Assembly: GCF_011734195.1 (NCBI RefSeq)
Contig: NZ_JAANTH010000002.1
Span: 496,001 to 560,000 of the forward strand
Origin: Halobacterium sp. R2-5
Lineage (GTDB): Archaea > Halobacteriota > Halobacteria > Halobacteriales > Halobacteriaceae
Direction of reading: 5' to 3'
Length of the DNA: 64,000 bases
The notes under the pieces were generated by a model. That model had not been told where the DNA came from and made no database searches. It saw nothing but the letters and a program-made list of their open reading frames with translations. Each line of letters starts with the position of its first letter. The first letter of the stretch is position 1. Made by a program: the position numbers and the translations under genes. Shown here piece after piece: positions 1 through 64,000 of this stretch.

Positions 1-2
1 AC

Positions 3-110
3 CTCTACTGGCTGCGCGACCAGCAGGACATCGAGGACAAGAAAGAGCGCGTCCACGAGATCGTCGAGAAGCGCCAGCGCGCGCTCGCCGCGGTCCGCGA
101 ACACGAGTAG
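3..110 (+). CDS. C-terminal end of an unidentified protein (5'-truncated by window)
   Basis: An open frame enters the window at base 3 and runs 35 codons to a TAG at 108-110. The visible peptide is highly charged and helical (starts LYWLRDQQDIEDKKERV and ends VREHE), as in a coiled-coil or amphipathic C-terminal tail. Codon use is strongly haloarchaeal, which favours this frame over the two alternatives. Too little is present to name the protein; the remainder lies upstream of the window. Confidence 0.6.
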   Translation, partial: LYWLRDQQDIEDKKERVHEIVEKRQRALAAVREHE

Positions 111-651
111 ACAGCGAACACTCCGGAATCCGTCCCGTTAGCTTCTCGGCGGCTACCCGCTCGGCCGTCGCTCTCACTCTGAGCGCAGACGGATCGAATT
201 TCGTATCCCAATATACAGTTTACGTATTCGTCAAAGACGTCTTCACGGCGCCACAGTTCGACTCTCCGCGGTCGAACAACCCGATTCGGGTCGAAACGTT
301 CTCTCAGTAAGCGGTCGCACTCGGTAGGCAGTATTCGAGCAGCGGGTAACGTTAGTCAGGCGAGAGAAGGAGACGGGCCGACCTGGCGGGGCAGGCCAAA
401 CGCAGTATCCAGGTCGCGCTGAAGCCACGGGGACACGCGCGCGAATTCAAATCGACTCCTTCGGCCAGATGGACTACCGCACCTCGGAATATCTACGACG
501 TTTCCGGCCGTAGCGGCTGTGGTCTCCTCCGTAGTGACGAGTTCCGACGACGAGTAGGTCAGTCGAGGTATCGAGAAGACGCGTTCGTCGAGACGACACC
601 CGGGGTTCGCCGGTCGAAGACCGGGTTCCGGAATCGGGGTAGTCCGAGCGA
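111..651. other. Intergenic stretch, no convincing gene
   Basis: About 540 bases without a frame that shows haloarchaeal acidic composition. The open frames here are arginine/serine-rich, as expected from chance frames in GC-rich DNA. An AT-richer patch near 205-235 could hold a promoter, but no start codon for a believable gene lies at the right distance. I see nothing else here. Confidence 0.5.
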
Positions 652-822
652 TCAGGCGCTGGCCGCGGAGCTGATGTCGCCGTCGATGCGGATGAAGCCG
701 TACCCGCACTCGGGACAGTACCACTTCGTCTTCAGGCCGAGGTGGAGTTCGGTCGCCGCAGCGCGGTAGAACGACTGCGTCTCCTCGCACTTCGGGCACT
801 CGTGTTCGAGTTCGCTGGCCAT
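652..822 (-). CDS. Small zinc-finger protein (paired CPxC motifs)
   Basis: A 56-residue protein starting at the ATG whose first codon is at 822. It has two cysteine pairs, CPKC at about residues 9-12 and CPEC at about 37-40, in a zinc-ribbon spacing with an aromatic-rich strand between (KTKWYCPECGYGFIRIDG). Small CPxCG zinc-finger proteins of this size are common in haloarchaea and most have no assigned role. The frame can be extended upstream to 903, but the added residues are not acidic and the methionine at 822 directly precedes the domain. It stands alone between the upstream gene and cbiZ. Confidence 0.8.
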   Translation of the reverse strand: MASELEHECPKCEETQSFYRAAATELHLGLKTKWYCPECGYGFIRIDGDISSAASA

Positions 823-966
823 GCCCCGAGTTCGGGGAGCCACTCCATTCAACGTACTGGTTTCGCGGTTCTGTACCCGGCACTGTCGATGGATGAACCA
901 CATATAACGATACAGAGTTACGACACACGGACCGAACAGCGCTCGTCGCCCCTGCTATCGAAAAAC

Positions 967-1674
967 CTACTCGCTGGGCGCGAACACGTCGGTCTGGACG
1001 TCTGTTCGCACGCCGTGTCGCGCCTCTGCGACAGACGCCGGTGGCTCCTCGTCGTCGTAGCGGCTGGCGTAGCTCGCTCGCACGGCGTCCCGGACGCAGG
1101 CGCGCGCCGCGGCCCCCACTTCGGTCGCGCTTCCGGAGAACGCCGCCGGCTCTCCGTCCGGGTCACAGGCCGCGACGACCGCGTCCGTCGTCGTCCCCGG
1201 GAAGCCCACCGCGTCGAGGAGCGTCGCAGTCTTCGCCTCCGCAGCGACGGCGACGAGGTTCGCGAGCGCCGCGTCGTCTATCGCGCGCGTCGTCCCGACG
1301 AACACGTTCACCGTCCCGGCGACGGGTTCGGGCTCTTCTGGGAGCGACCCGCCCTCGGGGTCCATCGGGAGCGCGGCGGGGTTCGAGACGCCGACGGTCG
1401 CGACCGCCTCGACGGGGCCGCAGCGCGCGCCGCGGGCGTGGCGCTGCGCGATTCCGGTGAGCAGCACGGGGTCCTCGGCGTCCCGCGAGAACTCCGCGTC
1501 GGCGAGCCGGTCGGCGACGTACGCGTCGAGGTCCTCGGGGTCCCAGCCCTCGGGGACGGTGACGTTGAACGCCCGGTCGGCGTCCGCGAGTCCGCCGTCC
1601 CAGCCCGTCGACAGCCAGCGCGTCCGCTCGCGTTCGAGCGCGAGGACGCCGTCCCGCGTCGTCGCCTCAAACAT
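967..1674 (-). CDS. cbiZ: Adenosylcobinamide amidohydrolase CbiZ
   Basis: CbiZ cleaves the aminopropanol side chain from adenosylcobinamide, giving adenosylcobyric acid, and so lets archaea salvage incomplete corrinoids through CbiB. The 235-residue protein has the family core, with a beta strand then GTTRAIDDAALANLV and the glycine/threonine-rich GTTTDAVVAA near residue 160. It is the last gene of the minus-strand run HAD-cbiB-cobS-cobY-cobD-cbiZ; its ATG overlaps the end of cobD by 8 bases, which suggests translational coupling. Soluble, cytoplasmic. Family assignment is confident. Confidence 0.9.
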   Translation of the reverse strand: MFEATTRDGVLALERERTRWLSTGWDGGLADADRAFNVTVPEGWDPEDLDAYVADRLADAEFSRDAEDPVLLTGIAQRHARGARCGPVEAVATVGVSNPAALPMDPEGGSLPEEPEPVAGTVNVFVGTTRAIDDAALANLVAVAAEAKTATLLDAVGFPGTTTDAVVAACDPDGEPAAFSGSATEVGAAARACVRDAVRASYASRYDDEEPPASVAEARHGVRTDVQTDVFAPSE

Positions 1675-2677
1675 CCAGGGCCTCCAGCAGGCGGTCGTTC
1701 TCCTCGGGCGTGCGGACCGCGACGCGTACGTGGCTGTCTAGCCCGCGGAACGTCGTCGCGTCTCGGATTGCGACGCCCCGGGACTCGGTCGCTTCGCAGA
1801 GCGCGTCCACGTCTCGGTCGCCGACGTCGAGCAGGAGGAACGGCGCGTCCGAGCCGTGGACGCCGAAGTCGTCGCCGAGTTCGCGTGACACCCGCCGGCG
1901 CTCGCTGGCGACGCGCTCGCGGGTGTCCGCGACGAACTCGCGCTGGCGCATCGCGTGCGCGCCGACGGCCGCCGCGGGCGTCCCGAGGTTCCACGCGCGA
2001 CGCCCGGTCCGGAGGTCGCCGAGGCGGTCACCGGTCGCGACGAGGAAGCCCGCGCGGAGCCCGGGCAGCCCGAACAGCTTCGTGAGCGAGCGCGCGACGA
2101 CGACGCCCGGCGTCCCGGCCAGCGACGCCTCGCCGGTGAACCCGAGGAACGCCTCGTCGACGAGAAGCTCCGTGTCCGCGTCCCGGCAGCGCGCGGCGAA
2201 CTCGCGGAGCGCGTCGGAGTCGGACAGCGTCCCCGTGGGGTTGTTCGGGTTGCAGGCGACGGCCATCGCGTGGTCGCTCGGGTCGGCGTCGAGGAGCTCG
2301 TCGTGCGGGACGAAATCGGGGACGGCGCCCTGCAGTTCGACCTCGCGCGCGTACTCGCCGAAGCTCGGGTACGGGACGAGCACGCTGTCCCCGGGCTCGA
2401 CGCGCGTCTCGATTGCGAGCCGGATGCCCGCGAGGCCGCCGGGCGTCGGGACGACGCGCTCGGACGCGCAGCCGACGTAGTCGGCTGCGGCGTCCCGGAA
2501 CTCCGGGTAGTCGTCGTTCGGGTAGCGCGCGGCATCGCCGAGCGCGGCCTCGTACACTTCGCGAACGCCCGGCGGCGTCCGCGGGTTCACGTTCGCGGAG
2601 AAGTCCAGCACGTCTGGGTCGTCGCTGCCGCCGTGTGGCACGCGGCCGGCGGCGCGGACGGCGTCAGGGTCCATCAT
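1667..2677 (-). CDS. cobD: Threonine-phosphate decarboxylase CobD (PLP, HisC-like)
   Basis: A fold-type I PLP enzyme of about 336 residues that makes (R)-1-aminopropan-2-ol phosphate, the linker between the corrin ring and the nucleotide loop. Visible landmarks are the N-terminal DFSANVNPRTPP, the NPNNPTG loop, the VDEAFLGF aspartate contacting the pyridine nitrogen, and RSLTKLFGLPG with the Schiff-base lysine. I chose the tandem ATG at 2677-2672 because a GGAGGGAG ribosome-binding-like sequence lies just upstream; it overlaps the end of cobY by 14 bases. HisC is the nearest alternative, but the pathway context settles the call. Confidence 0.9.
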   Translation of the reverse strand: MMDPDAVRAAGRVPHGGSDDPDVLDFSANVNPRTPPGVREVYEAALGDAARYPNDDYPEFRDAAADYVGCASERVVPTPGGLAGIRLAIETRVEPGDSVLVPYPSFGEYAREVELQGAVPDFVPHDELLDADPSDHAMAVACNPNNPTGTLSDSDALREFAARCRDADTELLVDEAFLGFTGEASLAGTPGVVVARSLTKLFGLPGLRAGFLVATGDRLGDLRTGRRAWNLGTPAAAVGAHAMRQREFVADTRERVASERRRVSRELGDDFGVHGSDAPFLLLDVGDRDVDALCEATESRGVAIRDATTFRGLDSHVRVAVRTPEENDRLLEALDV

Positions 2678-3257
2678 CTCCCTCCACATCGCCCGTGGAT
2701 TTCGGTGCGTCGGTCCGCGGCCCGAGTAAGCGCTCGGCGAGCGCCGCGTCCGACCGGCGGTTCACGTTCACCGCGAGGCGCGCGTCGTAGCTCCGGAACA
2801 CGGTGTCCTCGTCGTCCGCGACGACGTTCACGCCCGTCGGCACCCACGCGCCCACCCCGTCTGTACTCGCCCCCAGTGCTTCCTTCAGCGCGGCCGGGAC
2901 GCGCACGCTCGTCGAGCCGCCAGCCGCGTCGAGCACGGTGTTCACCGCGTCGCCGTCGAGCAGCGGGAGGTCCGCGGCGACGGTCAACACGGGCGTGTCG
3001 ACGGCGTCGAGCGCGGTCGTCAGGTCCGCGACGTAGCCCTCGCCCGGCGTCTCGATAACGGGGAGTTCACTGTCGAGGTGCGCGCGCGTCTCGGGCGCGT
3101 TCGGGGAGACCACGGCGTACGCGGTGTCGACGCGGCTCTCGGCGAGCGCGTCGCGGACGTAGTCGACCATCGGCCGCCCCGAGATCTCGAACAGCGGTTT
3201 CTCGGCGTCGCTGTCCAGTCGCGTCCCACGGCCGCCGCACATCAGGAGAGCGTCCAC
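2664..3257 (-). CDS. cobY: GTP:adenosylcobinamide-phosphate guanylyltransferase CobY
   Basis: CobY is the archaeal replacement for bacterial CobU and guanylylates adenosylcobinamide phosphate. The 197-residue protein begins with the nucleotidyltransferase signature VDALLMCGGRGTRLDSDAEKP, followed by the ADLPLL metal-binding motif near residue 96. I placed the start at the GTG at 3257, which gives the MDALxMxGGxGTR opening typical of CobY; the in-frame ATG at 3242 would cut the strand before the loop. The start overlaps cobS by 16 bases. No kinase domain is present, as expected for this enzyme. Confidence 0.9.
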   Translation of the reverse strand: MDALLMCGGRGTRLDSDAEKPLFEISGRPMVDYVRDALAESRVDTAYAVVSPNAPETRAHLDSELPVIETPGEGYVADLTTALDAVDTPVLTVAADLPLLDGDAVNTVLDAAGGSTSVRVPAALKEALGASTDGVGAWVPTGVNVVADDEDTVFRSYDARLAVNVNRRSDAALAERLLGPRTDAPKSTGDVEGDDGP

Positions 3258-3988
3258 GCGACCACCCCCAGGTGGAGTCCGACCACGCGGCCGACCTCGT
3301 TGACGGCGCCGAAGACGTCGCCGTTCACGCCGTCCAGCAGGGCCTGCAGGCGCCACAGGACGACGAACCCGGCGAGGAATGCACCGACGAGCGCGCCCGC
3401 AGCAGCCGGCGTCGGCCACGAGAGCACGACGGCCGGGAGAGCGACGAGAACTGCGGGGAGCAAGTCCGACCTCCCCGCGCGCTCCGTGAACTGTGAACCC
3501 AGTCCCTCGTGCGCGGCGGTACCGAGACAGGCGACGCTCGCCATTCCGAGTTTCGCGCCGACCTCCGCGGCGACGACGACCGCGAGTGCGGCCCGAGTGG
3601 GTAGCCGAGCCACGCCGAACGCGCCGAGCGCGAGGCCCGCAACTGCGAGCGCGACGGCCGCGACGGCGCCGACGCCGACCGTGGTGTCCTTGAGCACGCG
3701 CGTGCGCTCGTCGCTGTCCCCGTGGACGACGAGCGCGTCGCCGACGTCCGCGACGCCGTCGAGGTGGTTGATTCCCGTGACGGCGAAGACGGCGGCGAGG
3801 TACGCGAGCGTGACTGTTCCGGCCGGAAAGTGGTCGGCGAAGACGAACGGAGCGGCGAGCAGCGCGCCGACGACGTAGCCCGCCAGCGGGAACGCCCACG
3901 GAGAGCCGCGGAACGCCGTCCACGCGGCCTCGCTGTGGCCGACGCGGAGCCGCGTCAGGAACCCGATCGCACCCCGGAGCGCGGTCAC
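3242..3988 (-). CDS. cobS: Adenosylcobinamide-GDP ribazoletransferase CobS
   Basis: An integral membrane enzyme of about 248 residues that joins adenosylcobinamide-GDP to alpha-ribazole (phosphate), the last assembly step of cobalamin. It shows six or so hydrophobic segments and the CobS motif NHLDGVADVGDAL near residues 78-90, with the acidic residues thought to bind Mg. I chose the GTG at 3988-3986, which overlaps the cbiB stop as GTGA; an in-frame GTG six bases upstream is also possible. It sits between cbiB and cobY, its pathway neighbours. Confidence 0.9.
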   Translation of the reverse strand: MTALRGAIGFLTRLRVGHSEAAWTAFRGSPWAFPLAGYVVGALLAAPFVFADHFPAGTVTLAYLAAVFAVTGINHLDGVADVGDALVVHGDSDERTRVLKDTTVGVGAVAAVALAVAGLALGAFGVARLPTRAALAVVVAAEVGAKLGMASVACLGTAAHEGLGSQFTERAGRSDLLPAVLVALPAVVLSWPTPAAAGALVGAFLAGFVVLWRLQALLDGVNGDVFGAVNEVGRVVGLHLGVVAWTLS

Positions 3989-4890
3989 GACCACGCGACC
4001 ACCCCCGCGGCGAGCGCGTACGAGAGCACACCAGCGGCGCCGACGACGCGCACCCCGCGCTGGCTCTCCGCGACCGTAGGGAACTCCGCGCCGAGCGGGA
4101 GGTCGTAGACGCCCGGCTTCGCGAGGCGGACGCCGAGCACCGCGGCGAGCGTCGCCATCGGCCACCCGGAGTTCGGGGACGGCGGCGCGTCGGCGTGTTC
4201 GCGGGCGCGAGCCAGCGCGCCGAAGTCCAGCCCGGCGAGCGCGACGAGCGAAGCGCTCAGGCGCGCGGGCAGCCACATCACGGCGTCGTCGAGGCGCGCG
4301 CTCGCGGTCCCGACGGGCTTCGAGCGGTAGCCGAGCATCGAGTCGAGCGTGTTCGCGCCCTTCACCCACGCCGCCGCGCCCGCCGCGACCGGCAGCGAGA
4401 CGACGGCTCCGAGCGCGAACGCGAGCAGCGGCGCGACGAGGCCGTCCGCGAGGTTCTCGGCGGCGCTCTCGACCGCCGCGCTCCGCAGCTCACCCGTCGA
4501 GAGGTCGCTCGCGTCCCGGCCTGCCAAGGACTGCAAGCGCTCGCGAGCGGCGTCGAGGTCCGAGTCGGTGGCCGCGACGACCGCGCGCGCTTCGCCCAGC
4601 AGCATCCGCAGGCTGGTCGTCGCGAACAGCGCGAGCCCCGCGACGGCCGCGGCGAGCAGCGGGTCGATTCGGCCGGCGAGCGCGACCAGCGACCCGACCA
4701 GGAGGCCGGCAGCCAGCGGGAGCACGAGCGCGACGAGCACGCCGACCGCCTGCGGGTTCGCCCACTCGCGGTCGAGCGGCGCTATCGCGCGCCCGAACCA
4801 CGCCACGGGGTGGATTCTCGCGGGCGGCTCCGCGAACGCGGCTTCGAGGGCGAACGCGAGCGCGACCGCGCCGACCGCCGTCAACGACAC
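3985..4890 (-). CDS. cbiB: Adenosylcobinamide-phosphate synthase CbiB
   Basis: A 301-residue inner-membrane protein that attaches aminopropanol (phosphate) to adenosylcobyric acid. Family landmarks are EAAFAEPPARIHPVAWFGR near the N terminus, the conserved ANTLDSMLGYRS segment near residue 190, and four to five hydrophobic helices. The start overlaps the upstream HAD gene by 10 bases and the stop overlaps cobS by 4, so the group is probably translated in a coupled way. CbiB is required for both de novo synthesis and CbiZ-dependent salvage. Confidence 0.92.
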   Translation of the reverse strand: MSLTAVGAVALAFALEAAFAEPPARIHPVAWFGRAIAPLDREWANPQAVGVLVALVLPLAAGLLVGSLVALAGRIDPLLAAAVAGLALFATTSLRMLLGEARAVVAATDSDLDAARERLQSLAGRDASDLSTGELRSAAVESAAENLADGLVAPLLAFALGAVVSLPVAAGAAAWVKGANTLDSMLGYRSKPVGTASARLDDAVMWLPARLSASLVALAGLDFGALARAREHADAPPSPNSGWPMATLAAVLGVRLAKPGVYDLPLGAEFPTVAESQRGVRVVGAAGVLSYALAAGVVAWS

Positions 4891-5501
4891 GGAATCCCCT
4901 CCAGTTTCGCCGGAATCTCGGCGAGCGGCGTCTCGTCGAGGAGAATCGCGCGCCCGCCGACGGCTTCGATACCGCCGTCCGCTGTGGGGTCGTCACCGAC
5001 GTGGACGAGCGATTCGGGCGCCGCGCCGAGTGCGTCGGCGACCGCCTCGAACGCTCGCGGGTCGGGCTTCCGCCACCCGCAGCCGACGCTCGTGACGACG
5101 GTTTCGACGCTCAGGTCGGCGCGGTCGAGCGCGCGCTCGGCGAGGCCGGGGACGCTGCAGTTCGAGAGCACGGCGACCCGTCCGTGCTCGCGCGCGGCGT
5201 CGAGGGCTTCCCGCGCGCCGTCTCGCACTGCGACGGGCCGGTCGAATGCGGCGAGGATCGCATGCTGGATGAGTTCCGGGTCGGCGTCGACGCCGCGGCT
5301 CTCCAGCGCGGTCGCGACGTGGTCGGGGAGCGGCCGTTCGGCTCCGTCGGGAACGGAGCCGTGGGGATCGCGGTAGGCCGCCATCCAGTCGTCGGGCACG
5401 CGGACGTCGCGCGCCGCGAGCGCCTCCGCGACGGCCGCAGCGGGCTCGCCCGGGCGCTCCGCGGCGACCAGCGTCCCGAAGAGGTCGAACGACGTTGGCA
5501 C
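4881..5501 (-). CDS. HAD-superfamily phosphatase, candidate cobalamin-pathway phosphatase
   Basis: A 206-residue HAD hydrolase. HAD motif I is unusual: SFDLFGTLVA, with one aspartate where the standard form is DxDxT, so the second acid is replaced by glycine. Motif II is VLSNCS, motif III is the lysine in WRKPDP, and motif IV is VHVGDDPTADGGIEAVG. It is first in the minus-strand run leading to cbiB-cobS-cobY-cobD-cbiZ, and its end overlaps cbiB. No CobC or CobZ is visible in the window, so it may supply a phosphatase step in nucleotide-loop assembly, for example on alpha-ribazole phosphate or adenosylcobalamin phosphate. That role is inferred from context only. Confidence 0.75.
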   Translation of the reverse strand: MPTSFDLFGTLVAAERPGEPAAAVAEALAARDVRVPDDWMAAYRDPHGSVPDGAERPLPDHVATALESRGVDADPELIQHAILAAFDRPVAVRDGAREALDAAREHGRVAVLSNCSVPGLAERALDRADLSVETVVTSVGCGWRKPDPRAFEAVADALGAAPESLVHVGDDPTADGGIEAVGGRAILLDETPLAEIPAKLEGIPCR

Positions 5502-5545
5502 TGTGCTTTACTTACTGCAAGCGGACTTGAATCGGTCGGTGGACG

Positions 5546-7048
5546 CTACGTCGGCAGGTCGAGCGCCGCGAGGTCGACGTGCTCGCTGACGAGGTCGGCG
5601 GCCGCGTCGTACGGCGACTGGCGGTCGTCGTCCAACTCGGGGCGTTCGCGGTCAGCGTGCTCGTAGACGGCGTCCACGAACGCCTCGCGGGCGGTCTCGT
5701 TCTCGAAGAGGCCGTGGAGGTACGTGCCGAGCACGCAGTCGGTCGCGGCGCTGGTCGGCCCGACCGGATTCGGCAGTTCCTCTGGAACGTCGGTGCGACC
5801 CATGTGAATCTCGTAGCCCGACACGTCGCCGGACGCACCCGCGAGAGGGCCCGCGCCGTCGAGTTCTCTGGTGACCGCCTCGACGCGCTTGGCCTCGCGG
5901 AACGCCGTCTCGACGGGCAACAGTCCGAACCCCTCGATGGCGTCGAGGTCCTCGGTGGACTCGACGCCGGCGTTCGCGACGCGCCCGCCGAGCAGCTGGT
6001 AGCCGCCGCAGAGCCCGACGACCGGACCGTCGAATTCGCGGAGCTCGTCGCCGAACCCGGCCGCCCGGAGGTCCCGGAGGTCGTCGACGGTGTTCTTCGT
6101 GCCGGGGAGCACGACCGCGTCGGCGTCGTCGAGCGGAGCATCGAGCGGGGCGTACGCGATGCGAACACCGGGGACGCGCGCGAGCGGCTCGAGGTCCGTG
6201 AAGTTCGAGATGCGCGGCAGCCGCGGGACGGCCACCGTGACGCTCCGCTCGTCGGGAACGTCGTCGTCACCGGAGACCGCGCGCTGGTCGCCGTCGGGCA
6301 GCGAGACGCTGTCCTCCTCTGGGAGTCCGGGGTCGTCGTACGGCAGCACGCCCAGAACCGGGACTCCCGTGCGGTCCTCGATTTCGGCGATGCCGGCGTC
6401 GAGGAGCGCGCGGTCCCCGCGGAACTTCGTGATGACGGCGCCGACGACGCGCTCGCGGACGTCGTCGGGGAGCAGTTCGAGCGTGCCGTAGAGGCTGGCG
6501 AACGCGCCGCCGCGCTCGATGTCCACGACGACGACGATGTCCGCGTCGGCCAGCCGCGCGGTCTCGACGTTCGCGAGGTCGCGGTCGTGGAGGTTGACCT
6601 CCGCGATGCTGCCCGCGCCCTCCGCGACGACTACGTCGTGGTCGGCGGCGAGGCGCTCGTGGGCGGCTTCCGCGGTCTCGCGGGCCGCCTCCCAGTGCCC
6701 GTCGTAGTAGTCGCCGGCTGCGTAGTGGCCGACCGCCTGCCCATCGAGGACGAGCTGGCTCTCGGCGTCCCCGCGCGGCTTCAGGAGCACGGGGTTGTGG
6801 TCCGTGTTCGCGGGGACGCGAGCGGTCCGCGCCTGCACGTACTGGGAGACGCCGATTTCGCCCCACGCCGCCCCGGGCGCGCCCTCCGAGGCGGGGACGG
6901 CGCGCGCGTTGTTGCTCATGTTCTGAGCCTTGAACGGCGCGACCGACACGCCCGAGTCGGCGAGGTGACGGCAGAGCCCGGCGGCGACGGTGCTCTTCCC
7001 GACGTGGGAGGCCGTGCCCGCGACCAGCAGCGTGCGGCAGTCGGCCAT
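5546..7048 (-). CDS. cbiP: Adenosylcobyric acid synthase (glutamine-hydrolysing) CbiP/CobQ
   Basis: Amidates four carboxylates (b, d, e, g) of adenosylcobyrinic acid a,c-diamide using ATP and glutamine. The 500-residue protein has the dethiobiotin-synthetase-like P-loop [10 protein letters not shown] at residues 10-19 and KAQNMSNNA near 41-49. The C-terminal class I-like amidotransferase domain carries the nucleophile in [11 protein letters not shown] near residue 350 and a histidine in GTYLHGLF near 446. The start overlaps the cobA stop (TGATG). Co-transcribed with cobA, cbiA and cobT. Confidence 0.93.
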
Positions 7049-7740
7049 CAGTACTCGGTGCCCTTGCGGGCGCGCTGGCCCGCGTCGATGGGGTGAGTCT
7101 GCTTGCGCACCTCGGTCACGAGGTCCGCGCGCTCGGTGACGTAGTCGGGTTCCTCGTGGCCGCCCGTCAGCACGAGTTCGAGGCCCTCGGGCTTGTCCTC
7201 GACGAGCGAAACGACGTCCTCGGGGTCGACGAGCCCGCGGTTCGCGGCGTACAGTATCTCGTCCAGAATCAGCATGTGAACGCCGTCGTCGGGCGGGCCG
7301 TCCAGCGGGAGTTCGCTCTCGACGTCGCTCGCCTCGACGAGTTCGCGGGCGCGAGCGAGACCACCCTGCGCACGTGCTCGGTGCTCGTCGTCGTCGCTGC
7401 CGTCGAGGAAGCCGTGCCAGCCGTAGTGCCCGGAGTTCTCGTACGTGAACCCCGGCATCTCCGCGATTGCGTTGTACTCGCCGCGGACGTCCTCGACGCT
7501 CGCGGTGCCGCCCTTCATGAACTGGAGGAGGTGGACGCGGTGGCCGTGGCCGGCCGCCCGGAACCCCATCCCGAGCGCGGCGGTCGTCTTCCCCTTGCCG
7601 TCGCCCCACCAGACCTGCACGAGCCCGAACTCCTCGGGCGCGGTCGGCGTGATGTCGCGCGCGGTCGGCGTCCGGCCCTTCCCGGGCGTTCGCGCGTGCT
7701 GGTCCTGCTCGTCGGTCGCGTCGGTGGTGTCGTCGGTCAT
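7048..7740 (-). CDS. cobA: Cob(I)alamin adenosyltransferase, CobA/BtuR type
   Basis: Transfers the adenosyl group of ATP to cob(I)yrinic acid or cobinamide. The 230-residue protein has an acidic, threonine-rich N-terminal extension of about 40 residues, then the P-loop [14 protein letters not shown] and the Walker-B-like [12 protein letters not shown] near residue 166. Both junctions overlap: ATGA with cbiA upstream and TGATG with cbiP downstream. A second, unrelated PduO-type adenosyltransferase is encoded at 28328-28864. Confidence 0.92.
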
Positions 7741-9035
7741 AGGTTCTCGATGAATCGGTCGAAGGCGCCGCTGTCGGCGTGGACGTGCGCGTACGTGCCC
7801 AGCGTCCGGTACTCGGTCAGTCCGTCGTGCTCGTCGGTGATGCCGGTCCCGCGCTCGACGTCGAACGCGAACCGCGCGTCGCTGGCGACGTCCGCGTCGG
7901 AGTAGTGGAACTCGTGGCCGCGTAGCGTCTTGCCCGCGCTCGCGGTGAGCGCGTCGCTCCGGGCGCGGAGTTTGACGTGGTCGAGCGCCTGGTAGCGCTC
8001 GCGCATCGTCACGGCAGCGGGGAGCACGCCCCCCATCTCGTACATCTCGCCGTCCGTCGTCGTCAGCGACTCCGCGAGCGCCATGAAGCCGCCGCACTCG
8101 CCGAGCACGGGCAGGCCGTCTGCGGCCCGCTCGGCGATCGAATCGAGCGCGGGCGACTCGGCGAGCGCTTCGGCGTGAAGTTCCGGGTAGCCGCCGGGCA
8201 GGTAGACGCCGTCGCAGTCGGGCAGGCCGTCGCCCGCGACCGGCGAGAACGTCACCACGTCGGCGCGCTCGCGGAGGCGCTCGCGGGTCGCCGGGTACGC
8301 GAAGCAGAACGCCGCGTCCGCGGCGACGGCGACCCGCTTCCCAGTCTCGGGCTTCTTATCCTCGGAGGCGGGTCGCGGCGGCTCGCGCGCGAGGTCGACC
8401 AGTCGCTCGGCGTCGACGTGCTCGGCAGCGGCGTCGAGCGCGTCGGCGTCGACCGGCGCTTCCCCGCCCATGTGGAGGCCGAGGTGACGGTCCGGAATCG
8501 ACAGCGAATCGTCCGGCGGAATCCGTCCGAGGTACGCGACGCCGTCGGAGAGCGCGTCCCGGACGCCGTCGGCGTGGCGGCCGCCGTGCGCTCGCTGGGC
8601 GAGCACGCCGACCACGTCCACGTCGTAGCCGGCTTCGGCGGCGTACTCGCGGAACCCGAGCGCGGTCGCGCCGACGCTCTGCATCCCCGCGCTCGCGTCC
8701 ACGACGAGCACCACCGGGAGGTCGAGCAGTTCGGCGACGCGCGCGGTGCTGGCGACGCTGCCGTCGTACAGCCCCATCATCCCCTCGACGACGCAGACGT
8801 CGCCGTCGCCGCGGTGGTAGTTCCGGCGCACGCCCTCGTCGCCGGAGAGCCACGGGTCGAGTGTCCGCGAGGGCTTTCCCGCGACCGCCTCGTGGTGGCT
8901 CGGGTCGATGAAGTCCGGGCCGGCCTTCGCGGGCTGGGGGTCGTAGCCCGCGGCGTCGAGCGCGCGCAGGACGGCCAGCGTCGCGACGGTCTTCCCGACG
9001 CCGGAGGCCGTGCCGCCGAGGACGACACCCTTCAC
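7737..9035 (-). CDS. cbiA: Cobyrinic acid a,c-diamide synthase CbiA
   Basis: A 432-residue glutamine amidotransferase that amidates the a and c side chains of (cob)yrinic acid. Visible are the P-loop GTASGVGKT at residues 8-16, [12 protein letters not shown] near 37-48, the MMGLYDG motif near 86, and the triad-type amidotransferase domain with GECGGFMAL near 320 and GHEFHYSD near 375. The start is a GTG at 9035-9033 overlapping the cobT stop (GTGA). Haloarchaea use it with CbiP in the middle of the pathway. Confidence 0.93.
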
Positions 9036-10054
9036 GGCGCGACCTCCCGCTCGGTGACGCGGTCGTACACTTCGGCGACGGCTTCGCGGACCGAGTCCGT
9101 GCCGACGCCGCCCTCGTCGGCGAGCGCGAGCGCGCCGCCCATCCCGACGCCTTCCTTGGCTTCGCCGGCGAGGTACGCGGCCATCGCGGGGTGGTCGTCG
9201 CGGCGCTCGAAGCCGGGGTCGGTGACGGTGAGCGCGAGGTCGTTGTCGGCGGCGAGCGCGCGCACGTCCGCGGAGTCGTCGCCCGCGACGAACGACGTGG
9301 TCGCGAGTTCGAGGTCGCTGGTGACGCCGGCGTGACGGACGAGCGCCCCCGCGGTCGCGAGCTGCGTGCCGCCCGCGAGCAGGACGTCGGTGCCGGCTTC
9401 GAGCGCGCCGACCGCGACCCCGGCAACCGTGGCGAGCACGGGGTCACCCATCCGCCGGATGGCCTCGGTGGGCTGGCCGGCGAGGTCGCCGCGGTCGAGG
9501 CCGCTGGCGTCGAGGCCCTCGCGGACGACCTCGCGCTTGAGTTCGAGGGGGTTCTCGGGGAGCGACGAGGAGACCGCGCGGCGCTCACCGAGCGCGGCGA
9601 GGACGCCCATTGCGGTGGTGGTGCCGCCGGGAATCGTCTCCGCGAGCACGAGCCGCGCGGCGGGGAGGTCGGCGCCGAAGCGGCGCGCGTCCGCGAAGAC
9701 GCCTCCGGCGTCCGGGACTGGTTCGGGGTCGCGCACGTTGCCGCCGGGGCCTGCGCCCACGTCGACGGTCGGGGCGCCGGTGGGTTCCGCGAGGCCGGCG
9801 TCGAGGACGACTGCCCCGAACTCGACGCGCTCCCGGACAGCGCGCGTGACGACCGCGGGTGTCGGGCATCCCGTCGGACTGACGGGGACGACGGGTGCAC
9901 GGACGGGTCGGCCGTACGCGAGGATTTCGGCGTCCGCGCTGGGTGTGTGCGCCATCAGCGCGGGGTCGGCGCCGGCGGCGCTGATGCCGTCGATGGCCGC
10001 CGTCTCGGTGGCGCCGGCGGCGAGCGCGAACAGCGTGTCGGGCGTGCCGGGCAT
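9032..10054 (-). CDS. cobT: CobT-family nicotinate-nucleotide:base phosphoribosyltransferase
   Basis: Activates the lower-ligand base to its alpha-ribotide. The 340-residue protein fits the archaeal CobT branch, with the opening [23 protein letters not shown], the glycine-rich [16 protein letters not shown] near 120, and [16 protein letters not shown] near 157. I chose the ATG at 10054, just before the first strand; an in-frame ATG at 10105 would add 17 residues. It heads the operon cobT-cbiA-cobA-cbiP and is transcribed divergently from the gene at 10208; the intergenic region holds a 23-bp palindrome. Confidence 0.85.
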
Positions 10055-10174
10055 GCGTACCGAGAGAACACAAGCGGACTTTAATTCAGCGGTCGTCGCG
10101 TTCATCGCTGGCTGAGTTCGGGCGGGGCCGTCGCAAGCTATTAGGGGCTCTCGGTCGACCCAGTAATCAACTGC

Positions 10175-10197
10175 AGTTGGATTACAACAATCCAACT
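10175..10197. promoter_or_regulatory. Perfect palindrome between cobT and the CbiX-like gene, candidate operator
   Basis: Two 9-base arms, AGTTGGATT (10175-10183) and AATCCAACT (10189-10197), are exact reverse complements separated by ACAAC. The site sits 10 bases before the ATG at 10208 and about 120 bases upstream of cobT, in a 153-base divergent spacer. Its position at or just downstream of the expected start of a leaderless transcript suits a repressor site. The cobN/chelatase spacer has a related ATTACAA core near 16421. Regulation is inferred. Confidence 0.6.
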
Positions 10198-10207
10198 TTA
10201 CACCACC

Positions 10208-10981
10208 ATGACACGCGACGCTCTCGTCCTGCTTGGCCGGGACACGCCACACGCCCGCGAAACGCTCGCCACGCACGCCCGGCGGCTCCGCGACCGTGGC
10301 GTCGCCGACGCGGTCCACGCCTGCCACTACGAGCACGAGCCCCGGCAGGACCTCCGCGACCCGCTGGCCGCCGTGGACGCCGACCGCGCGTTCGTCGTAC
10401 CGATGACCGCCGCGCACGCCCGCGAGACCACCGTCGACGTGCCCGCGGTGCTCGACCGCGTCGACGCCGCAGTCCACTACTGCGAGCCCGTCTGCCGGAG
10501 CGGCGCCGTCACCGACGCGCTCCGCGACCGTGCCGCCGAAGCCGCGGCCGGCCAGCCCGCCGCGCTCGGCCTCGTCGCGCTCGGCGCGAGCTCGCTCCCG
10601 TACCACCGGCAGGTCGCCGAGTACCACGCCGCGCGCCTCCGCGAGCGCGGCGACTACGAGGACGTCGCCACCAGCTACCTCGTCCAGAACCCAGCCGCGG
10701 AGTGCCTGCGGTACAACCTCGACGCCGACGACGCCGTCGCCGTCCCGCTGTTCGTCGCCGCGAGCGACGCCACCGACCGCGACATCCCCGAACGGCTCGA
10801 ACTCGACCGCGGCGGCCTCGCGTACGCCGATCCGCTCGGCGACCACCCGCGGCTCACGGACGCCGTCGAAGCCCAAATCGCGGAGAAGCGCGTGCTCGCC
10901 GAGCGCGACGGCACCGAGACGTTCGAGGACTCGCTCACCCGGAACGTCACGGCGTTCGCGGCCGACGGCGACGGCCGCTAG
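10208..10981 (+). CDS. CbiX-like chelatase-family protein
   Basis: A 257-residue protein of the CbiX/HemH chelatase fold: an alpha/beta repeat starting [20 protein letters not shown], with a second half-domain around [21 protein letters not shown]. The histidines in YHRQ and in [12 protein letters not shown] are candidate metal ligands. It lacks the typical HGSR opening of active CbiX (present in the paralog at 19568-20791), so it may be a diverged chelatase or a metal-handling partner. Its 3' end overlaps the convergent cbiE by 4 bases. A palindrome lies directly before its start. Confidence 0.7.
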
Positions 10982-11721
10982 TCCCGCCGCACTGCCAGCA
11001 CCGACAGGTCAGAGAACGGCGTCTCGTCGCCGGCGTGCTCGGCCAGTTCGCCGAGTGTCGTGCGCGTGATCTTCTCGTCGTCGTGCGTCAACCGCTCCAG
11101 CACGAGCGCCGACAGCCCGGCGTCAACGCCCGCGTCCAGCAGGTCCGCGGCGACGTCGCCGGGCATCAGGTCGAACGGCCGCGGCAGCACCAGCAGGTGC
11201 CGGCCGCCCGCGGCCTCGCGGAGGCACGCGAGGTCGTCGTCGAGGTCGCCGCTCTTGTGCAGCGTGACGAACTCGGTGTCTTCCATCGGGGTGCGCGCGC
11301 GACTGGCCGCCACCTGCAGCGACGAAATTCCCGGAACGACCCGGACGGGCGCATCCACGGCCCGCTCGACCTTCCCGAGGAACTGGTAGCCGGAGTGGTT
11401 CGGGTCGCCCATCAGCACCGCGGTCCCCGCCTCCCCAACCGCGACGCGGTCTGCGAACGCCGCGAGCGTCTCGCCCTCGTCGCGGTAGCCGCACGTCAAC
11501 AGGTCGGCGTCCGTTCGGTCCGCGACGAACTCCACGACCGTCTCGAAGCCCACCACGACGTCCGCCTCCCGTATCGCGCGCTCGCCGCGCGGCGTCAGGA
11601 ACTCGGGGCTCCCGGGACCGACGCCGACCGCGTGGACGGCGCGCTCCGAGCCGCACTCGGGTTCGCGGGCTGCGAACGCCGCCGGGTCCGGGCCCGAGTC
11701 GAGGTCGTAGGCGTCGCTCAC
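10978..11721 (-). CDS. cbiE: Cobalt-precorrin-7 C5-methyltransferase CbiE
   Basis: A SAM-dependent tetrapyrrole methylase of 247 residues. Landmarks are [18 protein letters not shown] near 29-46, [17 protein letters not shown] near 106, and the [14 protein letters not shown] motif near 130. An N-terminal extension of about 27 residues precedes the domain. CbiT, the C15 methylase/decarboxylase often fused to CbiE in bacteria, is separate here (26165-26731). It overlaps cbiC as ATGA, so cobN-cbiC-cbiE look co-transcribed. Confidence 0.9.
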
Positions 11722-12413
11722 TGTTCGAGTTCGACATCACCGTCGCGGGCGTCGCTGGCGACGTGAATCAGTTCGTTCGTCAGCCCGGCGGCGAGCCCGC
11801 TGCCGCCGCGCCGCCCGACGTTCGTGATGGCGGGGACGCCGTGTTCGCTGGCGACCTCGCGGAGCCGCTTCCGGCTCTCTGCGGCTTTCACGAAGCCGAC
11901 CGGCGTCGCGACGACGACGGCGGGACAGGTGCCGTCCTCGATGCAGTCCGCGAGCGCGAGCGCAGCCGTCGGCGCGTTCCCGACGACGGCTATCGCGCCG
12001 TCGTAGACGCCCTCTCTGTCGAGTTCGAGGACGGACGCCGCGGTGCGGGTCATCCCGGTCTCCGCGGCGAGTTCGGCGCCGTTCCCGATGGCCTTCCGCA
12101 CCTCGCAGTCGTGGCCGCGGCCCGTGACGCCCTCCTTGACCATCGTGATGTCTGTCACGACGGGGGCTTCGTCGAGCACCGCGCGGGCCCCCGCTCTGAC
12201 CGGCTCGCTGTCGTCGCTGCCGGTGAACCGAACGAGGTGCTGGAACTCGGGGTCGCCGGTCGCGTGCACGGACTTCTGGCGCACGCGGTCCGCGAGCGTC
12301 TCGTCGGGCACCAGTTCGCGCACGCGATCCATGCTCGTCTCCGCGATCTCCATGGCGTTCTCGGTGGTCGCGCCGAGGTCCGCGTACGCCTCGAAGTCGC
12401 CGTCAGTCGTCAT
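11718..12413 (-). CDS. cbiC: Cobalt-precorrin-8 methylmutase CbiC
   Basis: Moves the methyl group from C11 to C12 to give (cob)yrinic acid. The 231-residue protein carries the family core: HATGDPEFQHLVRF near residue 50 (the histidine at the start is the likely catalytic base region), DITMVKEGV near 88, VGNAPTAAL near 143, ATPVGFVKAAESR near 167 and TNVGRRGGSGLAA near 193. It overlaps cobN by 11 bases and cbiE by 4. Cytoplasmic. Confidence 0.93.
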   Translation of the reverse strand: MTTDGDFEAYADLGATTENAMEIAETSMDRVRELVPDETLADRVRQKSVHATGDPEFQHLVRFTGSDDSEPVRAGARAVLDEAPVVTDITMVKEGVTGRGHDCEVRKAIGNGAELAAETGMTRTAASVLELDREGVYDGAIAVVGNAPTAALALADCIEDGTCPAVVVATPVGFVKAAESRKRLREVASEHGVPAITNVGRRGGSGLAAGLTNELIHVASDARDGDVELEQ

Positions 12414-15400
12414 CCGAGGACACCTCCGCGCTCGCCGCCGGAGAATCTCTCGCTCTCGCCTCCAGGTCGCCTTCGACCTGCAGGTTCAGGTCGCGCAGGC
12501 GCTCGGCCGTCTCGTCGTCGGCGTTCCAGAGGCCGCGTTCGATCGCCTCCAGCAGTGTGTCCGTAATCGAGTCTAGCGCCCACGGGTTCACGTCCCGCAG
12601 CCAGTCCTGTCTGTCCTCGTCGAACGCGTACTTCTCAGCGACCTCGCTCCAGAGGCGGTCGGAGACGACGCCCGTGGTGGCGTCCCAGCCGAGGGTGACG
12701 TCGACCGTCGAGGAGAGGTCGCCAGCGCCCTTGTAGCCGTGTTCCTCCATCGAGTCCAGCCACTCGGGGTTGAGCACGCGGGCGCGCATCGCTTTCCGCA
12801 CCTTCTCCTCGTTCGTGTACACGTCGACGTTGTCCGGGTCGCTGGAGTCCCCGACGTACGACGCCGGCTCCTCGCCGCTCTCCTCGGCGACGGCCGTGAT
12901 GAACCCGCCGTGAAACGCGTACCAGTCCGAGGAGTCGAACTCGTCCTGCTCGGCGGTGTCCTCGATTTTCACCGTCGCGTCGACGTTGCCGAGCCGCCGC
13001 TTGAAGGCGTCGTGCGCCTCCGAGACGCGACCCCGCGACCCCATCGCGTAGCCGCCCCACTGGACGTACACGTCCGCGAGGTCCGAGCGGTCGTCCCACT
13101 CGCCCTCGTCGACGGCCTTGTTCGTGCCCGCGCCGTAGCCGCCCGGCCGCGTCGTGAACACGCGGTGTTTCGCCGCCGTCTCGGGGTTCTCGACGCCCTC
13201 GTCTTCCAGTTCGGCGGCGTCCTCCTCGACGTGTTTCTTCACGTAGTTCTGTTCGTGGGACTCGTCGAGGTCGACCACGGCGTCGACGGCGTCGTGAATC
13301 ACGCCCGCGGCCTGCGGGAACGCGTCCCGGAACAGCCCGGAGACGCGCGTCGTCACGTCGATTCGCGGCCGTCCGAGTTCCTCTAGGGGAATCGGCTCCA
13401 CGTCGTCGACGCGGCCGGCGTCGGTCCACACCGGCCGGACGCCCATCAGACCGAGCACCTGCGCGATCGTCTCCCCGCGAGTGCGCACTGTGGGCGTCCC
13501 CCACGCGACGACGCCGACTTCCTCGGGGTACTCGCCCTCGTCTCGCGGGTCACTGTGTTCCCCGCTCGACTGGTCCGCGGCGCCTCGCACCGCGCTCTCC
13601 TCGTCGGAGTGGCGCTCCGCCACGCCGTCCGCGATCTCCTTCCCGACGTCCCACGCCGTCTTCGCGGGTACTTTCCGGGGGTCGAGCGTGTAGAAGTTCC
13701 GGCCCGTCGGCAGCAGGTCGACGCCGCCGCGAGTGGGCGCGCCGCTGCCGCCGGGTTCGACGTACTCGCCGTCCAGCGCATCCGCCGTCTGGGGAATCTC
13801 GCTCTCCGCGCCGAACACCCGCGGCGCGGCATCCTCGCAGATGAACCGCAGGACCTCGCGGAGGTCGTCGTGGGCGCCCGACTTCGCGCGAGCGTCCCCG
13901 ATAGTGTCGACGTCCACGACGAGGAGATTCATGTTCACCTCGTCTTCCGGCCCGGCGTCGGCGTTCGACGCGGGCACGTCGAAGTCTTCCGCGGCGAGCG
14001 TCCCCACGAGGTCGACGCTCGTCTCGTACACCTCGTCGGCGGCCTCCGCGTACGTCATCCCGAGGTCCTCGCTGTACTCGCCCGGCGACTCCAGCATCGT
14101 CTCGTAGTCGACGCCGAGGACGCCGGCGACCGACTCCCGGAGCGACGGCGCGCCCGGATTCTCCAGACGGGTGAGCGAGACGAGGTACTCCACGAGGCGG
14201 TCGTCCGCGGGCGGTTCGCCCATCGTGTGGAGCCCCAGCCGAATCTGGGTGGTCTTCACGTCCGTCACGTACTCGTGGACGCGCTCGACCAGTTCCTCGA
14301 CGTCCACGTCGTCGCCTGACACGTCGCCCTCCGCGAGCGTGTTGCCGGCTTCCTCGGGGCCGCGAACGTCCGCCTTCTCGTCGATTTCGCCCGCGACACC
14401 GAGTTCCACGGCGAGGTCGAGCTCGTCGACGTGCTCGCGGATGCGGTCGGCGAGGTGGTCTTCGGCGTCGGCGCCCGCGCCGGTGCCGGCTTCCCGGTAG
14501 CGGGACGCGAGCTCTTCGAGTTCCGCGAGCTCGTCGTACGTGCCGGCGTTGCTCATCACGGGCGTGAGGTAGTCCACGACCGCGGCGTACGACCGGCGCT
14601 TGGCCTGCGTGCCCTCGCCGGGGTTGTTCACGATGTACGGGTAGACGTTCGGCAAGTCGCCGAGCAGCGCGTCCGGCGCGCTCGCCGAATCGAGGCCGAC
14701 GGTCTTCCCGGGCAGCCACTCCAGGCTGCCATGCGTGCCGAGGTGGACGACCGCGTCCGCGTCGAAGTCGTGCCGGAGCCACGCGTAGAACGCGTAGTAG
14801 TCGTGCGGCGGCTGGAGGTCGCTGTCGTGGTAGACCTTCTCCGGGTCCATCCCGAACCCGCGCGGCGGCTGGACGGTGACGAGCACGTTCCCGAACTCGA
14901 CGCCCGGAATCGCGAACGGGCGCTCGGGCGGCTCCCCCCACTCCTCGACGACGTTCTCGCGGAAGTCCGGGTCGGCGTCCGCCCACCAGTCCGCGTACTC
15001 GTCGGTCGAGACGACGTCGACGCTCCGTTCCGCAACGTCCTCGGGCGCGACCCAGCGGTCGTCGAGGGTGAGCTGACCCGTCAGTTGTTCGACGAGCGCC
15101 TGCCCCTCGGGCGGCGTCTGGCCGCCTAAATCGTACCCGCGAGCGTCCAGTTCGTCGAGCAGGTTCACGGTGCTCTCGGGGGTGTCGAGGCCGAACGCGG
15201 TGCCGATGCCGTCGTCGCTCGGTGGGTAGTTGTGGAGGACCACCGCGACGTTCTTCTCGTCGTTGTCGAGGTGGCGCAGGCGCGCCCAATTCACCGCGAG
15301 GCTCGCGGCGTGGTCGACGCGGTCCTCGAGGGGGAAGTGCTGCTTGGGCGCGGTGCCGATGCCCGCCTCGTCCTCGGTGCGCTCCTTACCCGAAATCGGG

Positions 15401-16395
15401 TGCGTGATGACGTTGCCGTCGAACTCCGGGAGCGCGACCGACAGCGCGAGTTCGAAGCCCATCACGCCCGTGTCGGCCGACTCGTACCGGGACCGCGAGC
15501 GCATCGTCGTCACCGTCTGGAGCACTGGGACGCCGAGGCGGTCGAGGAACACGTCCTCCGCTGAATCTCCTTCGTCGCTCGCGGAGCGCCCGCGCTCGTC
15601 CATCGACAGCGAGAACATGAACGACGACAGCACGGCGTCGACGACCGGCTTGCCGTCGGCGGCTCCACCGCCTCCATTCCGAGGCGTCTCCGACGCCTCG
15701 CTGTCCTCCAGAAGCCACGTGTCCGTCACCCACTCGGCGTCCTGCTGTTCGTCGCTGTCCGTCGCCGGGTTGCAGAAGACTGGGAGCGCGTTCGCGCCCT
15801 GCGCTTCGAGCGCGCGCACCTGTGCGTCCACGTAGCGGGTGTTCTCGTGAGTCCAGTGGGACTCGTAGAACCACACCGCGACCGTCGGGGCGTCCGGGTC
15901 GAAGGTGGCGCGGAGCTCGTCGTAGCTCGCGCCCGGGTGGTCGGGGTGGTAGACGCCCTCCGTCGGGAGCGCGACGGGGTCGTCGTGCCGCCGATCGGCG
16001 CCGGTGTAGCGGTCGACGAGGAAGCGCACGCAGTTGGCGACGTTCGCCGTGCCGCCGCGGTCGAGGTACTCGTAGACCGTGTCGCGGTCCTCCGCGGCGA
16101 CGGTCGTGTCCTCGACGGCGTAGGCGTCGCCCGTGGATTTGACGACGAGCGGGACGCCGGCGTCGGCGAGGCGCTCGGTCGCGCGCTCGTAGCCGGGCAT
16201 GCTGTCCTCGGCGCCGTGCAGCCAGAACACGGCGGCGTCGGCGTCCGCGGCGGCGTCGAGGAACGCCGCGACGTCGGCGTCGCCGTCGAGGTCGCTCTCC
16301 GAGCGGACGACGAGGTCCGCGTCGACGCGCTCGGCGGCCGCCTGCACGGAGCCGAGTTCGTTCTCGGTCGCTGTGTAGAGTGCAATCTCAGGCAT
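12403..16395 (-). CDS. cobN: Cobaltochelatase large subunit CobN
   Basis: A 1330-residue CobN/ChlH-type subunit that inserts cobalt in the late (aerobic-type) route with an AAA/VWA partner. Conserved segments include HNYPPSDDGIGTAFGLDTPE near 390, VQPPRGFGMDP near 505, VHLGTHGSLEWLPGK near 550, and the C-terminal RPGGYGAGTNKAVDE and GGFITAVAEESG. I chose the ATG at 16395 (MPEIALYTATENELG); the frame stays open to 16617 but would run into the divergent gene. The partner subunit starts only 34 bases away on the other strand. An acidic, low-complexity stretch near residue 1000 fits a linker. Confidence 0.93.
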   Translation of the reverse strand: MPEIALYTATENELGSVQAAAERVDADLVVRSESDLDGDADVAAFLDAAADADAAVFWLHGAEDSMPGYERATERLADAGVPLVVKSTGDAYAVEDTTVAAEDRDTVYEYLDRGGTANVANCVRFLVDRYTGADRRHDDPVALPTEGVYHPDHPGASYDELRATFDPDAPTVAVWFYESHWTHENTRYVDAQVRALEAQGANALPVFCNPATDSDEQQDAEWVTDTWLLEDSEASETPRNGGGGAADGKPVVDAVLSSFMFSLSMDERGRSASDEGDSAEDVFLDRLGVPVLQTVTTMRSRSRYESADTGVMGFELALSVALPEFDGNVITHPISGKERTEDEAGIGTAPKQHFPLEDRVDHAASLAVNWARLRHLDNDEKNVAVVLHNYPPSDDGIGTAFGLDTPESTVNLLDELDARGYDLGGQTPPEGQALVEQLTGQLTLDDRWVAPEDVAERSVDVVSTDEYADWWADADPDFRENVVEEWGEPPERPFAIPGVEFGNVLVTVQPPRGFGMDPEKVYHDSDLQPPHDYYAFYAWLRHDFDADAVVHLGTHGSLEWLPGKTVGLDSASAPDALLGDLPNVYPYIVNNPGEGTQAKRRSYAAVVDYLTPVMSNAGTYDELAELEELASRYREAGTGAGADAEDHLADRIREHVDELDLAVELGVAGEIDEKADVRGPEEAGNTLAEGDVSGDDVDVEELVERVHEYVTDVKTTQIRLGLHTMGEPPADDRLVEYLVSLTRLENPGAPSLRESVAGVLGVDYETMLESPGEYSEDLGMTYAEAADEVYETSVDLVGTLAAEDFDVPASNADAGPEDEVNMNLLVVDVDTIGDARAKSGAHDDLREVLRFICEDAAPRVFGAESEIPQTADALDGEYVEPGGSGAPTRGGVDLLPTGRNFYTLDPRKVPAKTAWDVGKEIADGVAERHSDEESAVRGAADQSSGEHSDPRDEGEYPEEVGVVAWGTPTVRTRGETIAQVLGLMGVRPVWTDAGRVDDVEPIPLEELGRPRIDVTTRVSGLFRDAFPQAAGVIHDAVDAVVDLDESHEQNYVKKHVEEDAAELEDEGVENPETAAKHRVFTTRPGGYGAGTNKAVDEGEWDDRSDLADVYVQWGGYAMGSRGRVSEAHDAFKRRLGNVDATVKIEDTAEQDEFDSSDWYAFHGGFITAVAEESGEEPASYVGDSSDPDNVDVYTNEEKVRKAMRARVLNPEWLDSMEEHGYKGAGDLSSTVDVTLGWDATTGVVSDRLWSEVAEKYAFDEDRQDWLRDVNPWALDSITDTLLEAIERGLWNADDETAERLRDLNLQVEGDLEARARDSPAASAEVSSDDD

Positions 16396-16445
16396 AAGTA
16401 TGTTAAACCCTCGTTGTGGTATTACAAATATGGTTGAATTAGGAA
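16396..16445. promoter_or_regulatory. Short divergent promoter between cobN and the chelatase AAA/VWA gene
   Basis: The two start codons are separated by only 34 bases, so both promoters and any operator overlap. The spacer is AT-rich compared with its surroundings and contains TGTTAAACCC and TATTACAAATA, with a TATT-ACA-AATA inverted repeat at 16420-16430. It is followed by GGTTGAATTAGGAA, which recurs at 26769 and, as CTTGAATTAGGAA, at 26852. Both genes could be transcribed as leaderless messages. Function is inferred from position. Confidence 0.45.
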
Positions 16446-18487
16446 GCGGCAAAAAGCTGTCGGCGGCGGGGCGGGCCGAAGTACCGTTCCCGGCCGTCGT
16501 CGGCCAGCGCCCCCTCAAGGACGCGCTCCTCGCGGTCGCCGCCAACGACGACCTCGACGGCCTCCTCGTGACCGGCGAGAAGGGAACGGCGAAGTCCACG
16601 ACTGCGCGCGCGCTCATCGACCTGCTCCCGGACCAGCGCGCCGTCGTCGACTGCCCCTACGGCTGTCCCCCCGACGACCCGCAGCGACAGTGCGCCGACT
16701 GCCAGACCCGAGACGACCCGCCAGTCGAGACTCGCCCCGTGCCGTTCGTCACGCTCCCGCTTGGCGCGTCCCGGGATCGCGTCGTCGGATCGCTCTCCGT
16801 CCCCGACGCGCTCGACGGCGACGCGGAGTTCAACCCAGGTTTACTCGCGGCCGCCAACAGGGGGTTCCTCTACGTCGACGAGGTGAACCTGCTCGACGAC
16901 CACCTCGTCGACGTCCTCCTCGACGCCGCCGCCGCCGGCGTCAACCGCGTCGAGCGCGACGGCGTCAGCGTCACCCACCCCGCCGAGTTCACCCTGATCG
17001 GGACGATGAACCCCGAGGAGGGAGACCTCCGCCCGCAGTTCCGCGACCGGTTCGCGCTCCGGGTCGCCGTCGAGGGCAGCGACGACCTCGACGACCGGAC
17101 GGAAATCGTCGAGCGCGCGCTCTCCGGCTTCGACGGCGACCACGGCGCGGAGACCGAGCGCGTCCGCGAACGCCTGCTCGACGCCCGCGACCTGCTCGGG
17201 GACGTCGACCTCCCCGAGTCGCTCGTCCACGAAATCGCCGAATTCTGCCGGGACGCCGGCGTCGACGGCCACCGCGCGGACGTTGCCACGGCGCGCGCCG
17301 CGCGCACGTTCGCCGCGCTCGACGGCCGGCCGACGGTCACGGAAGCCGACGTCCGGCGCGCGGCCGAATTCGCGCTCCCACACCGCCTCCAGTCGCGGCC
17401 GTTCGAGGACGCCCCGGACCCCGAGGACGTCGTCGACGACCACTTCGATGACAGCGCGGACGACGCGGAACCCGAGGATACGGAGAGCGAGGCCGACGAA
17501 CCGAGCGAGGCGCCCGAGTCGGGGGACGAACCGAGCGACGGGGGCGACGAGTCGTCGCCGGCTCCCGAGTCGGGCCGCTCCAGCGGCGAGCGAAACGGTG
17601 ACGGGAGCACCGAGAACGCGGAGCAGGGAGGTGGCGATTCGGAAGGCGAAGGCGACAACTCCGAGGAGGCGACCCCGCTCGTTCCCGGCCAGCAGCGTGC
17701 CGAGCCCATCGAACCCGGCGCCGGGCGCGCGCCGGAGACGGACTCCCCGGTGGCCGACCGACCCGCTGGCACGGGCGGCGCCGCGGCGACGCCCAGCACG
17801 GACGGTCACGGTCCGCGCGTGCGAACCGAGCGCGCGTCGGCGACGGACAGCGTGGACGCCGCGGCGTCGGTGCGGGCGGCCGCGGCGCGCGGCGCTGATA
17901 GTGTCGAGCAGCGGGACCTCCGGCAGTCCGTGCGCGCTGGGTCGGCGTCTGCGCTCGTCGTGTTCGCCGTGGACGCGAGCGCGTCGATGCGCGGGCCGAT
18001 GCGCGCCACGAAGGGCGTCGCACTCGACCTACTGCGGGACGCCTACGAGCGCCGCGACGAGGTCGCGGTGGTGACGTTCGCGGGCGAGGACGCCGACGTG
18101 GTGCTGCCGCCGACGGACAGCGTGACACTGGCCGCCCGCCACCTTAAGTCGCTACCGACGGGCGACCGCACGCCGCTGCCTGCGGGCCTGTGCGCCGCCG
18201 AGGACGTGTTGGCGCGCGCGAACCCGGACGCCGCGGTCGTGGTCGTCGTCACGGACGGCCGCGCGAACGCCGGCACCGATGCACCGACCGCAGACACCCG
18301 CGAGGCCGCGAGCGCGCTCGCCGACCGCGGCGCGGACGTACTCGTCGTGGACGCGGGCGACGGCGGCCGCACCAGCCTCGTCGACGACGTGGTGCGGGCG
18401 GCCGACGGCGAGCGCGTGCCGCTGGACGCGCTGACGCCCGAGCGAATCGACGGCGCGGTCCGCGCCGCCGGGGGTGAGACTCGATGA
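16430..18487 (+). CDS. Fused ChlI/ChlD-like AAA+ / VWA cobalt (magnesium) chelatase subunit
   Basis: A 685-residue protein joining an AAA+ domain (P-loop GEKGTAKST near 45-53, Walker B LYVDEVNLLDDH near 145, sensor GTMNPEEGDLRPQFRDRF near 185), a highly acidic proline/serine-rich linker of about 150 residues, and a C-terminal von Willebrand A domain with the MIDAS motif DASASM near 514. It is the ATP-driven partner of CobN, encoded divergently. The start at 16430 gives MVELGSGKK; an ATG at 16400 is in frame but overlaps the promoter. The stop overlaps the transporter gene as ATGA. Confidence 0.88.
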   Translation: MVELGSGKKLSAAGRAEVPFPAVVGQRPLKDALLAVAANDDLDGLLVTGEKGTAKSTTARALIDLLPDQRAVVDCPYGCPPDDPQRQCADCQTRDDPPVETRPVPFVTLPLGASRDRVVGSLSVPDALDGDAEFNPGLLAAANRGFLYVDEVNLLDDHLVDVLLDAAAAGVNRVERDGVSVTHPAEFTLIGTMNPEEGDLRPQFRDRFALRVAVEGSDDLDDRTEIVERALSGFDGDHGAETERVRERLLDARDLLGDVDLPESLVHEIAEFCRDAGVDGHRADVATARAARTFAALDGRPTVTEADVRRAAEFALPHRLQSRPFEDAPDPEDVVDDHFDDSADDAEPEDTESEADEPSEAPESGDEPSDGGDESSPAPESGRSSGERNGDGSTENAEQGGGDSEGEGDNSEEATPLVPGQQRAEPIEPGAGRAPETDSPVADRPAGTGGAAATPSTDGHGPRVRTERASATDSVDAAASVRAAAARGADSVEQRDLRQSVRAGSASALVVFAVDASASMRGPMRATKGVALDLLRDAYERRDEVAVVTFAGEDADVVLPPTDSVTLAARHLKSLPTGDRTPLPAGLCAAEDVLARANPDAAVVVVVTDGRANAGTDAPTADTREAASALADRGADVLVVDAGDGGRTSLVDDVVRAADGERVPLDALTPERIDGAVRAAGGETR

Positions 18488-19191
18488 TAGACGTCGGCGC
18501 CGGCGCGGGCCTCGGCGTGCTCGGAGCGGCGGCCGTGTTGGGCGTGACGCACGCGCTCGAACCCGACCACGCCGCCGGCATCTCCGCGCTCACCAGCGAG
18601 ACCGACCGCTGGACGCACGCCGCGTTCGTCGGCGGGAGCTTCGCGGTCGGCCACGTCCTCGTCGTCGTCGCGTGGGTCGCCGTGCTCACGCTACTCGGCA
18701 CCGCGGCGAGCACCGTCCCGGCGGTCGTCGACGAGTTCGGGACGCTGGTCGCGGGCGGGATTCTCCTCGCCGTCGCCGCGCTACTCGCGGTGACCGGGAC
18801 GCGGCGGCTCCGTGGCCGGACCGCCGGCGGCGACGCGGAGACGGCGGTCGGTCGCGTGCTCGCGGCGCTCCGGACACGCCTCCACAGCCACGACCACGAG
18901 ACCCGGCGCGACTACCTGCGCACGGGCGTCGTCGGGTCGCTGTTCGCGCTCTCGCCGCCGGTGAGCATGCTCGCGCTCGTCTCCGCGGTGCTGCCGACCT
19001 CCGGCCTCCCCGCGACCACGGCGAGCGTCGGCGTGTACGCCGTCGCGCTGACTCTCACGATGGTCGGCGTCGGCACCGGGCTCGGCGGCGTGTTCACCGC
19101 GGCGCGGCAGCGCGGCCAGCACGCTCACGCCGCGGTCGAGCTCTGCGCGAGCGCCGTCGTGCTCGCGTTCGCGGTGCAGCTTCTGGCCTGA
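18484..19191 (+). CDS. NicO/HupE-like cobalt-nickel transporter
   Basis: A 235-residue polytopic membrane protein with about six hydrophobic segments. The first helix contains THALEPDHAAG, the histidine/aspartate signature (HxxxxDH) of NiCoT/NicO-type Ni/Co permeases, and a histidine-rich cytosolic loop RLHSHDHETRRDY lies mid-protein. It overlaps the chelatase gene by 4 bases, so metal uptake and insertion appear to be expressed together. Whether the substrate is Co or Ni cannot be read from sequence; the context points to Co. Confidence 0.85.
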   Translation: MIDVGAGAGLGVLGAAAVLGVTHALEPDHAAGISALTSETDRWTHAAFVGGSFAVGHVLVVVAWVAVLTLLGTAASTVPAVVDEFGTLVAGGILLAVAALLAVTGTRRLRGRTAGGDAETAVGRVLAALRTRLHSHDHETRRDYLRTGVVGSLFALSPPVSMLALVSAVLPTSGLPATTASVGVYAVALTLTMVGVGTGLGGVFTAARQRGQHAHAAVELCASAVVLAFAVQLLA

Positions 19192-19199
19192 AGATAAAA

Positions 19200-19571
19200 T
19201 TAGTCTTCTGCGGGGAACGCGTCGTGCAGCGAGTGGTGGGTCTCGCCGAGGTCCGCGAGCAGCGAGCCTCCGTGGTCCGCGACCCGGGCGAGCGAGCGCT
19301 CGGCGTCCCGCACCGCGACCAGGCGGCCGCGCAGGTAGTCGTACTCGGGGTCGTCGTCGCTGGCGGCGGCGACCTCCTCCTCGAGGTCGACGAGCGCGGC
19401 GTCGAGGTGCCGCCGGAGTTCGGAGAGGGAGTCGGCGTTCGCGAGCCCCTCGATGGGGCCGTCCAGTTCGCCCGCCAGTTCCTTCTCGGCGTGCTCGCGG
19501 GCGCTCCGGTCGTCGGTGCCGAGGACGTTCATCAGGCCGAGACGCAGGGCTTCGAGTTCGTGGCAGCTCAT
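19200..19571 (-). CDS. DUF3209-like protein of the cobalamin operon
   Basis: A 123-residue acidic, helical protein starting MSCHELEALRLGLMNVLG, with no membrane segment and one cysteine in an MSCHE opening. From memory it matches the family annotated DUF3209, found in haloarchaeal cobalamin clusters beside cbiX. Its function is unknown; the CH pair at the start could bind metal or help CbiX. The ATG overlaps the cbiX stop, and it is the last gene of the long operon that begins with cbiT. Confidence 0.8.
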   Translation of the reverse strand: MSCHELEALRLGLMNVLGTDDRSAREHAEKELAGELDGPIEGLANADSLSELRRHLDAALVDLEEEVAAASDDDPEYDYLRGRLVAVRDAERSLARVADHGGSLLADLGETHHSLHDAFPAED

Positions 19572-20791
19572 AGCAGTTGGGAGTCGAGGTCGGAGACGAT
19601 GCGCTCGCGGTCGAGGTGCGACGAGGCGATGCGCTCGGCGTCCTCGGGCTGGACGCGCTGGTACCAGACGCCGTCCGGGTAGACGGCGACGTTCGGGCCG
19701 TCGCCGCACTGGCCGAGACACGACGAGCGCGTGACGCGCACGCTGCCGTCCTCGGTGTCCCGGGCTTCCTGCCGGAGGCGTTCGAGGACCGCGGGCGCGC
19801 CGTCGGCCGCGCACGTCTGGTTCGTGCAGACCGCGACGTGGCGGTCGGGCGCGTCGTGGGCGTGGGGGTCGTCGGCGACGTCCTCGCGGTCCTCGTGGGC
19901 CTCGCGGTGGTCGAGCGCGCGCAGCATCGCCTTCGCGCCGCCGACGTCCTCCTCGTAGCCGTCGAGCTCCACCTTGTACTTGCAGGTGTCGCAGGACATC
20001 TCGACGCTGCCCGTGCGGGCTTCCTGCCAGCGGTCCGCGAGCACGTCGAGCAGCCGCGAGTCCGTGCCCAGGGGGTCGCCGCAGGCGGCGTCGACGTAGG
20101 GGTAGTCGGCGTCGAACTCGCCGGTGCCGTCGCGGATGCGGCCCGTGAGAACGCCGTCGCCGAGCATGTACGGCACGACGACGACGGCGTCCGGCCGGTG
20201 CTTCGCGACGTCGTGGAGCGTGTCGTCGAGCGTGGGCTCCGTGACGCCGACGAACGTCGCCTCCACCCGGGAGAACTCCCGGCCCTCGTAGAGGAGGCGC
20301 GCGAGCTTGTGGACGTCGGCGTTCGCGTCCGGGTCGCTGGAGCCGCGAGCGCACAGCACCACGGCCACGTCGTCGGTCTCGCGGTCGACGCCGAGGTCGG
20401 CCTCGACGCTCGCCGCGCGGTCGTCCAGCAGGTCGACAAAGGCCGGGTGGACGCCGAGGTGCGAGCCGTTGTCGAAGTCCACGCCGGGATGTTCGGCGCG
20501 CGCCCGCCGGAGCGCCGCGGGCACGTCGTTCTTGACGTGGCTGGCGGCGAACAGCGACAAGTGGACGACCGAGATGCTGGAGACCGCGGGCGCGAGCGCG
20601 TCGATGGCGTCGGCGAGCGACGGTTCCGCGAGTTCGAGGAAGCCCGCGTCGACGGGCACCCCGAGCCGGTCTTCGAGGTCCGCGGCGAGCGTCCGCACCT
20701 GCTCGTTGGACTTCTCGCGCCGGGAGCCGTGGCCGACCAGCAGGACGGCTTCGTCGTTCAGACTCCCCGCCGCGCTGTCCGTGCGGCTCAC
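19568..20791 (-). CDS. cbiX: Sirohydrochlorin cobaltochelatase CbiX with C-terminal ferredoxin-like domain
   Basis: Early (anaerobic-route) cobalt insertion into sirohydrochlorin. The 407-residue protein has two CbiX half-domains: the first opens LLVGHGSRREKSNEQV, and the second contains the VVVVPYMLGDGVLTGRI histidine-poor loop and VLCARGSSDPDANAD. These are followed by SCDTCKYK, a histidine/aspartate-rich linker, and a thioredoxin-like [2Fe-2S] ferredoxin domain with CTNQTC and SSCLGQCGDGPNVAVYPDG (four cysteines). The start is a GTG overlapping the preceding gene as GTGA. The Fe-S tail suggests redox sensing or electron transfer during cobalt insertion. Confidence 0.9.
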   Translation of the reverse strand: MSRTDSAAGSLNDEAVLLVGHGSRREKSNEQVRTLAADLEDRLGVPVDAGFLELAEPSLADAIDALAPAVSSISVVHLSLFAASHVKNDVPAALRRARAEHPGVDFDNGSHLGVHPAFVDLLDDRAASVEADLGVDRETDDVAVVLCARGSSDPDANADVHKLARLLYEGREFSRVEATFVGVTEPTLDDTLHDVAKHRPDAVVVVPYMLGDGVLTGRIRDGTGEFDADYPYVDAACGDPLGTDSRLLDVLADRWQEARTGSVEMSCDTCKYKVELDGYEEDVGGAKAMLRALDHREAHEDREDVADDPHAHDAPDRHVAVCTNQTCAADGAPAVLERLRQEARDTEDGSVRVTRSSCLGQCGDGPNVAVYPDGVWYQRVQPEDAERIASSHLDRERIVSDLDSQLL

Positions 20792-21489
20792 GGCTCACCC
20801 CCCGCGAGCGTGGCAGCCACGCCGTCGGCCTGTTCGAGGCTCCGGCGGAGCTTCCGCCGGCGAGACGGCGCGAACAGCCCTGACTCCTCGCTGCCCTCGT
20901 AGAGCCACGCGCCGAGCTCGGGAACCGCGTCGTCGGCGACGCCGAAGTAGTAGCCCGAGGACGCCTCGGCCGCGTCGTCGTACGGGGCGTCGACGGGCGC
21001 GTCGTCGAGCAGCGACTGCACGCTGTCGAGGAGCGCGCGGTCCTCGTGGACGAACGAGACGCCGACCGTCCCCGAGGAGGACTTGAAGCAGACCGTCCCG
21101 CAGGACTCAACGAGCCCCCGGAGCAGCTGTCTGTCGTACTCGCGGAGCGCGTCCAGCCGGTAGCCGCCCGCCTCGCCCGAGATGGGGAGGCCGAACGCGG
21201 CCGCCGCGCGGCCCGCGAGGTCGCCGAACACCTGCACGGTGTACTCGTCCTCGCGGCGCGTGACCGACGTGTCGTGGGCGTACTCGCGCTCGGTGACGCG
21301 GTGGTCGGTGCGCTCGCCGCCCGCGATTGCCGCGAGGCGGTCGGCGACCGCCTCGTCGCTCGTCTCGACGGTCACGCAGGACTCGGCGAGGTCGCCTGCG
21401 CCCGCGACGTGCCCCCAGAAGTACGCCGTCTCGGGGTGCGCGGCGAGCGCGGAGTCGGGCGCGTCGACCGCTGGCTGGTCGGCGCTCAC
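20788..21489 (-). CDS. Cobalamin-operon protein with two degenerate LAGLIDADG-like repeats
   Basis: A 233-residue acidic protein; family members are usually just labelled cobalamin biosynthesis protein. I see two repeats of LAGLIDADG layout: YFWGHVAGAGDL (about residues 22-33), then beta strands and DEAVADRLAAIAGG, and later LLRGLVESCGTVCF (about 122-135), then VGVSFVHEDRALLDSVQSLL. In both, the position of the catalytic acid is replaced (A and C). This suggests a DNA/RNA-binding relic of a homing endonuclease rather than a nuclease. The start is a GTG overlapping the ferredoxin stop. Role unknown: regulator, or scaffold for a missing enzymatic step. Confidence 0.7.
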   Translation of the reverse strand: MSADQPAVDAPDSALAAHPETAYFWGHVAGAGDLAESCVTVETSDEAVADRLAAIAGGERTDHRVTEREYAHDTSVTRREDEYTVQVFGDLAGRAAAAFGLPISGEAGGYRLDALREYDRQLLRGLVESCGTVCFKSSSGTVGVSFVHEDRALLDSVQSLLDDAPVDAPYDDAAEASSGYYFGVADDAVPELGAWLYEGSEESGLFAPSRRRKLRRSLEQADGVAATLAGGEP

Positions 21490-21731
21490 GGCTCGCCCTC
21501 CACGGCTTCGACGGTGATGGCGTCGAACGGGCACGCCGCCGCGGCCGCTTCCGCATCCTCGGCGCGCTCGTCGTCGAACTCCCCGACGACGCTCTCGTCG
21601 GTCTGCTCGACGGTGCCGGCGTTCGCGTCGAGCGTGGCGAGTCCGTCGTCGTCCTCCACGAACCGTGGGTCCCGCGTCAGGCACGCGAACACGCCGTCGC
21701 AGGCGCCGCGGTCGATGGTGACGCGGTACAT
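21486..21731 (-). CDS. Single-cluster ferredoxin
   Basis: An 81-residue acidic ferredoxin. Cysteines occur as CDGVFAC near residues 11-17 and in the C-terminal AAAACPFDAI, the pattern of monocluster [3Fe-4S] or [4Fe-4S] ferredoxins with C-x5-C and C-P. It starts at 21731 by a one-base overlap with the cbiH stop and ends in a GTGA overlap with the next gene. Embedded in the corrin-ring operon, it is a likely electron donor for a ring reduction or ring-contraction step; this is inferred. Confidence 0.82.
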   Translation of the reverse strand: MYRVTIDRGACDGVFACLTRDPRFVEDDDGLATLDANAGTVEQTDESVVGEFDDERAEDAEAAAAACPFDAITVEAVEGEP

Positions 21732-22696
21732 CAGTAGTCGTACTTCGTCTCGTAGCCCCGCGGCGTGACCATCCGGTCGTCGAAGACGTACGTGTCCTCG
21801 TTGCCGACGACGACGGTCGTGGTCATGTCCACGAGGTCGGTCTCGCCGTACGATTCGAGCTCGCCGAGCGTCGTGAGCTCGACTTCTTCGTCCTCGCGGC
21901 CCGCGCCGTGGACGATTCCCACCGGCGTGTCTTCGTCGCGGTGCGCGAGCAGAATCTCGCAGGCCTTCTCGAAATTCTCGCGGCGCTTCCGGCTCCACGG
22001 GTTGTAGATGGCGATGGTGAACCCCTCGCCGGCGACCGCGTGCAGCCGCGACTCGATTTCCGGCATCGGCGTCAGGTGGTCCGACAGCGACACGCTCACG
22101 GAGTCGTTCACGAGCGGCGCGCCGAGCCGCGCGCCGCAGGACTGCGCGGCGGGGACACCGGGCACGACCTCGAAGTCCAGCGCGGACGCGGTGGCGCCCT
22201 TCGACTCCACGATCTCGAGCGCGAGCCCCGCGAGCGCGTACACGTTCGGGTCGCCGCTCCCGACGATGGCGACGTCGTTGCCCGCGAGCGCGCGGTCGAT
22301 TGCCTCTTCGGTGCGGGAGACCTCGCCGCACATCGGCGTGTCGTAGATGTCCTCCGCGTCGTCAGTGATGTCGTCCGGGATGAGGTCGATGTACGTCGTG
22401 TACCCGACGATGTGTTCGGCGTCCGCGAGCGCGCCCTTCGCGCGCTCGGTCATCCCCTCCGGCTGGCCGGGCCCGAGCCCGACGGCGGTGAGCTTCCCGG
22501 GGTCGGCGTCGAAGTCGTCGACGGTCGAGTCGACCTTCTCCTCGGTCGACGATGACGCGCCGCATTTCGAGGACGACGAGTCAGTACTGCTGGACGCGCC
22601 GCACTTCGGTTCGCTGGTCGTCTCTGTCGCGCTCGCTGCGCCGCACTTGGAAGTCGATTCGTCCGTCTCGGTCGTGGTGGTGTTGTCAGTGCTCAT
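21731..22696 (-). CDS. cbiH: Precorrin-3B/cobalt-factor III C17-methyltransferase CbiH with Cys-rich N-terminal repeats
   Basis: A tetrapyrrole methylase of 321 residues. The domain begins near residue 65 (LTAVGLGPGQPEGMTERAKG), with GSGDPNVYALAGL near 148, EVVPGVPAAQSCGARLGAPL near 175 and YNPWSRKR near 218. The first 55 residues are unusual: three KCGA blocks (KCGAASATE, KCGASSSTD, KCGASSSTE) in a threonine/serine/acid-rich tail. The repeated cysteines could bind an Fe-S cluster or metal. The adjacent paralog at 22696-23610 is in the same operon. Confidence 0.87.
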   Translation of the reverse strand: MSTDNTTTTETDESTSKCGAASATETTSEPKCGASSSTDSSSSKCGASSSTEEKVDSTVDDFDADPGKLTAVGLGPGQPEGMTERAKGALADAEHIVGYTTYIDLIPDDITDDAEDIYDTPMCGEVSRTEEAIDRALAGNDVAIVGSGDPNVYALAGLALEIVESKGATASALDFEVVPGVPAAQSCGARLGAPLVNDSVSVSLSDHLTPMPEIESRLHAVAGEGFTIAIYNPWSRKRRENFEKACEILLAHRDEDTPVGIVHGAGREDEEVELTTLGELESYGETDLVDMTTTVVVGNEDTYVFDDRMVTPRGYETKYDY

Positions 22697-23610
22697 CAGA
22701 AGTCCTCCACGTCACGCCCGCCGCGCGGGGTGACGAGGTGTTCGCGGTGGTCGTTCTCCCATACCTCCGTCTCGTGGTTCCCGACGAGAATCGAGGTGCC
22801 CATGCCGCCGACCTTCTCGTCGTGGTCGGCGACCTCGCCGAGCGTCGTCACGGTGTGCGTCTCGCCCTCCGTGTTCCGGCCGGCGTCGCCGCGGCCCGCG
22901 TCGTTGATGATGGCGACGGGGACGTCGTCCGCGCGCTCCTCGCGGAGCACGTCGACGGCGCGCTCGTAGTCCCGCCAGCAGTTGTAGAGGACGACGACGA
23001 ACTCGCTGATGGCGGCCGCCCGCAGCTTCTCCTCTATCTCCGCCCAGCCGCGCCACTTCTCCGAGAGCGAGATGGTGCAGAAGTCGTTGGATAGCGGCGC
23101 GCCGAGGTTCGCCGCGCCGCCGAGCGCCGCCGTCACGCCCGGGACGATTTCGATGGGAACGTCGTACGCCTCGTCCTCCTCGGCCATCAGGTAGACCAAG
23201 TCGGACTTCCCGTAGACGTTCGGGTCGCCACCGGAGACGTGCGCGACGTCCTCGCCGTCCCGCACGCGCTCGAACGCCTCCCGCGCAAGTTCGACCTGCC
23301 GGCCCATCGTCGAGCGCACAACCTCTTGGTCGGGGCGCTCGCCGGAGTCCTCGGGCGGCAGCGTGCCGTCCCGCCGCAGGAACTCCTGGTAGAGGTTCGA
23401 CGCCACCACGCAGTCCGCCGTCCGCACCACGTCCTTCGCGCGCTGGGTCATCCCGCCCGGGAGGCCGGGGCCGATGCCCACGACGTACAGCGTGCCGTAG
23501 TCGCTCGTGTCGACCGACGCTGCGGTGTCGCTGTCGGTGGACGTGTCTTCGCTCGCGGTTGCACCGCTCGCGCGTTCCGAGGCCTCGCTTCGCTCGGCCT
23601 CGCCGCTCAT
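22696..23610 (-). CDS. cbiH2: Second CbiH-type C17-methyltransferase paralog
   Basis: A 304-residue tetrapyrrole methylase paralogous to its downstream neighbour: LYVVGIGPGLPGGMTQRAKD near 40, HVSGGDPNVYGKSDLVYL near 125, EIVPGVTAALGGAANLGAPL near 155 and VLYNCWRDYERAVDVL near 205. The N terminus is an acidic serine/threonine tail without the KCGA repeats. Haloarchaea commonly carry two CbiH-like genes; which one performs ring contraction, and whether the other covers another methylation, cannot be told from sequence. Both junctions overlap (ATGA and TGATG). Confidence 0.85.
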   Translation of the reverse strand: MSGEAERSEASERASGATASEDTSTDSDTAASVDTSDYGTLYVVGIGPGLPGGMTQRAKDVVRTADCVVASNLYQEFLRRDGTLPPEDSGERPDQEVVRSTMGRQVELAREAFERVRDGEDVAHVSGGDPNVYGKSDLVYLMAEEDEAYDVPIEIVPGVTAALGGAANLGAPLSNDFCTISLSEKWRGWAEIEEKLRAAAISEFVVVLYNCWRDYERAVDVLREERADDVPVAIINDAGRGDAGRNTEGETHTVTTLGEVADHDEKVGGMGTSILVGNHETEVWENDHREHLVTPRGGRDVEDF

Positions 23611-24578
23611 TTTCCCACCGCCACGGTCACGGCCTCGTCGTAGCGTTCCTTCTCCGCGAGCAGGTCGTGGTCGCGGCCGCCCGCGATCGCGGACGCTTCT
23701 GCGATGCCCGGCCAACCGATGAGCTCCTTCGACCGGGAGGGGGAGGGCCCCTCGTACTCGTCGAGGGTCTCCTTCTCGAAGGAGACGACGCCCAGACCGA
23801 GCTCTTCCGCGGCGGCGAGCAGCCCCTCTTCCTCTTCCTTCCGGGTGCCCGTGGCGACGAACTCCACGTCGTCGAGGTCGTAGTCCGTGTCTTCGAGGCT
23901 GGCCTCCCACGCGTCGAGGAACTGGTCTTTCTTCGCGCCGGAGACGCTGCCGGTGCCGAGCACGACGCCGTCGTCGCCGTTGCGCTTCAGGACGGTGACG
24001 TCGTCGTCCGCGAGCACGGCCGCGGGGCCGTCGAGTCGCGCGACCGGACCGAGGTTCTCGTCGAGCACCGCGAGGTTCGTCGCGACCGTCGAGTCGCCGT
24101 TCACGACGTGCGCGTCGAGGGCCTTCGCGCGCTCCTCGACGCCCTGCTTGCCCGCCGCCTCGCTGGCGGTGGTCATCGCCGGAACGGCGCCCATCGACGC
24201 GAGGTCGTCCGCGACCTGGTTCGCGCCGTGGTGGCCGCCCGTGAGCGGAATCGCCCACGTGAGCGCCTCGTCGACCACGACGACCGCGGGGTCGTCCCAC
24301 TTGTCGTCGAGCAGGCCGGCGGTCTTCCGCATCGCGATGCCGGATGCCATCAGGCCGACGAAGCAGTCGTACTCGCCCCAGTGCTCGGCGAACACGTCGC
24401 CGTGGTACTCCAGAATCTCGATGGAGTCGTACCGGTCGCCGATGCCGTCGACGATTTCTTCGGCGGTGTCCAGCTTCCGCTCGAACGCCACGATGGCGAT
24501 GTCCTCGGCGACCTCGCCGTCGGAATCCGGCGTCGAACAGTGCCCTCCAGAATCCGAGTTGTCGTTGTCAGCACTCAT
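23607..24578 (-). CDS. cbiG: Cobalt-precorrin-5A hydrolase CbiG
   Basis: CbiG opens the delta-lactone of cobalt-precorrin-5A with release of acetaldehyde. In the 323-residue protein, the N-terminal domain has [18 protein letters not shown] near 73-90, followed by [28 protein letters not shown] (in two parts, near 97-125), the conserved CbiG core. The C-terminal domain has [14 protein letters not shown] near 205 and [21 protein letters not shown]. It overlaps cbiH2 as ATGA and follows cbiF after 2 bases. Confidence 0.9.
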
Positions 24579-24580
24579 GG

Positions 24581-25450
24581 TCAGTCGTCTGCCTCGCTCT
24601 CGCTGCCGCTGCGGTTCGCCCAGTCGCCGTAGAGGTACGACCGGTCGTAGTTCGCGCCGGCGCCCGCGTCACCGATGACGACCATCGCGGAGGCGCGGTA
24701 GCCCGCGTCCTCGACCTTCTCGCCGATGGTCTCGACGGTTCCCTCGACGACGTCCTCGTCCGGCCAGGACGCGTGGTAGACGACGGTCACCGGCGTGTCG
24801 TGGTCGCGGCCGTCGTCGAGGAGCCGGTCCATCACGTCCGGGATGGCGTGCGTCCCGAGGTAGATGCAGGTCGTCACGTCGCCCATCTCCACGAACTCCG
24901 AGACGTGGTCGTCCTCGGGGTCGAGGGTCTTCCCCTGCGGGCGAGTGAACGCGACGTGGTTCGCGGTGCCGTTCAGGGTGAGCTGCGTGCGAAGCGTCGC
25001 CGACGCCGCGAACGCCGACGTCACGCCGGGGACGATGTACGTCGGGACGCCCTCCTGTTCGAGCGCGTCCATCTGCTCTAACGCCGCGCCGTAGATCGCG
25101 GGGTCGCCGCTGTGTAGGCGGACGACCGCCTGGCCGTCCTCGAAGGCGTCCCGCATCAGCGGAATCAGCTCCTCGAGGTCCTTCCCTACGGAGGAGACGG
25201 TTTCGGCGTCCGCGCAGTACTCGTCGAGGAGCTCGCTGTTCACGAGCGAGCCCGCGTGCACCACGAGGTCCGCGTCCTCGACGAGTTCCTTCCCAGTCAC
25301 CGTGAGCAGGCCGGGGTCTCCGGGGCCAGCGCCGATGAACGGGATGCCCTCCTGCACGTCGCCGGCGGTGTGTTCGTAGACGCGGAGGTCGCGGCCGTGC
25401 TTGCGCTGCTCGCTCGCGGCGTCGATTGCGGCCTGCGGGTCGTCAGTCAC
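24581..25450 (-). CDS. cbiF: Cobalt-precorrin-4 C11-methyltransferase CbiF
   Basis: A 289-residue tetrapyrrole methylase. Landmarks: [20 protein letters not shown] near 38, [13 protein letters not shown] near 62 (typical of CbiF/CobM), [17 protein letters not shown] near 110 and [16 protein letters not shown] near 138. The N-terminal 35 residues are charged. It overlaps cbiL by 8 bases and is followed after 2 bases by cbiG. In the pathway it directly precedes CbiG. Confidence 0.92.
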
Positions 25451-26168
25451 CGCCGACCACCCCGCTGGTGCCGTCCGAATCGCGCGCGTCCTCGAACGCT
25501 GTCGGGCGGTCCTTCTGCAAGTCCTCGCGCTCGGCGTACGCGAGCGTGTAGTAGTCCCGGTCGGCGATTTCCTCGGGGTCCGAGGTGACCCTGGTGTCGC
25601 CCTGCTGCATGAACAGCCGGCGGCCGTAGGTCACGTCGTAGCCGGCGTCCGCGAGGCCCTCGTGGGTCGCGGGCGCGTCCGTGACCTTGAACAGGACCAT
25701 CCGGTCGGGGCCGGTTGGTGACTTCCCGCGCGCAGCCTCGCGGAGCGCGAGCCCCGCGCCCGCGTCGACTTCGACGCCGAGCGCGGTGGCGAACGCGGTA
25801 ACCGCGCTGACGCCCGGGACGACCTCCACGTCCACCTCGGGGTGGAACGCGTCGAGCGTGCGGCGGAGGTGGCCGAACGTCGAGTAGACGTTCGGGTCGC
25901 CGAGCGTCGCGAACGCCACGTCGCCGCCGCGGGCTCTGGGTGCGACTTCAGCGGCGGCGTCCCGCCACGCGTCGCGGAGCTCCTCGGGGTCGCGAGTCAT
26001 CGGGAAGTCGAGGTCGCCGATGCGCGACTCGGGGACGTGCTCGGTCGCGACCGACCGCGACAGCCGGCCGGGCGAGTAGACGACGTCCGCGGTTTCGAGC
26101 GCACGTTTCCCCCGGACGGTCACGAGGTCAGCCTCGCCCGGGCCGAGGCCGACGCCGTAGACGGTCAT
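25443..26168 (-). CDS. cbiL: Cobalt-factor II C20-methyltransferase CbiL
   Basis: A 241-residue tetrapyrrole methylase starting MTVYGVGLGPGEADLVTVRG, with LGDPNVYSTFGHLRRTL near 105 (a CbiL-type motif) and EVVPGVSAVTAFATALG near 129. It makes cobalt-factor III from cobalt-factor II after CbiX has inserted cobalt. The ATG at 26168 overlaps the cbiT stop. The frame stays open far upstream, but that extension is arginine-rich and overlaps cbiT. Confidence 0.92.
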   Translation of the reverse strand: MTVYGVGLGPGEADLVTVRGKRALETADVVYSPGRLSRSVATEHVPESRIGDLDFPMTRDPEELRDAWRDAAAEVAPRARGGDVAFATLGDPNVYSTFGHLRRTLDAFHPEVDVEVVPGVSAVTAFATALGVEVDAGAGLALREAARGKSPTGPDRMVLFKVTDAPATHEGLADAGYDVTYGRRLFMQQGDTRVTSDPEEIADRDYYTLAYAEREDLQKDRPTAFEDARDSDGTSGVVGGD

Positions 26169-26731
26169 CGCTCGGCCTCCGCGGGGCTCTCGGTGGCGCT
26201 CCCGACGAGCATGTAGACGGGGTTCTCCGAGTCGAAGGAGGTGGCGCCCGCCAGTTCGTAGCCGTGGCTCACTTGGAACTGGACGACCTCGTCGAGGAGG
26301 TCGCGCTCGCGGAACGCCCGGGTGGCGTCGCCCGCGACTTCCAGCCGGGAGACGTTCATGACGACCGTCTCGACGCCCGTCTCGACGGCGTGGTCGAGGG
26401 CGGCCTCGTAGTTCCGGCTGCCGCCGAGGAACAGTGCGTCGGCGTCCGTGGGGAGGCCGTCGGGGGCTTCGGCGTGCCGGACGTCGACGTCGTCTCCGAG
26501 GTCGTTGGCGGCGAGGTTCCGCTCGGTCGTCTCGACGCGGTCGCGGTCGCGTTCGAGCGCGGTGACGCGGCCGGCGTCGCGGGCGGCCTCGACGGTGACC
26601 GCGCCCGTGCAGGAGCCGACCTCGACGAAGTGGTCGTCGGGTCCGAGCGCGAGTTTCGCGCGGAGGACCGCTCGCACCTCCGGCTTGGTCGGGCCCGCCT
26701 TCGCGTCGTGGGGAAGGCGTGTCTGTGACAT
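26165..26731 (-). CDS. cbiT: Cobalt-precorrin-6B C15-methyltransferase (decarboxylating) CbiT
   Basis: A Rossmann-fold SAM methylase of 188 residues. Motif I is HFVEVGSCTGAVTVEAAR near 36, the second strand is VTALERDRDRVETTERNL, and LFLGGSRNYEAALDHAV near 102 is the conserved CbiT substrate-side loop. It is the first gene of the eleven-gene corrin-ring operon. I start it at the ATG at 26731 (MSQTRLPHD); an ATG 12 bases upstream is possible. The promoter lies between it and the divergent HTH gene at 26881. Confidence 0.9.
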   Translation of the reverse strand: MSQTRLPHDAKAGPTKPEVRAVLRAKLALGPDDHFVEVGSCTGAVTVEAARDAGRVTALERDRDRVETTERNLAANDLGDDVDVRHAEAPDGLPTDADALFLGGSRNYEAALDHAVETGVETVVMNVSRLEVAGDATRAFRERDLLDEVVQFQVSHGYELAGATSFDSENPVYMLVGSATESPAEAER

Positions 26732-26880
26732 CACCGAACACAACAGCAGTAGCGCCTAAAACAATTTTGGTTGAATTAGAGAAAGTGTGCTTTCGTAACT
26801 CGGCCGGAAACGGACGGTAGCGCAATCGAGGACGCGTTTCACACAAAGATACTTGAATTAGGAACCACTCGGCTGGACCG
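26732..26880. promoter_or_regulatory. Divergent promoter region between cbiT and the HTH regulator
   Basis: A 149-base AT-richer spacer. It contains GGTTGAATTAG at 26769-26779 and CTTGAATTAGGAA at 26852-26864. The second copy places TTGAATTA 21-28 bases before the ATG at 26881, the right distance for a TATA element of a leaderless message. The AAAACAATTTT block at 26758-26768 lies about 27 bases or more upstream of cbiT on the other strand. The same TTGAATTAGGAA string occurs at 16434-16445 beside cobN. A shared promoter or operator element is an inference. Confidence 0.5.
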
Positions 26881-27693
26881 ATGGCCGACTCCTCCACCGT
26901 CGGAGAACTGGGGGTTCTCCGGAGCAAGCGGAACGCCACCCGCTACCAGATTCTCGTCGAAATCGCCGAGCGCCAGCCCGCGGTCAGTCAGCAGGAAATC
27001 GCCGACGCCATCGGCGTCACCGCGCAGGCGGTCAGCGACTACCTCGGCGACCTCGTCGAGGACGGCCACGTGCGCAAGCACGGCCGCGGCCGCTACGAGG
27101 TCACCAAGGAGGGCGTCGACTGGCTCATCTCCGAGACCGACGACCTCCGGTCGTTCGTGGAGTACGTCTCCGAGAACGTCATCGAGGAGGTCGACGTCGA
27201 CACCGCAATCGCGACCGCGGAAATCGAGGAGGGCGAGCGCGTCTCGCTGGCGATGCGGGACGGCGTGATGCACGCCACGCCCGGCGACGTCGGCAGCGCC
27301 ACCGCGGTCGCGGTCACCGCGGCGGAACCCGGGCAGGACGTCGGCGCCGCGGAGTTCGAGGGGATGCTCGACTACCAGCCCGGCGAGGTCACGGTGCTCT
27401 CCGTCCCCACGGTGCAGGACGGCGGGAGCCGCGCGCTCCCCGAGGGCGCGGTCGCGGACCGCCTCGCCGAACACGACCTCGTCGCCGCGGCGGGCGTCGA
27501 GGCGCTCGTGGCGGTACGGGACGCCGACGTCGAGCCCGACATCCGGTTCGGCGCGTCCGAGGCAGTCCCGGAGGCCGCCAGCAAGGGGCTGTCCGTCCTG
27601 CTGGTCGCGACGACCGACCGGCTGTCGGCGCACACTGACCCGCTACGCGAGCGCAACGTCGGCTACGAGGTCGTCGAACCCGGCGACCAGTAG
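26881..27693 (+). CDS. Winged-helix (MarR/ArsR-like) regulator with C-terminal sensor domain
   Basis: A 270-residue protein. The N-terminal winged helix (about residues 12-85) shows RNATRYQILVEIAERQPAVS, recognition helix TAQAVSDYLGDLVEDGHV and wing GRGRYEVTKEG. The acidic alpha/beta C-terminal domain of about 170 residues has repeats reminiscent of a ligand-binding fold, but I cannot name it. It is divergent from the cbiT operon, so it is a natural candidate for controlling cobalamin synthesis, possibly in response to corrinoid or cobalt. The start is leaderless-type, with a TATA-like TTGAATTA at the expected distance. Confidence 0.85.
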   Translation: MADSSTVGELGVLRSKRNATRYQILVEIAERQPAVSQQEIADAIGVTAQAVSDYLGDLVEDGHVRKHGRGRYEVTKEGVDWLISETDDLRSFVEYVSENVIEEVDVDTAIATAEIEEGERVSLAMRDGVMHATPGDVGSATAVAVTAAEPGQDVGAAEFEGMLDYQPGEVTVLSVPTVQDGGSRALPEGAVADRLAEHDLVAAAGVEALVAVRDADVEPDIRFGASEAVPEAASKGLSVLLVATTDRLSAHTDPLRERNVGYEVVEPGDQ

Positions 27694-28017
27694 TCAGTAG
27701 AGCTCGCCGCCCAGCGGCACGCCCTCGTCCGGCCCGACGAGCACGGGGTTGCCGTCCTCGTCCGGGACGCCGACGGTCAGTACTTCAGACTCGTAGCCCG
27801 CGATGTTCACCGTGCCGAGGTCCGTCGCGCAGAGCACCTGCCGGCCGACGAGCTCCTCGGGCTCGTAGTTGTAGCCGGTCTGGGCCGCGGACTGGACGAC
27901 CTCGTCCCCGAGGTCGATTTCGAGCTTCGCGAGCTCCGGCTTGCGGGCTTCCGGGAACGGTTCCGCGTCGAGGACTTCCCCCACGGCGAACGTCGTCTCG
28001 AAGAGGTTCGGTGGCAC
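27694..28017 (-). CDS. CsaA-type tRNA-binding-domain protein
   Basis: A protein of 107 residues made almost entirely of an EMAP-II/CsaA-like OB-fold tRNA-binding domain. Core motifs are FAVGEVLDAEPFPEARKPELAKLEIDLG (in two adjacent segments), EELVGRQVLCATDLGTVNIAG and SEVLTVGVPDEDGNPVLV. CsaA-like proteins bind RNA or act as export chaperones in bacteria; the archaeal role is not established. I prefer the GTG at 28017 because homologs I remember begin only about 10 residues before VGEV; an ATG at 28044 is also in frame. It converges on the HTH gene with no spacer. Confidence 0.82.
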   Translation of the reverse strand: MPPNLFETTFAVGEVLDAEPFPEARKPELAKLEIDLGDEVVQSAAQTGYNYEPEELVGRQVLCATDLGTVNIAGYESEVLTVGVPDEDGNPVLVGPDEGVPLGGELY

Positions 28018-28091
28018 GCCCGAGGCGAGGACGCCGGGCGCCAAAACCGTTCGGGACCAACTTCTTTGGCGGCTCGCCGCCTACGCCCGGT

Positions 28092-28331
28092 ATGGGTCTC
28101 ACACTCTACGAGCTGGACGGCTGTCCGTACTGCGAGAAGGTCGCGGACGCCCTCGACGAGCACGACGTCGACTACGAGTCGGTCTGGGTGGACGCGATGC
28201 ACTCCGAGCGCAACGAGGTCAAGCGCGTGAGCGGCCAGCGCGGCGTCCCCGTGCTCGTCGACGACGACCGCGGCGTGACGATGGCCGAGAGCGAGAACAT
28301 CCTCGGGTACGTCGAGCGAACCCTCGCATGA
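28092..28331 (+). CDS. Glutaredoxin-like thiol-disulfide protein
   Basis: A 79-residue protein of glutaredoxin/GST-N fold: MGLTLYELDGCPYCEKVADAL with a CPYC active site at residues 11-14, cis-proline segment RGVPVLVDDDRG near 52 and a C-terminal helix. Haloarchaea use such small CPYC proteins as thiol-disulfide carriers. The stop overlaps the next start as ATGA, coupling it with the PduO-type adenosyltransferase, which needs reduced cob(I)alamin; a redox partnership is possible but not proven. Confidence 0.88.
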   Translation: MGLTLYELDGCPYCEKVADALDEHDVDYESVWVDAMHSERNEVKRVSGQRGVPVLVDDDRGVTMAESENILGYVERTLA

Positions 28332-28864
28332 AGATCTACACGCGCCGCGGCGACAGCGGGCAGACCGACCTCCGGGACATGACGCGGGTGTCGAAGACCA
28401 GCCCGCGAATCGAGGCGTACGGTACGGTCGACGAGGTGAACGCGATACTCGGCGCGACTCGACCGACCGGCCACGACGAGCTCGACGAGTACCTCGAAGC
28501 AGCGCAGAACCACCTCCACGTCGTGCAGGCGGACTTCGCGAACCCCGAACCGGACGAGGACGACCCGGTCGTCCGCGAGGAGCACGTCGACGAGGTCGAG
28601 GCGTGGATCGACGCCTGCGAGGAAGAGCTCGAACCGCTGCAGTCGTTCATCCTGCCGGGCGGCGGCGACGCGGGCGCGAGCCTCCACCACGCGCGGGCGG
28701 TCTGCCGGCGCGCGGAGCGCCGCGCGGTCGCGCTCGCGGACCACGAGGACGGCGTCAACGAGACCGCAATCGCGTACCTGAACCGGCTCTCGGACGCGCT
28801 GTTCGTGTTCGCGCGGCTGGCGAACGCGAGAGACGGTGTCCGCGAGGAGTCGCCGTCGTACTGA
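28328..28864 (+). CDS. pduO: Cob(I)alamin adenosyltransferase, PduO type
   Basis: A 178-residue protein of the PduO family of ATP:cob(I)alamin adenosyltransferases, which act as trimers. Family landmarks are KIYTRRGDSGQTDL at the N terminus (ATP-binding), RIEAYGTVDEVNAILG near 27-42, QSFILPGGGDAGASLHHARAVCRRAER (in two parts, near 106-130) and YLNRLSDALFVFARLAN near the C terminus. It is not homologous to CobA at 7048-7740, so the organism has two independent adenosylation enzymes in one locus. It may serve corrinoid salvage while CobA serves synthesis. Confidence 0.93.
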   Translation: MKIYTRRGDSGQTDLRDMTRVSKTSPRIEAYGTVDEVNAILGATRPTGHDELDEYLEAAQNHLHVVQADFANPEPDEDDPVVREEHVDEVEAWIDACEEELEPLQSFILPGGGDAGASLHHARAVCRRAERRAVALADHEDGVNETAIAYLNRLSDALFVFARLANARDGVREESPSY

Positions 28865-29060
28865 CGGCGCGCGGACGAGGTGATGCCTTCGTCCCCGGCG
28901 GGACGGGTTGGGTGCCGACGGTGACAGGCTGGGACAGACGCGGACGGGCGGCCGGCGGCGCCCGCCACACGAGTTTTAGGTTGGCCCAAAACCACTAAAA
29001 TCTACCGGTGGCGGACAGCTCGCCCGGCAGCGTTATCGTCGCTACCGGCGTATCTGTGGC

Positions 29061-29264
29061 ATGAACCGACACTTCACCGACGCCCGGTACTACGCCCGCC
29101 GCACCGCCGACGAACTCGCGCTCGCCGTCCACACGGAACTCGACTCCGCCGAGGAGCGAGCCAACGCCGCCCTCGGACGAACGCACCACGAGCCCACTCG
29201 CAGCGAGCGCGCACGCGCCCTCCTCGACCGCGTCGGCAGCACTGCGCGCCGCCGCGCCGACTAA
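29061..29264 (+). CDS. Small basic/acidic haloarchaeal protein of unknown function
   Basis: A 67-residue protein starting MNRHFTDARYYARRTADELALAVHTEL. The opening xNxHFxDARYYxxR recurs in a family of short haloarchaeal proteins that I remember as conserved but uncharacterised (possibly DUF7553). The rest is predicted helical and rich in arginine and glutamate. The ATG follows AT-poor leader sequence. It is the last chromosomal-type gene before the tRNA. Function unknown. Confidence 0.65.
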   Translation: MNRHFTDARYYARRTADELALAVHTELDSAEERANAALGRTHHEPTRSERARALLDRVGSTARRRAD

Positions 29265-29306
29265 ACGCAAGTCTTAATGGCGGCCTGCGGGTACTACCTC
29301 GTGCGA

Positions 29307-29381
29307 GGGTCGGTGGTCTAGTCCGGTTATGACGGCTCCTTCACACGGAGCAGGTCGGCGGTTCAACTCCGCCCCGACCCA
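29307..29381 (+). tRNA. trnV: tRNA-Val (CAC anticodon)
   Basis: A 75-base cloverleaf: acceptor stem GGGTCGG (29307-29313) pairing with CCGACCC (29374-29380) and discriminator A at 29381; anticodon stem GCTCC/GGAGC around the loop TTCACAC, anticodon CAC; T arm GGCGG-TTCAACT-CCGCC. CCA is not encoded. It marks the boundary between the conserved cobalamin locus and accessory DNA, and tRNA 3' ends are common integration sites. I did not find a second copy of its 3' end in the window. Confidence 0.96.
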
Positions 29382-29634
29382 TACGCGGCACGTACGGATT
29401 GTATTCGGCCGTATTCCTCCTTTTCAGCGCTTCTAACGGGAGAATCGACGAAACCGGGGCCGAATTCGAGGTCATGATTCCAGTCGTTCGTTGCACGCGG
29501 GGTCCCTCCGTGTGGCGATCCGGTTATTGACAGACGGGCCCCGGATAAAAAACCGGGTGGCGATCCGTCCCGCGTCCGCGCGACAGCTATTTCCCTCACG
29601 CACTCAATTTTTCCAACCAATGGCCTGACAAGGG

Positions 29635-29739
29635 ATGACGGACGTAATGGAGACAGTCGGGCTGCGTCATTTGCTAATCTTGCTCCTCAGCCTCTCTATG
29701 ATACTTATCGGGCTGGCTGGTCTGGCAGGACTCTTCTGA
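29635..29739 (+). CDS. Possible 34-residue single-helix membrane peptide
   Basis: A short frame encodes MTDVMETVGLRHLLILLLSL followed by SMILIGLAGLAGLF and a TGA. The acidic N terminus and one continuous hydrophobic stretch of about 22 residues make a plausible single transmembrane helix. It lies alone in the 400-base stretch after the tRNA. No homology can be claimed. Toxin-like or accessory small membrane peptides look like this, but so can chance frames. Confidence 0.35.
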   Translation: MTDVMETVGLRHLLILLLSLSMILIGLAGLAGLF

Positions 29740-29788
29740 GTGGCTTACTGTTGTTCCGGTTCACTGAACGCGCAGGGGTCAGTCCCGC

Positions 29789-30493
29789 TCACCCGTCGGA
29801 GTAACTGGAGTACGGGGAGTCGCGCGGGAATAACCGATAGTCAGCGAGTGGTGGACATTCGATGAGCTCTTCGGAGATCGTAGACGGGTCGCTAAGCAAG
29901 TCGATAATTCCAGTCAAGTGCTGGACGCCGACTGAGGCCACGACCGTATCAATATCGTCGCCGGAAGCCAGCGCGTGGAGATGTCCGGCCATCGATTCGT
30001 CACGATCAGCGAGAATCTCCTCGAACAACTCTGGTGCTCGTTCTTCGGTTTCAGCTCGCCATCGTCGAATCAGCGGAATGTCCAGCTCGTAGTAGGTTGA
30101 TCTGGTGAGCGATTCCGTCTCGTCGAGGATGCCGAGTTCGACGAAGATCTCCCGGTCGAGGCCTTCGAACTCGTCGGGAATCGTGTACTCGCTGGTGTCG
30201 ATACCGGCCAGGAGCAAGTCGTAGTCGCGGTCGGTGATGTAGGCTGCCGCTTCCAGTTCATCGCGTGGAGGCCACCGTGCGTCTTGGACGTCTGGATGGT
30301 ACTGCGAGATTGCCTCTTCGCTCGCTTCGATAGCCACGACATCAGGCTTGTATCGGGTTATCGCGCCTGTCACCCGCGTGATCGCCAAGGGACTCTCGTG
30401 TAGCACACCAAGGACGTGCACGTCGCCGACGCGTGCAGCGAAATCACACTCTGCAATCCCGGTCTCACGAATCGAGCGCTCGCCGTCAGTCAT
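29789..30493 (-). CDS. TraB/GumN-like family protein
   Basis: A 234-residue acidic protein with features of the TraB superfamily: VHVLGVLHESPLAITRVTGAI with the histidine after LG near residue 34, PDVVAIEASEE near 54, and the C-terminal VVASVGVQHLTGIIDLL near 195, matching the conserved GxxHxxG turn. TraB-like proteins are proposed membrane-associated or protease-like (Tiki-type) proteins. This one has no clear membrane helix, so it may be a soluble short form. I start it at the ATG at 30493 (MTDGERSIRETG); an ATG 18 bases upstream is possible. Confidence 0.65.
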   Translation of the reverse strand: MTDGERSIRETGIAECDFAARVGDVHVLGVLHESPLAITRVTGAITRYKPDVVAIEASEEAISQYHPDVQDARWPPRDELEAAAYITDRDYDLLLAGIDTSEYTIPDEFEGLDREIFVELGILDETESLTRSTYYELDIPLIRRWRAETEERAPELFEEILADRDESMAGHLHALASGDDIDTVVASVGVQHLTGIIDLLSDPSTISEELIECPPLADYRLFPRDSPYSSYSDG

Positions 30494-30706
30494 CGTGCCC
30501 TTCAGTCGCAAGGACTATCGAGACCGTCCGGTGACCCTGGTTCTTTGGTTCGGGATGGGAACTCCGGACAGGTTCGTTGTCGGTGATATTGTGCGCCATA
30601 CAACCGATAATCGAGATTCCTAATAAAGAGTCGGAAAGTCCCGACGCCGAAATCCCACAAAACGAGCCGCTAAAACCCCGATTCAGCCTTCACAATGTGA
30701 TATCAT

Positions 30707-30723
30707 GGCTCTATTGAAATCCT
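30707..30723 (+). repeat. Left terminal inverted repeat
   Basis: GGCTCTATTGAAATCCT pairs with the inverted copy at 34565-34581, with two mismatches. It is preceded by the 8-base flank GATATCAT. Confidence 0.6.
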
Positions 30724-30834
30724 ATTAGTTCGACCCTCTCGTCGCTGGAACAGCCGCTAAGTAGGAGCGCGAACCGACTGGTTGTTTCACGATATACTCT
30801 GCATACAGGAACCGTGTTAGCAACTACTCTAAAG

Positions 30835-31692
30835 TCACCCGTATCGGGGTAGAATAGTCAGGTTGGCGGCAAGCAAACCAAGCAAGACAATCAAACCATC
30901 AATCCAGCCAGATCTATCTGGAGTAATCCGTGCAAGCCCGAACCGCGAGTACCAGAATTGAATCGGGTACTTGGTGAAGAATATGAAGAAGAGAAATACC
31001 AAGTTGAGAACAGCAGAGCCGAGAGCCCAGGAGATCAACAGCCAGATCAAGACGTATCCGACTGCGCCTACTGCAAACAAGCCGTAAAGAGGAGGAGAGG
31101 CCTCGGATTCCACGCGGTGTTCCAACCAGGCAAGCTCTGGTGGAATACTCTCGCTGTTGGAGAACGTGACGAATATTGCGGCATGGTTGAGACACCAGTC
31201 GTCAAGATCATTGGTTAACCCAAATATATCTGCCTCCCTCGCTCTTTCCGAGGCATTGTAGCAGAGCAATGCGAGGTAGATACTGGCATCTTTGGTCACT
31301 TTTTCATGGAACGCGAAGACACCGACGAAGAACATCGGCACAAGCGGTGAAGCAACGACTACAGGGGAAAGAGGTAACGAAAACTGCTGTACGACCAATG
31401 CCCCGAATTGCATGAAGATCTGGACTAATGCGACCAACGTGATTGCTTGGATAAACGGCATCGTCCAACGAAGCACCTTGTCCGGAGATGTATGCTGGTT
31501 AGAGACCGCCATTTTACGAAGCAAGGTGAACCCGCTTAGCGAGATTACCAAGGCCTTCAACACGGTGTACCCGAAGTCGTTGCCGGATACGCTGAGAACA
31601 ATAGTGACAACGAAGGCGGTGAAGGCGATCTCGAAGTCTACCTGGTCGCTTCGTTCGTTGTCGAAGACCGTGTTCGGATCAAGTTTCTCCAT
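30835..31692 (-). CDS. Polytopic membrane protein of unknown function
   Basis: A 285-residue protein starting MEKLDPNTVFDNERSDQVDF, with four to six hydrophobic segments: about residues 20-36, 40-57, 75-95, 105-125, and a C-terminal pair around 205-240 and 260-280. A soluble central region of about 70 residues (DASIYLALLCYNASERAREAD) separates the two membrane halves. The start at 31692 avoids a 70-base overlap with the upstream gene that the longer ATG at 31785 would cause. Base composition is clearly more AT-rich than the cobalamin locus. It forms a likely two-gene unit with 31716-32186. Confidence 0.6.
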   Translation of the reverse strand: MEKLDPNTVFDNERSDQVDFEIAFTAFVVTIVLSVSGNDFGYTVLKALVISLSGFTLLRKMAVSNQHTSPDKVLRWTMPFIQAITLVALVQIFMQFGALVVQQFSLPLSPVVVASPLVPMFFVGVFAFHEKVTKDASIYLALLCYNASERAREADIFGLTNDLDDWCLNHAAIFVTFSNSESIPPELAWLEHRVESEASPPLYGLFAVGAVGYVLIWLLISWALGSAVLNLVFLFFIFFTKYPIQFWYSRFGLARITPDRSGWIDGLIVLLGLLAANLTILPRYG

Positions 31693-31715
31693 CAATTGGC
31701 GAATCTTTTGATAGG

Positions 31716-32186
31716 TTAGTCGATTCTCCCAATTTTCTTGAATACGAGAGACACTCCCGCTATGATTACCAATGTTCCCCCGCAAAAGACATACAGGCCG
31801 GGATACTTGCCGATGACGGGACGAAGCACGTGGATGCTAATGAGCCCCCAGATGAGGATGCCACCGAGAATTGACGCGGTGTAAGGATCGGTGAGGCTTG
31901 TACCCCTATCGAGATCAGGCTCTATATCCTCTCCGTCCGCCAGTCGTTCAGTTTTCTCTTGCAGGCGTTGTATAGGGTGGTCGAAGTAGTACCATTGCAG
32001 GGCTTCAAAGAGGAGGATGAGGCCTACCAGTATGAGGGTATAGATCCACCAGTTCTCAAGCCCTTGATAGAGTGCGTAGATGGTCCCAGCCAAGCTGATG
32101 AGGAGTACTACTCCTGCGTCGGTGGGAGTCATCCGGTCGGCTACGCCGTGGACGATTTCGAGGAGTGTTGGTTCGTCTTCAGGCAC
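31716..32186 (-). CDS. Small membrane protein of unknown function
   Basis: A 156-residue protein with an acidic N terminus (MPEDEPTLLEIVHGVADRM). Two close hydrophobic helices lie at about 23-40 and 45-63, an amphipathic acidic loop follows (about 70-100), and two further helices lie at about 105-123 and 130-148, ending in a basic KKIGRID. The next gene on the same strand begins 23 bases downstream, so the two are probably co-transcribed. No family recognised. Confidence 0.6.
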   Translation of the reverse strand: MPEDEPTLLEIVHGVADRMTPTDAGVVLLISLAGTIYALYQGLENWWIYTLILVGLILLFEALQWYYFDHPIQRLQEKTERLADGEDIEPDLDRGTSLTDPYTASILGGILIWGLISIHVLRPVIGKYPGLYVFCGGTLVIIAGVSLVFKKIGRID

Positions 32187-32566
32187 TTCTTATATAATGA
32201 ATTTGTTCGACAAATATTGAAAGTTTGGGAGGAGAACAGTACTCAAACTTCTAAATCGTTTGAAGCAGACGTCCTATAACCACCTGTAGCAATAGCAGTC
32301 CGAACGGGGGATGTGGGGTAATTACTCTATACCTATCGCTAAGCGAATTTCCTATCAACGCTTCTAATTAGCCAATGTTTGGAACTTCGGCTGGTGATTC
32401 CGAGCAGCCTCCTCCCAATGCATTTGACCAATACAACAAACTCGATTCCAAGGGTGAAATTTACTCCACTTCGCTCGGCCAAATTTCACTCACTACGCGC
32501 CTCTCCGGTCAATTTCTGACAATAGCATTCGACACTGAGATCCCGATCAGCACTACCATCGAGGTG
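32187..32566. other. AT-rich spacer without a convincing gene
   Basis: About 380 bases of low-GC DNA. A plus-strand frame from 32375 to 32620 could encode 81 residues, but it runs into the 3' end of the EVE-like gene on the other strand and shows no recognisable domain. The promoter of the membrane-protein pair should lie near 32190-32230. Confidence 0.5.
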
Positions 32567-33052
32567 CTAACAGTGTTTCTCGTGGTATTTTTCGACTGTT
32601 CGCTTAATTACGCGCGGTGAATTGTTGACTCTGGTGTCACTCACTCGCATAAGCCCCTGTGGGTACGTGTCTTCGTTGTAGTCGAATAATCGATTTACTG
32701 CGGCTCGGGGGACTTCGATCTCGGTGAAGTTGCCGAGGGTATAGATGAGCGTTGAGGGTGCACCCTGCCAGAAATTTGTTCGAGCCCAGCCGTCCGTATC
32801 TTCGAAAGTCTCCTTGATGGAGGCGACGCCGATATAGGCTCCATTTTGGTAGAAGAGGACTGTATCACCACCCTCCATTTTCTCGAAATACGTTCGATTC
32901 TGTTTACCGTCCCGGACGCCCCAGAACCGAACTTCGTTCCGGTCAGCGATTGGCTCTGGCGCGTTAGAATACGTTGAAGGGTCGAGTGGATTAAGCACCG
33001 TTCGCCGGAAGTTCCCCGGATCGCACGGCGCTAGAAAAATATTCGAGCTCAT
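32567..33052 (-). CDS. EVE/PUA-like domain protein, candidate modified-base reader
   Basis: A stand-alone 161-residue protein starting MSSNIFLAPCDPGNFRRTVLNP. Features of the EVE/YTH-like PUA fold: the N-terminal strand, RFWGVRDGKQNRTYFEKM, GGDTVLFYQNGAYIGVASI and a C-terminal PRVIKRTVEKYH. EVE domains in prokaryotic restriction proteins are thought to recognise modified cytosines or adenines. Here there is no fused nuclease or ATPase, so it may act with another protein or be a truncated component. I start at the ATG at 33052, which directly begins the domain; an ATG at 33109 is also in frame. Confidence 0.7.
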   Translation of the reverse strand: MSSNIFLAPCDPGNFRRTVLNPLDPSTYSNAPEPIADRNEVRFWGVRDGKQNRTYFEKMEGGDTVLFYQNGAYIGVASIKETFEDTDGWARTNFWQGAPSTLIYTLGNFTEIEVPRAAVNRLFDYNEDTYPQGLMRVSDTRVNNSPRVIKRTVEKYHEKHC

Positions 33053-33505
33053 GACAACCGAAGACTCACTCTGGCACGTCATAAATTGTCGGTGTAACTC
33101 CTGCGCCACGACTAGGTGCGTATTGATTGCTGTAGCCTGCTACTGACCGAAATGGGGAATGTAGACGCCATACTCAAGTCCAGTCGTATGGTCAATTCCC
33201 CAGCAATTCGAAAGAGGCGGCGGTTTCTACAGTATAGTCCGTATACTGTCCAAAACCCTCGTTATTACGCACTTCCATTCTTGCATACGAGTATAAAAAA
33301 AAAATAACTTTATTCGTTACTAACACCTACTACAAGGTGGAGCGTGACTCCGAAACCCACCCAATTCTCACACAGCCTCTGGCCAGTCCTCGGATCAATC
33401 CAAGCGAAACCCCGGGGTCGTCCCCAGTAATCCACGAATCACGGTTCCACGACCGGCCCAAACATTCCAATCAGTGCCAACTCACGCGATCCACGTCCAC
33501 CCAAC
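33053..33505. other. AT-rich divergent spacer
   Basis: About 450 bases between the divergent EVE-like and zinc-ribbon genes. It includes an A-tract (33294-33303) followed by AT-rich sequence. Open frames here lack acidic character. The promoters of both flanking genes should be here. No further feature is supported. Confidence 0.5.
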
Positions 33506-33853
33506 ATGAACAAAACCACGACACGCGAGGCACCCATCCACGTCTCGAACCACGCGAAACTCCGGTGGCACCAACGAAGCAAAAACACCACCCAGTCGCC
33601 CCATCATGCCTGGCAGGAATCCTACCCCGTCGGCATCCCTTACCGCAAAGGGAGCGCCCGTCTCCATCCACCAACCGGGACCCTCCTCATCCACCACGCC
33701 AACGAACTCATCATCGTGCTTCAGGCATCGCTCACAGATTACACCGCCGACCACCTCACTACCTGCCGTCGCTGCCAGCTCAAATTCCAGCCAACCGGTG
33801 ACGCCCCCACCTGTGACTGGTGCGGCACTCCGACCACTACCGATACACCATGA
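33506..33853 (+). CDS. Small protein with C-terminal zinc ribbon
   Basis: A 115-residue protein. The N-terminal part has VSNHAKLRWHQRSKN and YRKGSARLHPPTGTLLI, a short alpha/beta pattern resembling the small basic domains in RelE-like or HARxRWxxR proteins. The C-terminal part is a zinc ribbon with CRRC near 88-91 and CDWC near 103-106. Its stop overlaps the start of the UDG-like gene as ATGA, so the two are translated together. Function unknown; nucleic-acid binding is plausible. Confidence 0.65.
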   Translation: MNKTTTREAPIHVSNHAKLRWHQRSKNTTQSPHHAWQESYPVGIPYRKGSARLHPPTGTLLIHHANELIIVLQASLTDYTADHLTTCRRCQLKFQPTGDAPTCDWCGTPTTTDTP

Positions 33854-34506
33854 CTGACACACTTGACAAAATCATCGAGAACGCACAAACCGGCCACGGA
33901 CCGTGTAGCGGCTGTCCAGCACACGCCGACAGCGGTGGTCAGAACGTGAACCCTGGGCTGCTCAATTACGATGCAGATCTCATGTTCTATACCCTCGACC
34001 CAAGCCATTCCATCAGCTGGCAGCAGTACGACGACTGGGAGGAGTACAACGACGAGTATGCCCGCAAATTCGCCAACTGGCGTGGCGGCCGCCGAATCCA
34101 GCGAATGATTGCCCCACTTAACCTCGGGCTGTCTGACGTCTGGATCGGCGACACAATCAAGTGTCCCGTGGATAACTCACTCCGAACCCTTGACACCCAA
34201 TCCGAGATCGATCAAGCTGCCGCGCAGTGCAGCCAGTATCTCGTCCAAGAAGTCGAGGAGGTCAACCCACACGCCATTGTCAGCATGGGTGAAGCAACCA
34301 CCCAACGACTCCTCAAAACTGTCTTCGATATCACTCCAGGTTCACTCAAAACCGGGACCCGAGATTGTGGGAAGATCTACAACACGGATCCCCCACTCCT
34401 GGTTTCTCCACATTGGTCTCATGGCTGGCTGGACCGGTCTCCAAACGGCAAGCCCAACCTTGAAATCGTCCAAGACGCACTCCTCGACACCTATCCCGAA
34501 ACATAA
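33850..34506 (+). CDS. Fe-S uracil-DNA-glycosylase-superfamily protein
   Basis: A 218-residue protein with the four cysteines of family 4/5 UDGs in matching places: C19 and C22 (CSGC), C105 in DTIKCPVDN and C127 in AAQCSQYLVQEV. It also shows the strand NPHAIVSMGEATTQRLL near 138 and a C-terminal LVSPHWSHGWL with histidines where UDGs carry HPS. The first motif, normally GEAPGxxE, is altered to MFYTLDPSH, so activity or substrate may differ. It overlaps the zinc-ribbon gene and lies inside the inverted-repeat-bounded segment. Possible roles are uracil excision or defence against modified phage DNA. Confidence 0.72.
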   Translation: MTDTLDKIIENAQTGHGPCSGCPAHADSGGQNVNPGLLNYDADLMFYTLDPSHSISWQQYDDWEEYNDEYARKFANWRGGRRIQRMIAPLNLGLSDVWIGDTIKCPVDNSLRTLDTQSEIDQAAAQCSQYLVQEVEEVNPHAIVSMGEATTQRLLKTVFDITPGSLKTGTRDCGKIYNTDPPLLVSPHWSHGWLDRSPNGKPNLEIVQDALLDTYPET

Positions 34507-34564
34507 GTCACGCGACGGATAACGACTGCACTCAGCGAAACTTCCCCGGATATGTTATCCACTA

Positions 34565-34581
34565 AGGATTTCAACAGAACC
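34565..34581 (-). repeat. Right terminal inverted repeat
   Basis: AGGATTTCAACAGAACC is the inverted partner of 30707-30723. It is followed by the 8-base flank GACATCAT. Confidence 0.6.
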
Positions 34582-34589
34582 GACATCAT

Positions 34590-35059
34590 TAGACACCCGA
34601 AGAAAGCCGGGAATGTGGACAATCAGTCGGCAACACCTGGACCGGATATCCAGACAAAGGCGAACCGGGTGTCCTCTGCGAAGACCGTGCTGACGTAGCC
34701 CTCACAGATCTCTAAACACCCGTCATCGGTCAGCACACGCGAACCAGAAAAACGAACTCGCTTATACGAGATTCATTGCCTACTCGGTCAACCGGCAGCG
34801 ATACGCCGACCGGACGAACACTAGGCGCGGCTCCAGAGTAAGGTGGCGTTCTCCCTCCTCAAAATAAGTCGTGACGTACCTACCGTATCCTGTATCAACG
34901 CCGGTACATCGACGTACTAAAACAACGGTCACTCCCTAAAACGAGGAAAAGTAGCATAGTTGTCGTCGTTCCTGAGCTTCGCTTTCCCCTCTTTACTTTC
35001 ACCTTGGTTGCCATACGTTATTGTATCCTCCGCTGTCAGGTTAGAGTAGTCAAAGACGC
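34590..35059. other. Spacer before the mre11 operon, no gene seen
   Basis: About 470 bases with frequent stops in all frames. It may be decayed mobile-element sequence, but I cannot identify a family. The last 150 bases are AT-rich and should contain the promoter of the mre11-rad50-nurA-herA operon. Confidence 0.5.
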
Positions 35060-36244
35060 ATGACGAAAATTCTCCATCTCAGCGACACACACCTCGGCAA
35101 TCGGCAATACGGAAGCGATACTCGCAGAGACGATTTCACCCGCGCGTTCGAAGCCGCCATCAACCGCGCACTCCAAGAGAACGTCGACGCGGTCATCCAC
35201 ACTGGCGACCTCTTCCATCGTCGAACACCGTCGCTCCCCATCGTCACGGACTGTATAGAGACACTCAGGAAACTCGCCGATGAGGACATCCCGTTCTATG
35301 GGATTGTCGGGAACCACGACCGGAAAATGGACCAACAGTGGCTCGACCTCATCCGCGAAACGGGGACCGCGGAGCGCCTTGACCAAACGCCGACGATGGT
35401 GAACGATGAGGTCGCCCTCTACGGGATCGACGCCGTCACCAAACCGGCATGGCACGCAGCAGACTTCACCCTCGAAGAACCTCCGAACCCGGACGCGTTC
35501 CGACTGCTGGGCATGCACCAGCTCTTCGAGCCGCTCGTGCCCGAGTTCTACGCTGATCACGAGTTGAGCGAAGTCCTTGAGCGGGTTGACATCGACCTTG
35601 ACGCACTCGCGCTCGGGGACTACCACAAGACGGAGAGCCGCATCGTCGATGGTGTTCCCGCGTGGTACGCCGGGTCAACTGAGCGCTGTGCAACAGACGA
35701 ACTCGAACCCCGAACCGTCAGCCTCCTCGAAATCGAAGACGGAGACTTCGAACGCCGAGAGCTCGAACTTGACACCCGGGAGTTCGAGTCGATCCGCATC
35801 GAATTCGACGAGGGTGACAGTCACGGGTACGCCCGCGACGAACTGGACCGGCACCAGCTCGACGACAAAGTCGCTATTGTGAAGCTCACGGGTGAGCGGA
35901 CTCCCGTCACGTCAAGCGACGTGTACGATATGGCGATAGACAAGGGCGCGGCAGTCTGCAAGGTGGACGATAATCGCGGCCGAAGACAACTTGACCTGGA
36001 GGACGGGCCGCAGGGAGATATCCAGAGCGCCGAGAAACTCATTGAGGAGAAGCTCGCCGACCAGAACCTGAGTGACATCGCCACCGACGTTGAAGCACGA
36101 GTCCGAACGGACGACGATCTCGCCCAGACAGCCATCGACGACACCATGCAAGAACTAATCGAGGAGGCCCAAGCGGACGCGTTTGAGGAACGGGACGCCG
36201 AAGCTGACCTTGGTGACCCAGAGACCGAGGTGAGCGGCGAATGA
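35060..36244 (+). CDS. mre11: Mre11-like double-strand-break nuclease
   Basis: A 394-residue calcineurin-like phosphoesterase. Metal-binding motifs: SDTH (D9, H11), HTGDLFH (D50), GNHD (85-87), MHQ (H153) and GDYHK (H189). These match the five Mre11 phosphoesterase motifs, though the last is GDYH rather than the usual GHxH. The acidic C-terminal helices (about 330-394) would contact Rad50. Mre11 resects DNA ends with Rad50. It overlaps rad50 as ATGA and heads a four-gene operon with nurA and herA. The setting suggests an accessory copy, possibly for defence or plasmid maintenance. Confidence 0.9.
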   Translation: MTKILHLSDTHLGNRQYGSDTRRDDFTRAFEAAINRALQENVDAVIHTGDLFHRRTPSLPIVTDCIETLRKLADEDIPFYGIVGNHDRKMDQQWLDLIRETGTAERLDQTPTMVNDEVALYGIDAVTKPAWHAADFTLEEPPNPDAFRLLGMHQLFEPLVPEFYADHELSEVLERVDIDLDALALGDYHKTESRIVDGVPAWYAGSTERCATDELEPRTVSLLEIEDGDFERRELELDTREFESIRIEFDEGDSHGYARDELDRHQLDDKVAIVKLTGERTPVTSSDVYDMAIDKGAAVCKVDDNRGRRQLDLEDGPQGDIQSAEKLIEEKLADQNLSDIATDVEARVRTDDDLAQTAIDDTMQELIEEAQADAFEERDAEADLGDPETEVSGE

Positions 36245-39200
36245 AGATCAAAGCGCTCAGGCTGCAGAATATCCGGAGCTACGAAGATCAGACCGTTGAG
36301 TTCCCTGATGGAACGATCCTGATTCGTGGTGACAACGGAGCCGGGAAAACGTCCCTCTTGATGGGGATCTTCGGCGGGCTGTTCCTCTCGAAGATCCGGA
36401 ACGTGGGAACAAACGACTTCAATCTCGATGACCTGGTTCGACGCGGTGAAGACAAGGGCACCGTAAAACTGGTCTTCGAGATCGACGGGACAGAGTTCAC
36501 CGTGAACTGGGAGCTGTACACGACGACTACCCCAAACAGTGCGACGCTGGACTCGGAGTCGTTCTCGGACCCAGTGACTGGAATCGAGGACGTCCGTGAA
36601 GAGGTGATCGGATTACTCGGGATGGACGAAGACGACTTCTCCAGTTCCGTCTACGTCAAGCAGGGCGAAATCGACCGGCTCATCGAAGCGGGTGACCGCG
36701 CTGAGATGATCGACAGCCTCCTCGGATTAGACGAACTCGACGAGTACATCGAGCGGATGAAGGCCGCACGCCGCGGTGCCGGGCGCGTCCAAGACCAGAA
36801 CAAAACGAGCCGGGAAAACTACCAAGAAGACCTCGACGACATCGAAAAAACCGAGCCGGAGTACGAGGACGAAATTCAATCGCTTACTGACGACATCGCA
36901 GACCTCGAAGCAGACATCGAGGAGATAGAGGAATTCATTGACGAGCTGAAAGACCACCGGACCAGCATCAAAAGCGACATCGAGGACTACGAAGATCTGC
37001 AGGAACGCAAGGTCGAGAAGCAAGAGCAGATCGAGGAGGCGCAAGCGAAGCGAGCCGACCAACAGTCCACTATCGACGAAAGCGAGGCCACTATCGAGGA
37101 GGCACAGGACGAGATTGACACGCTCGAAAGCGCCATCGCAGACCTTGATACAGAGGTTGAGTACGACCTGAGTTCTGCAGAGAGTGCTGAGGACGCGAAC
37201 GAGGCGGTGCAGGAAGCCGTTATGGAGGCGACGACGGAACGCAACGATTGCGAGAACGACCTGCAGAACGCTCAGGAAGAACTGGAACGTCTAGAAGACG
37301 AGCTCTCTAATGCGGAGACCGAACGTGAGGAACTTATCGAGGAGCGTGACGACCTCCAGTCGGATCTCGAAGACGCTACTGACCGTCTGACCGAGGCGAA
37401 AGCAGAACGCGAATCGCTTACAACTGAGCGGAATGAGAGCGCGGCTGCGTTCCTCCCTTCAGTTGCTGATGCGGACGAGGTCACGGATGACCACGAGGAG
37501 GCGGTCGAGACGCGGCTTGCAGAACTCCGCGACGAACGAGAAGATGTGACCGCGACCAAGCGGGAAGTCACGACGAAGCGCAACCGGGCTGAAGATGACC
37601 TCGAAACAGCGCGTGAGGGATTGGAGACGGCAACTGATGACTTAGCGGACGCAGAATCCGACCTCGAAACGGTACAGTCCGACCTGGCGACCGCTGAAGA
37701 CGACCTCACAGCTGCTGAAGCAGAGTTCGAAGAGCGTGTCGAGGCCCTCGCGGACCAGGCCGCCGACTTCGACGTTGCGGTCACAGCTGAAAACTTAGAC
37801 GAGCTTCGTGACACGGTGATTCCGGACCTCATTGAGGAAACCAACGCCGACCTGAATGACGTCGGGAACGCCATCGCTGAGCATCGAAACGACAAACAGC
37901 GCTACGAGGAGGAGCTCGCGGAAATCAAGGAACTCGGTGAGCAGGACAAGTGTCCGAAGTGCGGGAAAACTGTTGAGGACTCGCACATCGAGAGCGAGGT
38001 TGCGGAACTGGAAGCGGCGATTGCCGATGCCCAAGAGGCGGTGGAAGACGCCCAAGCGACGGAGACGGAACTCCAGTCACGGAAAGACGAGTTGCAGGCA
38101 CTCCGTGAAGATTTACTGGATACGATCACCTTCCGTGACGAGACGCTGGCAGCAGCACGAGACGAAGTGGACTCTCTTCGAGACGAAGAAGATGAGCTGC
38201 AGTCCCGCATCGAGGAGCTGGAGGAAACTATCGAGGACTACGAGTCCACCGTCGCAGACTTAGAGACGGATATCGATGACCTCGAAGAGCAGGAAGCGAC
38301 GCTCGATGCGGAGATCAATGAGGTCAACGACGCTATCGAAACGGGCGAGGACGTCTTAGACGCGTTCGAGCAAGTGGCCGACCAGCAAGAAACGGTGACC
38401 GATCTCGAAGACCAGATCGCCGATATCGAGGCAGACATCGAAGATGTCACCGACGATCTCGCGGACGTTGAGGACGAGATCGAGAACCTAAGGGACGCTA
38501 TCGAAGAACAGGAGGCTGTCGTTGAGGAGTGCGAGGACGCACTCGAAGCTGCCAAGGAACGGGTCGAAGAGGTCGAAGCCGTTCAGAAAACTGTGGAAGA
38601 CGCGGTCGGAAAGTACGACACCATCAGCGAATTACGGACGACGATAGAGCAGGAGCAAAACACCATCAAACACGCCCGTGATCGAATTGACGACCTCAAC
38701 AGTCAAATCGCTCGCCTCCAAGACGAGAAAGACGATATTGAGGAACAACTCGGCGATAAGGACGTCGAGGACCTGCGTGAGGACTTAGACCGCGTTAACA
38801 CTCGAATCGAGCAGCGCCAAGAGACGCGCGACGAGTACCAAGAGGAACTGCAGGAGACACGTGACGAGCGCACACGGCTCGAAACGGAGCTCGACGCGCT
38901 GCGTGAGACGAAGGCACAGATCGAACTGTACGAGGACAAAGAGCAGTGGGCAAAGGAAGTCTATGACGAGCTCGACGCGGCCATCTCGGTCTACGAAAGC
39001 ACGAAATCAGATCTCCGCGAACAGTACCTCGCCTACATCAACGAGTACACGAACGACATCTTCAAAGAGATCTACAAGAACAGCAGCTACCAGCAGGTCA
39101 TCATCGAAGAGACGTACGACGACCAGCGAGACAGCTACGAGTACGACATCCGGCTGCTCCGTGACGACGGGACGACCGAAGACCCGAGCAACGCGAGCGG

Positions 39201-39510
39201 CGGCGAGCGCGCTATCGTGAACCTCGCGCTCCGCGCCGGGATCTACAAACTCATCGCCGAACTGCAGGGCGGGAACCGCGGCCAACTCCCACCGTTCATT
39301 CTCGACGAGCCGACGACGTTCCTCGACGAAGGGCACGTCGGGCAGCTCGAACAGATGCTGACAACCATCAAAGAGTGGGATGTCCCGCAGATCATCGTCG
39401 TCTCCCACGATGAAGCCCTCATCCACGGGGCCGATCACGAATGCCACGTGACTATCGACGAGTCGGACAACACGAGCCAGATCACGATGCGCACAGCAGG
39501 GGCTGACTGA
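36241..39510 (+). CDS. rad50: Rad50-like SMC-type ATPase with zinc hook
   Basis: A 1089-residue ABC/SMC ATPase. Walker A is GDNGAGKT at 30-37, followed by very long acidic coiled coils interrupted by the zinc hook CPKC at about 571-574. The C-terminal half-domain has signature NASGGERA near 984 and Walker B FILDEPTTFLDEGH near 1020. It is about 200 residues longer than the haloarchaeal Rad50 proteins I remember, mostly in the coils. It forms the end-tethering complex with Mre11. Overlaps at both ends (ATGA with mre11; last base of the stop shared with the nurA ATG) imply coupled translation. Confidence 0.93.
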   Translation: MKIKALRLQNIRSYEDQTVEFPDGTILIRGDNGAGKTSLLMGIFGGLFLSKIRNVGTNDFNLDDLVRRGEDKGTVKLVFEIDGTEFTVNWELYTTTTPNSATLDSESFSDPVTGIEDVREEVIGLLGMDEDDFSSSVYVKQGEIDRLIEAGDRAEMIDSLLGLDELDEYIERMKAARRGAGRVQDQNKTSRENYQEDLDDIEKTEPEYEDEIQSLTDDIADLEADIEEIEEFIDELKDHRTSIKSDIEDYEDLQERKVEKQEQIEEAQAKRADQQSTIDESEATIEEAQDEIDTLESAIADLDTEVEYDLSSAESAEDANEAVQEAVMEATTERNDCENDLQNAQEELERLEDELSNAETEREELIEERDDLQSDLEDATDRLTEAKAERESLTTERNESAAAFLPSVADADEVTDDHEEAVETRLAELRDEREDVTATKREVTTKRNRAEDDLETAREGLETATDDLADAESDLETVQSDLATAEDDLTAAEAEFEERVEALADQAADFDVAVTAENLDELRDTVIPDLIEETNADLNDVGNAIAEHRNDKQRYEEELAEIKELGEQDKCPKCGKTVEDSHIESEVAELEAAIADAQEAVEDAQATETELQSRKDELQALREDLLDTITFRDETLAAARDEVDSLRDEEDELQSRIEELEETIEDYESTVADLETDIDDLEEQEATLDAEINEVNDAIETGEDVLDAFEQVADQQETVTDLEDQIADIEADIEDVTDDLADVEDEIENLRDAIEEQEAVVEECEDALEAAKERVEEVEAVQKTVEDAVGKYDTISELRTTIEQEQNTIKHARDRIDDLNSQIARLQDEKDDIEEQLGDKDVEDLREDLDRVNTRIEQRQETRDEYQEELQETRDERTRLETELDALRETKAQIELYEDKEQWAKEVYDELDAAISVYESTKSDLREQYLAYINEYTNDIFKEIYKNSSYQQVIIEETYDDQRDSYEYDIRLLRDDGTTEDPSNASGGERAIVNLALRAGIYKLIAELQGGNRGQLPPFILDEPTTFLDEGHVGQLEQMLTTIKEWDVPQIIVVSHDEALIHGADHECHVTIDESDNTSQITMRTAGAD

Positions 39511-40799
39511 TGGACACGAACGCACTCAGCATCGTCGAAGATATCTTCGACCACATCGACACGAACATCCCGCGTGACGTCACCCCGCAAGCCAACTACG
39601 CGCGCCGGCTCTTCGAGCACCTCTCGCGTGACGGCGGCCGGGTCACCGCACTCGGCGAGCCGACCTACCAGAAGACACGGATCGACGAACTCGGCACGTG
39701 GACCGGCGATCCGTGGGGCACACCGACCTACGGGCTCGACGCCAGTACCACACGCCCGTTAGAATTCAATAACGGGCTCATCGTGGATACGGCGTACGCT
39801 AAGCTCGGCGTTGCCGGCGCTGATACTGACAAGCGAATTGAGGAGACCGGTACGATAGAAACGGTCGTGTACCTCGCGGACAGCGAGAGCACGATTCATG
39901 CCGAACAGTTCGAAGCTGACCGGGTAACCGGCGAAGTCGTGCAGTTCCCACCGACCGACCGCTCCGCAACCCTCTCGAAATCAGTCGCTAGCGCCGCCCA
40001 AGGCCTCGCCGAAAGCACACACGCGGCCGCCCACGTCGACACGCTTGACGGCTGTCTGTTCATTGACGGCGCAGTCTACCCGCTCGGTGTCCTCTACTGG
40101 GTGCTCCTTGACCAAGTCGGGCGCACCACGCCCGCCGGTGCATGGGACAAGCCCGACGAGATCATCCGGAACTATATCGACGTCATCGACACCCAGTATG
40201 AGAACGGGTATCCGGTCATCGGCGTCGTAAAGACCTCCACCATCAGCCAACTCCTCGACTCCCTGGACGCGAAACTCGATGAGAACCACGTGACGAACAA
40301 CCACGGCGGCCGGCCCGACGTTCCCTGGACACGCGACCACCAGTTCATCGCCGAGGTGCTCCGCGACGACAGTCTCGAACACCTGACGTACACGTCCTGG
40401 TTCGTCCACAAGCAAGCCCCGGTTGACGGGCAATCGTTCGAACTGTTAGACCCATACTGCGACGACCTCACACACGGTGACCCGGCCGACTACCGGCGGG
40501 CGTTCTTCTACGTCCGGCTCCCGAAAACCGGCGACGTGCTCCGCGTGGAAACCCCGCGGCTCATGATCGACGACGAGCAGACCCGCGACCAGATCCAGTA
40601 CAAGGTTCTGAAAGAAATCGCGCAAACCCAGGACGTCCCGCGGGCCGTCGGGCGCGCCGACCGGATCGCCCGGATCAGCCGCGATAACCGCGACACGATC
40701 CGGGATTTCCTCACTGCCGCCGACTACGCCCACGACTACAATTGGGACGGCCGCTGGAACGACATCGAACAAGCACCCGACACCCAACTCCAACAATGA
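39510..40799 (+). CDS. nurA: NurA-like 5'-3' nuclease
   Basis: A 429-residue protein with the NurA layout: YGLDAST with the metal-binding aspartate D77 near the start of the domain, a second acid in CLFIDGAVYPLGVLY near 185, GYPVIGVVKTSTISQLLDSL near 233, and the C-terminal FFYVRLPKTGDVLRVETPRLM near 335. NurA partners HerA in generating 3' single strands at breaks. It is fused in operon structure to rad50 upstream and herA downstream (ATGA). Confidence 0.85.
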   Translation: MDTNALSIVEDIFDHIDTNIPRDVTPQANYARRLFEHLSRDGGRVTALGEPTYQKTRIDELGTWTGDPWGTPTYGLDASTTRPLEFNNGLIVDTAYAKLGVAGADTDKRIEETGTIETVVYLADSESTIHAEQFEADRVTGEVVQFPPTDRSATLSKSVASAAQGLAESTHAAAHVDTLDGCLFIDGAVYPLGVLYWVLLDQVGRTTPAGAWDKPDEIIRNYIDVIDTQYENGYPVIGVVKTSTISQLLDSLDAKLDENHVTNNHGGRPDVPWTRDHQFIAEVLRDDSLEHLTYTSWFVHKQAPVDGQSFELLDPYCDDLTHGDPADYRRAFFYVRLPKTGDVLRVETPRLMIDDEQTRDQIQYKVLKEIAQTQDVPRAVGRADRIARISRDNRDTIRDFLTAADYAHDYNWDGRWNDIEQAPDTQLQQ

Positions 40800-42658
40800 G
40801 CGACAACACCGACGACCTCCTCGACCGCGATCCCGTCGACGACGAAACGAGCACCGACGAACCTTCCGGTGACCGTGAGGGCACGACAGGCGCAGAGACG
40901 AACGATCAGACCGAGGTCCCGGAAACGACGGTTCCGAACTCGCTGACCGATGCTGACGAAGATGAACTCGGGCACGTCGTCGCCAGCGAAGAAATCCATG
41001 TCACGCGCAGTGACTACAAAGTTAACGCGTTCGTCAAAACCGACTGCCGTGACGATGTCCGCGTCGGCGACTACGTCCAAATCCCATATCCCGGATCAGA
41101 TCCGACCGAGCAAGCCGACGAACTCTTCGCCGTCGTCGACGGCCTCCGATACGAACCCTACACAGAACTCGACGATAAGTCCGACACCCACAACCGTATC
41201 GCGGCAGCCCATAGCCTCGACGAGACAGAGTTCGTCCTCGTCGCTGAACTCGAACCAATCGCCATCATCTCCGCAACCGATGACGGGCTGGAACGCAGCA
41301 TCGTCAACAAGATCCCGAAACCCAATACGCCCGTTGCGTTCTCCCTCGACGAGGAATACCTCCGCACCGGCCTCAATATCCCCCAAGACGGCGTGTTCGC
41401 CGGCTACCTCTCCGTCGGCGGCGACCGCATGACCGTCGACGGCGACCCACTCCCGTACTTCATCAACAACCCCGGCATCGACCCCGTCACCGAAGACGTC
41501 GAATCCGGCGAACCCGCGATTTTCCGCCACACTCTCGTCGCCGGCTCCACCGGGAAAGGCAAGACGCACTTCACGAAAAACCTGCTCCGACAGTTTGCCA
41601 CGGACAAACGCTACCCGATTGATAACCACCAGACCGGTGACACCGAGCACAGCCGCCTCAACCTCGTGATCCTCGATCCGGAAAACGAGTACTCCGAGAT
41701 GCGGAACGACAACCCCGAACTGCGTAACGAGGACGAGCTCGTTGAGCGGCTCGAACGGCAAGGCATCGAGGTCGGCGGCATCGACAACTTCGAGACGTTC
41801 ATCCCCAACATCGGGAACACGAACGCCCCGACAACCGGTGAGGGCCGGAACCTGACGATTCCCTTTTCGCTCGTCGAGCACCGCCCGCAGCTCCTCATGC
41901 CGTACACACCGACGGAAGTCACGCGCGGAGCCCTCGAAAACTGCATCGACGCGTACTTCACCGATACTGACACGCCGACGTACGACGGGTTCCTGCAGTA
42001 CCTCCGAGACAACGACGACTCAGAAAGCCCACTCCGGCAGCGATACAACATCGAAGACGGCACGTGGAGCGCAATCATGCGTCGCGTCACCGACGCCGCC
42101 TACCGCGACGTCTTCGACCACGGCACCAACCCCCTCCCCGACGTATCAAACGCCGTGTTCCGCGAAGGCCAAGTCACCGTCATCCCAACCAGCCACCTCC
42201 ACGGCGCAAAAGAAGACCTCACCGTCCTCTCCATCCTCTCGTACATCATCGACAACAAAATCGACGACTACAACGTCGACCCCAACGTCAAAGACACCCC
42301 ACTTCTCGTCGCCGTCGACGAAGCCCACAACTACGTCTCCGACCCGAGCACCCTCCGCGAACAATACATCGTCAACCGCGCCCGCGACGCCGTCAAACAA
42401 GGCCGCAAAGACAAACTCGGCCTTTTCATGATTACCCAAAACCCCGAAGACATCGACGGCGACATCCTCAAACAAACCAACACCAACATCTTCCTCGGCC
42501 TCCGCGAAGAAGTCATCACCAAAGTCCCCTCCATCCCCCGCGGCTACGAACAAGACCTCCAACAATACGGCAAAGGCCAAGCCGCCATCAAAGCTCCCGA
42601 CGTTGAAGCCGTCGAAGTCACCGGCCTCCCCTACTGCCTCACCCAACACAGCAACTGA
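40796..42658 (+). CDS. herA: HerA-like hexameric DNA translocase
   Basis: A 620-residue FtsK/HerA-class ATPase. An acidic, low-complexity N terminus of about 45 residues precedes a HAS-barrel-like beta domain. Walker A is GSTGKGKT at 250-257 and Walker B is LLVAVDEAHNY at 503-513, followed by the sensor segment FMITQNPEDI. The ATG at 40796 overlaps the nurA stop. The last 500 bases have strikingly C-rich third positions (AAC, CTC, CCC), unlike the rest of the gene. HerA and NurA process ends made accessible by Mre11-Rad50. Confidence 0.9.
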   Translation: MSDNTDDLLDRDPVDDETSTDEPSGDREGTTGAETNDQTEVPETTVPNSLTDADEDELGHVVASEEIHVTRSDYKVNAFVKTDCRDDVRVGDYVQIPYPGSDPTEQADELFAVVDGLRYEPYTELDDKSDTHNRIAAAHSLDETEFVLVAELEPIAIISATDDGLERSIVNKIPKPNTPVAFSLDEEYLRTGLNIPQDGVFAGYLSVGGDRMTVDGDPLPYFINNPGIDPVTEDVESGEPAIFRHTLVAGSTGKGKTHFTKNLLRQFATDKRYPIDNHQTGDTEHSRLNLVILDPENEYSEMRNDNPELRNEDELVERLERQGIEVGGIDNFETFIPNIGNTNAPTTGEGRNLTIPFSLVEHRPQLLMPYTPTEVTRGALENCIDAYFTDTDTPTYDGFLQYLRDNDDSESPLRQRYNIEDGTWSAIMRRVTDAAYRDVFDHGTNPLPDVSNAVFREGQVTVIPTSHLHGAKEDLTVLSILSYIIDNKIDDYNVDPNVKDTPLLVAVDEAHNYVSDPSTLREQYIVNRARDAVKQGRKDKLGLFMITQNPEDIDGDILKQTNTNIFLGLREEVITKVPSIPRGYEQDLQQYGKGQAAIKAPDVEAVEVTGLPYCLTQHSN

Positions 42659-42721
42659 AGGCATAGACAAACGGTAACACGATGGATAGAACTAAATGAC
42701 TAATCTTCCACATTATGCAGT

Positions 42722-42934
42722 ATGAATCGAGTACCCGTCTCCTCAAGCAATCTCAGCAGTGTAGGGTATGATGAGTCGAATCAGGTTCTGGAGATTGAGT
42801 TCAACGGTGGAAGAGTCTACCAGTATTTCGACGTTCCCGAACGAATTCACCAGGGGCTTATGAATGCCACGTCGCACGGGAAATACTTCCATCGGAATAT
42901 TGAAGACAACTATCGCTACGATCAGATCAAATAA
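42722..42934 (+). CDS. KTSC-domain protein
   Basis: A 70-residue protein consisting of a KTSC domain: VSSSNLSSVGYDESNQVLEI, then GGRVYQYFDVPERIHQGLMNA and SHGKYFHRNIEDNYRYDQI. The pattern (SS...GYD...L.I.F..G..Y.Y..VP...) is diagnostic. KTSC domains occur as short stand-alone proteins in phages, bacteria and archaea and are thought to bind nucleic acid. The last base of its stop is the first base of the next ATG (TAATG), so it is coupled to the OLD-family nuclease. Confidence 0.85.
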   Translation: MNRVPVSSSNLSSVGYDESNQVLEIEFNGGRVYQYFDVPERIHQGLMNATSHGKYFHRNIEDNYRYDQIK

Positions 42935-44850
42935 TGCGCATCAACTCAGTGCGTGTCCAAAATTTTCGAAGTCTTCGAGATGCGCAGATCGATTTCAATG
43001 AGCTGACTGCCCTGATAGGGTCGAACGGCGCTGGAAAATCATCGTTTCTTAGATCATTAGACCTCTTTTATACAGCAAACGCTTCGTATTCCGAAGATGA
43101 CTTCTACAATCGCAACACCGATGAAGAAATCAGTGTTCAGGTAGAATTCACGGGTTTGGGGGAAGACGCTAAAGAAAAATTCAGCCCATATATTGGCGGA
43201 GAAACATTAACGGTTGAGAAAGTGATGGAATATCCAGATAATCGTGGTAATCAAAGATACCACGGGAACCGCCTGTATAACCCTGATTTTGATGGGTTTC
43301 GTAATGCAGGCGGCCACGATCTCCGCCGAGAATATGAGGCGCTATTTGACAGGGGCTACAGCGAATTGCCGGAGTACCAAAATCAAGAGGAAGCGGAGTC
43401 AGTATTACGAGAGTGGGAAGAGGAACACCCCGCCCAGTGTGAGCGTAGACGGGATGACGGCCAATTCTTTGGCTTTAATTCGGTCGGTCAAGCCGCTCTT
43501 GAGGAGTATACGCGTTACATTTTGATTCCAGCAGTCCGTGATGCAGGTGAAGATGCCGATGATAAACGAGGGAGTCCCCTGACGGAATTGATGGACTTAG
43601 TCGTTCGTGCAGCACTCTCGGAACGGGATGAACTAGAAGAATTTCAACAAGCAGCTCAACGGCGCTATGCAGAGCTAATTGAGGCTGCATCAGAAGCAGA
43701 GCTCAGTCAATTAGAATCCGACCTGTCCTCCACGCTTGAAACATTCGCACCCGGCGTTGGTGTAGACCTTTCTTGGGATACCGAGGATGTCATCGATATT
43801 CAGATGCCTCAGGCAGATATCAAATTGGAAGTAGATGATTTTGTTTCAAATGTGGAACACGCAGGTCACGGCTCTCAACGTGCCTTCATCATCTCTCTCC
43901 TACAAAATTTAGCAGTCCATAGTGAGGATATGAACTCGGCCGATGAAGATGAGATGGACCACGATCCGAGCCTTATCCTAGGTATCGAAGAGCCTGAGCT
44001 ATACCAACATCCGAATCGCCAGCGTCACCTTATGTCCATTCTGTCTTCGTTCGATGATCAAGGTATCGCAGGCACAGCTAGTAGCGTTCAGGTTGTATAT
44101 TCCACTCATTCCCCTCTGATGGTGAGTATGAAACGATTTGACGACATTCGCAGCTTGTCGAAAATAGAAGCTGCAGAAGATCGTCCCAAGCACACCCAGG
44201 TTAAACAGAGCTCATTAGAGACGGTCGCTCGACAGATGGAGACTGTCTTTGACGCAGATGCAGGAACTTTCACCGGTGAGTCGACACGCGCTCGATTGGA
44301 GCCTGTGATGACTCCTTGGGTCAATGAGGGGTTCTTTGCGGACGTTGTTCTATTGGTAGAGGGACTTGAAGACCGATCTGCTCTTCTGGGGCGTGCAAGC
44401 GCTAGAGATATCGATCTTAGCTCTCAAGGTATTGCAGTCCTCCCCTGTAACGGGAAAACTAAAATCGGTCGCCCTGCAATAATTTTCGAACAATTAGGAA
44501 GGTCAGTCTACATAATGTTTGACTCAGACCACGATGACGAGTCAGAGGCAATCATCAATAAACGATTACTCCGCCTTGTTGACTCTGAAGAAGAAGACTG
44601 GCCTTCGGGAGTCTATGATCGCCACGCGTGTTTCCAAGAAAATCTACCCGAGTGTATCCGAACCTCTCTTGGACCTGACTTTTATGATGAGGCACTCCGG
44701 AACGCCTGCGACAAATACGGATACAACAAACAGTCACGGGGGGCAAAGAACCCGACAGTCATGACTAGTGTATTCGAGACTGCAAGGGAAGATGACCGAG
44801 ATGTCTCGAAAATCGACGAAATCATTGATCAAGTCCTCACGCTGGTGTAA
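42934..44850 (+). CDS. OLD-family ATPase/TOPRIM endonuclease
   Basis: A 638-residue protein. The N-terminal ABC-type ATPase has Walker A GSNGAGKSS at 29-37, signature-like GHGSQRAFIISLLQNL near 310-325 and Walker B ILGIEEPELYQHPNRQRH near 348, with a coiled insertion between. The C-terminal TOPRIM domain has the catalytic glutamate in LLVEGLED (E476) and the DSD/DHDD motif at 530-535. OLD nucleases are anti-phage effectors (P2 OLD, GajA, retron and PARIS-type relatives). GC is low for a haloarchaeon, which suggests recent acquisition. Coupled to the KTSC protein. Confidence 0.9.
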   Translation: MRINSVRVQNFRSLRDAQIDFNELTALIGSNGAGKSSFLRSLDLFYTANASYSEDDFYNRNTDEEISVQVEFTGLGEDAKEKFSPYIGGETLTVEKVMEYPDNRGNQRYHGNRLYNPDFDGFRNAGGHDLRREYEALFDRGYSELPEYQNQEEAESVLREWEEEHPAQCERRRDDGQFFGFNSVGQAALEEYTRYILIPAVRDAGEDADDKRGSPLTELMDLVVRAALSERDELEEFQQAAQRRYAELIEAASEAELSQLESDLSSTLETFAPGVGVDLSWDTEDVIDIQMPQADIKLEVDDFVSNVEHAGHGSQRAFIISLLQNLAVHSEDMNSADEDEMDHDPSLILGIEEPELYQHPNRQRHLMSILSSFDDQGIAGTASSVQVVYSTHSPLMVSMKRFDDIRSLSKIEAAEDRPKHTQVKQSSLETVARQMETVFDADAGTFTGESTRARLEPVMTPWVNEGFFADVVLLVEGLEDRSALLGRASARDIDLSSQGIAVLPCNGKTKIGRPAIIFEQLGRSVYIMFDSDHDDESEAIINKRLLRLVDSEEEDWPSGVYDRHACFQENLPECIRTSLGPDFYDEALRNACDKYGYNKQSRGAKNPTVMTSVFETAREDDRDVSKIDEIIDQVLTLV

Positions 44851-45004
44851 TATCCAGTCAACAGGATTTCACCTGGCGATATTGTAGGACGGAAATTTAG
44901 TTTCATAGAGCACTCGATAGGTACAGAACAAGACGGGAGGAATTGAAACAATCCGGTGCGGGTACCTACCAGTTTAATGAATAGGGCGTGAATTATCACT
45001 AATA

Positions 45005-46252
45005 ATGGCAGCTACGCTCACCGAACCAACCGTTCTCGCTGCCGCGAAGGACACGCTTTACCCTACTCTCCACGATAGCGCAAATCACTACGCTGTCACG
45101 GAAACGCAGTTCACACAATCGACCTGGGGCGGGTGGACGATCCCGAAAGAACTCCGTGTCCGTCTCGCACCATACAACACGATCCGCCTCACAGAAGGTG
45201 AGCCCGATCTCCTCGGTGTTGGGATGCCAGCTGGCGAAGTGTTGAACGGCGACGCAGCCTCAACTCCCGTCGCAGTCATTGAAGCGAAAGGCCACAACTC
45301 AGACCCAGGCGCAGCGGACGTGACTCGCGGCATCAACCAAGCACACGCCCATCTCTCCGAAGTCAACCTCGGGTACGTCGCTGCCCCGATCAAGAGCATT
45401 ACTGACACAGCACGTGCACTCGCCCGCGAACTCAACGTCGGCATCATCGGTGTCGAAACCGCTCACGACGCCACACTCGTCGAGCCTGCTCGCGTCACCG
45501 GAGCCGGTGACTTCTCAACCACCATTGACGCCATCCGGTTCCAAGCAACCACGCACCACCTCACCGAAGGCAGCTTCCCAGTCAACCACCCGAAAAACTA
45601 CCTCGGCTACGTCCTCGCCCTCACCGCAGACGGCGATACACGAGACATCTACGCCGATAAGGTAATCAACAGCGTGTCAGGCGGCCGCCGCGGCGCAATC
45701 CTCCTCGGCTTAGTGGATGACCGTCCCGACGGAGAGACGCTAACACACCTCGGTGCAGAAGTCGTCCGCTTCGCCCACACCCAACACGGAAGCCTCTCCG
45801 CAGCACTTGACCAATTCGACGCCTGGACCGGTCGATCAACCCGATTCACCGAACTCGCCCCACGATGGGCACAACTCGCCCGCTCAATCGCCATCCAGTA
45901 CGACCCAACGCAACTCATCATCGAAGCACTCGAATGTCTCCACCAAACCGGCACTACCAACCCAACCATCGTCGACGTCGCCACCGAAGCCTGTCGGATT
46001 AACCAACCCCTCGCCGTCGAAGTCTTCTTCACCCAAAACCGCCGCGACGACATCCTCACCGCCGACGGCGACATCAACGAACCGATGCTTCACGACCCCA
46101 CCGTCTACAAATCAGGCATCTACTTCCAATACAAATACCAACTCTACCACACCGGCCTCCTCACCACCGGCGGCACCGACAACAAAGACGAGGTCCTGAA
46201 CAATCCGTGGCAGTTAGAACAGTCAGTCGAAAACGACACCATTTCAAACTAG
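45005..46252 (+). CDS. PD-(D/E)XK-type nuclease, possible restriction endonuclease
   Basis: A 415-residue protein. The N-terminal domain holds a probable PD-(D/E)XK core: GEPDLLGVG with D68, then VAVIEAKGHNSD with E93 and K95, followed by a helix RGINQAHAHLSEVNLGYVAAP, the classic strand-helix order. The remaining 250 residues (helical, ending PWQLEQSVEND) are not recognised and could bind DNA or a partner. It stands alone on the plus strand between the OLD gene and the convergent GHKL module, so its partner, if any, is unclear. Confidence 0.7.
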   Translation: MAATLTEPTVLAAAKDTLYPTLHDSANHYAVTETQFTQSTWGGWTIPKELRVRLAPYNTIRLTEGEPDLLGVGMPAGEVLNGDAASTPVAVIEAKGHNSDPGAADVTRGINQAHAHLSEVNLGYVAAPIKSITDTARALARELNVGIIGVETAHDATLVEPARVTGAGDFSTTIDAIRFQATTHHLTEGSFPVNHPKNYLGYVLALTADGDTRDIYADKVINSVSGGRRGAILLGLVDDRPDGETLTHLGAEVVRFAHTQHGSLSAALDQFDAWTGRSTRFTELAPRWAQLARSIAIQYDPTQLIIEALECLHQTGTTNPTIVDVATEACRINQPLAVEVFFTQNRRDDILTADGDINEPMLHDPTVYKSGIYFQYKYQLYHTGLLTTGGTDNKDEVLNNPWQLEQSVENDTISN

Positions 46253-46480
46253 TGCTGTAGTGGACCTTTGCTAACTACGCGCCAACTGACCAATCACAGT
46301 GTGTCGGCGATACTTTCGCGGACGTGAACAGCCGCCTTGTACGCCCTATCATTCGTCCAGTATCCCCTGCCGATCGAGTCCAGTCTGAATCAGTCCACCT
46401 CCACAGCACTCACCGAATTTCCATCAAAAGCCTACTCTGTTACCTGTGGTTTCCACGATGAACCACGAACGACTCACAAG

Positions 46481-47272
46481 TTACGCCCAGCCGGCCTCCT
46501 TACGCATCACGTCGTCACGGAGGTCCTCTACCGTCTCTACGATGTCGTCTTCTTCCATCATCTCTACCCGTCGAACCGTCAGTTCCTCCCTGAGCAGCGT
46601 CGTCGTCCGGCTCACGATGTTACTGTTGGACGGTGGATCGTCGTACGTACCCTCCTCCTTAATCTCGTTCAGTATGTCGTGACAGAGGAGGTCACCGCAG
46701 GCGTGCGTAACGGGGATGTACCGTGCGAAGTCGTGGTCAAGGATGTCGTTGGCGAGTTCCTGGAAACCGAGGACCTGCTTCGTTCTGCTGTAGTCTCGAT
46801 CTTCAACATCTCCCGATTCACCTTCCTCGTATGTGAGCTCAGCTCCCCACCAGATCCGGTGCAGTGCGTTGGAGTAGGCGTCAGTGCCGGCCTTCAAGAA
46901 TTTCTCCTCCATGTTACCGGGACTCTCCGGGTCAAAGACGTGGTCCCACCGGTAGTGAACGAACTCAGGGAATCGAACGACACAGAGGTAGTGCCACAAT
47001 CCGGCGTCTGCCGCTTCATTGCGTGTGAGATCAAGAGTGCGATGGAGTGTCGGCGCTAACTCGGCGTCAATAAGCGAGTCTTGAGCGTCAATGTCGTCGC
47101 CGGCACGAATCTCCTCAATCCGCTCGTCAACCGGGCTTAGGTCTATGGAACGACCCAGTGGTTGTAAGTATGGACGAAGATCGTCCTCCGTGAACTCACG
47201 GTCACCTGCGAGAAACCGATTATCAATCATCGGATGGGCCGCACTCTGCAGGTGGTAAAGCTCAGTCGTCAC
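46481..47272 (-). CDS. DUF6339-like protein, module A third gene
   Basis: A 263-residue helical protein sharing a signature with the genes at 52936 and 61768: GLWHYLCVVRFPEFVHYRW near 90-108, EKFLKAGTDAYSNALHRIWWGAELTY near 122-147 and a C-terminal helix. The conserved tryptophans, arginines and SNxxxRxWW motif resemble the family annotated DUF6339 in restriction-modification-type loci, from memory. Function unknown. Its start overlaps the middle gene of the module by 11 bases. It is the last gene of module A. Confidence 0.75.
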   Translation of the reverse strand: MTTELYHLQSAAHPMIDNRFLAGDREFTEDDLRPYLQPLGRSIDLSPVDERIEEIRAGDDIDAQDSLIDAELAPTLHRTLDLTRNEAADAGLWHYLCVVRFPEFVHYRWDHVFDPESPGNMEEKFLKAGTDAYSNALHRIWWGAELTYEEGESGDVEDRDYSRTKQVLGFQELANDILDHDFARYIPVTHACGDLLCHDILNEIKEEGTYDDPPSNSNIVSRTTTLLREELTVRRVEMMEEDDIVETVEDLRDDVMRKEAGWA

Positions 47273-48332
47273 TTTGAATCGCCTCCTCGATTAGATTCGT
47301 CGTGTCTGACGGGATGTTGTACTGCTGATGTACCGTTCGTTCGATTCGCTGGACGAGGTCAGGGACATCAACGTGACTCCTGACGTCTTCGGCAAGTTGA
47401 ATCGCTGCCTCTTCGTCCCCGAGACCCGGATACAAATCGTCCATGAAGATGTTGAGTACGTCTTCCTGCCAGCCGTACTCTGGTTCACCGGTGTCGGGGC
47501 TTGTGTCGCGTGCTGTTTGCATCAAGAGCTGCGTCCAGACGGAGTGCTCGATATAGTCATAGAGCACGTCGCGTAGCCGTGGTGGCCCACCCGTGGCACC
47601 TGTGTTGTTCAGAACTTCAACTACCTGTGGATGTTCTTTGTTCAGGTACAGTTGCGGGTTCCGAGGTGCTTCCAAACTAAGATAGTGGATGTGGTTCTCG
47701 TCGGGGAAGCTATCGTAATCGCTGAAATCCTCTATAATCGGCATGAGAAGACTTCCACCGTCATCCCTCTCGTCAAGTCGAACTACCCATGAGAGCCCGT
47801 CAGCAACACGTGCACCCACTTTGGACGCGTGTTTCGACCCATCAGAGCCGCCTTTCTTGGTTCTGGTGAGGAACGGCTTGATTCTTACTCGTCCACGGTG
47901 ATCGTCACGGTTGATGCTCAGAGTGAATTCGTAGGTTCCGCCATCCAAAGGTTGGTCGGCGAGTATCTGCCGGTCTCGACTCATTGCGAGGGGGTTCTCC
48001 TTCACTAGTGCGAGGCGACCCGGCGTCTCTTCCCACTCGTTAAACGGGAAGACCTCCTCTACATCATCTTGATTGACAGTAACCGTGCCTTCCAACTCTA
48101 GAGCCTCCCAACCCCCCTCGTCCACCAGCGACAAAAACTGTTCGTCCTGGTCAAGGTCTCCCCTATCACCAAGAGCGGTTCCATCTAAACGGAACGACTC
48201 AACCTCAAATTCGAGTGTCTCTTCTTGGTACTCGTGTGGGAGAGACTGGCTGACTAAACTACCTGTCTGGACGTCTTCTTCTCCTCCTTCGTCCGGTTCT
48301 GTGCCTTCAACACCTTCATTGACAGTGGCCAT
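47262..48332 (-). CDS. Module A middle protein, unknown family
   Basis: A 356-residue protein with an acidic N-terminal tail. A beta-rich half contains LEFEVESFRLDG and VRIKPFLTRTKKGG, and a helical C-terminal half contains YLSLEAPRNPQLYLNKEHPQVVEVL and SVWTQLLMQTARD...EYGWQEDVLNIFMDDLY. The same landmarks occur in the proteins at 53643 and 60729, so they form one family. I see no nuclease or helicase motif. The start overlaps the ATPase stop (TAATG). It may link the GHKL ATPase to an effector. Confidence 0.75.
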   Translation of the reverse strand: MATVNEGVEGTEPDEGGEEDVQTGSLVSQSLPHEYQEETLEFEVESFRLDGTALGDRGDLDQDEQFLSLVDEGGWEALELEGTVTVNQDDVEEVFPFNEWEETPGRLALVKENPLAMSRDRQILADQPLDGGTYEFTLSINRDDHRGRVRIKPFLTRTKKGGSDGSKHASKVGARVADGLSWVVRLDERDDGGSLLMPIIEDFSDYDSFPDENHIHYLSLEAPRNPQLYLNKEHPQVVEVLNNTGATGGPPRLRDVLYDYIEHSVWTQLLMQTARDTSPDTGEPEYGWQEDVLNIFMDDLYPGLGDEEAAIQLAEDVRSHVDVPDLVQRIERTVHQQYNIPSDTTNLIEEAIQSDD

Positions 48333-50221
48333 TACTCTTCCCTCCGTTCTGCCACGTCAACTGACACTTTCATTCTGGTCTCGACTTGTCTGTAATCTTC
48401 TGTCGACACGCCTTCAAAGGAGACCTTTGATGTACCAGGAGCAGGCTTCAGCCGTCCTACTTGAACGCCCTTCTGTTCTGGCAGCGATATTGAGACACCA
48501 GCCGTATCTGATGAGATGTTTTGTACGGGAAGGCGGTCCGACGTCGCTCTTTCCTCTGCCATCCGAATCAGTGAGACAGTGACTGATCGTATCTCGTTGC
48601 CGTCGTTCAAAGGCTCCACCTCGCCGTCGAACGACCAGTGTGTGTACACTTCGTCGAACGAGATGTTAGTGCTTCCAGTAACACGCTGACTACTCGGCGA
48701 CTCACGATCAGAACGACCCCCTCGTGACTTATTTCCGATCTTGAATCGGTTCCCCAGACGCTGAGGTCCGGTCGTGCCTCGATCAACGTCGGGCGCGACG
48801 AGTCCACGTAACGTCTCAGTCACGTCAGACTTGATGCCCTCTACTGCGGTTCGGAACCCCCGAGAGTAGGAGTTCGCCAGTGTCTCCGTTCGCACCCACT
48901 CGTCGTGCTGAGGTGGCTCCGCAGCTGTCAAGAATTCCTCTACGACGGTGTCTACGTCTTGCGGAGTCTCGTCAGTCCCCCACGGCCGGGCACGCCCACC
49001 AAGGAGGACGGCGTGGAAGTCCTGATTCCCGACGACGACCCGGTCGCGGTCGTAGTACTCGACGACCATTCCCGCCCCTCGGACGAACGCCACCTCGTTC
49101 CGGTGCTGATACTCCCCCGTATCTGCACGTCGAACCAGCAAGTCCAATTGACCATCTGCACCGCCACTACCGTCGCTCTTCTCGGGAACGTCAAGTGATA
49201 TGGCTGTCTGCGCGACATCTTCGGGTTCGTCCAACTCGCTGACCGAGTCGTCACGGTCGTCTAGGCAGCTCGTGAAGGGCTCGTATTGGGGATATTCGTC
49301 GATGCTCGCTTGCTTGGTTTCACCTTCCACTTCAACTGCAACCTCTAGATCACCACGATAAATCGCGGGCCAGAACCATTCGATTGCCATCTCGGTGATC
49401 TGGTCTGCTAACTCCTCATCGTCCTGTCTCTCTTCCGCGGTAGGTACGCGGAAGTCCACAACTTGAATGCTTGTTCCCGGTGCGTCCGGGCGGCTCAACT
49501 CTAGGTCGTCCGCTATTGATTCGGCTTCTTCTCCCCAAACAGACTCCGGCCTAGATCCCTCCTCATCGCCGTTCAAACCACCGTACCAACCGTGACCTTG
49601 GTAGACAGTATCGCCGTGCTCCGATTTGTGCGTTGGCAACCGCGTTCGACCTATCAGTCGTGGGGACTGATCTTTGGGATTTGGCTCGCTAAGTGTCGAG
49701 TTAAACATGACGAGTGACAGGCCCGAGTAAAGCCACAGGACGGCCTTCCCCAGACCATAACTCCCCCCTGCGGTATCCCCCGACTTGCTACTGAATAGAA
49801 CGTCTCGCACCAGAGCAGTGAAGTTCGATTCGTCGGCATTCTCTTCACCGAGGAGGCCTTCCGTATTCTCGTCCTCAATAGTTAGTACACGAATCTTCTC
49901 CTCGTCATTGATGCGTTCAATCGCCTCAGCGATATGCTTCCCGCTCTCCGTGTCTGTTGCTAAGTTAGCGTGCTCGGACCACGTCTCGATATCGAGTGCT
50001 CTAAGATACTCAATCGCCTCCTCACCCTCTAAGGATTCCAATTTGAACGTAACCCTTGCCGGTTGATCGTTGTCCAACCGTGCGTCATTCGAGTTCTGGA
50101 GTACTTCTCGAACAAAGGTCTTCAGTCCTGGTTCACCGTGCGACATCGCGTATTTTGCGACGTCGTCACCGTATCGAGCATCAGTCGGCCGAGATGTCGT
50201 GAATCCCCACTGACCGCTCAT
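48332..50221 (-). CDS. GHKL-family ATPase, module A first gene
   Basis: A 629-residue protein with an N-terminal GHKL (gyrase/Hsp90/MutL) ATP-binding domain: N box FVREVLQNSNDAR (E39, N43), second motif TIEDENTEGL (D117) and ATP-lid glycines GGSYGLGKAVLW (152-163). A transducer-like region follows (about 250-450), then a beta-rich C-terminal domain ending MKVSVDVAER, shared with the copies at 54632 and 58828. There is no kinase histidine, TOPRIM or HNH domain. GHKL ATPases of the MutL/MORC type occur in restriction-like operons; this one starts a coupled three-gene unit. A role as a DNA clamp is inferred. Confidence 0.85.
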   Translation of the reverse strand: MSGQWGFTTSRPTDARYGDDVAKYAMSHGEPGLKTFVREVLQNSNDARLDNDQPARVTFKLESLEGEEAIEYLRALDIETWSEHANLATDTESGKHIAEAIERINDEEKIRVLTIEDENTEGLLGEENADESNFTALVRDVLFSSKSGDTAGGSYGLGKAVLWLYSGLSLVMFNSTLSEPNPKDQSPRLIGRTRLPTHKSEHGDTVYQGHGWYGGLNGDEEGSRPESVWGEEAESIADDLELSRPDAPGTSIQVVDFRVPTAEERQDDEELADQITEMAIEWFWPAIYRGDLEVAVEVEGETKQASIDEYPQYEPFTSCLDDRDDSVSELDEPEDVAQTAISLDVPEKSDGSGGADGQLDLLVRRADTGEYQHRNEVAFVRGAGMVVEYYDRDRVVVGNQDFHAVLLGGRARPWGTDETPQDVDTVVEEFLTAAEPPQHDEWVRTETLANSYSRGFRTAVEGIKSDVTETLRGLVAPDVDRGTTGPQRLGNRFKIGNKSRGGRSDRESPSSQRVTGSTNISFDEVYTHWSFDGEVEPLNDGNEIRSVTVSLIRMAEERATSDRLPVQNISSDTAGVSISLPEQKGVQVGRLKPAPGTSKVSFEGVSTEDYRQVETRMKVSVDVAERREE

Positions 50222-50359
50222 TGTAATACCCCACCGGCACTAGCGGAGGTAAACGCGGACGTATCGGAGAAGTGTGCGATACCCTTCATAATTGGCAGGT
50301 CTATCCCCTGTCGACATAAATTTGTGCGATGTATTGTCGGTGTAGTCCTCCGATTGAGA

Positions 50360-51886
50360 TCAGAATTGTCCCTCTGGGGGAGTACCGGTGGCCAGGTAGT
50401 GTGCGCCGATGAGGTCCTGACGGACTTCACTAAGCTCACGTGACCGACGTAGGGTGTCAGAGCTTAGCCTGTCAAGAGCGACGACCGAGAAACGCAAGTC
50501 CCCGTAATACTCGTTCTGCAATTTGAACAGGCGACTAGATATCGATCCGGTTGTACCCATTTCTTGGACTGTTTGGCCCCAGGGATCTTCTGTCTCGTAC
50601 TCTCGCCACACCCGGAACGCATGAACTCCGCTACTATCGATCATGTCGCGCTCAGAGAGGGGGCGGCTCTTCGACCAGTTCAGCCCCAACCATTGCTGGG
50701 AGGTTACGTTACGCCAGGGCTGCCACAACGGTACGGTATACGAGAACTGTTCTGCAATATCCCTTAGCTCTCGAAGCGACTCACTATCGGAGCCGTTCAC
50801 GTGCTCGGCAGGCTCTCGGTTCAGTTGGACCATGGGAGTCCAGCCAATCTCTCGACGACAGATCGCCACTAAAGTCGCCTCAATAGCACGGCGATGTCTC
50901 CGATTGGACGATATCGGGGGTGTCGTGACAGAAACTTCCATCTTACCCCCTGCAGTCTCAGTAATTCGCTGAAGGGGACGAGCAGCACCGTGTTTGTCCC
51001 CGGTCTGTTGATCCGAGGTGGCCACCCCGGCTGATAGACCAAGCCCCACTCGCTGTCGAACGCCTCCCTCCGCTCCCGACTCCCCTACATACATCAACCC
51101 CGGGAGTTCTGTGTGTCGAACTCGGTAGAGCCCTGGACGGCGGGGGAGCTCTTTACGGAGCGTTTTCCAGTCTCGGAGGTCAAACCATCTTGACCAATCA
51201 AGCCCCATCCAAGTGGAGTCCTGAGGATCCGGTTCAAGACGAGTGAGTGGTCCAGGAACGTCCAGAGTTCGTGTCTCCGCCGCACTCCGGCGTGTAGCCT
51301 GGTCAACCGTGGCAAGCTCCGACTGAACGATGGACTCGGGGACTGAGAGTATCTGGGCGATCGCGTCACTATTAGGGACGTACTGTGAGAGGATCCACAT
51401 CGTCGCCTGTCGGTTCGTTAGTCGGGTCTTGTCCACCACCGCTGCAATATCGTCAATAGCTGCTGTGGGGAACTCCGAACACGGGACGACGAATCCACCA
51501 CTGTCTCGTATCCTATCGTCTCCAACCACCATTCTGACCTGTCGGTTATGGGCCGTCGCTACGGCGTCTCGACCATCGTCTGTGAGTCCGATTCGATCGG
51601 CCACAGTGTCCCAGCACTCGTCGGCTTCAGCTAGCACGTACAATAGGCCATCGTCACTTTGTGAAACGGGAAGGGGATCAAAGCTCGTGAATAGAGTCTC
51701 AACGTTAATCACAGACGTACTACGCACTTCTCGGAGGGCTCTGGCCAGTGAATCTGCCTCCATGTGATACTGGGTAGCGACAGCCTCAACGATGTCCTGG
51801 GAGACAGGCACACCGACGAATGGGTCCCCAACGTAGGACGAGTTCGAATCTGGATCTAGAAATACATGACACACGTTCTCGTCCAT
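50360..51886 (-). CDS. Tandem GIY-YIG nuclease-like protein
   Basis: A 508-residue protein. The N-terminal 200 residues include a predicted helix-turn-helix (TNRQATMWILSQ...DAIAQILSVPESIVQSEL). The first GIY-YIG domain has PGLYRVRH (252-254), LMYVGES (266-268), the arginine in VRQRV (277 or 279), E336 in RAIEATL and N356. A second, degenerate copy follows: WLGLNWSKSRPL (399-410) repeats WMGLDWSRWFDL (226-237), with GVHAFRVWREY, an R452 helix and a terminal ELSEVRQDLIGAHYLATGTP. The second lacks the YIG tyrosine. It is a likely restriction effector, lying between modules A and B on the same strand. Confidence 0.78.
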   Translation of the reverse strand: MDENVCHVFLDPDSNSSYVGDPFVGVPVSQDIVEAVATQYHMEADSLARALREVRSTSVINVETLFTSFDPLPVSQSDDGLLYVLAEADECWDTVADRIGLTDDGRDAVATAHNRQVRMVVGDDRIRDSGGFVVPCSEFPTAAIDDIAAVVDKTRLTNRQATMWILSQYVPNSDAIAQILSVPESIVQSELATVDQATRRSAAETRTLDVPGPLTRLEPDPQDSTWMGLDWSRWFDLRDWKTLRKELPRRPGLYRVRHTELPGLMYVGESGAEGGVRQRVGLGLSAGVATSDQQTGDKHGAARPLQRITETAGGKMEVSVTTPPISSNRRHRRAIEATLVAICRREIGWTPMVQLNREPAEHVNGSDSESLRELRDIAEQFSYTVPLWQPWRNVTSQQWLGLNWSKSRPLSERDMIDSSGVHAFRVWREYETEDPWGQTVQEMGTTGSISSRLFKLQNEYYGDLRFSVVALDRLSSDTLRRSRELSEVRQDLIGAHYLATGTPPEGQF

Positions 51887-51952
51887 CAGACTGTACCTCT
51901 CACCGAATCCCGTGGCCCACTTGTCCGTATCGGATGTCTGCTTTGTATCACA

Positions 51953-52726
51953 TCAGAACTCGTCTAAATGGTGGTTGTCTTCCTTTTTACGTTTGACATC
52001 CATCTCCTCATCGTAGTCGGAGTAATCCACACGCCCCTCCGAGATTCCTTGTTCGTTCTCATACACCATCAACCAGAGCCGGACCAAGTAATAGATGAAC
52101 GGTGCTGGAATCGCGTTCTTCGCCAAATGGCTCTTTGGATACGGATTTGGTGAGTAGTTTTTCACTGCCGCCCACCACTCTTTGGACCGCTCGGAGAAGA
52201 AGAACGAGGAGGTCTCAGCTTTCTCAGACGGGCCACCTGTCGTCAGGAGCTGCTTCAATCGAGGAGGTTGTGGAACCTCAAACGAGGTCTCGAAAGCGCG
52301 CTTGTACTCAATTGGCATCCCGAACATCCGTCCGTTCAGAACGACGGGGTCGTTAAGCGGTGCGCGCGGGACGTTCTCAATAATGTAGTGATCACAGTAT
52401 TTCTCCGCGAGTATCCGTGCACTCGGGATCATGTTCTCGTGCTCCTCGGGATCCCCCGAGATGCTTGTCGTTGCAGCCCAACGTGAGCAGACAGGATGGA
52501 ACAGTCCAAGGTCAAACTTGATGTCGTCCTTAAGTGGGAGGTCCCAGTCCTTGTCCTCTATGTGGGCGTCTGCTTTAATCGGCGTACTTTCGTTCGTGTC
52601 CTTGGGATTGATTCCGATACGTACCACGTTCCCGAAGTCACTGAGGACCTCTGATTCCGTCCCATAGTCTGCGAAGCAGTGGAGGATGAGTGGTTCTCCA
52701 CGTGTGGTGTCTCCGTTTGAGGTCAT
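51953..52726 (-). CDS. Small C5-cytosine-methyltransferase-like protein with altered motifs
   Basis: A 257-residue Rossmann methylase resembling DNA C5-methyltransferases: motif I CFADYGTES (17-25), motif IV GLFHPVCSRWA (C80, where canonical enzymes have PPCQ), motif VI YIIENVPRAP (ENV at 117-119), and motif VIII-like YKRAFETSFEVP near 141. There is little room for a target-recognition domain, and motif I lacks the usual FxGxGG. It could be an active short enzyme, could depend on a partner for target choice, or could act as a decoy. It lies between the GIY-YIG gene and module B, same strand. Confidence 0.7.
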   Translation of the reverse strand: MTSNGDTTRGEPLILHCFADYGTESEVLSDFGNVVRIGINPKDTNESTPIKADAHIEDKDWDLPLKDDIKFDLGLFHPVCSRWAATTSISGDPEEHENMIPSARILAEKYCDHYIIENVPRAPLNDPVVLNGRMFGMPIEYKRAFETSFEVPQPPRLKQLLTTGGPSEKAETSSFFFSERSKEWWAAVKNYSPNPYPKSHLAKNAIPAPFIYYLVRLWLMVYENEQGISEGRVDYSDYDEEMDVKRKKEDNHHLDEF

Positions 52727-52935
52727 ACGGGGTCACCTATCTCCTGTCCAGCGCTCTCGGGGCCGCTAAAAGAATCCCCTGAAGAGAACACCGGTGTAGA
52801 GTGCGCGTAGAGTGTCACTATCATATGCATAGACGACGACTCAGTTTAAACTCTCCATCTAAAACGATACTTCAGTATAGGTCCATTCACGCATCTTTAT
52901 TGAGAAACCAAGTAAAGTGATGATATTCAGTAGAC

Positions 52936-53646
52936 CTATTCGGAGACGTAATCAAGAATTCTGTCCAGTTGGTCTTCGAAATTCTGGCGACTTCGAGAGT
53001 CCATTTGGTACGTTGAGAGCGATTGGTTAAACCTCCGTCCAACATCGCTAATGGTTGTTCCAGATTCCGAGTGAAGCTTGCTGACGAAGGCGAGCACAGC
53101 GGCCCGACAACGGTTGAATTCGCTGTCCAGTACATAATTAGCAATCCGTTGTTTATTAAACATTTTATGGGTGCCGTAGTAATGCTCTGCCTCCCGGTTG
53201 TAGGTTAGGTGGGCACCCCACCACAGACGAGCCATTTGGTTCGAATAGAGGTCGCCCTGTTCCCCAAGGAGCTTCTCTTTCAGATCACCGTGTCCGAGCC
53301 AACGGGTCACAACATAGTCCGGGAATTCGATGAGTGCGAGGTATTGCCAGACGCCGATTTGACCCGCGACACGTGGGGGAATCTCGTAATACTGATGAAC
53401 GAGTGGGGAAAGTACCGAATCCATCGCCGACCGCTGTGTATCGATATCTGGATCAAAGATGGTCGTGGCGCGTTCAATTACCTCCTCCAGCGCAACTAAA
53501 TCAATACTAGCCTCGGGGACCGAGTCGTATTCAACATACCCCTCTAAGTCATCCCTCAGCGAGAGTACCTCCTCCCGGGAGGTGAACTCATCGTGCTCCT
53601 CTACCATATCCCGGCCAGCATCGGTGAGTCGTGGAATATCAGTCAT
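52936..53646 (-). CDS. DUF6339-like protein, module B third gene
   Basis: A 236-residue paralog of the proteins at 46481 and 61768. It carries GVWQYLALIEFPDYVVTRW near 125-143, EKLLGEQGDLYSNQMARLWWGAHLTY near 149-174 and a helical C terminus. It is the most diverged copy: the first motif has VWQY for LWHY, and the histidine of the HRxWW stretch is replaced (MARLWW). Its ATG overlaps the middle-gene stop. AT content is higher than in module C. Confidence 0.75.
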   Translation of the reverse strand: MTDIPRLTDAGRDMVEEHDEFTSREEVLSLRDDLEGYVEYDSVPEASIDLVALEEVIERATTIFDPDIDTQRSAMDSVLSPLVHQYYEIPPRVAGQIGVWQYLALIEFPDYVVTRWLGHGDLKEKLLGEQGDLYSNQMARLWWGAHLTYNREAEHYYGTHKMFNKQRIANYVLDSEFNRCRAAVLAFVSKLHSESGTTISDVGRRFNQSLSTYQMDSRSRQNFEDQLDRILDYVSE

Positions 53647-54626
53647 GGTCTGAAGTCGTCAATGAAGTCGTTGAGTTGTGAGGCTTGGTCAAGATACAGT
53701 TGTACGGCGACGTTGAGCTCACGGATGAAGCTCCGAAGTTCATCAGGTTCGGACACAGCCTCACCGAGACTCTCAACTACCTCATCGTACGATGCACCCT
53801 CATAGAGATACGGGCCGATCTCCTCAATCAGGCCTTCCTGCCAATCATACTGTGGTTCGTCGGATTCGGCGACCGTCGTTGCTGTATGAATGACGAGCTG
53901 TATCCAAGTTGACGTACCTAACTCCGCCTTGATGACGTTCTTTAAATATGCGTCAAAGCTGTAGAACGTCTCGGTTTCCAATATGTCCACTATCGGCTGG
54001 TTGAGAGTGTTGACGAGGACTGCAGGTTCTCGTGGGTTGCTCTTGAGCAAGTGGACCGCATCCTCTGGATAGTCGCCGTCGGAGAAGTCCCTATACCGAA
54101 ACGGGAAGCCAGTGCCACTCTGTTCGGGTTCATCTATCTGGACTTTCCAAGCGTCACCACCTGCGATACGCATACCTCCTTTCGGAGCGAACGGGAGCCC
54201 ACTGGATACATCATCCGTCGTAACGATTCGCGGAGTCAGCGTCACGGTGTCACGAAAGAGATTGGCCTCCAGATCAATGGTTTTTGTATACGTTCCAGTA
54301 GTTAGTGGCTCGTCCTCGATGGCCACTTCGTACCGCAGGTGTGTCGATTTCGATTCAACGACGACAATCAGCTTAGCATCGTAAGGAGGGGAGCCCTCAC
54401 AAACGTGGTCCAAATCTCGGTCAGAGATTGACAGCGACAGCGAGAGTTCTGCCCGATCCCACGGCTGGTAACGAAAGAGTGGTAGGGTGGTTTCGTCTGT
54501 TTCGGGCTCCGAAGGTTCAGTTTCATCAACGCAGTATTCGCTAATCTGGAGATCTATCGCGTCTTCCCGGTAGCGATAAGGGAGCTCGTCGGCGTTAGCG
54601 GACGCACGTTGGATGTCGGGTGTCAT
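53643..54626 (-). CDS. Module B middle protein, unknown family
   Basis: A 327-residue paralog of the genes at 47262 and 60729. Shared features: LPYRYREDAIDLQISEY at the N terminus (compare LPFSYREKGVDFELNSF in module C), VTLTPRIVTTDD, VHLLKSNPREPAVLVNTLNQ, and STWIQLVIHTATTVA...QYDWQEGLIEEIGPYLY. It starts 5 bases after the ATPase stop and overlaps the DUF6339-like start as ATGA. No catalytic motif recognised. Confidence 0.75.
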   Translation of the reverse strand: MTPDIQRASANADELPYRYREDAIDLQISEYCVDETEPSEPETDETTLPLFRYQPWDRAELSLSLSISDRDLDHVCEGSPPYDAKLIVVVESKSTHLRYEVAIEDEPLTTGTYTKTIDLEANLFRDTVTLTPRIVTTDDVSSGLPFAPKGGMRIAGGDAWKVQIDEPEQSGTGFPFRYRDFSDGDYPEDAVHLLKSNPREPAVLVNTLNQPIVDILETETFYSFDAYLKNVIKAELGTSTWIQLVIHTATTVAESDEPQYDWQEGLIEEIGPYLYEGASYDEVVESLGEAVSEPDELRSFIRELNVAVQLYLDQASQLNDFIDDFRP

Positions 54627-54631
54627 TCGAG

Positions 54632-56620
54632 TTATTCCTCCATGATTTCGGCACTGATTTTAATCTTAGTTTGAGTGGCTTCGCCGACGTCAAAGAGTTC
54701 CTCTGGGTCCCGGGAGAGTCCATCTAGCTCAATAGAGTCCCCCTGGAATGCGACACGGTCAGCCGTTCCATCGGCTTCAAGATGGGCGACTCCGTCGGCA
54801 TCAATTGAGGTATCGGCGTCTCCTTCCACGACTTCAAAGTCATCTATCGGGATTGACTCGCTCTCATGTTCTTGACTGTCGAGTCTTACGAGTTCAACGG
54901 TGAGTGTCCAGTCACCATGGCCTGAATCGCGGGGACCACCTTTAGCGTAGAATTGCCACCTTTCGTCGTCAATCCAGACGTCGGGTCGGGTTTCCCAGCT
55001 GAGGGCAGGGCCCTCGTCGTTATCGGAAAATCGGCCGTCCATAATCGGGACGATCTCGTCCATCCCTGGCACTTCGTCACCAGAATTGACATCCTCCTGA
55101 ACAACGTCGTGGATCTCTGCTTCCAGTCGTTCACCCTTTAACGCGTTAATTTCAGCCGTGATGGTCCCGATGTAGTGTTCGTCAAGATAGTCGTTGTTGG
55201 AGCCGACCCAGTCGTCGTGTTGTGTGGGCTCGGATCTCTTAAGGAAGTCTTCGAGAGCTGCTTCTGCATCCGTGACGTCCTCGCCAGGCCGCGTCTGTGC
55301 TTCGCCGGCAACCATGACCGAAGCGAAGTCTTTGCCGCGGTTGGCTGCCCGAGACATATCGACGTAATCAACGATCATCTGGGCCCCGCGGAGTCGCGCC
55401 ACATGGTTGATTACCAGTTCGTCGTCATCGTCAGCATCGAAATCAGCCCGGTCCGCTGGGGTGAGGTGACGTACGATGAGGTCAACGGCAGTTTGGTAGC
55501 CGTCGTGTGGGTCCTCGTCTATCGTTTCTGGGTCTTCGCGTGGGATTTCGATTGGTACTTCTCGTTTCGCAAAGCTACCGGCCCCACTCAGTTCCGTTTC
55601 GCTGATATCGAAGTAGTCGCTATAGCACTTGACGTACGGCTTGACTCCGGGGGCATCGTCAAGTGTCGCCTCCGTTTGGGTCCCATCTGGAGTCTTAACG
55701 TGAACTTCCAGTTCGTCTCGCACCATTGCTGGCCAGAAATATTTCACTGACGCATGGCGGAAAGAGGCAGCTAGCTCGTCCATCTCGGGATCGGATCCTC
55801 CTGGAATGCGGAAACCGACAACGCCGATGCTTGTTCCGTAGTTGTTGTTTGGTCGGCTTACCGAGAGCGTGTCTGCGAGTTCGTCCGCGTCGTCGAGGTC
55901 TCCCCAGAGCGACGCTGGACGGCCGATGTCGTCAATGCGGTCGGGGTCGTTTCGACCGTACCAGCCGTGGTTCGTGAAATGCGTCGTTTCCGCTTCGTCA
56001 GTGTGTGCTGGGACAATTGTACGTCCGACGAGTCGTGGCGGTTCACTACCACCGTCAGAGGGGAGTGAATCTGGATTCGAATTGAACAGGACTGTGGAGA
56101 GGCCTGAGAAAGCCCAGAGTACTGTCTTGCCGAGTCCCTTGCTCCCACCCGAACTGGATCCCGGTTTGTTCGTACTGCCGAAGTCTTTGACAAGTGAAGC
56201 GTAGGTCTGCTTTGTGTCTGTTTCAGTACCCCGGAGACCGGTCGTATGCTCGTCGTGAATGGTGAGGACGGTGAGGCTGTCGCCGTCAAAATGATTAAGA
56301 AACCGCTTGAGGCCTGGGTCACGGGCCTGATCGTTTTCGATTGCGCGTTCTATATGCCAGCGGAGATCTTCTGGGCTCCCACCGTGCCAATTCCATAAGA
56401 GCGTCTCTAAAAAGTCCTCAAGGTCGCTTCCTGTGAGTGTGGTAAAATCGAAAGTTACCTTTACAGGTTCTTCCTCGGAGACGCCTTGGTCATTTGCGTT
56501 TTGAAGAACTTCACGAACAAACGTTTCAAGAGTGCTATCCAAAGCACTCTCGGTAGGGTTTTTGTGATATTCTGTTATCCCCGACTTCTGCTCTGGGAAT
56601 TTCCAGACAGGATCAACCAT
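54632..56620 (-). CDS. GHKL-family ATPase, module B first gene
   Basis: A 662-residue paralog of the proteins at 48332 and 58828. N box FVREVLQNANDQ (E37, N41), second motif TIHDEHTTGL (D123) and lid GGSKGLGKTVLW (158-169) are intact, so ATP binding is likely. The middle region has SVKYFWPAMVRDELEVHV, also shared by the other copies. The C-terminal beta domain ends TKIKISAEIMEE. It heads module B, transcribed away from the glycosylase/methyltransferase pair but on the same strand. Confidence 0.85.
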   Translation of the reverse strand: MVDPVWKFPEQKSGITEYHKNPTESALDSTLETFVREVLQNANDQGVSEEEPVKVTFDFTTLTGSDLEDFLETLLWNWHGGSPEDLRWHIERAIENDQARDPGLKRFLNHFDGDSLTVLTIHDEHTTGLRGTETDTKQTYASLVKDFGSTNKPGSSSGGSKGLGKTVLWAFSGLSTVLFNSNPDSLPSDGGSEPPRLVGRTIVPAHTDEAETTHFTNHGWYGRNDPDRIDDIGRPASLWGDLDDADELADTLSVSRPNNNYGTSIGVVGFRIPGGSDPEMDELAASFRHASVKYFWPAMVRDELEVHVKTPDGTQTEATLDDAPGVKPYVKCYSDYFDISETELSGAGSFAKREVPIEIPREDPETIDEDPHDGYQTAVDLIVRHLTPADRADFDADDDDELVINHVARLRGAQMIVDYVDMSRAANRGKDFASVMVAGEAQTRPGEDVTDAEAALEDFLKRSEPTQHDDWVGSNNDYLDEHYIGTITAEINALKGERLEAEIHDVVQEDVNSGDEVPGMDEIVPIMDGRFSDNDEGPALSWETRPDVWIDDERWQFYAKGGPRDSGHGDWTLTVELVRLDSQEHESESIPIDDFEVVEGDADTSIDADGVAHLEADGTADRVAFQGDSIELDGLSRDPEELFDVGEATQTKIKISAEIMEE

Positions 56621-56886
56621 TAGTGAGATGCTATTTCACGGGTGACTATGAATATGTGATGGTGAAAATAGGCCTACTCGTCCAAACGACCTCCGAATCT
56701 TGAAACGATAGAGAATCTGCTGGTTTGAAGTGTTAAATCGTCCATCAGCAGGTGGCGACCTCCGATTTGAAGGGGTTCTCTGGAATGCAACACATTCTAC
56801 TCCATTGCTCTTACCAAGCAAAGCAGGCTAGAGAAACACGCTACCTCAAGATTTGTTGCCTCCGACTTTGGGGTACTACTCACGTT

Positions 56887-57510
56887 TTACCGTTCTCGGA
56901 AGTAGACACAGTAGTCGTTGGCGAAACACTGCTCACACAGCGGTTCATTCTGGCAGACCAGCGCACCGAAATCGAGCAGAGCGAGATTGTACGCCCGGGC
57001 CTGGCCAGGAACAAATCTCTGCGTGAAAGCCAGCTGATCCGATTCTGTCTCGGGCCATGTGTCTCGAAATACCCGACTGTACACTCTCTCTACGTTCCTG
57101 TCAAGCACCGGCAACTGGTCACCACGGGCGAAGCACAACGTAGCGTTCGCCACGTAGTGGCCGACTCGCGGGAGATCCATCAACGAATCAGGGTCAGTGG
57201 GGAGGTGGTCATGTGTCGAGGCGATCTGCTTCAGCGCCCCTGCGCGCATGTTTTGGAATCCGAGAGGCTCAATAGCCTCGACGAGTTCCTCCTCACTGGC
57301 CTCCTCAATCTCGTCCAGCGTCGGGAACTGTTCCAGGAATCTTGGGTAGACCGCTTCAACGTTGTCAGCCGGTGTCTGAGTCAGGAAGAACTCCGCTACG
57401 AACACCTCGTACAGTGTTCGATCTGGTTCCCGCCATGGGTACTCGCGTCGGTTCTCTGTCCCCCATTCGATCAGGTCTGCCCTGAACTGGCACTCCTCCT
57501 CAGACGGCAT
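56887..57510 (-). CDS. MIG/MutY-type Fe-S DNA glycosylase (likely T:G mismatch)
   Basis: A 207-residue HhH-GPD glycosylase. EYPWREP opens the domain, VAEFFLTQT (E40) follows, the helix-hairpin-helix is LPRVGHYVANA (113-123), the catalytic aspartate is D137 in PVLDRNVERV, and a 4Fe-4S loop has C186, C192, C195, C201 (x5-x2-x5). The residue at the EndoIII lysine position is Y119, as in the thymine-DNA glycosylase MIG, not Lys (EndoIII) or Ser (MutY). It starts 8 bases after the cytosine methyltransferase stop, so it probably repairs T:G mismatches from deaminated 5-methylcytosine. Confidence 0.85.
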   Translation of the reverse strand: MPSEEECQFRADLIEWGTENRREYPWREPDRTLYEVFVAEFFLTQTPADNVEAVYPRFLEQFPTLDEIEEASEEELVEAIEPLGFQNMRAGALKQIASTHDHLPTDPDSLMDLPRVGHYVANATLCFARGDQLPVLDRNVERVYSRVFRDTWPETESDQLAFTQRFVPGQARAYNLALLDFGALVCQNEPLCEQCFANDYCVYFRER

Positions 57511-57518
57511 AATGTCTC

Positions 57519-58634
57519 TCAGTCGTCGGCGACGGTGGACTCAACAGACGGTGCTGCTGCACCGACGTGGGAGAGGATTGCTTGCCCCATGTACTCACCT
57601 AGCTTTGGGGGGACTGCGTTACCGATCAACCGGCCAAGATTCGACACGCCGACGTCCTCCCACTCCTCGTAGAAGTCGTAGTCTTCCGGGAATGTCTGAA
57701 GCAGTGCTCCCTCGAGGAGCGAGAGAGCTCTATTCTGGTCTACATCGTAATGTCCGAAGCGGCCACTGCCGTAGTTATAGAACTGTGTCGTGATCGTCGG
57801 GGAGGGTTCGTCGGGCCGCATCCGGCTGTAGGGAGCTTTGTACGAGCGTCCACTCGCCTTCCGGTGACAGTCCGCGAGGAGGTGGTTGAGGTCCTCCTCC
57901 TCCCAGAGAGTCCAATCTCCGCCTGGTTCCATATTATCGATACGCTCCAGATTCTTTTCCGAGAGTGAGCGTGCCCTATGCAAGTCGTTCACCTCACTGA
58001 CTTCGCCTGCTTCGATTGGTGGCAAGTGATCAATTGTGTCTTTGACCGTGGGGTAGTTGTCTTCGTTCTGAATGGGGGGTTCGGGTAAAGAGAGGGGGCT
58101 CTGTTTGGACGCCATGACCACCCACCGCTTCCGCTTCTGGGGGATTCCGTATTCGGGACAGTAGACATTCTTGTTTTCGTCACTGTTGACGTGGTAGCCT
58201 TGGGATTCCAGGCTATTGACGAACGAATCGTAGACACCGTCTTCTTGTTTTACCTGGAGTACGTTCTCGGTGACCACTACATCCGGTTCAACGTACTTTG
58301 CGATCCGGGATACCTCGTTCAGCAGCCCCCACTTTTGATGATCCTCGTGGCCTTTCCCCTTTGAGTGCCCCATCGTTGAGTACGGTTGACAAGGCGCACA
58401 CGCCGCGAGGACCTTCAGATCCGCATCCCACGGGTACATCTGTGCGATTGGTTCGGGATCCTGTGCTAGCGAACTGATGTCTGCTCTGACGTATTCACCG
58501 TCGATATTCTGTTCGTACGGGTACTTACAGTCTGGGTCGTGGTCAATCCCTGCAACGACCGAGATACCGGACTCCTGGAGCCCATAACTGAGCCCACCGG
58601 CCCCGCAGAACAGATCCACTGCGGCTACCTTCAT
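57519..58634 (-). CDS. dcm: DNA (cytosine-5) methyltransferase
   Basis: A 371-residue canonical C5 methylase. Motif I is DLFCGAGGLSYGL (7-19), motif IV AACAPCQPYS (catalytic cysteine near 81), motif VI VVTENVLQV near 122, motif VIII RKRKRW near 175 and the C-terminal motifs IX-X (SPTITTQF, LGRLIGNAVPP). The target-recognition region lies at about 190-290 and is of moderate size. The recognition site cannot be read from sequence. Coupled with the MIG-like glycosylase downstream and divergent from GHKL module C. Confidence 0.93.
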   Translation of the reverse strand: MKVAAVDLFCGAGGLSYGLQESGISVVAGIDHDPDCKYPYEQNIDGEYVRADISSLAQDPEPIAQMYPWDADLKVLAACAPCQPYSTMGHSKGKGHEDHQKWGLLNEVSRIAKYVEPDVVVTENVLQVKQEDGVYDSFVNSLESQGYHVNSDENKNVYCPEYGIPQKRKRWVVMASKQSPLSLPEPPIQNEDNYPTVKDTIDHLPPIEAGEVSEVNDLHRARSLSEKNLERIDNMEPGGDWTLWEEEDLNHLLADCHRKASGRSYKAPYSRMRPDEPSPTITTQFYNYGSGRFGHYDVDQNRALSLLEGALLQTFPEDYDFYEEWEDVGVSNLGRLIGNAVPPKLGEYMGQAILSHVGAAAPSVESTVADD

Positions 58635-58827
58635 AATACTCTTTCCCGCGTATCGTCACATAAGCGTTCGGCAACTATGGCGTCCTGGCTATCTGGTGTC
58701 CCATTAAGGGTGACACGACGTCCTCCGATTAGAGCCTCTGTCTGTTCTGACTGCCCGCGTCCATCGACGCGTAACAATAATACTAACTGGATGGTCATAG
58801 TCCGGTACGAATATACCGGTTTCTCAC
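58635..58827. promoter_or_regulatory. Divergent promoter between the methyltransferase and GHKL module C
   Basis: A 193-base spacer separating the minus-strand methyltransferase/glycosylase pair from plus-strand module C. An AT-rich patch (AACAATAATACTAAC, 58772-58786) lies about 42-56 bases before the ATG at 58828. Shared control of modification and ATPase genes is possible. No clear palindrome was seen. Confidence 0.4.
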
Positions 58828-60726
58828 ATGGACCAGGAGCAAATACAAATCAACGAAGCGGTCAATTGGTTCTTCTTCAGTGGTGGGCCAGGAGCGCCAC
58901 GCTACGGCGATGACCCAACCAAACACGCCGTTGACCACGACTCCGAGGCGTTTGTCCGTGAGGTTCTCCAAAACGCGAACGATCAGGCCCTTTCAAACGA
59001 CGATCCAGTCGAAGTAACGTTCCGTTTCGTCACGCTCACGGGAGACGAGAAAGAGGAGTTCCTCAATGGATTGGGCTGGGATGACGGGCTCGGGGAACGG
59101 ATGCAAGCGGTCGCAGACACACACAATGGTCACCGCTACGAGCGGGTCGTTGAACGAGTTAACGACTCCGACGCCGAGCTCCGCCTCCTCATCGTCGAAG
59201 ATAGAAACACAACCGGCTTGACCGGAAATTGGGACGAAGACTCAAACTACGCCGCCCTAGTCCGGGACGAACTCTACAGTAGCAAGCAAGACGACACCGC
59301 CGGTGGCTCGTACGGCCTCGGCAAGTCGGTTCTCTGGACGTTTTCGGGTGCTTCAACGGTCGTCTTTAACTCACACCTCGCACACGGTGAGCGTGAGGGC
59401 GAGTCTCCGCGACTCATCGGCCGTTCTAAGTTCCCTACCCACCAACTCCAGGGAGACGATACGACGTACCAAGGTGCGGGGTGGCTCTGCCAGCCAATCG
59501 AAACGGATGAAGGGCCACGTCCGGACTCATTCTGGGGGGAGCGTGCGTCGCGGCTGGCGGAACAGCTGCACGTGGAACGGCCCACTGTTAGCGGAACGAG
59601 CGCTATGGTCGTCGAGTTCCAGGACCCGACCCGGGACGAGCGACCGGACGTTGAAGACCTCGCACAGGAGTTTGTTGAAGCATCTGTCAAGTACTTCTGG
59701 CCAGCGATCTATCGAGGCGATCTCGATATTACGGTCGAAACGCCAGACGAGACACTGACAGCTGACGTAGAGAGCGTCCCAGCGATCCGTCCGTTCGTTG
59801 AGGCGTACGACGAGAGAACGACGGACGCTCAGACGTTGGCAGACCCTGGGGACGTTGCTGGACTCGACATTCCGGTAGAGATCCCCCCTCGTGCCGATGG
59901 GTCCGAGACTCCCGACGGCTCAGTACGGTTGTCGGCTCGCCTCGCGTCCCCTGCAGACGACGATGCGTATCTGAATAGCGTTGCACTGTTCCGTGGAGCG
60001 GGGATGGTGGTCAAGTACTACGACCAGAGCCGTGTCGCCTACGGTGATCGAAACTTCTTCGGCGTGCTGGCTGCTGGCGAAGCACGGCCGGAAGGAACTC
60101 CGTCCAAGAGTGACCGAGAGATTGACCGATTCCTGCGATTTTCCGAACCACCAGAACACGACGAGTGGGAGTCCACCGAGAACCTCCGTGAACAGTATCA
60201 ACGTGGCTTCCGCACGGCACTTGACAACATGTTCGGAACGCTACGTGACGGCCTCCGTCATCTGATATCGAAGGGAGGAAACACCGATTCTCTCTCCGAT
60301 AATGTTCTGAACCGGTTCCCGATCCACGGGAGTGGGAATCCCCGATCTACGACGTCGCCCGCAGAGCCTGTCTTCGAGATCGACAGCTCATCTCGCTTCG
60401 ATGGCGATGCATGGACTATCTCTGGTCGAATTAAAGTACTCCCTGAAGAGTTTGAGGGGTGGAGTGCCGACATCTCACTCACGGGTGTTGGGGAGGACGG
60501 ATCCCGATACGACGACATTCCTATCAACGACGTTGAGGTCGAACAATCCGGTGTAACCGTGTCGTACGACGACGGGTCTGCTCACCTCGTCGCCGACGAA
60601 CACGTCTATGAAGTCTCGTTCTCTGGTCGTTCGCATCCCGATGAAGCCGCTGACTTAGTACACGGCGACGTCGGCGCGACCCAACTAGAGATACTCGCAG
60701 AGTTACAGACGCCCGAGGAGGATTAA
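58828..60726 (+). CDS. GHKL-family ATPase, module C first gene
   Basis: A 632-residue paralog of the proteins at 48332 and 54632. N box FVREVLQNANDQ (E45, N49), second motif IVEDRNTTGLTG (D125) and lid GGSYGLGKSVLW (159-170) are intact. Also shared are SVKYFWPAIYRGDLDITV near 290 and LFRGAGMVVKYYDQSRVAYGD near 393, close to LRGAQMIVDYVDMSRAANRG in module B. The C-terminal domain is beta-rich. It heads the plus-strand module C and is divergent from the cytosine methyltransferase, making it the copy most clearly tied to DNA modification. Confidence 0.86.
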   Translation: MDQEQIQINEAVNWFFFSGGPGAPRYGDDPTKHAVDHDSEAFVREVLQNANDQALSNDDPVEVTFRFVTLTGDEKEEFLNGLGWDDGLGERMQAVADTHNGHRYERVVERVNDSDAELRLLIVEDRNTTGLTGNWDEDSNYAALVRDELYSSKQDDTAGGSYGLGKSVLWTFSGASTVVFNSHLAHGEREGESPRLIGRSKFPTHQLQGDDTTYQGAGWLCQPIETDEGPRPDSFWGERASRLAEQLHVERPTVSGTSAMVVEFQDPTRDERPDVEDLAQEFVEASVKYFWPAIYRGDLDITVETPDETLTADVESVPAIRPFVEAYDERTTDAQTLADPGDVAGLDIPVEIPPRADGSETPDGSVRLSARLASPADDDAYLNSVALFRGAGMVVKYYDQSRVAYGDRNFFGVLAAGEARPEGTPSKSDREIDRFLRFSEPPEHDEWESTENLREQYQRGFRTALDNMFGTLRDGLRHLISKGGNTDSLSDNVLNRFPIHGSGNPRSTTSPAEPVFEIDSSSRFDGDAWTISGRIKVLPEEFEGWSADISLTGVGEDGSRYDDIPINDVEVEQSGVTVSYDDGSAHLVADEHVYEVSFSGRSHPDEAADLVHGDVGATQLEILAELQTPEED

Positions 60727-60728
60727 GA

Positions 60729-61766
60729 GTGACCAGACACTCGCAACGACACCGTACTACGACACTTCCGTTCAGCTACCGTGAGAAGGGAGTAGACTTC
60801 GAACTGAACTCGTTCACCGTTGACGACGGGAGTCAAACAGAGCTTGAACTGAACCCGGCACAAACAGAGATTGACCTCGCTTCAGCCGTGTCGTCATCCG
60901 ACAGGAGTGGTGAACCGAATTGGAACACCATCACTCTTCACGGAAAGCTACGCCTGCCTGAGGAGACGGTTCAAGCAGTCTTTCCACAAGAGGAACGGGC
61001 ACAACCTCCGGCTAAGCTCTACGTCACTATTCGTTGTCACGAGACGATCTATCGTGACCGGGTTGTCATCTCCGAGTCTCCAACGACACCCGGCGAATAC
61101 GACGTTGTACTAGAAGTCCCGAAGAACACTGTCCGAGGGACTGTCGAACTACGTCCATATCTCGTTCGCACAGAATCTCATCCCGGGGGGCAGCCGAGCG
61201 ACTACGCCGATCAAAAGAACTTCCGTCTCGCCAGTGGGACGCTGTACTACGTCGTAGTTGATCGTCCTGATGACGAAGAGCGAGCCGCCATTGATGGTGA
61301 GCAAGTACGGTTCTCACAGAACGATCACCTCCCCGGTGGGAACAAGCTCTACTACCTCGACTTCCGAAACGAGAGTCGTCCCAAGCTGTGGATTAACTCC
61401 GACCACCCTCGTATCGCCGAGGTACTACAGAGTAGAGGATCTGTCGGGGCGGAGGCTCGGATGCGTGACGTCATACTTGACCAGGTGAGCTACGGTGTGT
61501 GGGTGCAATTGATCGTCCGGGCTGGTAGTGCCGTAGATGTAGAGGGCGATGTTGAACACGAGTGGCAAGAGATGGTACTCCAGACGTTTGCTCGTAACCT
61601 CTACGAGACTAGTGACGTGGACGAAGCGACTCACCGTCTCAGGGATGATCTCTCTGACCCACAGACTCTACCCCACGTGATACAGAGAATCGATAGTGAA
61701 CTGCAGGAATACATAAACCCCCGAGAGCAGCTGATCCATCTCATGGAGGAGGGGCTCCAGATCTAA
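60729..61766 (+). CDS. Module C middle protein, unknown family
   Basis: A 345-residue protein homologous to those at 47262 and 53643, started by a GTG 2 bases after the ATPase stop. Landmarks are LPFSYREKGVDFELNSF, VELRPYLVRTESHPGG, YLDFRNESRPKLWINSDHPRIAEVL and GVWVQLIVRAG...EHEWQEMVLQTFARNLY. The pattern of a beta-rich N-terminal half and a helical C-terminal half is the same in all three. No recognised enzymatic motif; a structural or adaptor role is inferred. Confidence 0.77.
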   Translation: MTRHSQRHRTTTLPFSYREKGVDFELNSFTVDDGSQTELELNPAQTEIDLASAVSSSDRSGEPNWNTITLHGKLRLPEETVQAVFPQEERAQPPAKLYVTIRCHETIYRDRVVISESPTTPGEYDVVLEVPKNTVRGTVELRPYLVRTESHPGGQPSDYADQKNFRLASGTLYYVVVDRPDDEERAAIDGEQVRFSQNDHLPGGNKLYYLDFRNESRPKLWINSDHPRIAEVLQSRGSVGAEARMRDVILDQVSYGVWVQLIVRAGSAVDVEGDVEHEWQEMVLQTFARNLYETSDVDEATHRLRDDLSDPQTLPHVIQRIDSELQEYINPREQLIHLMEEGLQI

Positions 61767-61767
61767 C

Positions 61768-62457
61768 GTGACCGAGACAGAATTACACCGACTGACCGAA
61801 GACGGACGCCGCCTCGTTGGTCAGTCGTTCATGAAAGGCGAGGCGACGCTCACCGACGAACAGCTGGACGAGTACATAGAACCCATACCGGGCCACCCAA
61901 CTGCCGACCTTGATAGGATTGATTCGTCGGTACAGCAGGTAGTTCAGGAGTACCCGGAGTACGACACAGCTATTGATGGCGCACTCGCTGAAGAGATTCA
62001 CCGGGGCCTCGACATTACGAGACGAACTGCTGGAGATCCGGGCCTCTGGCACTGGCTAGCAGTCGTCCGGTATCCAGAGCTCATCCGGCACCGCTGGGAG
62101 TACCGCTCTGAGGAAGCGATGAGGGAGAAGTTCCTCGGGGCAGGTTCCGATTTGTACTCGAACGCCATCCACCGTCTCTGGTGGATTGCGGAGCTAACTT
62201 CCCGTGACGACGATTATTCGACGACTGACGCGGTCTTCGCCAATCAGACGATGGTCAACAAGGTGTTTGACCGCTGGTTCGCGCGCTACCGACCCGCTGT
62301 CCGAGCTATGTGCGACGAACTCGCAGATGAACCATCCCGTGTCATTGACGAGACGACGCGACGATTCAACCATGCACTGACGAACGTACAGCTTGAAGGC
62401 CTGTCCGAGAACGAGGCACGTGAGATGATTCGGCAGATCGTCGCTGAGTCTCGATAA
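61768..62457 (+). CDS. DUF6339-like protein, module C third gene
   Basis: A 229-residue helical protein begun by a GTG one base after the previous stop. Signature segments are GLWHWLAVVRYPELIRHRW near 90-108, EKFLGAGSDLYSNAIHRLWWIAEL near 117-140 and RYRPAVRAMCDELA. It is closest to the module A copy. The strict conservation of WH, RW and SNxxHRxWW suggests a structural core or an active site, but no reaction can be assigned. Confidence 0.77.
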   Translation: MTETELHRLTEDGRRLVGQSFMKGEATLTDEQLDEYIEPIPGHPTADLDRIDSSVQQVVQEYPEYDTAIDGALAEEIHRGLDITRRTAGDPGLWHWLAVVRYPELIRHRWEYRSEEAMREKFLGAGSDLYSNAIHRLWWIAELTSRDDDYSTTDAVFANQTMVNKVFDRWFARYRPAVRAMCDELADEPSRVIDETTRRFNHALTNVQLEGLSENEAREMIRQIVAESR

Positions 62458-62470
62458 ACTACGTCCACCC

Positions 62471-62704
62471 TTAATTGCGATCTTCAACTGTCCATATCAG
62501 TGTGTTTCCAACCCTCTGAGAAGCAACTAATCCGTCTTTTTCCATCCTCTGTAGTCGCTTGTAAGCGGTGTCATGAGCACAACCAACTTGATCTGCGATC
62601 TCGCCCGTACCGGCCATCCCCCCCTCTAAATTAATCGCGTTAAGGAAATCCTCGGTGGAGTATTCGCCAGTGTATCTTCCTGTCTCTTCGTCCCGGTCGG
62701 GCAT
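62471..62704 (-). CDS. Small winged-helix transcription regulator
   Basis: A 77-residue protein starting MPDRDEETGRYTGEYSTEDF, with an HTH at GTGEIADQVGCAHDTAYKRLQ and a wing LVASQRVGNTLIWTV. Small haloarchaeal regulators of this shape usually begin xxDRDxxTGxY, which supports the ATG at 62704; a longer start at 62779 would add a hydrophobic stretch. A 22-bp palindrome lies upstream (62783-62804), between it and the divergent HNH gene. It could regulate itself and that neighbour. Confidence 0.8.
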   Translation of the reverse strand: MPDRDEETGRYTGEYSTEDFLNAINLEGGMAGTGEIADQVGCAHDTAYKRLQRMEKDGLVASQRVGNTLIWTVEDRN

Positions 62705-62782
62705 CGTTTTCTCTTTCCACGCCACTCTGATTAGTCCTAACGGTATACCGAAGGCCAATATGAGGCCTCCGAAAGGCATTTA

Positions 62783-62804
62783 CCATTATGAGTATTCATA
62801 ATGG
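62783..62804. promoter_or_regulatory. Perfect 9-bp palindrome, candidate operator of the winged-helix regulator
   Basis: CCATTATGA (62783-62791) and TCATAATGG (62796-62804) are exact reverse complements separated by GTAT. The site lies between the divergent regulator and HNH genes, in an AT-rich patch. A symmetric site of this spacing (centre-to-centre 13 bases) suits a dimeric winged-helix protein. Binding by the adjacent regulator is inferred. Confidence 0.6.
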
Positions 62805-62903
62805 GTGTGGAGACTGGCCTTAGGGGTGTTGGGTATCAGAAATGCCCGGGTGCTAGAGACACCCGGGGCGTCAAGCAAGAACCAAGCAATACGACAACGA
62901 AGT

Positions 62904-63983
62904 ATGGCAGAAACTACAGCACGATCGAACGGCGAATCAAGCGGTGACCGAACAGGCAGTGGCGGGTCTGACCGCACCGGACTCTGTGAGTGTAACGAGA
63001 CCGTGGACCCAGACACGCGTCAGGAGGTATTGGAGGAGTACAAGCACCGATGCCAAGCGTGTGGGCGGCGCGGTCCGGAAGAAGGAGGGTTGGCGACGAT
63101 ACACGTCCACCATATTGACCGTCACATTGATGACATGGATGAGCACGCGATGGAGAACTTGACGTTGATGTGTCGTCCGTGTCACAGCTGGCTCCATCAA
63201 CAGGCGACGCCGGGTGAGTCGCCGGTGACGATTACGGACGCGGATCGGAACGTCCTGTTGCCGCAGGACGTTGAGGTGTTGCAATTCCTCGCATCGCACG
63301 GGCCAACGCGGACAGGGGACATCGCGTCTGGGATGACCGCTGACCTGTCTGTGTCTGCGGTCCGGGAGCGACTCTGGGTTCTCATGGGGCTGGACAATCG
63401 TGTTGAGTCGCGTGACCGGCAGATCGTCGATAAGGACGTCGAGACCGGTGAGTGGGGACTCACGGATCAGATCGAGAACTCTGCTCGCGGTCACATCCCG
63501 GATGACCAGCAGTTACTGTTGCAGCGGATGGAGGATGAGCAGGTGCGGCGCGCGCTTGACCGCGGCTGCGAACGGCGCGCGGTGATGGACGTCCTGGGAA
63601 TCTCGCGGCGCTCAACGTTCAACAAAATCAAGCGAGCTTACGCGTACGACTTCCCGCTCGACGCGTTCAGCCGCGGTGGCCGCCCGACAAGCGAGACCCG
63701 CAATCAGGGACGTGACGTGGAGCGTGATACACCAAAGGATGACGCAGGCGACGAGCAGCAGCGCCTCAACGATGTCGCTGGCGAGGATCTCGGTCGCGTG
63801 GAAACGTGGGGGAACAGCGATACGACGACTGGGCCATCAGGGTTGGCGGCGGGTAGTGGAGATGATGAGTCCGCCTCCGGTTGTCCAGAGACTGAAGCCG
63901 TGTCACCCAACCTAACTGAGGAGTTGCTTCGAGAACTTCAGTCAGCGATTGAAGCGTTGGAAGCGGCCGACGAAGCGCTGTAA
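62904..63983 (+). CDS. HNH endonuclease with C-terminal helical/HTH region
   Basis: A 359-residue protein starting MAETTARSNGESSGD. The HNH domain has a Cys4 zinc frame: CQACGRR near 51, the HVHHIDRH active-site histidines near 68, and MENLTLMCRPCHSWLHQ near 82-98. It is followed by a winged-helix-like region (TRTGDIASGMTADLSVSAVRERL) and RRAVMDVLGISRRSTFNKIK, a second HTH. The acidic low-complexity C terminus is about 80 residues. This type occurs in haloarchaeal plasmids and proviruses. An upstream in-frame GTG at 62805 exists but overlaps the palindrome. Confidence 0.82.
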   Translation: MAETTARSNGESSGDRTGSGGSDRTGLCECNETVDPDTRQEVLEEYKHRCQACGRRGPEEGGLATIHVHHIDRHIDDMDEHAMENLTLMCRPCHSWLHQQATPGESPVTITDADRNVLLPQDVEVLQFLASHGPTRTGDIASGMTADLSVSAVRERLWVLMGLDNRVESRDRQIVDKDVETGEWGLTDQIENSARGHIPDDQQLLLQRMEDEQVRRALDRGCERRAVMDVLGISRRSTFNKIKRAYAYDFPLDAFSRGGRPTSETRNQGRDVERDTPKDDAGDEQQRLNDVAGEDLGRVETWGNSDTTTGPSGLAAGSGDDESASGCPETEAVSPNLTEELLRELQSAIEALEAADEAL

Positions 63984-64000
63984 CCAGAGGTAGGGCCGGA

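Follow-up and report, generated by a model that had tools for sequence, protein, structure and literature searches.

The stretch of DNA analysed here, 64,000 nucleotides long and hereafter called the window, encodes a 207-aa protein that, judged by its sequence and structural model, is probably a Mig-type 4Fe-4S HhH-GPD mismatch glycosylase made together with a C5 methylase, for which it would provide T:G/U:G repair as an equivalent of Vsr. The gene pair and its conservation, the specificity residues, the fold, the tracking of C5 methylases and the alternation with Vsr were all observed.

The methylase and glycosylase genes are paired

The earlier note on this DNA had placed two ORFs 8 bases apart and read the upstream one as a cytosine methylase. 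Both ORFs were found as described, on the minus strand, and the methylase was recognized by its family profile:

57519-58634, minus strand: C5-cytosine DNA methyltransferase of the DrmMII family, 371 aa (PF00145, E = 4.5e-48; PADLOC DrmMII model PDLC02651, 844 bits)
57511-57518, minus strand: 8-base gap from the methylase TGA to the glycosylase ATG
56887-57510, minus strand: HhH-GPD (MutY/Mig-like) DNA glycosylase, 207 aa, predicted to act on T:G/U:G mismatches (PF00730, E = 7.8e-15)

The PADLOC DrmMII model covers the methylase over its whole length, and the short gap is consistent with one transcript for both genes. PADLOC labels the glycosylase a 'type II nicking endonuclease' (PDLC03398), using a model of 221 positions, the length of Mig, which we take to originate from the REBASE entry for Mig. 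The pairing is more than chance, because many genomes have the same two genes together and the dN/dS of the glycosylase is ~0.1-0.2.

Active site and domain make-up resemble Mig

For a comparison of residues, we aligned 80-odd relatives and took both the numbering and the sequence of Mig from 1kea. In this alignment E40, Y119 and D137 of the window glycosylase correspond to the catalytic Glu42, Tyr126 and Asp (D144) of Mig, R27 is an Arg as in Mig, and the catalytic Lys with which Endonuclease III carries out its lyase reaction is replaced by Tyr119. The earlier note had taken Y119 with D137 as the MIG pattern and Ser as the MutY residue at this place. Both residues are present, but Tyr does not discriminate, as a Tyr and a Glu at the active site are common to the Mig type and most MutYs. 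Among the aligned MutYs, those of Geobacillus (as also reported in PMC2714593), Listeria, Parabacteroides, Azospirillum, Thermomicrobium and haloarchaea carry Tyr, and Ser was found only in that of Klebsiella, the one enterobacterial MutY sampled. We therefore dropped Tyr119 as a residue that tells MIG from MutY.

At the places of the Mig specificity pair, A50/L187, the window glycosylase has A48 and L176. MutY has V45/Q182 here, and the exchange A50V/L187Q switches Mig from T:G to A:G, whereas Ala/Leu placed in E. coli MutY gave no T:G activity (PMC2714593); the residue pair is therefore not sufficient. Methylase-linked relatives mostly carry Ala, Ser or Gly at the place of A48 and Leu or another hydrophobic residue at that of L176, and MutYs carry Val/Gln or Leu/Asn. 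Some relatives were retrieved with patterns containing Ala and Leu, so that their conservation of both is partly a result of selection, and the residue argument rests on the 80-odd-relative alignment, apart from these pattern-retrieved relatives.

The Fe-S loop reads C186-x5-C192-x2-C195-x5-C201. Its first interval had been remarked on as x5 instead of x6; the spacing is as noted, but it is not unusual, since close relatives share it, and by sequence it is a trait of the lineage and no anomaly. The protein stops 6 residues past the last Fe-S Cys and lacks the MutY C-terminal domain.

Profile and fold place the glycosylase nearer Mig than MutY

When the family profile was run against PDB sequences, Mig 1kea came first (214.8 bits; best MutY 184.7). 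The AlphaFold model of the window glycosylase (mean pLDDT 96.2) likewise matched 1kea best (Z 27.2, against 25.1 for the best MutY, with an rmsd of 1.6 over 206 residues), at ~29% sequence identity to Mig. By sequence and model, the protein is thus Mig-like in pocket, size and fold. The earlier note had held that a phylogeny placing the protein inside MutY proper would speak against this reading. In our tree the MutY clade (100/99) excludes the window glycosylase, but the tree does not group the protein with Mig, and an AU test in which the window clade was joined to MutY did not reject that topology at 5% (p 0.084). The core of that note, a C5 methylase with a MIG-like glycosylase in analogy to Mig of pFV1, is well supported by A48/L176, the missing C-terminal domain, the best profile and fold matches, the position outside the MutY clade and the tracking of C5 methylases described below.

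Another short MIG-like glycosylase is encoded in the same genome, 22 kb outside the window (G000:C2:582245-582847; L076, L117); it keeps the Ala of Mig and has His at the Leu187 place. There is no C5 methylase near it, and its relatives group in a separate clade of haloarchaeal proteins.

The glycosylase follows C5 methylases and alternates with Vsr

Whole-protein and HMM searches that ignored gene context found relatives of the glycosylase adjoining C5 methylases of varied size and orientation in haloarchaea and methanogens. MIG-type genes also lie beside C5 methylases at named loci in Lokiarchaeota, a Baldrarchaeote, DPANN, Paenibacillus and others, and pairs of the same kind occur on Thermus and Caldicellulosiruptor plasmids and in Bacillota. 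The methylases so accompanied include those with and those without flanking PDC-M33 cassettes.

Among 20 haloarchaeal genomes with an M33-linked relative of the window methylase, the glycosylase is intact in 14, decayed in four (Halobacterium sp. DL1, G243, G215 and G008) and absent from two; three methylase relatives without M33 genes had no glycosylase in the 20 kb fetched (0/3). For comparison, 79 other C5 methylases of haloarchaea were sampled; six of them had either a separate MIG-type gene or a fused domain within 2.5 kb, and one more had a chance Nth neighbour. The difference between 18/20 and 6/79 gives a Fisher p of ~1e-12, an approximate value, since three of the 79 belong, distantly, to the family of the window methylase and the table was entered with 78 for 79. 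A MIG-type gene is no general need of haloarchaeal C5 methylases, as most of them have no such gene nearby.

Vsr (PF03852) was found in none of 284 Halobacteria, the window genome included, in a search whose control gave matches in E. coli, B. subtilis and others. Of seven M33 loci in Bacillota, two hold a C5 methylase with a MIG-type glycosylase (L239, L245) and one a C5 methylase with Vsr, together with an EcoRII-type nuclease (L243); in the other four, which lack a C5 methylase, there is no glycosylase and no Vsr. Small as these numbers are, they link the repair gene with the methylase and not with M33, and loci of one kind are seen to hold either of two unrelated T:G repair enzymes. This alternation fits the neighbourhoods of bacterial MORC/paraMORC genes, which often contain both a C5 methylase and Vsr (Iyer et al. 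2008, PMC2292703). The earlier statement that bacteria use Vsr is an oversimplification, given the glycosylase pairs of Bacillota and of the Thermus and Caldicellulosiruptor plasmids.

Decayed and fused forms among the relatives

In Halobacterium sp. DL1 the segment between the glycosylase and MT2 (a methyltransferase-like gene, listed below) has been replaced and the glycosylase is kept only to its first ~19 codons, with a methylase still 89% identical to that of the window. Decay of the glycosylase gene by stop codon, truncation or frameshifts is recurrent (L032, L223/L246, L249, L252, L051), and the methylases beside these genes are mostly intact.

Four C5 methylases carry a fused C-terminal HhH-GPD domain (L052:9956-11845, L180:1850-3847, L183:1778-4060, L190:2384-4222). 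As proof of a common function these proteins are weakened by the change of Tyr to Ala and of Leu to Arg in 3/4. Their HhH-GPD domain may have no catalytic role and instead bind DNA, and because most of them have lost active-site residues, some relatives would appear to have another role.

The gene pair lies in a modular defence island

The earlier note had overlooked that the genes stand in a defence island. Two of the three M33A-B-C cassettes of the window flank the methylase-glycosylase pair:

58828-60726, plus strand: PDC-M33A, 632 aa, divergent from the methylase, with GHKL-like ATPase boxes by sequence (PADLOC; invariant box residues)
60729-61766, plus strand: middle gene of this M33 cassette, 345 aa, no family (order kept in relatives)
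61768-62457, plus strand: PDC-M33C/DUF6339, 229 aa (PF19866, 4.5e-21)
54632-56620, minus strand: PDC-M33A of the second cassette, 662 aa (PADLOC)
53643-54626, minus strand: middle gene of the second cassette, 327 aa (order kept in relatives)
52936-53646, minus strand: PDC-M33C/DUF6339 of the second cassette, 236 aa (PF19866, 3.1e-16)
51953-52726, minus strand: MT2, second DNA-methyltransferase-like protein, 257 aa (phrog_363 DNA methyltransferase, 9e-5; kept in related loci)
50360-51886, minus strand: 508-aa protein, no family (adjoins MT2 in most of the close relatives too)
46481-50221, minus strand: third M33 cassette (A 48332-50221, B 47262-48332, C 46481-47272)

The island has a G+C content of 51-62%, compared with 65-75% in the adjoining DNA. 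Relatives keep the order of the locus, often with drmA-drmB-drmC of DISARM alongside, and the related locus of Halomicrobium urmianum includes drmA. The only drmA match in the window genome scored 21.3 bits and lies on another contig, and a DISARM system in this genome was ruled out for lack of a convincing drmA. Profile comparison did not connect MT2 with the C5 fold of the methylase (hhalign probability 0.3%), leaving the weak phrog_363 match. The GHKL fold of M33A was not adopted: its motif boxes were seen, but neither a PDB sequence profile nor Foldseek, run with a middling model, confirmed it.

The stretch between the glycosylase and MT2 (window 52727-56886; the same place in L031-L037) is a modular exchange slot, whose content differs between genomes: it may be empty, or hold small genes or any of several unrelated M33 cassettes. 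Elsewhere in the window, at 35060-42658 and within the low-G+C island, lie genes for Mre11-like, Rad50-like, NurA (PF09376) and HerA-like (PF01935) proteins in a row, the first two named by eye. An OLD/AriA/GajA-like ATPase with a TOPRIM domain (42934-44850) is followed by a 415-aa protein of no family (45005-46252), and at 62805-63983 lies an HNH endonuclease with weak similarity to the HNH regions of ZorE and IscB. In Haloplanus sp. GX21 a MIG-like gene lies downstream of a cyclase and a Pycsar effector (L083:7568-9621).

Proposed mechanism and alternative readings

In the mechanism we propose, the methylase would modify the archaeon's own DNA, converting cytosines at its target sites to 5-methylcytosine, part of which would deaminate to thymine and leave T:G mismatches. 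The glycosylase would flip the thymine (or uracil) opposite G out of the helix and, using D137, E40 and Y119, cleave the glycosidic bond of that base, after which the cell's AP endonuclease, polymerase and ligase would restore C:G. The glycosylase would thus take the place of Vsr in a modification system, for which the flanking PDC-M33 cassettes, in many relatives with drmABC of DISARM, probably form the defence arm. The T:G substrate, the target motif and the action of both proteins at the same sites are what we infer here.

The location of the gene among M33 cassettes, and often DISARM genes, could instead mean that the glycosylase is a defence effector, excising a base from invading DNA (modified, deaminated or in unmethylated sites, the methylase then protecting the host) so that the abasic sites are cut, in the manner of Brig1 or R.PabI. 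Anti-phage glycosylases exist (PMC11078745), as do glycosylase restriction enzymes beside a methylase (PMC10273834), and the inactivation of the glycosylase in several genomes that keep the methylase has been reported for PabI-type genes as well. We nevertheless consider an effector unlikely: Brig1 belongs to the uracil-DNA-glycosylase superfamily (PMC11078745) and PabI has another fold (PMC10273834), whereas the window protein has the active-site pair of Mig, tracks C5 methylases outside defence cassettes too, is absent from M33 loci without a C5 methylase and alternates with Vsr, a repair enzyme. Loss of the glycosylase with the methylase kept is fairly frequent and is allowed by both the repair and the effector readings. 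A more specific form, to which we give little credence, is that the glycosylase acts in M33/DISARM-type immunity by making abasic sites in incoming DNA with deaminated, modified or wrongly methylated cytosines, to be processed by the GHKL-type M33 machinery; if true, this would amount to an HhH-GPD base-excision immune system.

A MutY-type adenine glycosylase with A:8-oxoG or A:G as its substrate, whose place beside the methylase would be accidental or reflect a role in general repair, is very unlikely. A single-sequence PDB search scored MutY and Mig alike, the best NCBIfam model was mutY (TIGR01084; 139.6 bits, under its cut-off of 286.5), and the AU test left the joint clade standing at 5%, but the protein has no C-terminal domain, carries A/L and not V/Q and falls outside the MutY clade, and the genome already encodes another, full-length MutY (L073, C2:751958-752551). 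The model also matches ROS1 (Z 18.3), which, with the gene directly beside a C5 methylase, might point to a ROS1/DME-like 5-methylcytosine glycosylase erasing the marks of the methylase. This we regard as highly improbable, given the Tyr in place of the EndoIII-type Lys and the far better match to Mig; moreover, we know of no prokaryotic 5mC erasure of this kind. Equally improbable is a decaying, non-functional remnant, which the truncated, frameshifted or stop-containing relatives in Halobacterium sp. DL1, G243, G215 and G008 would suggest, since the window copy is intact with all its catalytic and Fe-S residues and the dN/dS is low.

Comparison with known systems

The closest known counterpart of the window protein is Mig.MthI (V.MthTI; 1kea) of Methanothermobacter plasmid pFV1, which shares the HhH-GPD domain and 4Fe-4S cluster, the Y/D site, the Ala/Leu pair, the short form without the MutY C-terminal domain and the position beside a C5 methylase. 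It differs in its x6 first Fe-S spacing, and the window protein stands apart in its DrmMII-family partner, its M33 island and its mesophilic haloarchaeal host. Vsr, a very-short-patch T:G mismatch endonuclease, would perform the same task beside C5 methylases, but its fold and chemistry are unrelated, as it nicks the strand. MutY, which excises adenine from A:8-oxoG, shares the superfamily, core fold, Fe-S cluster, catalytic Asp/Glu and mostly the Tyr; the features separating it from the window protein are those given above. With regard to DISARM (drmABC and DrmMII) and the PADLOC candidate PDC-M33, the window methylase fits DrmMII and the loci of relatives hold drmABC and M33 genes, whereas the window genome has no convincing drmA.

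We found no paper describing a glycosylase in DISARM or PDC-M33 in the open-licence literature searched. Within that literature, a Mig-type gene beside a C5 methylase is a known arrangement, and its M33/DISARM setting and alternation with Vsr are new.

Implications

Our results suggest that cells which methylate cytosine for defence have repeatedly met the resulting T:G mismatches with two unrelated enzymes, Vsr and the Mig-type glycosylase, and that both have been put into the same kind of defence locus. Genes labelled hypothetical or mutY in databases would thereby gain a testable role as repair partners, and the solution of pFV1, a plasmid of a thermophile, would be extended to haloarchaea that are mesophilic, to Asgard archaea and to some bacteria. 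The loci with decayed glycosylases are natural knock-outs, and those such as Halobacterium sp. DL1 could be useful for gauging the mutational cost of 5mC in archaea.
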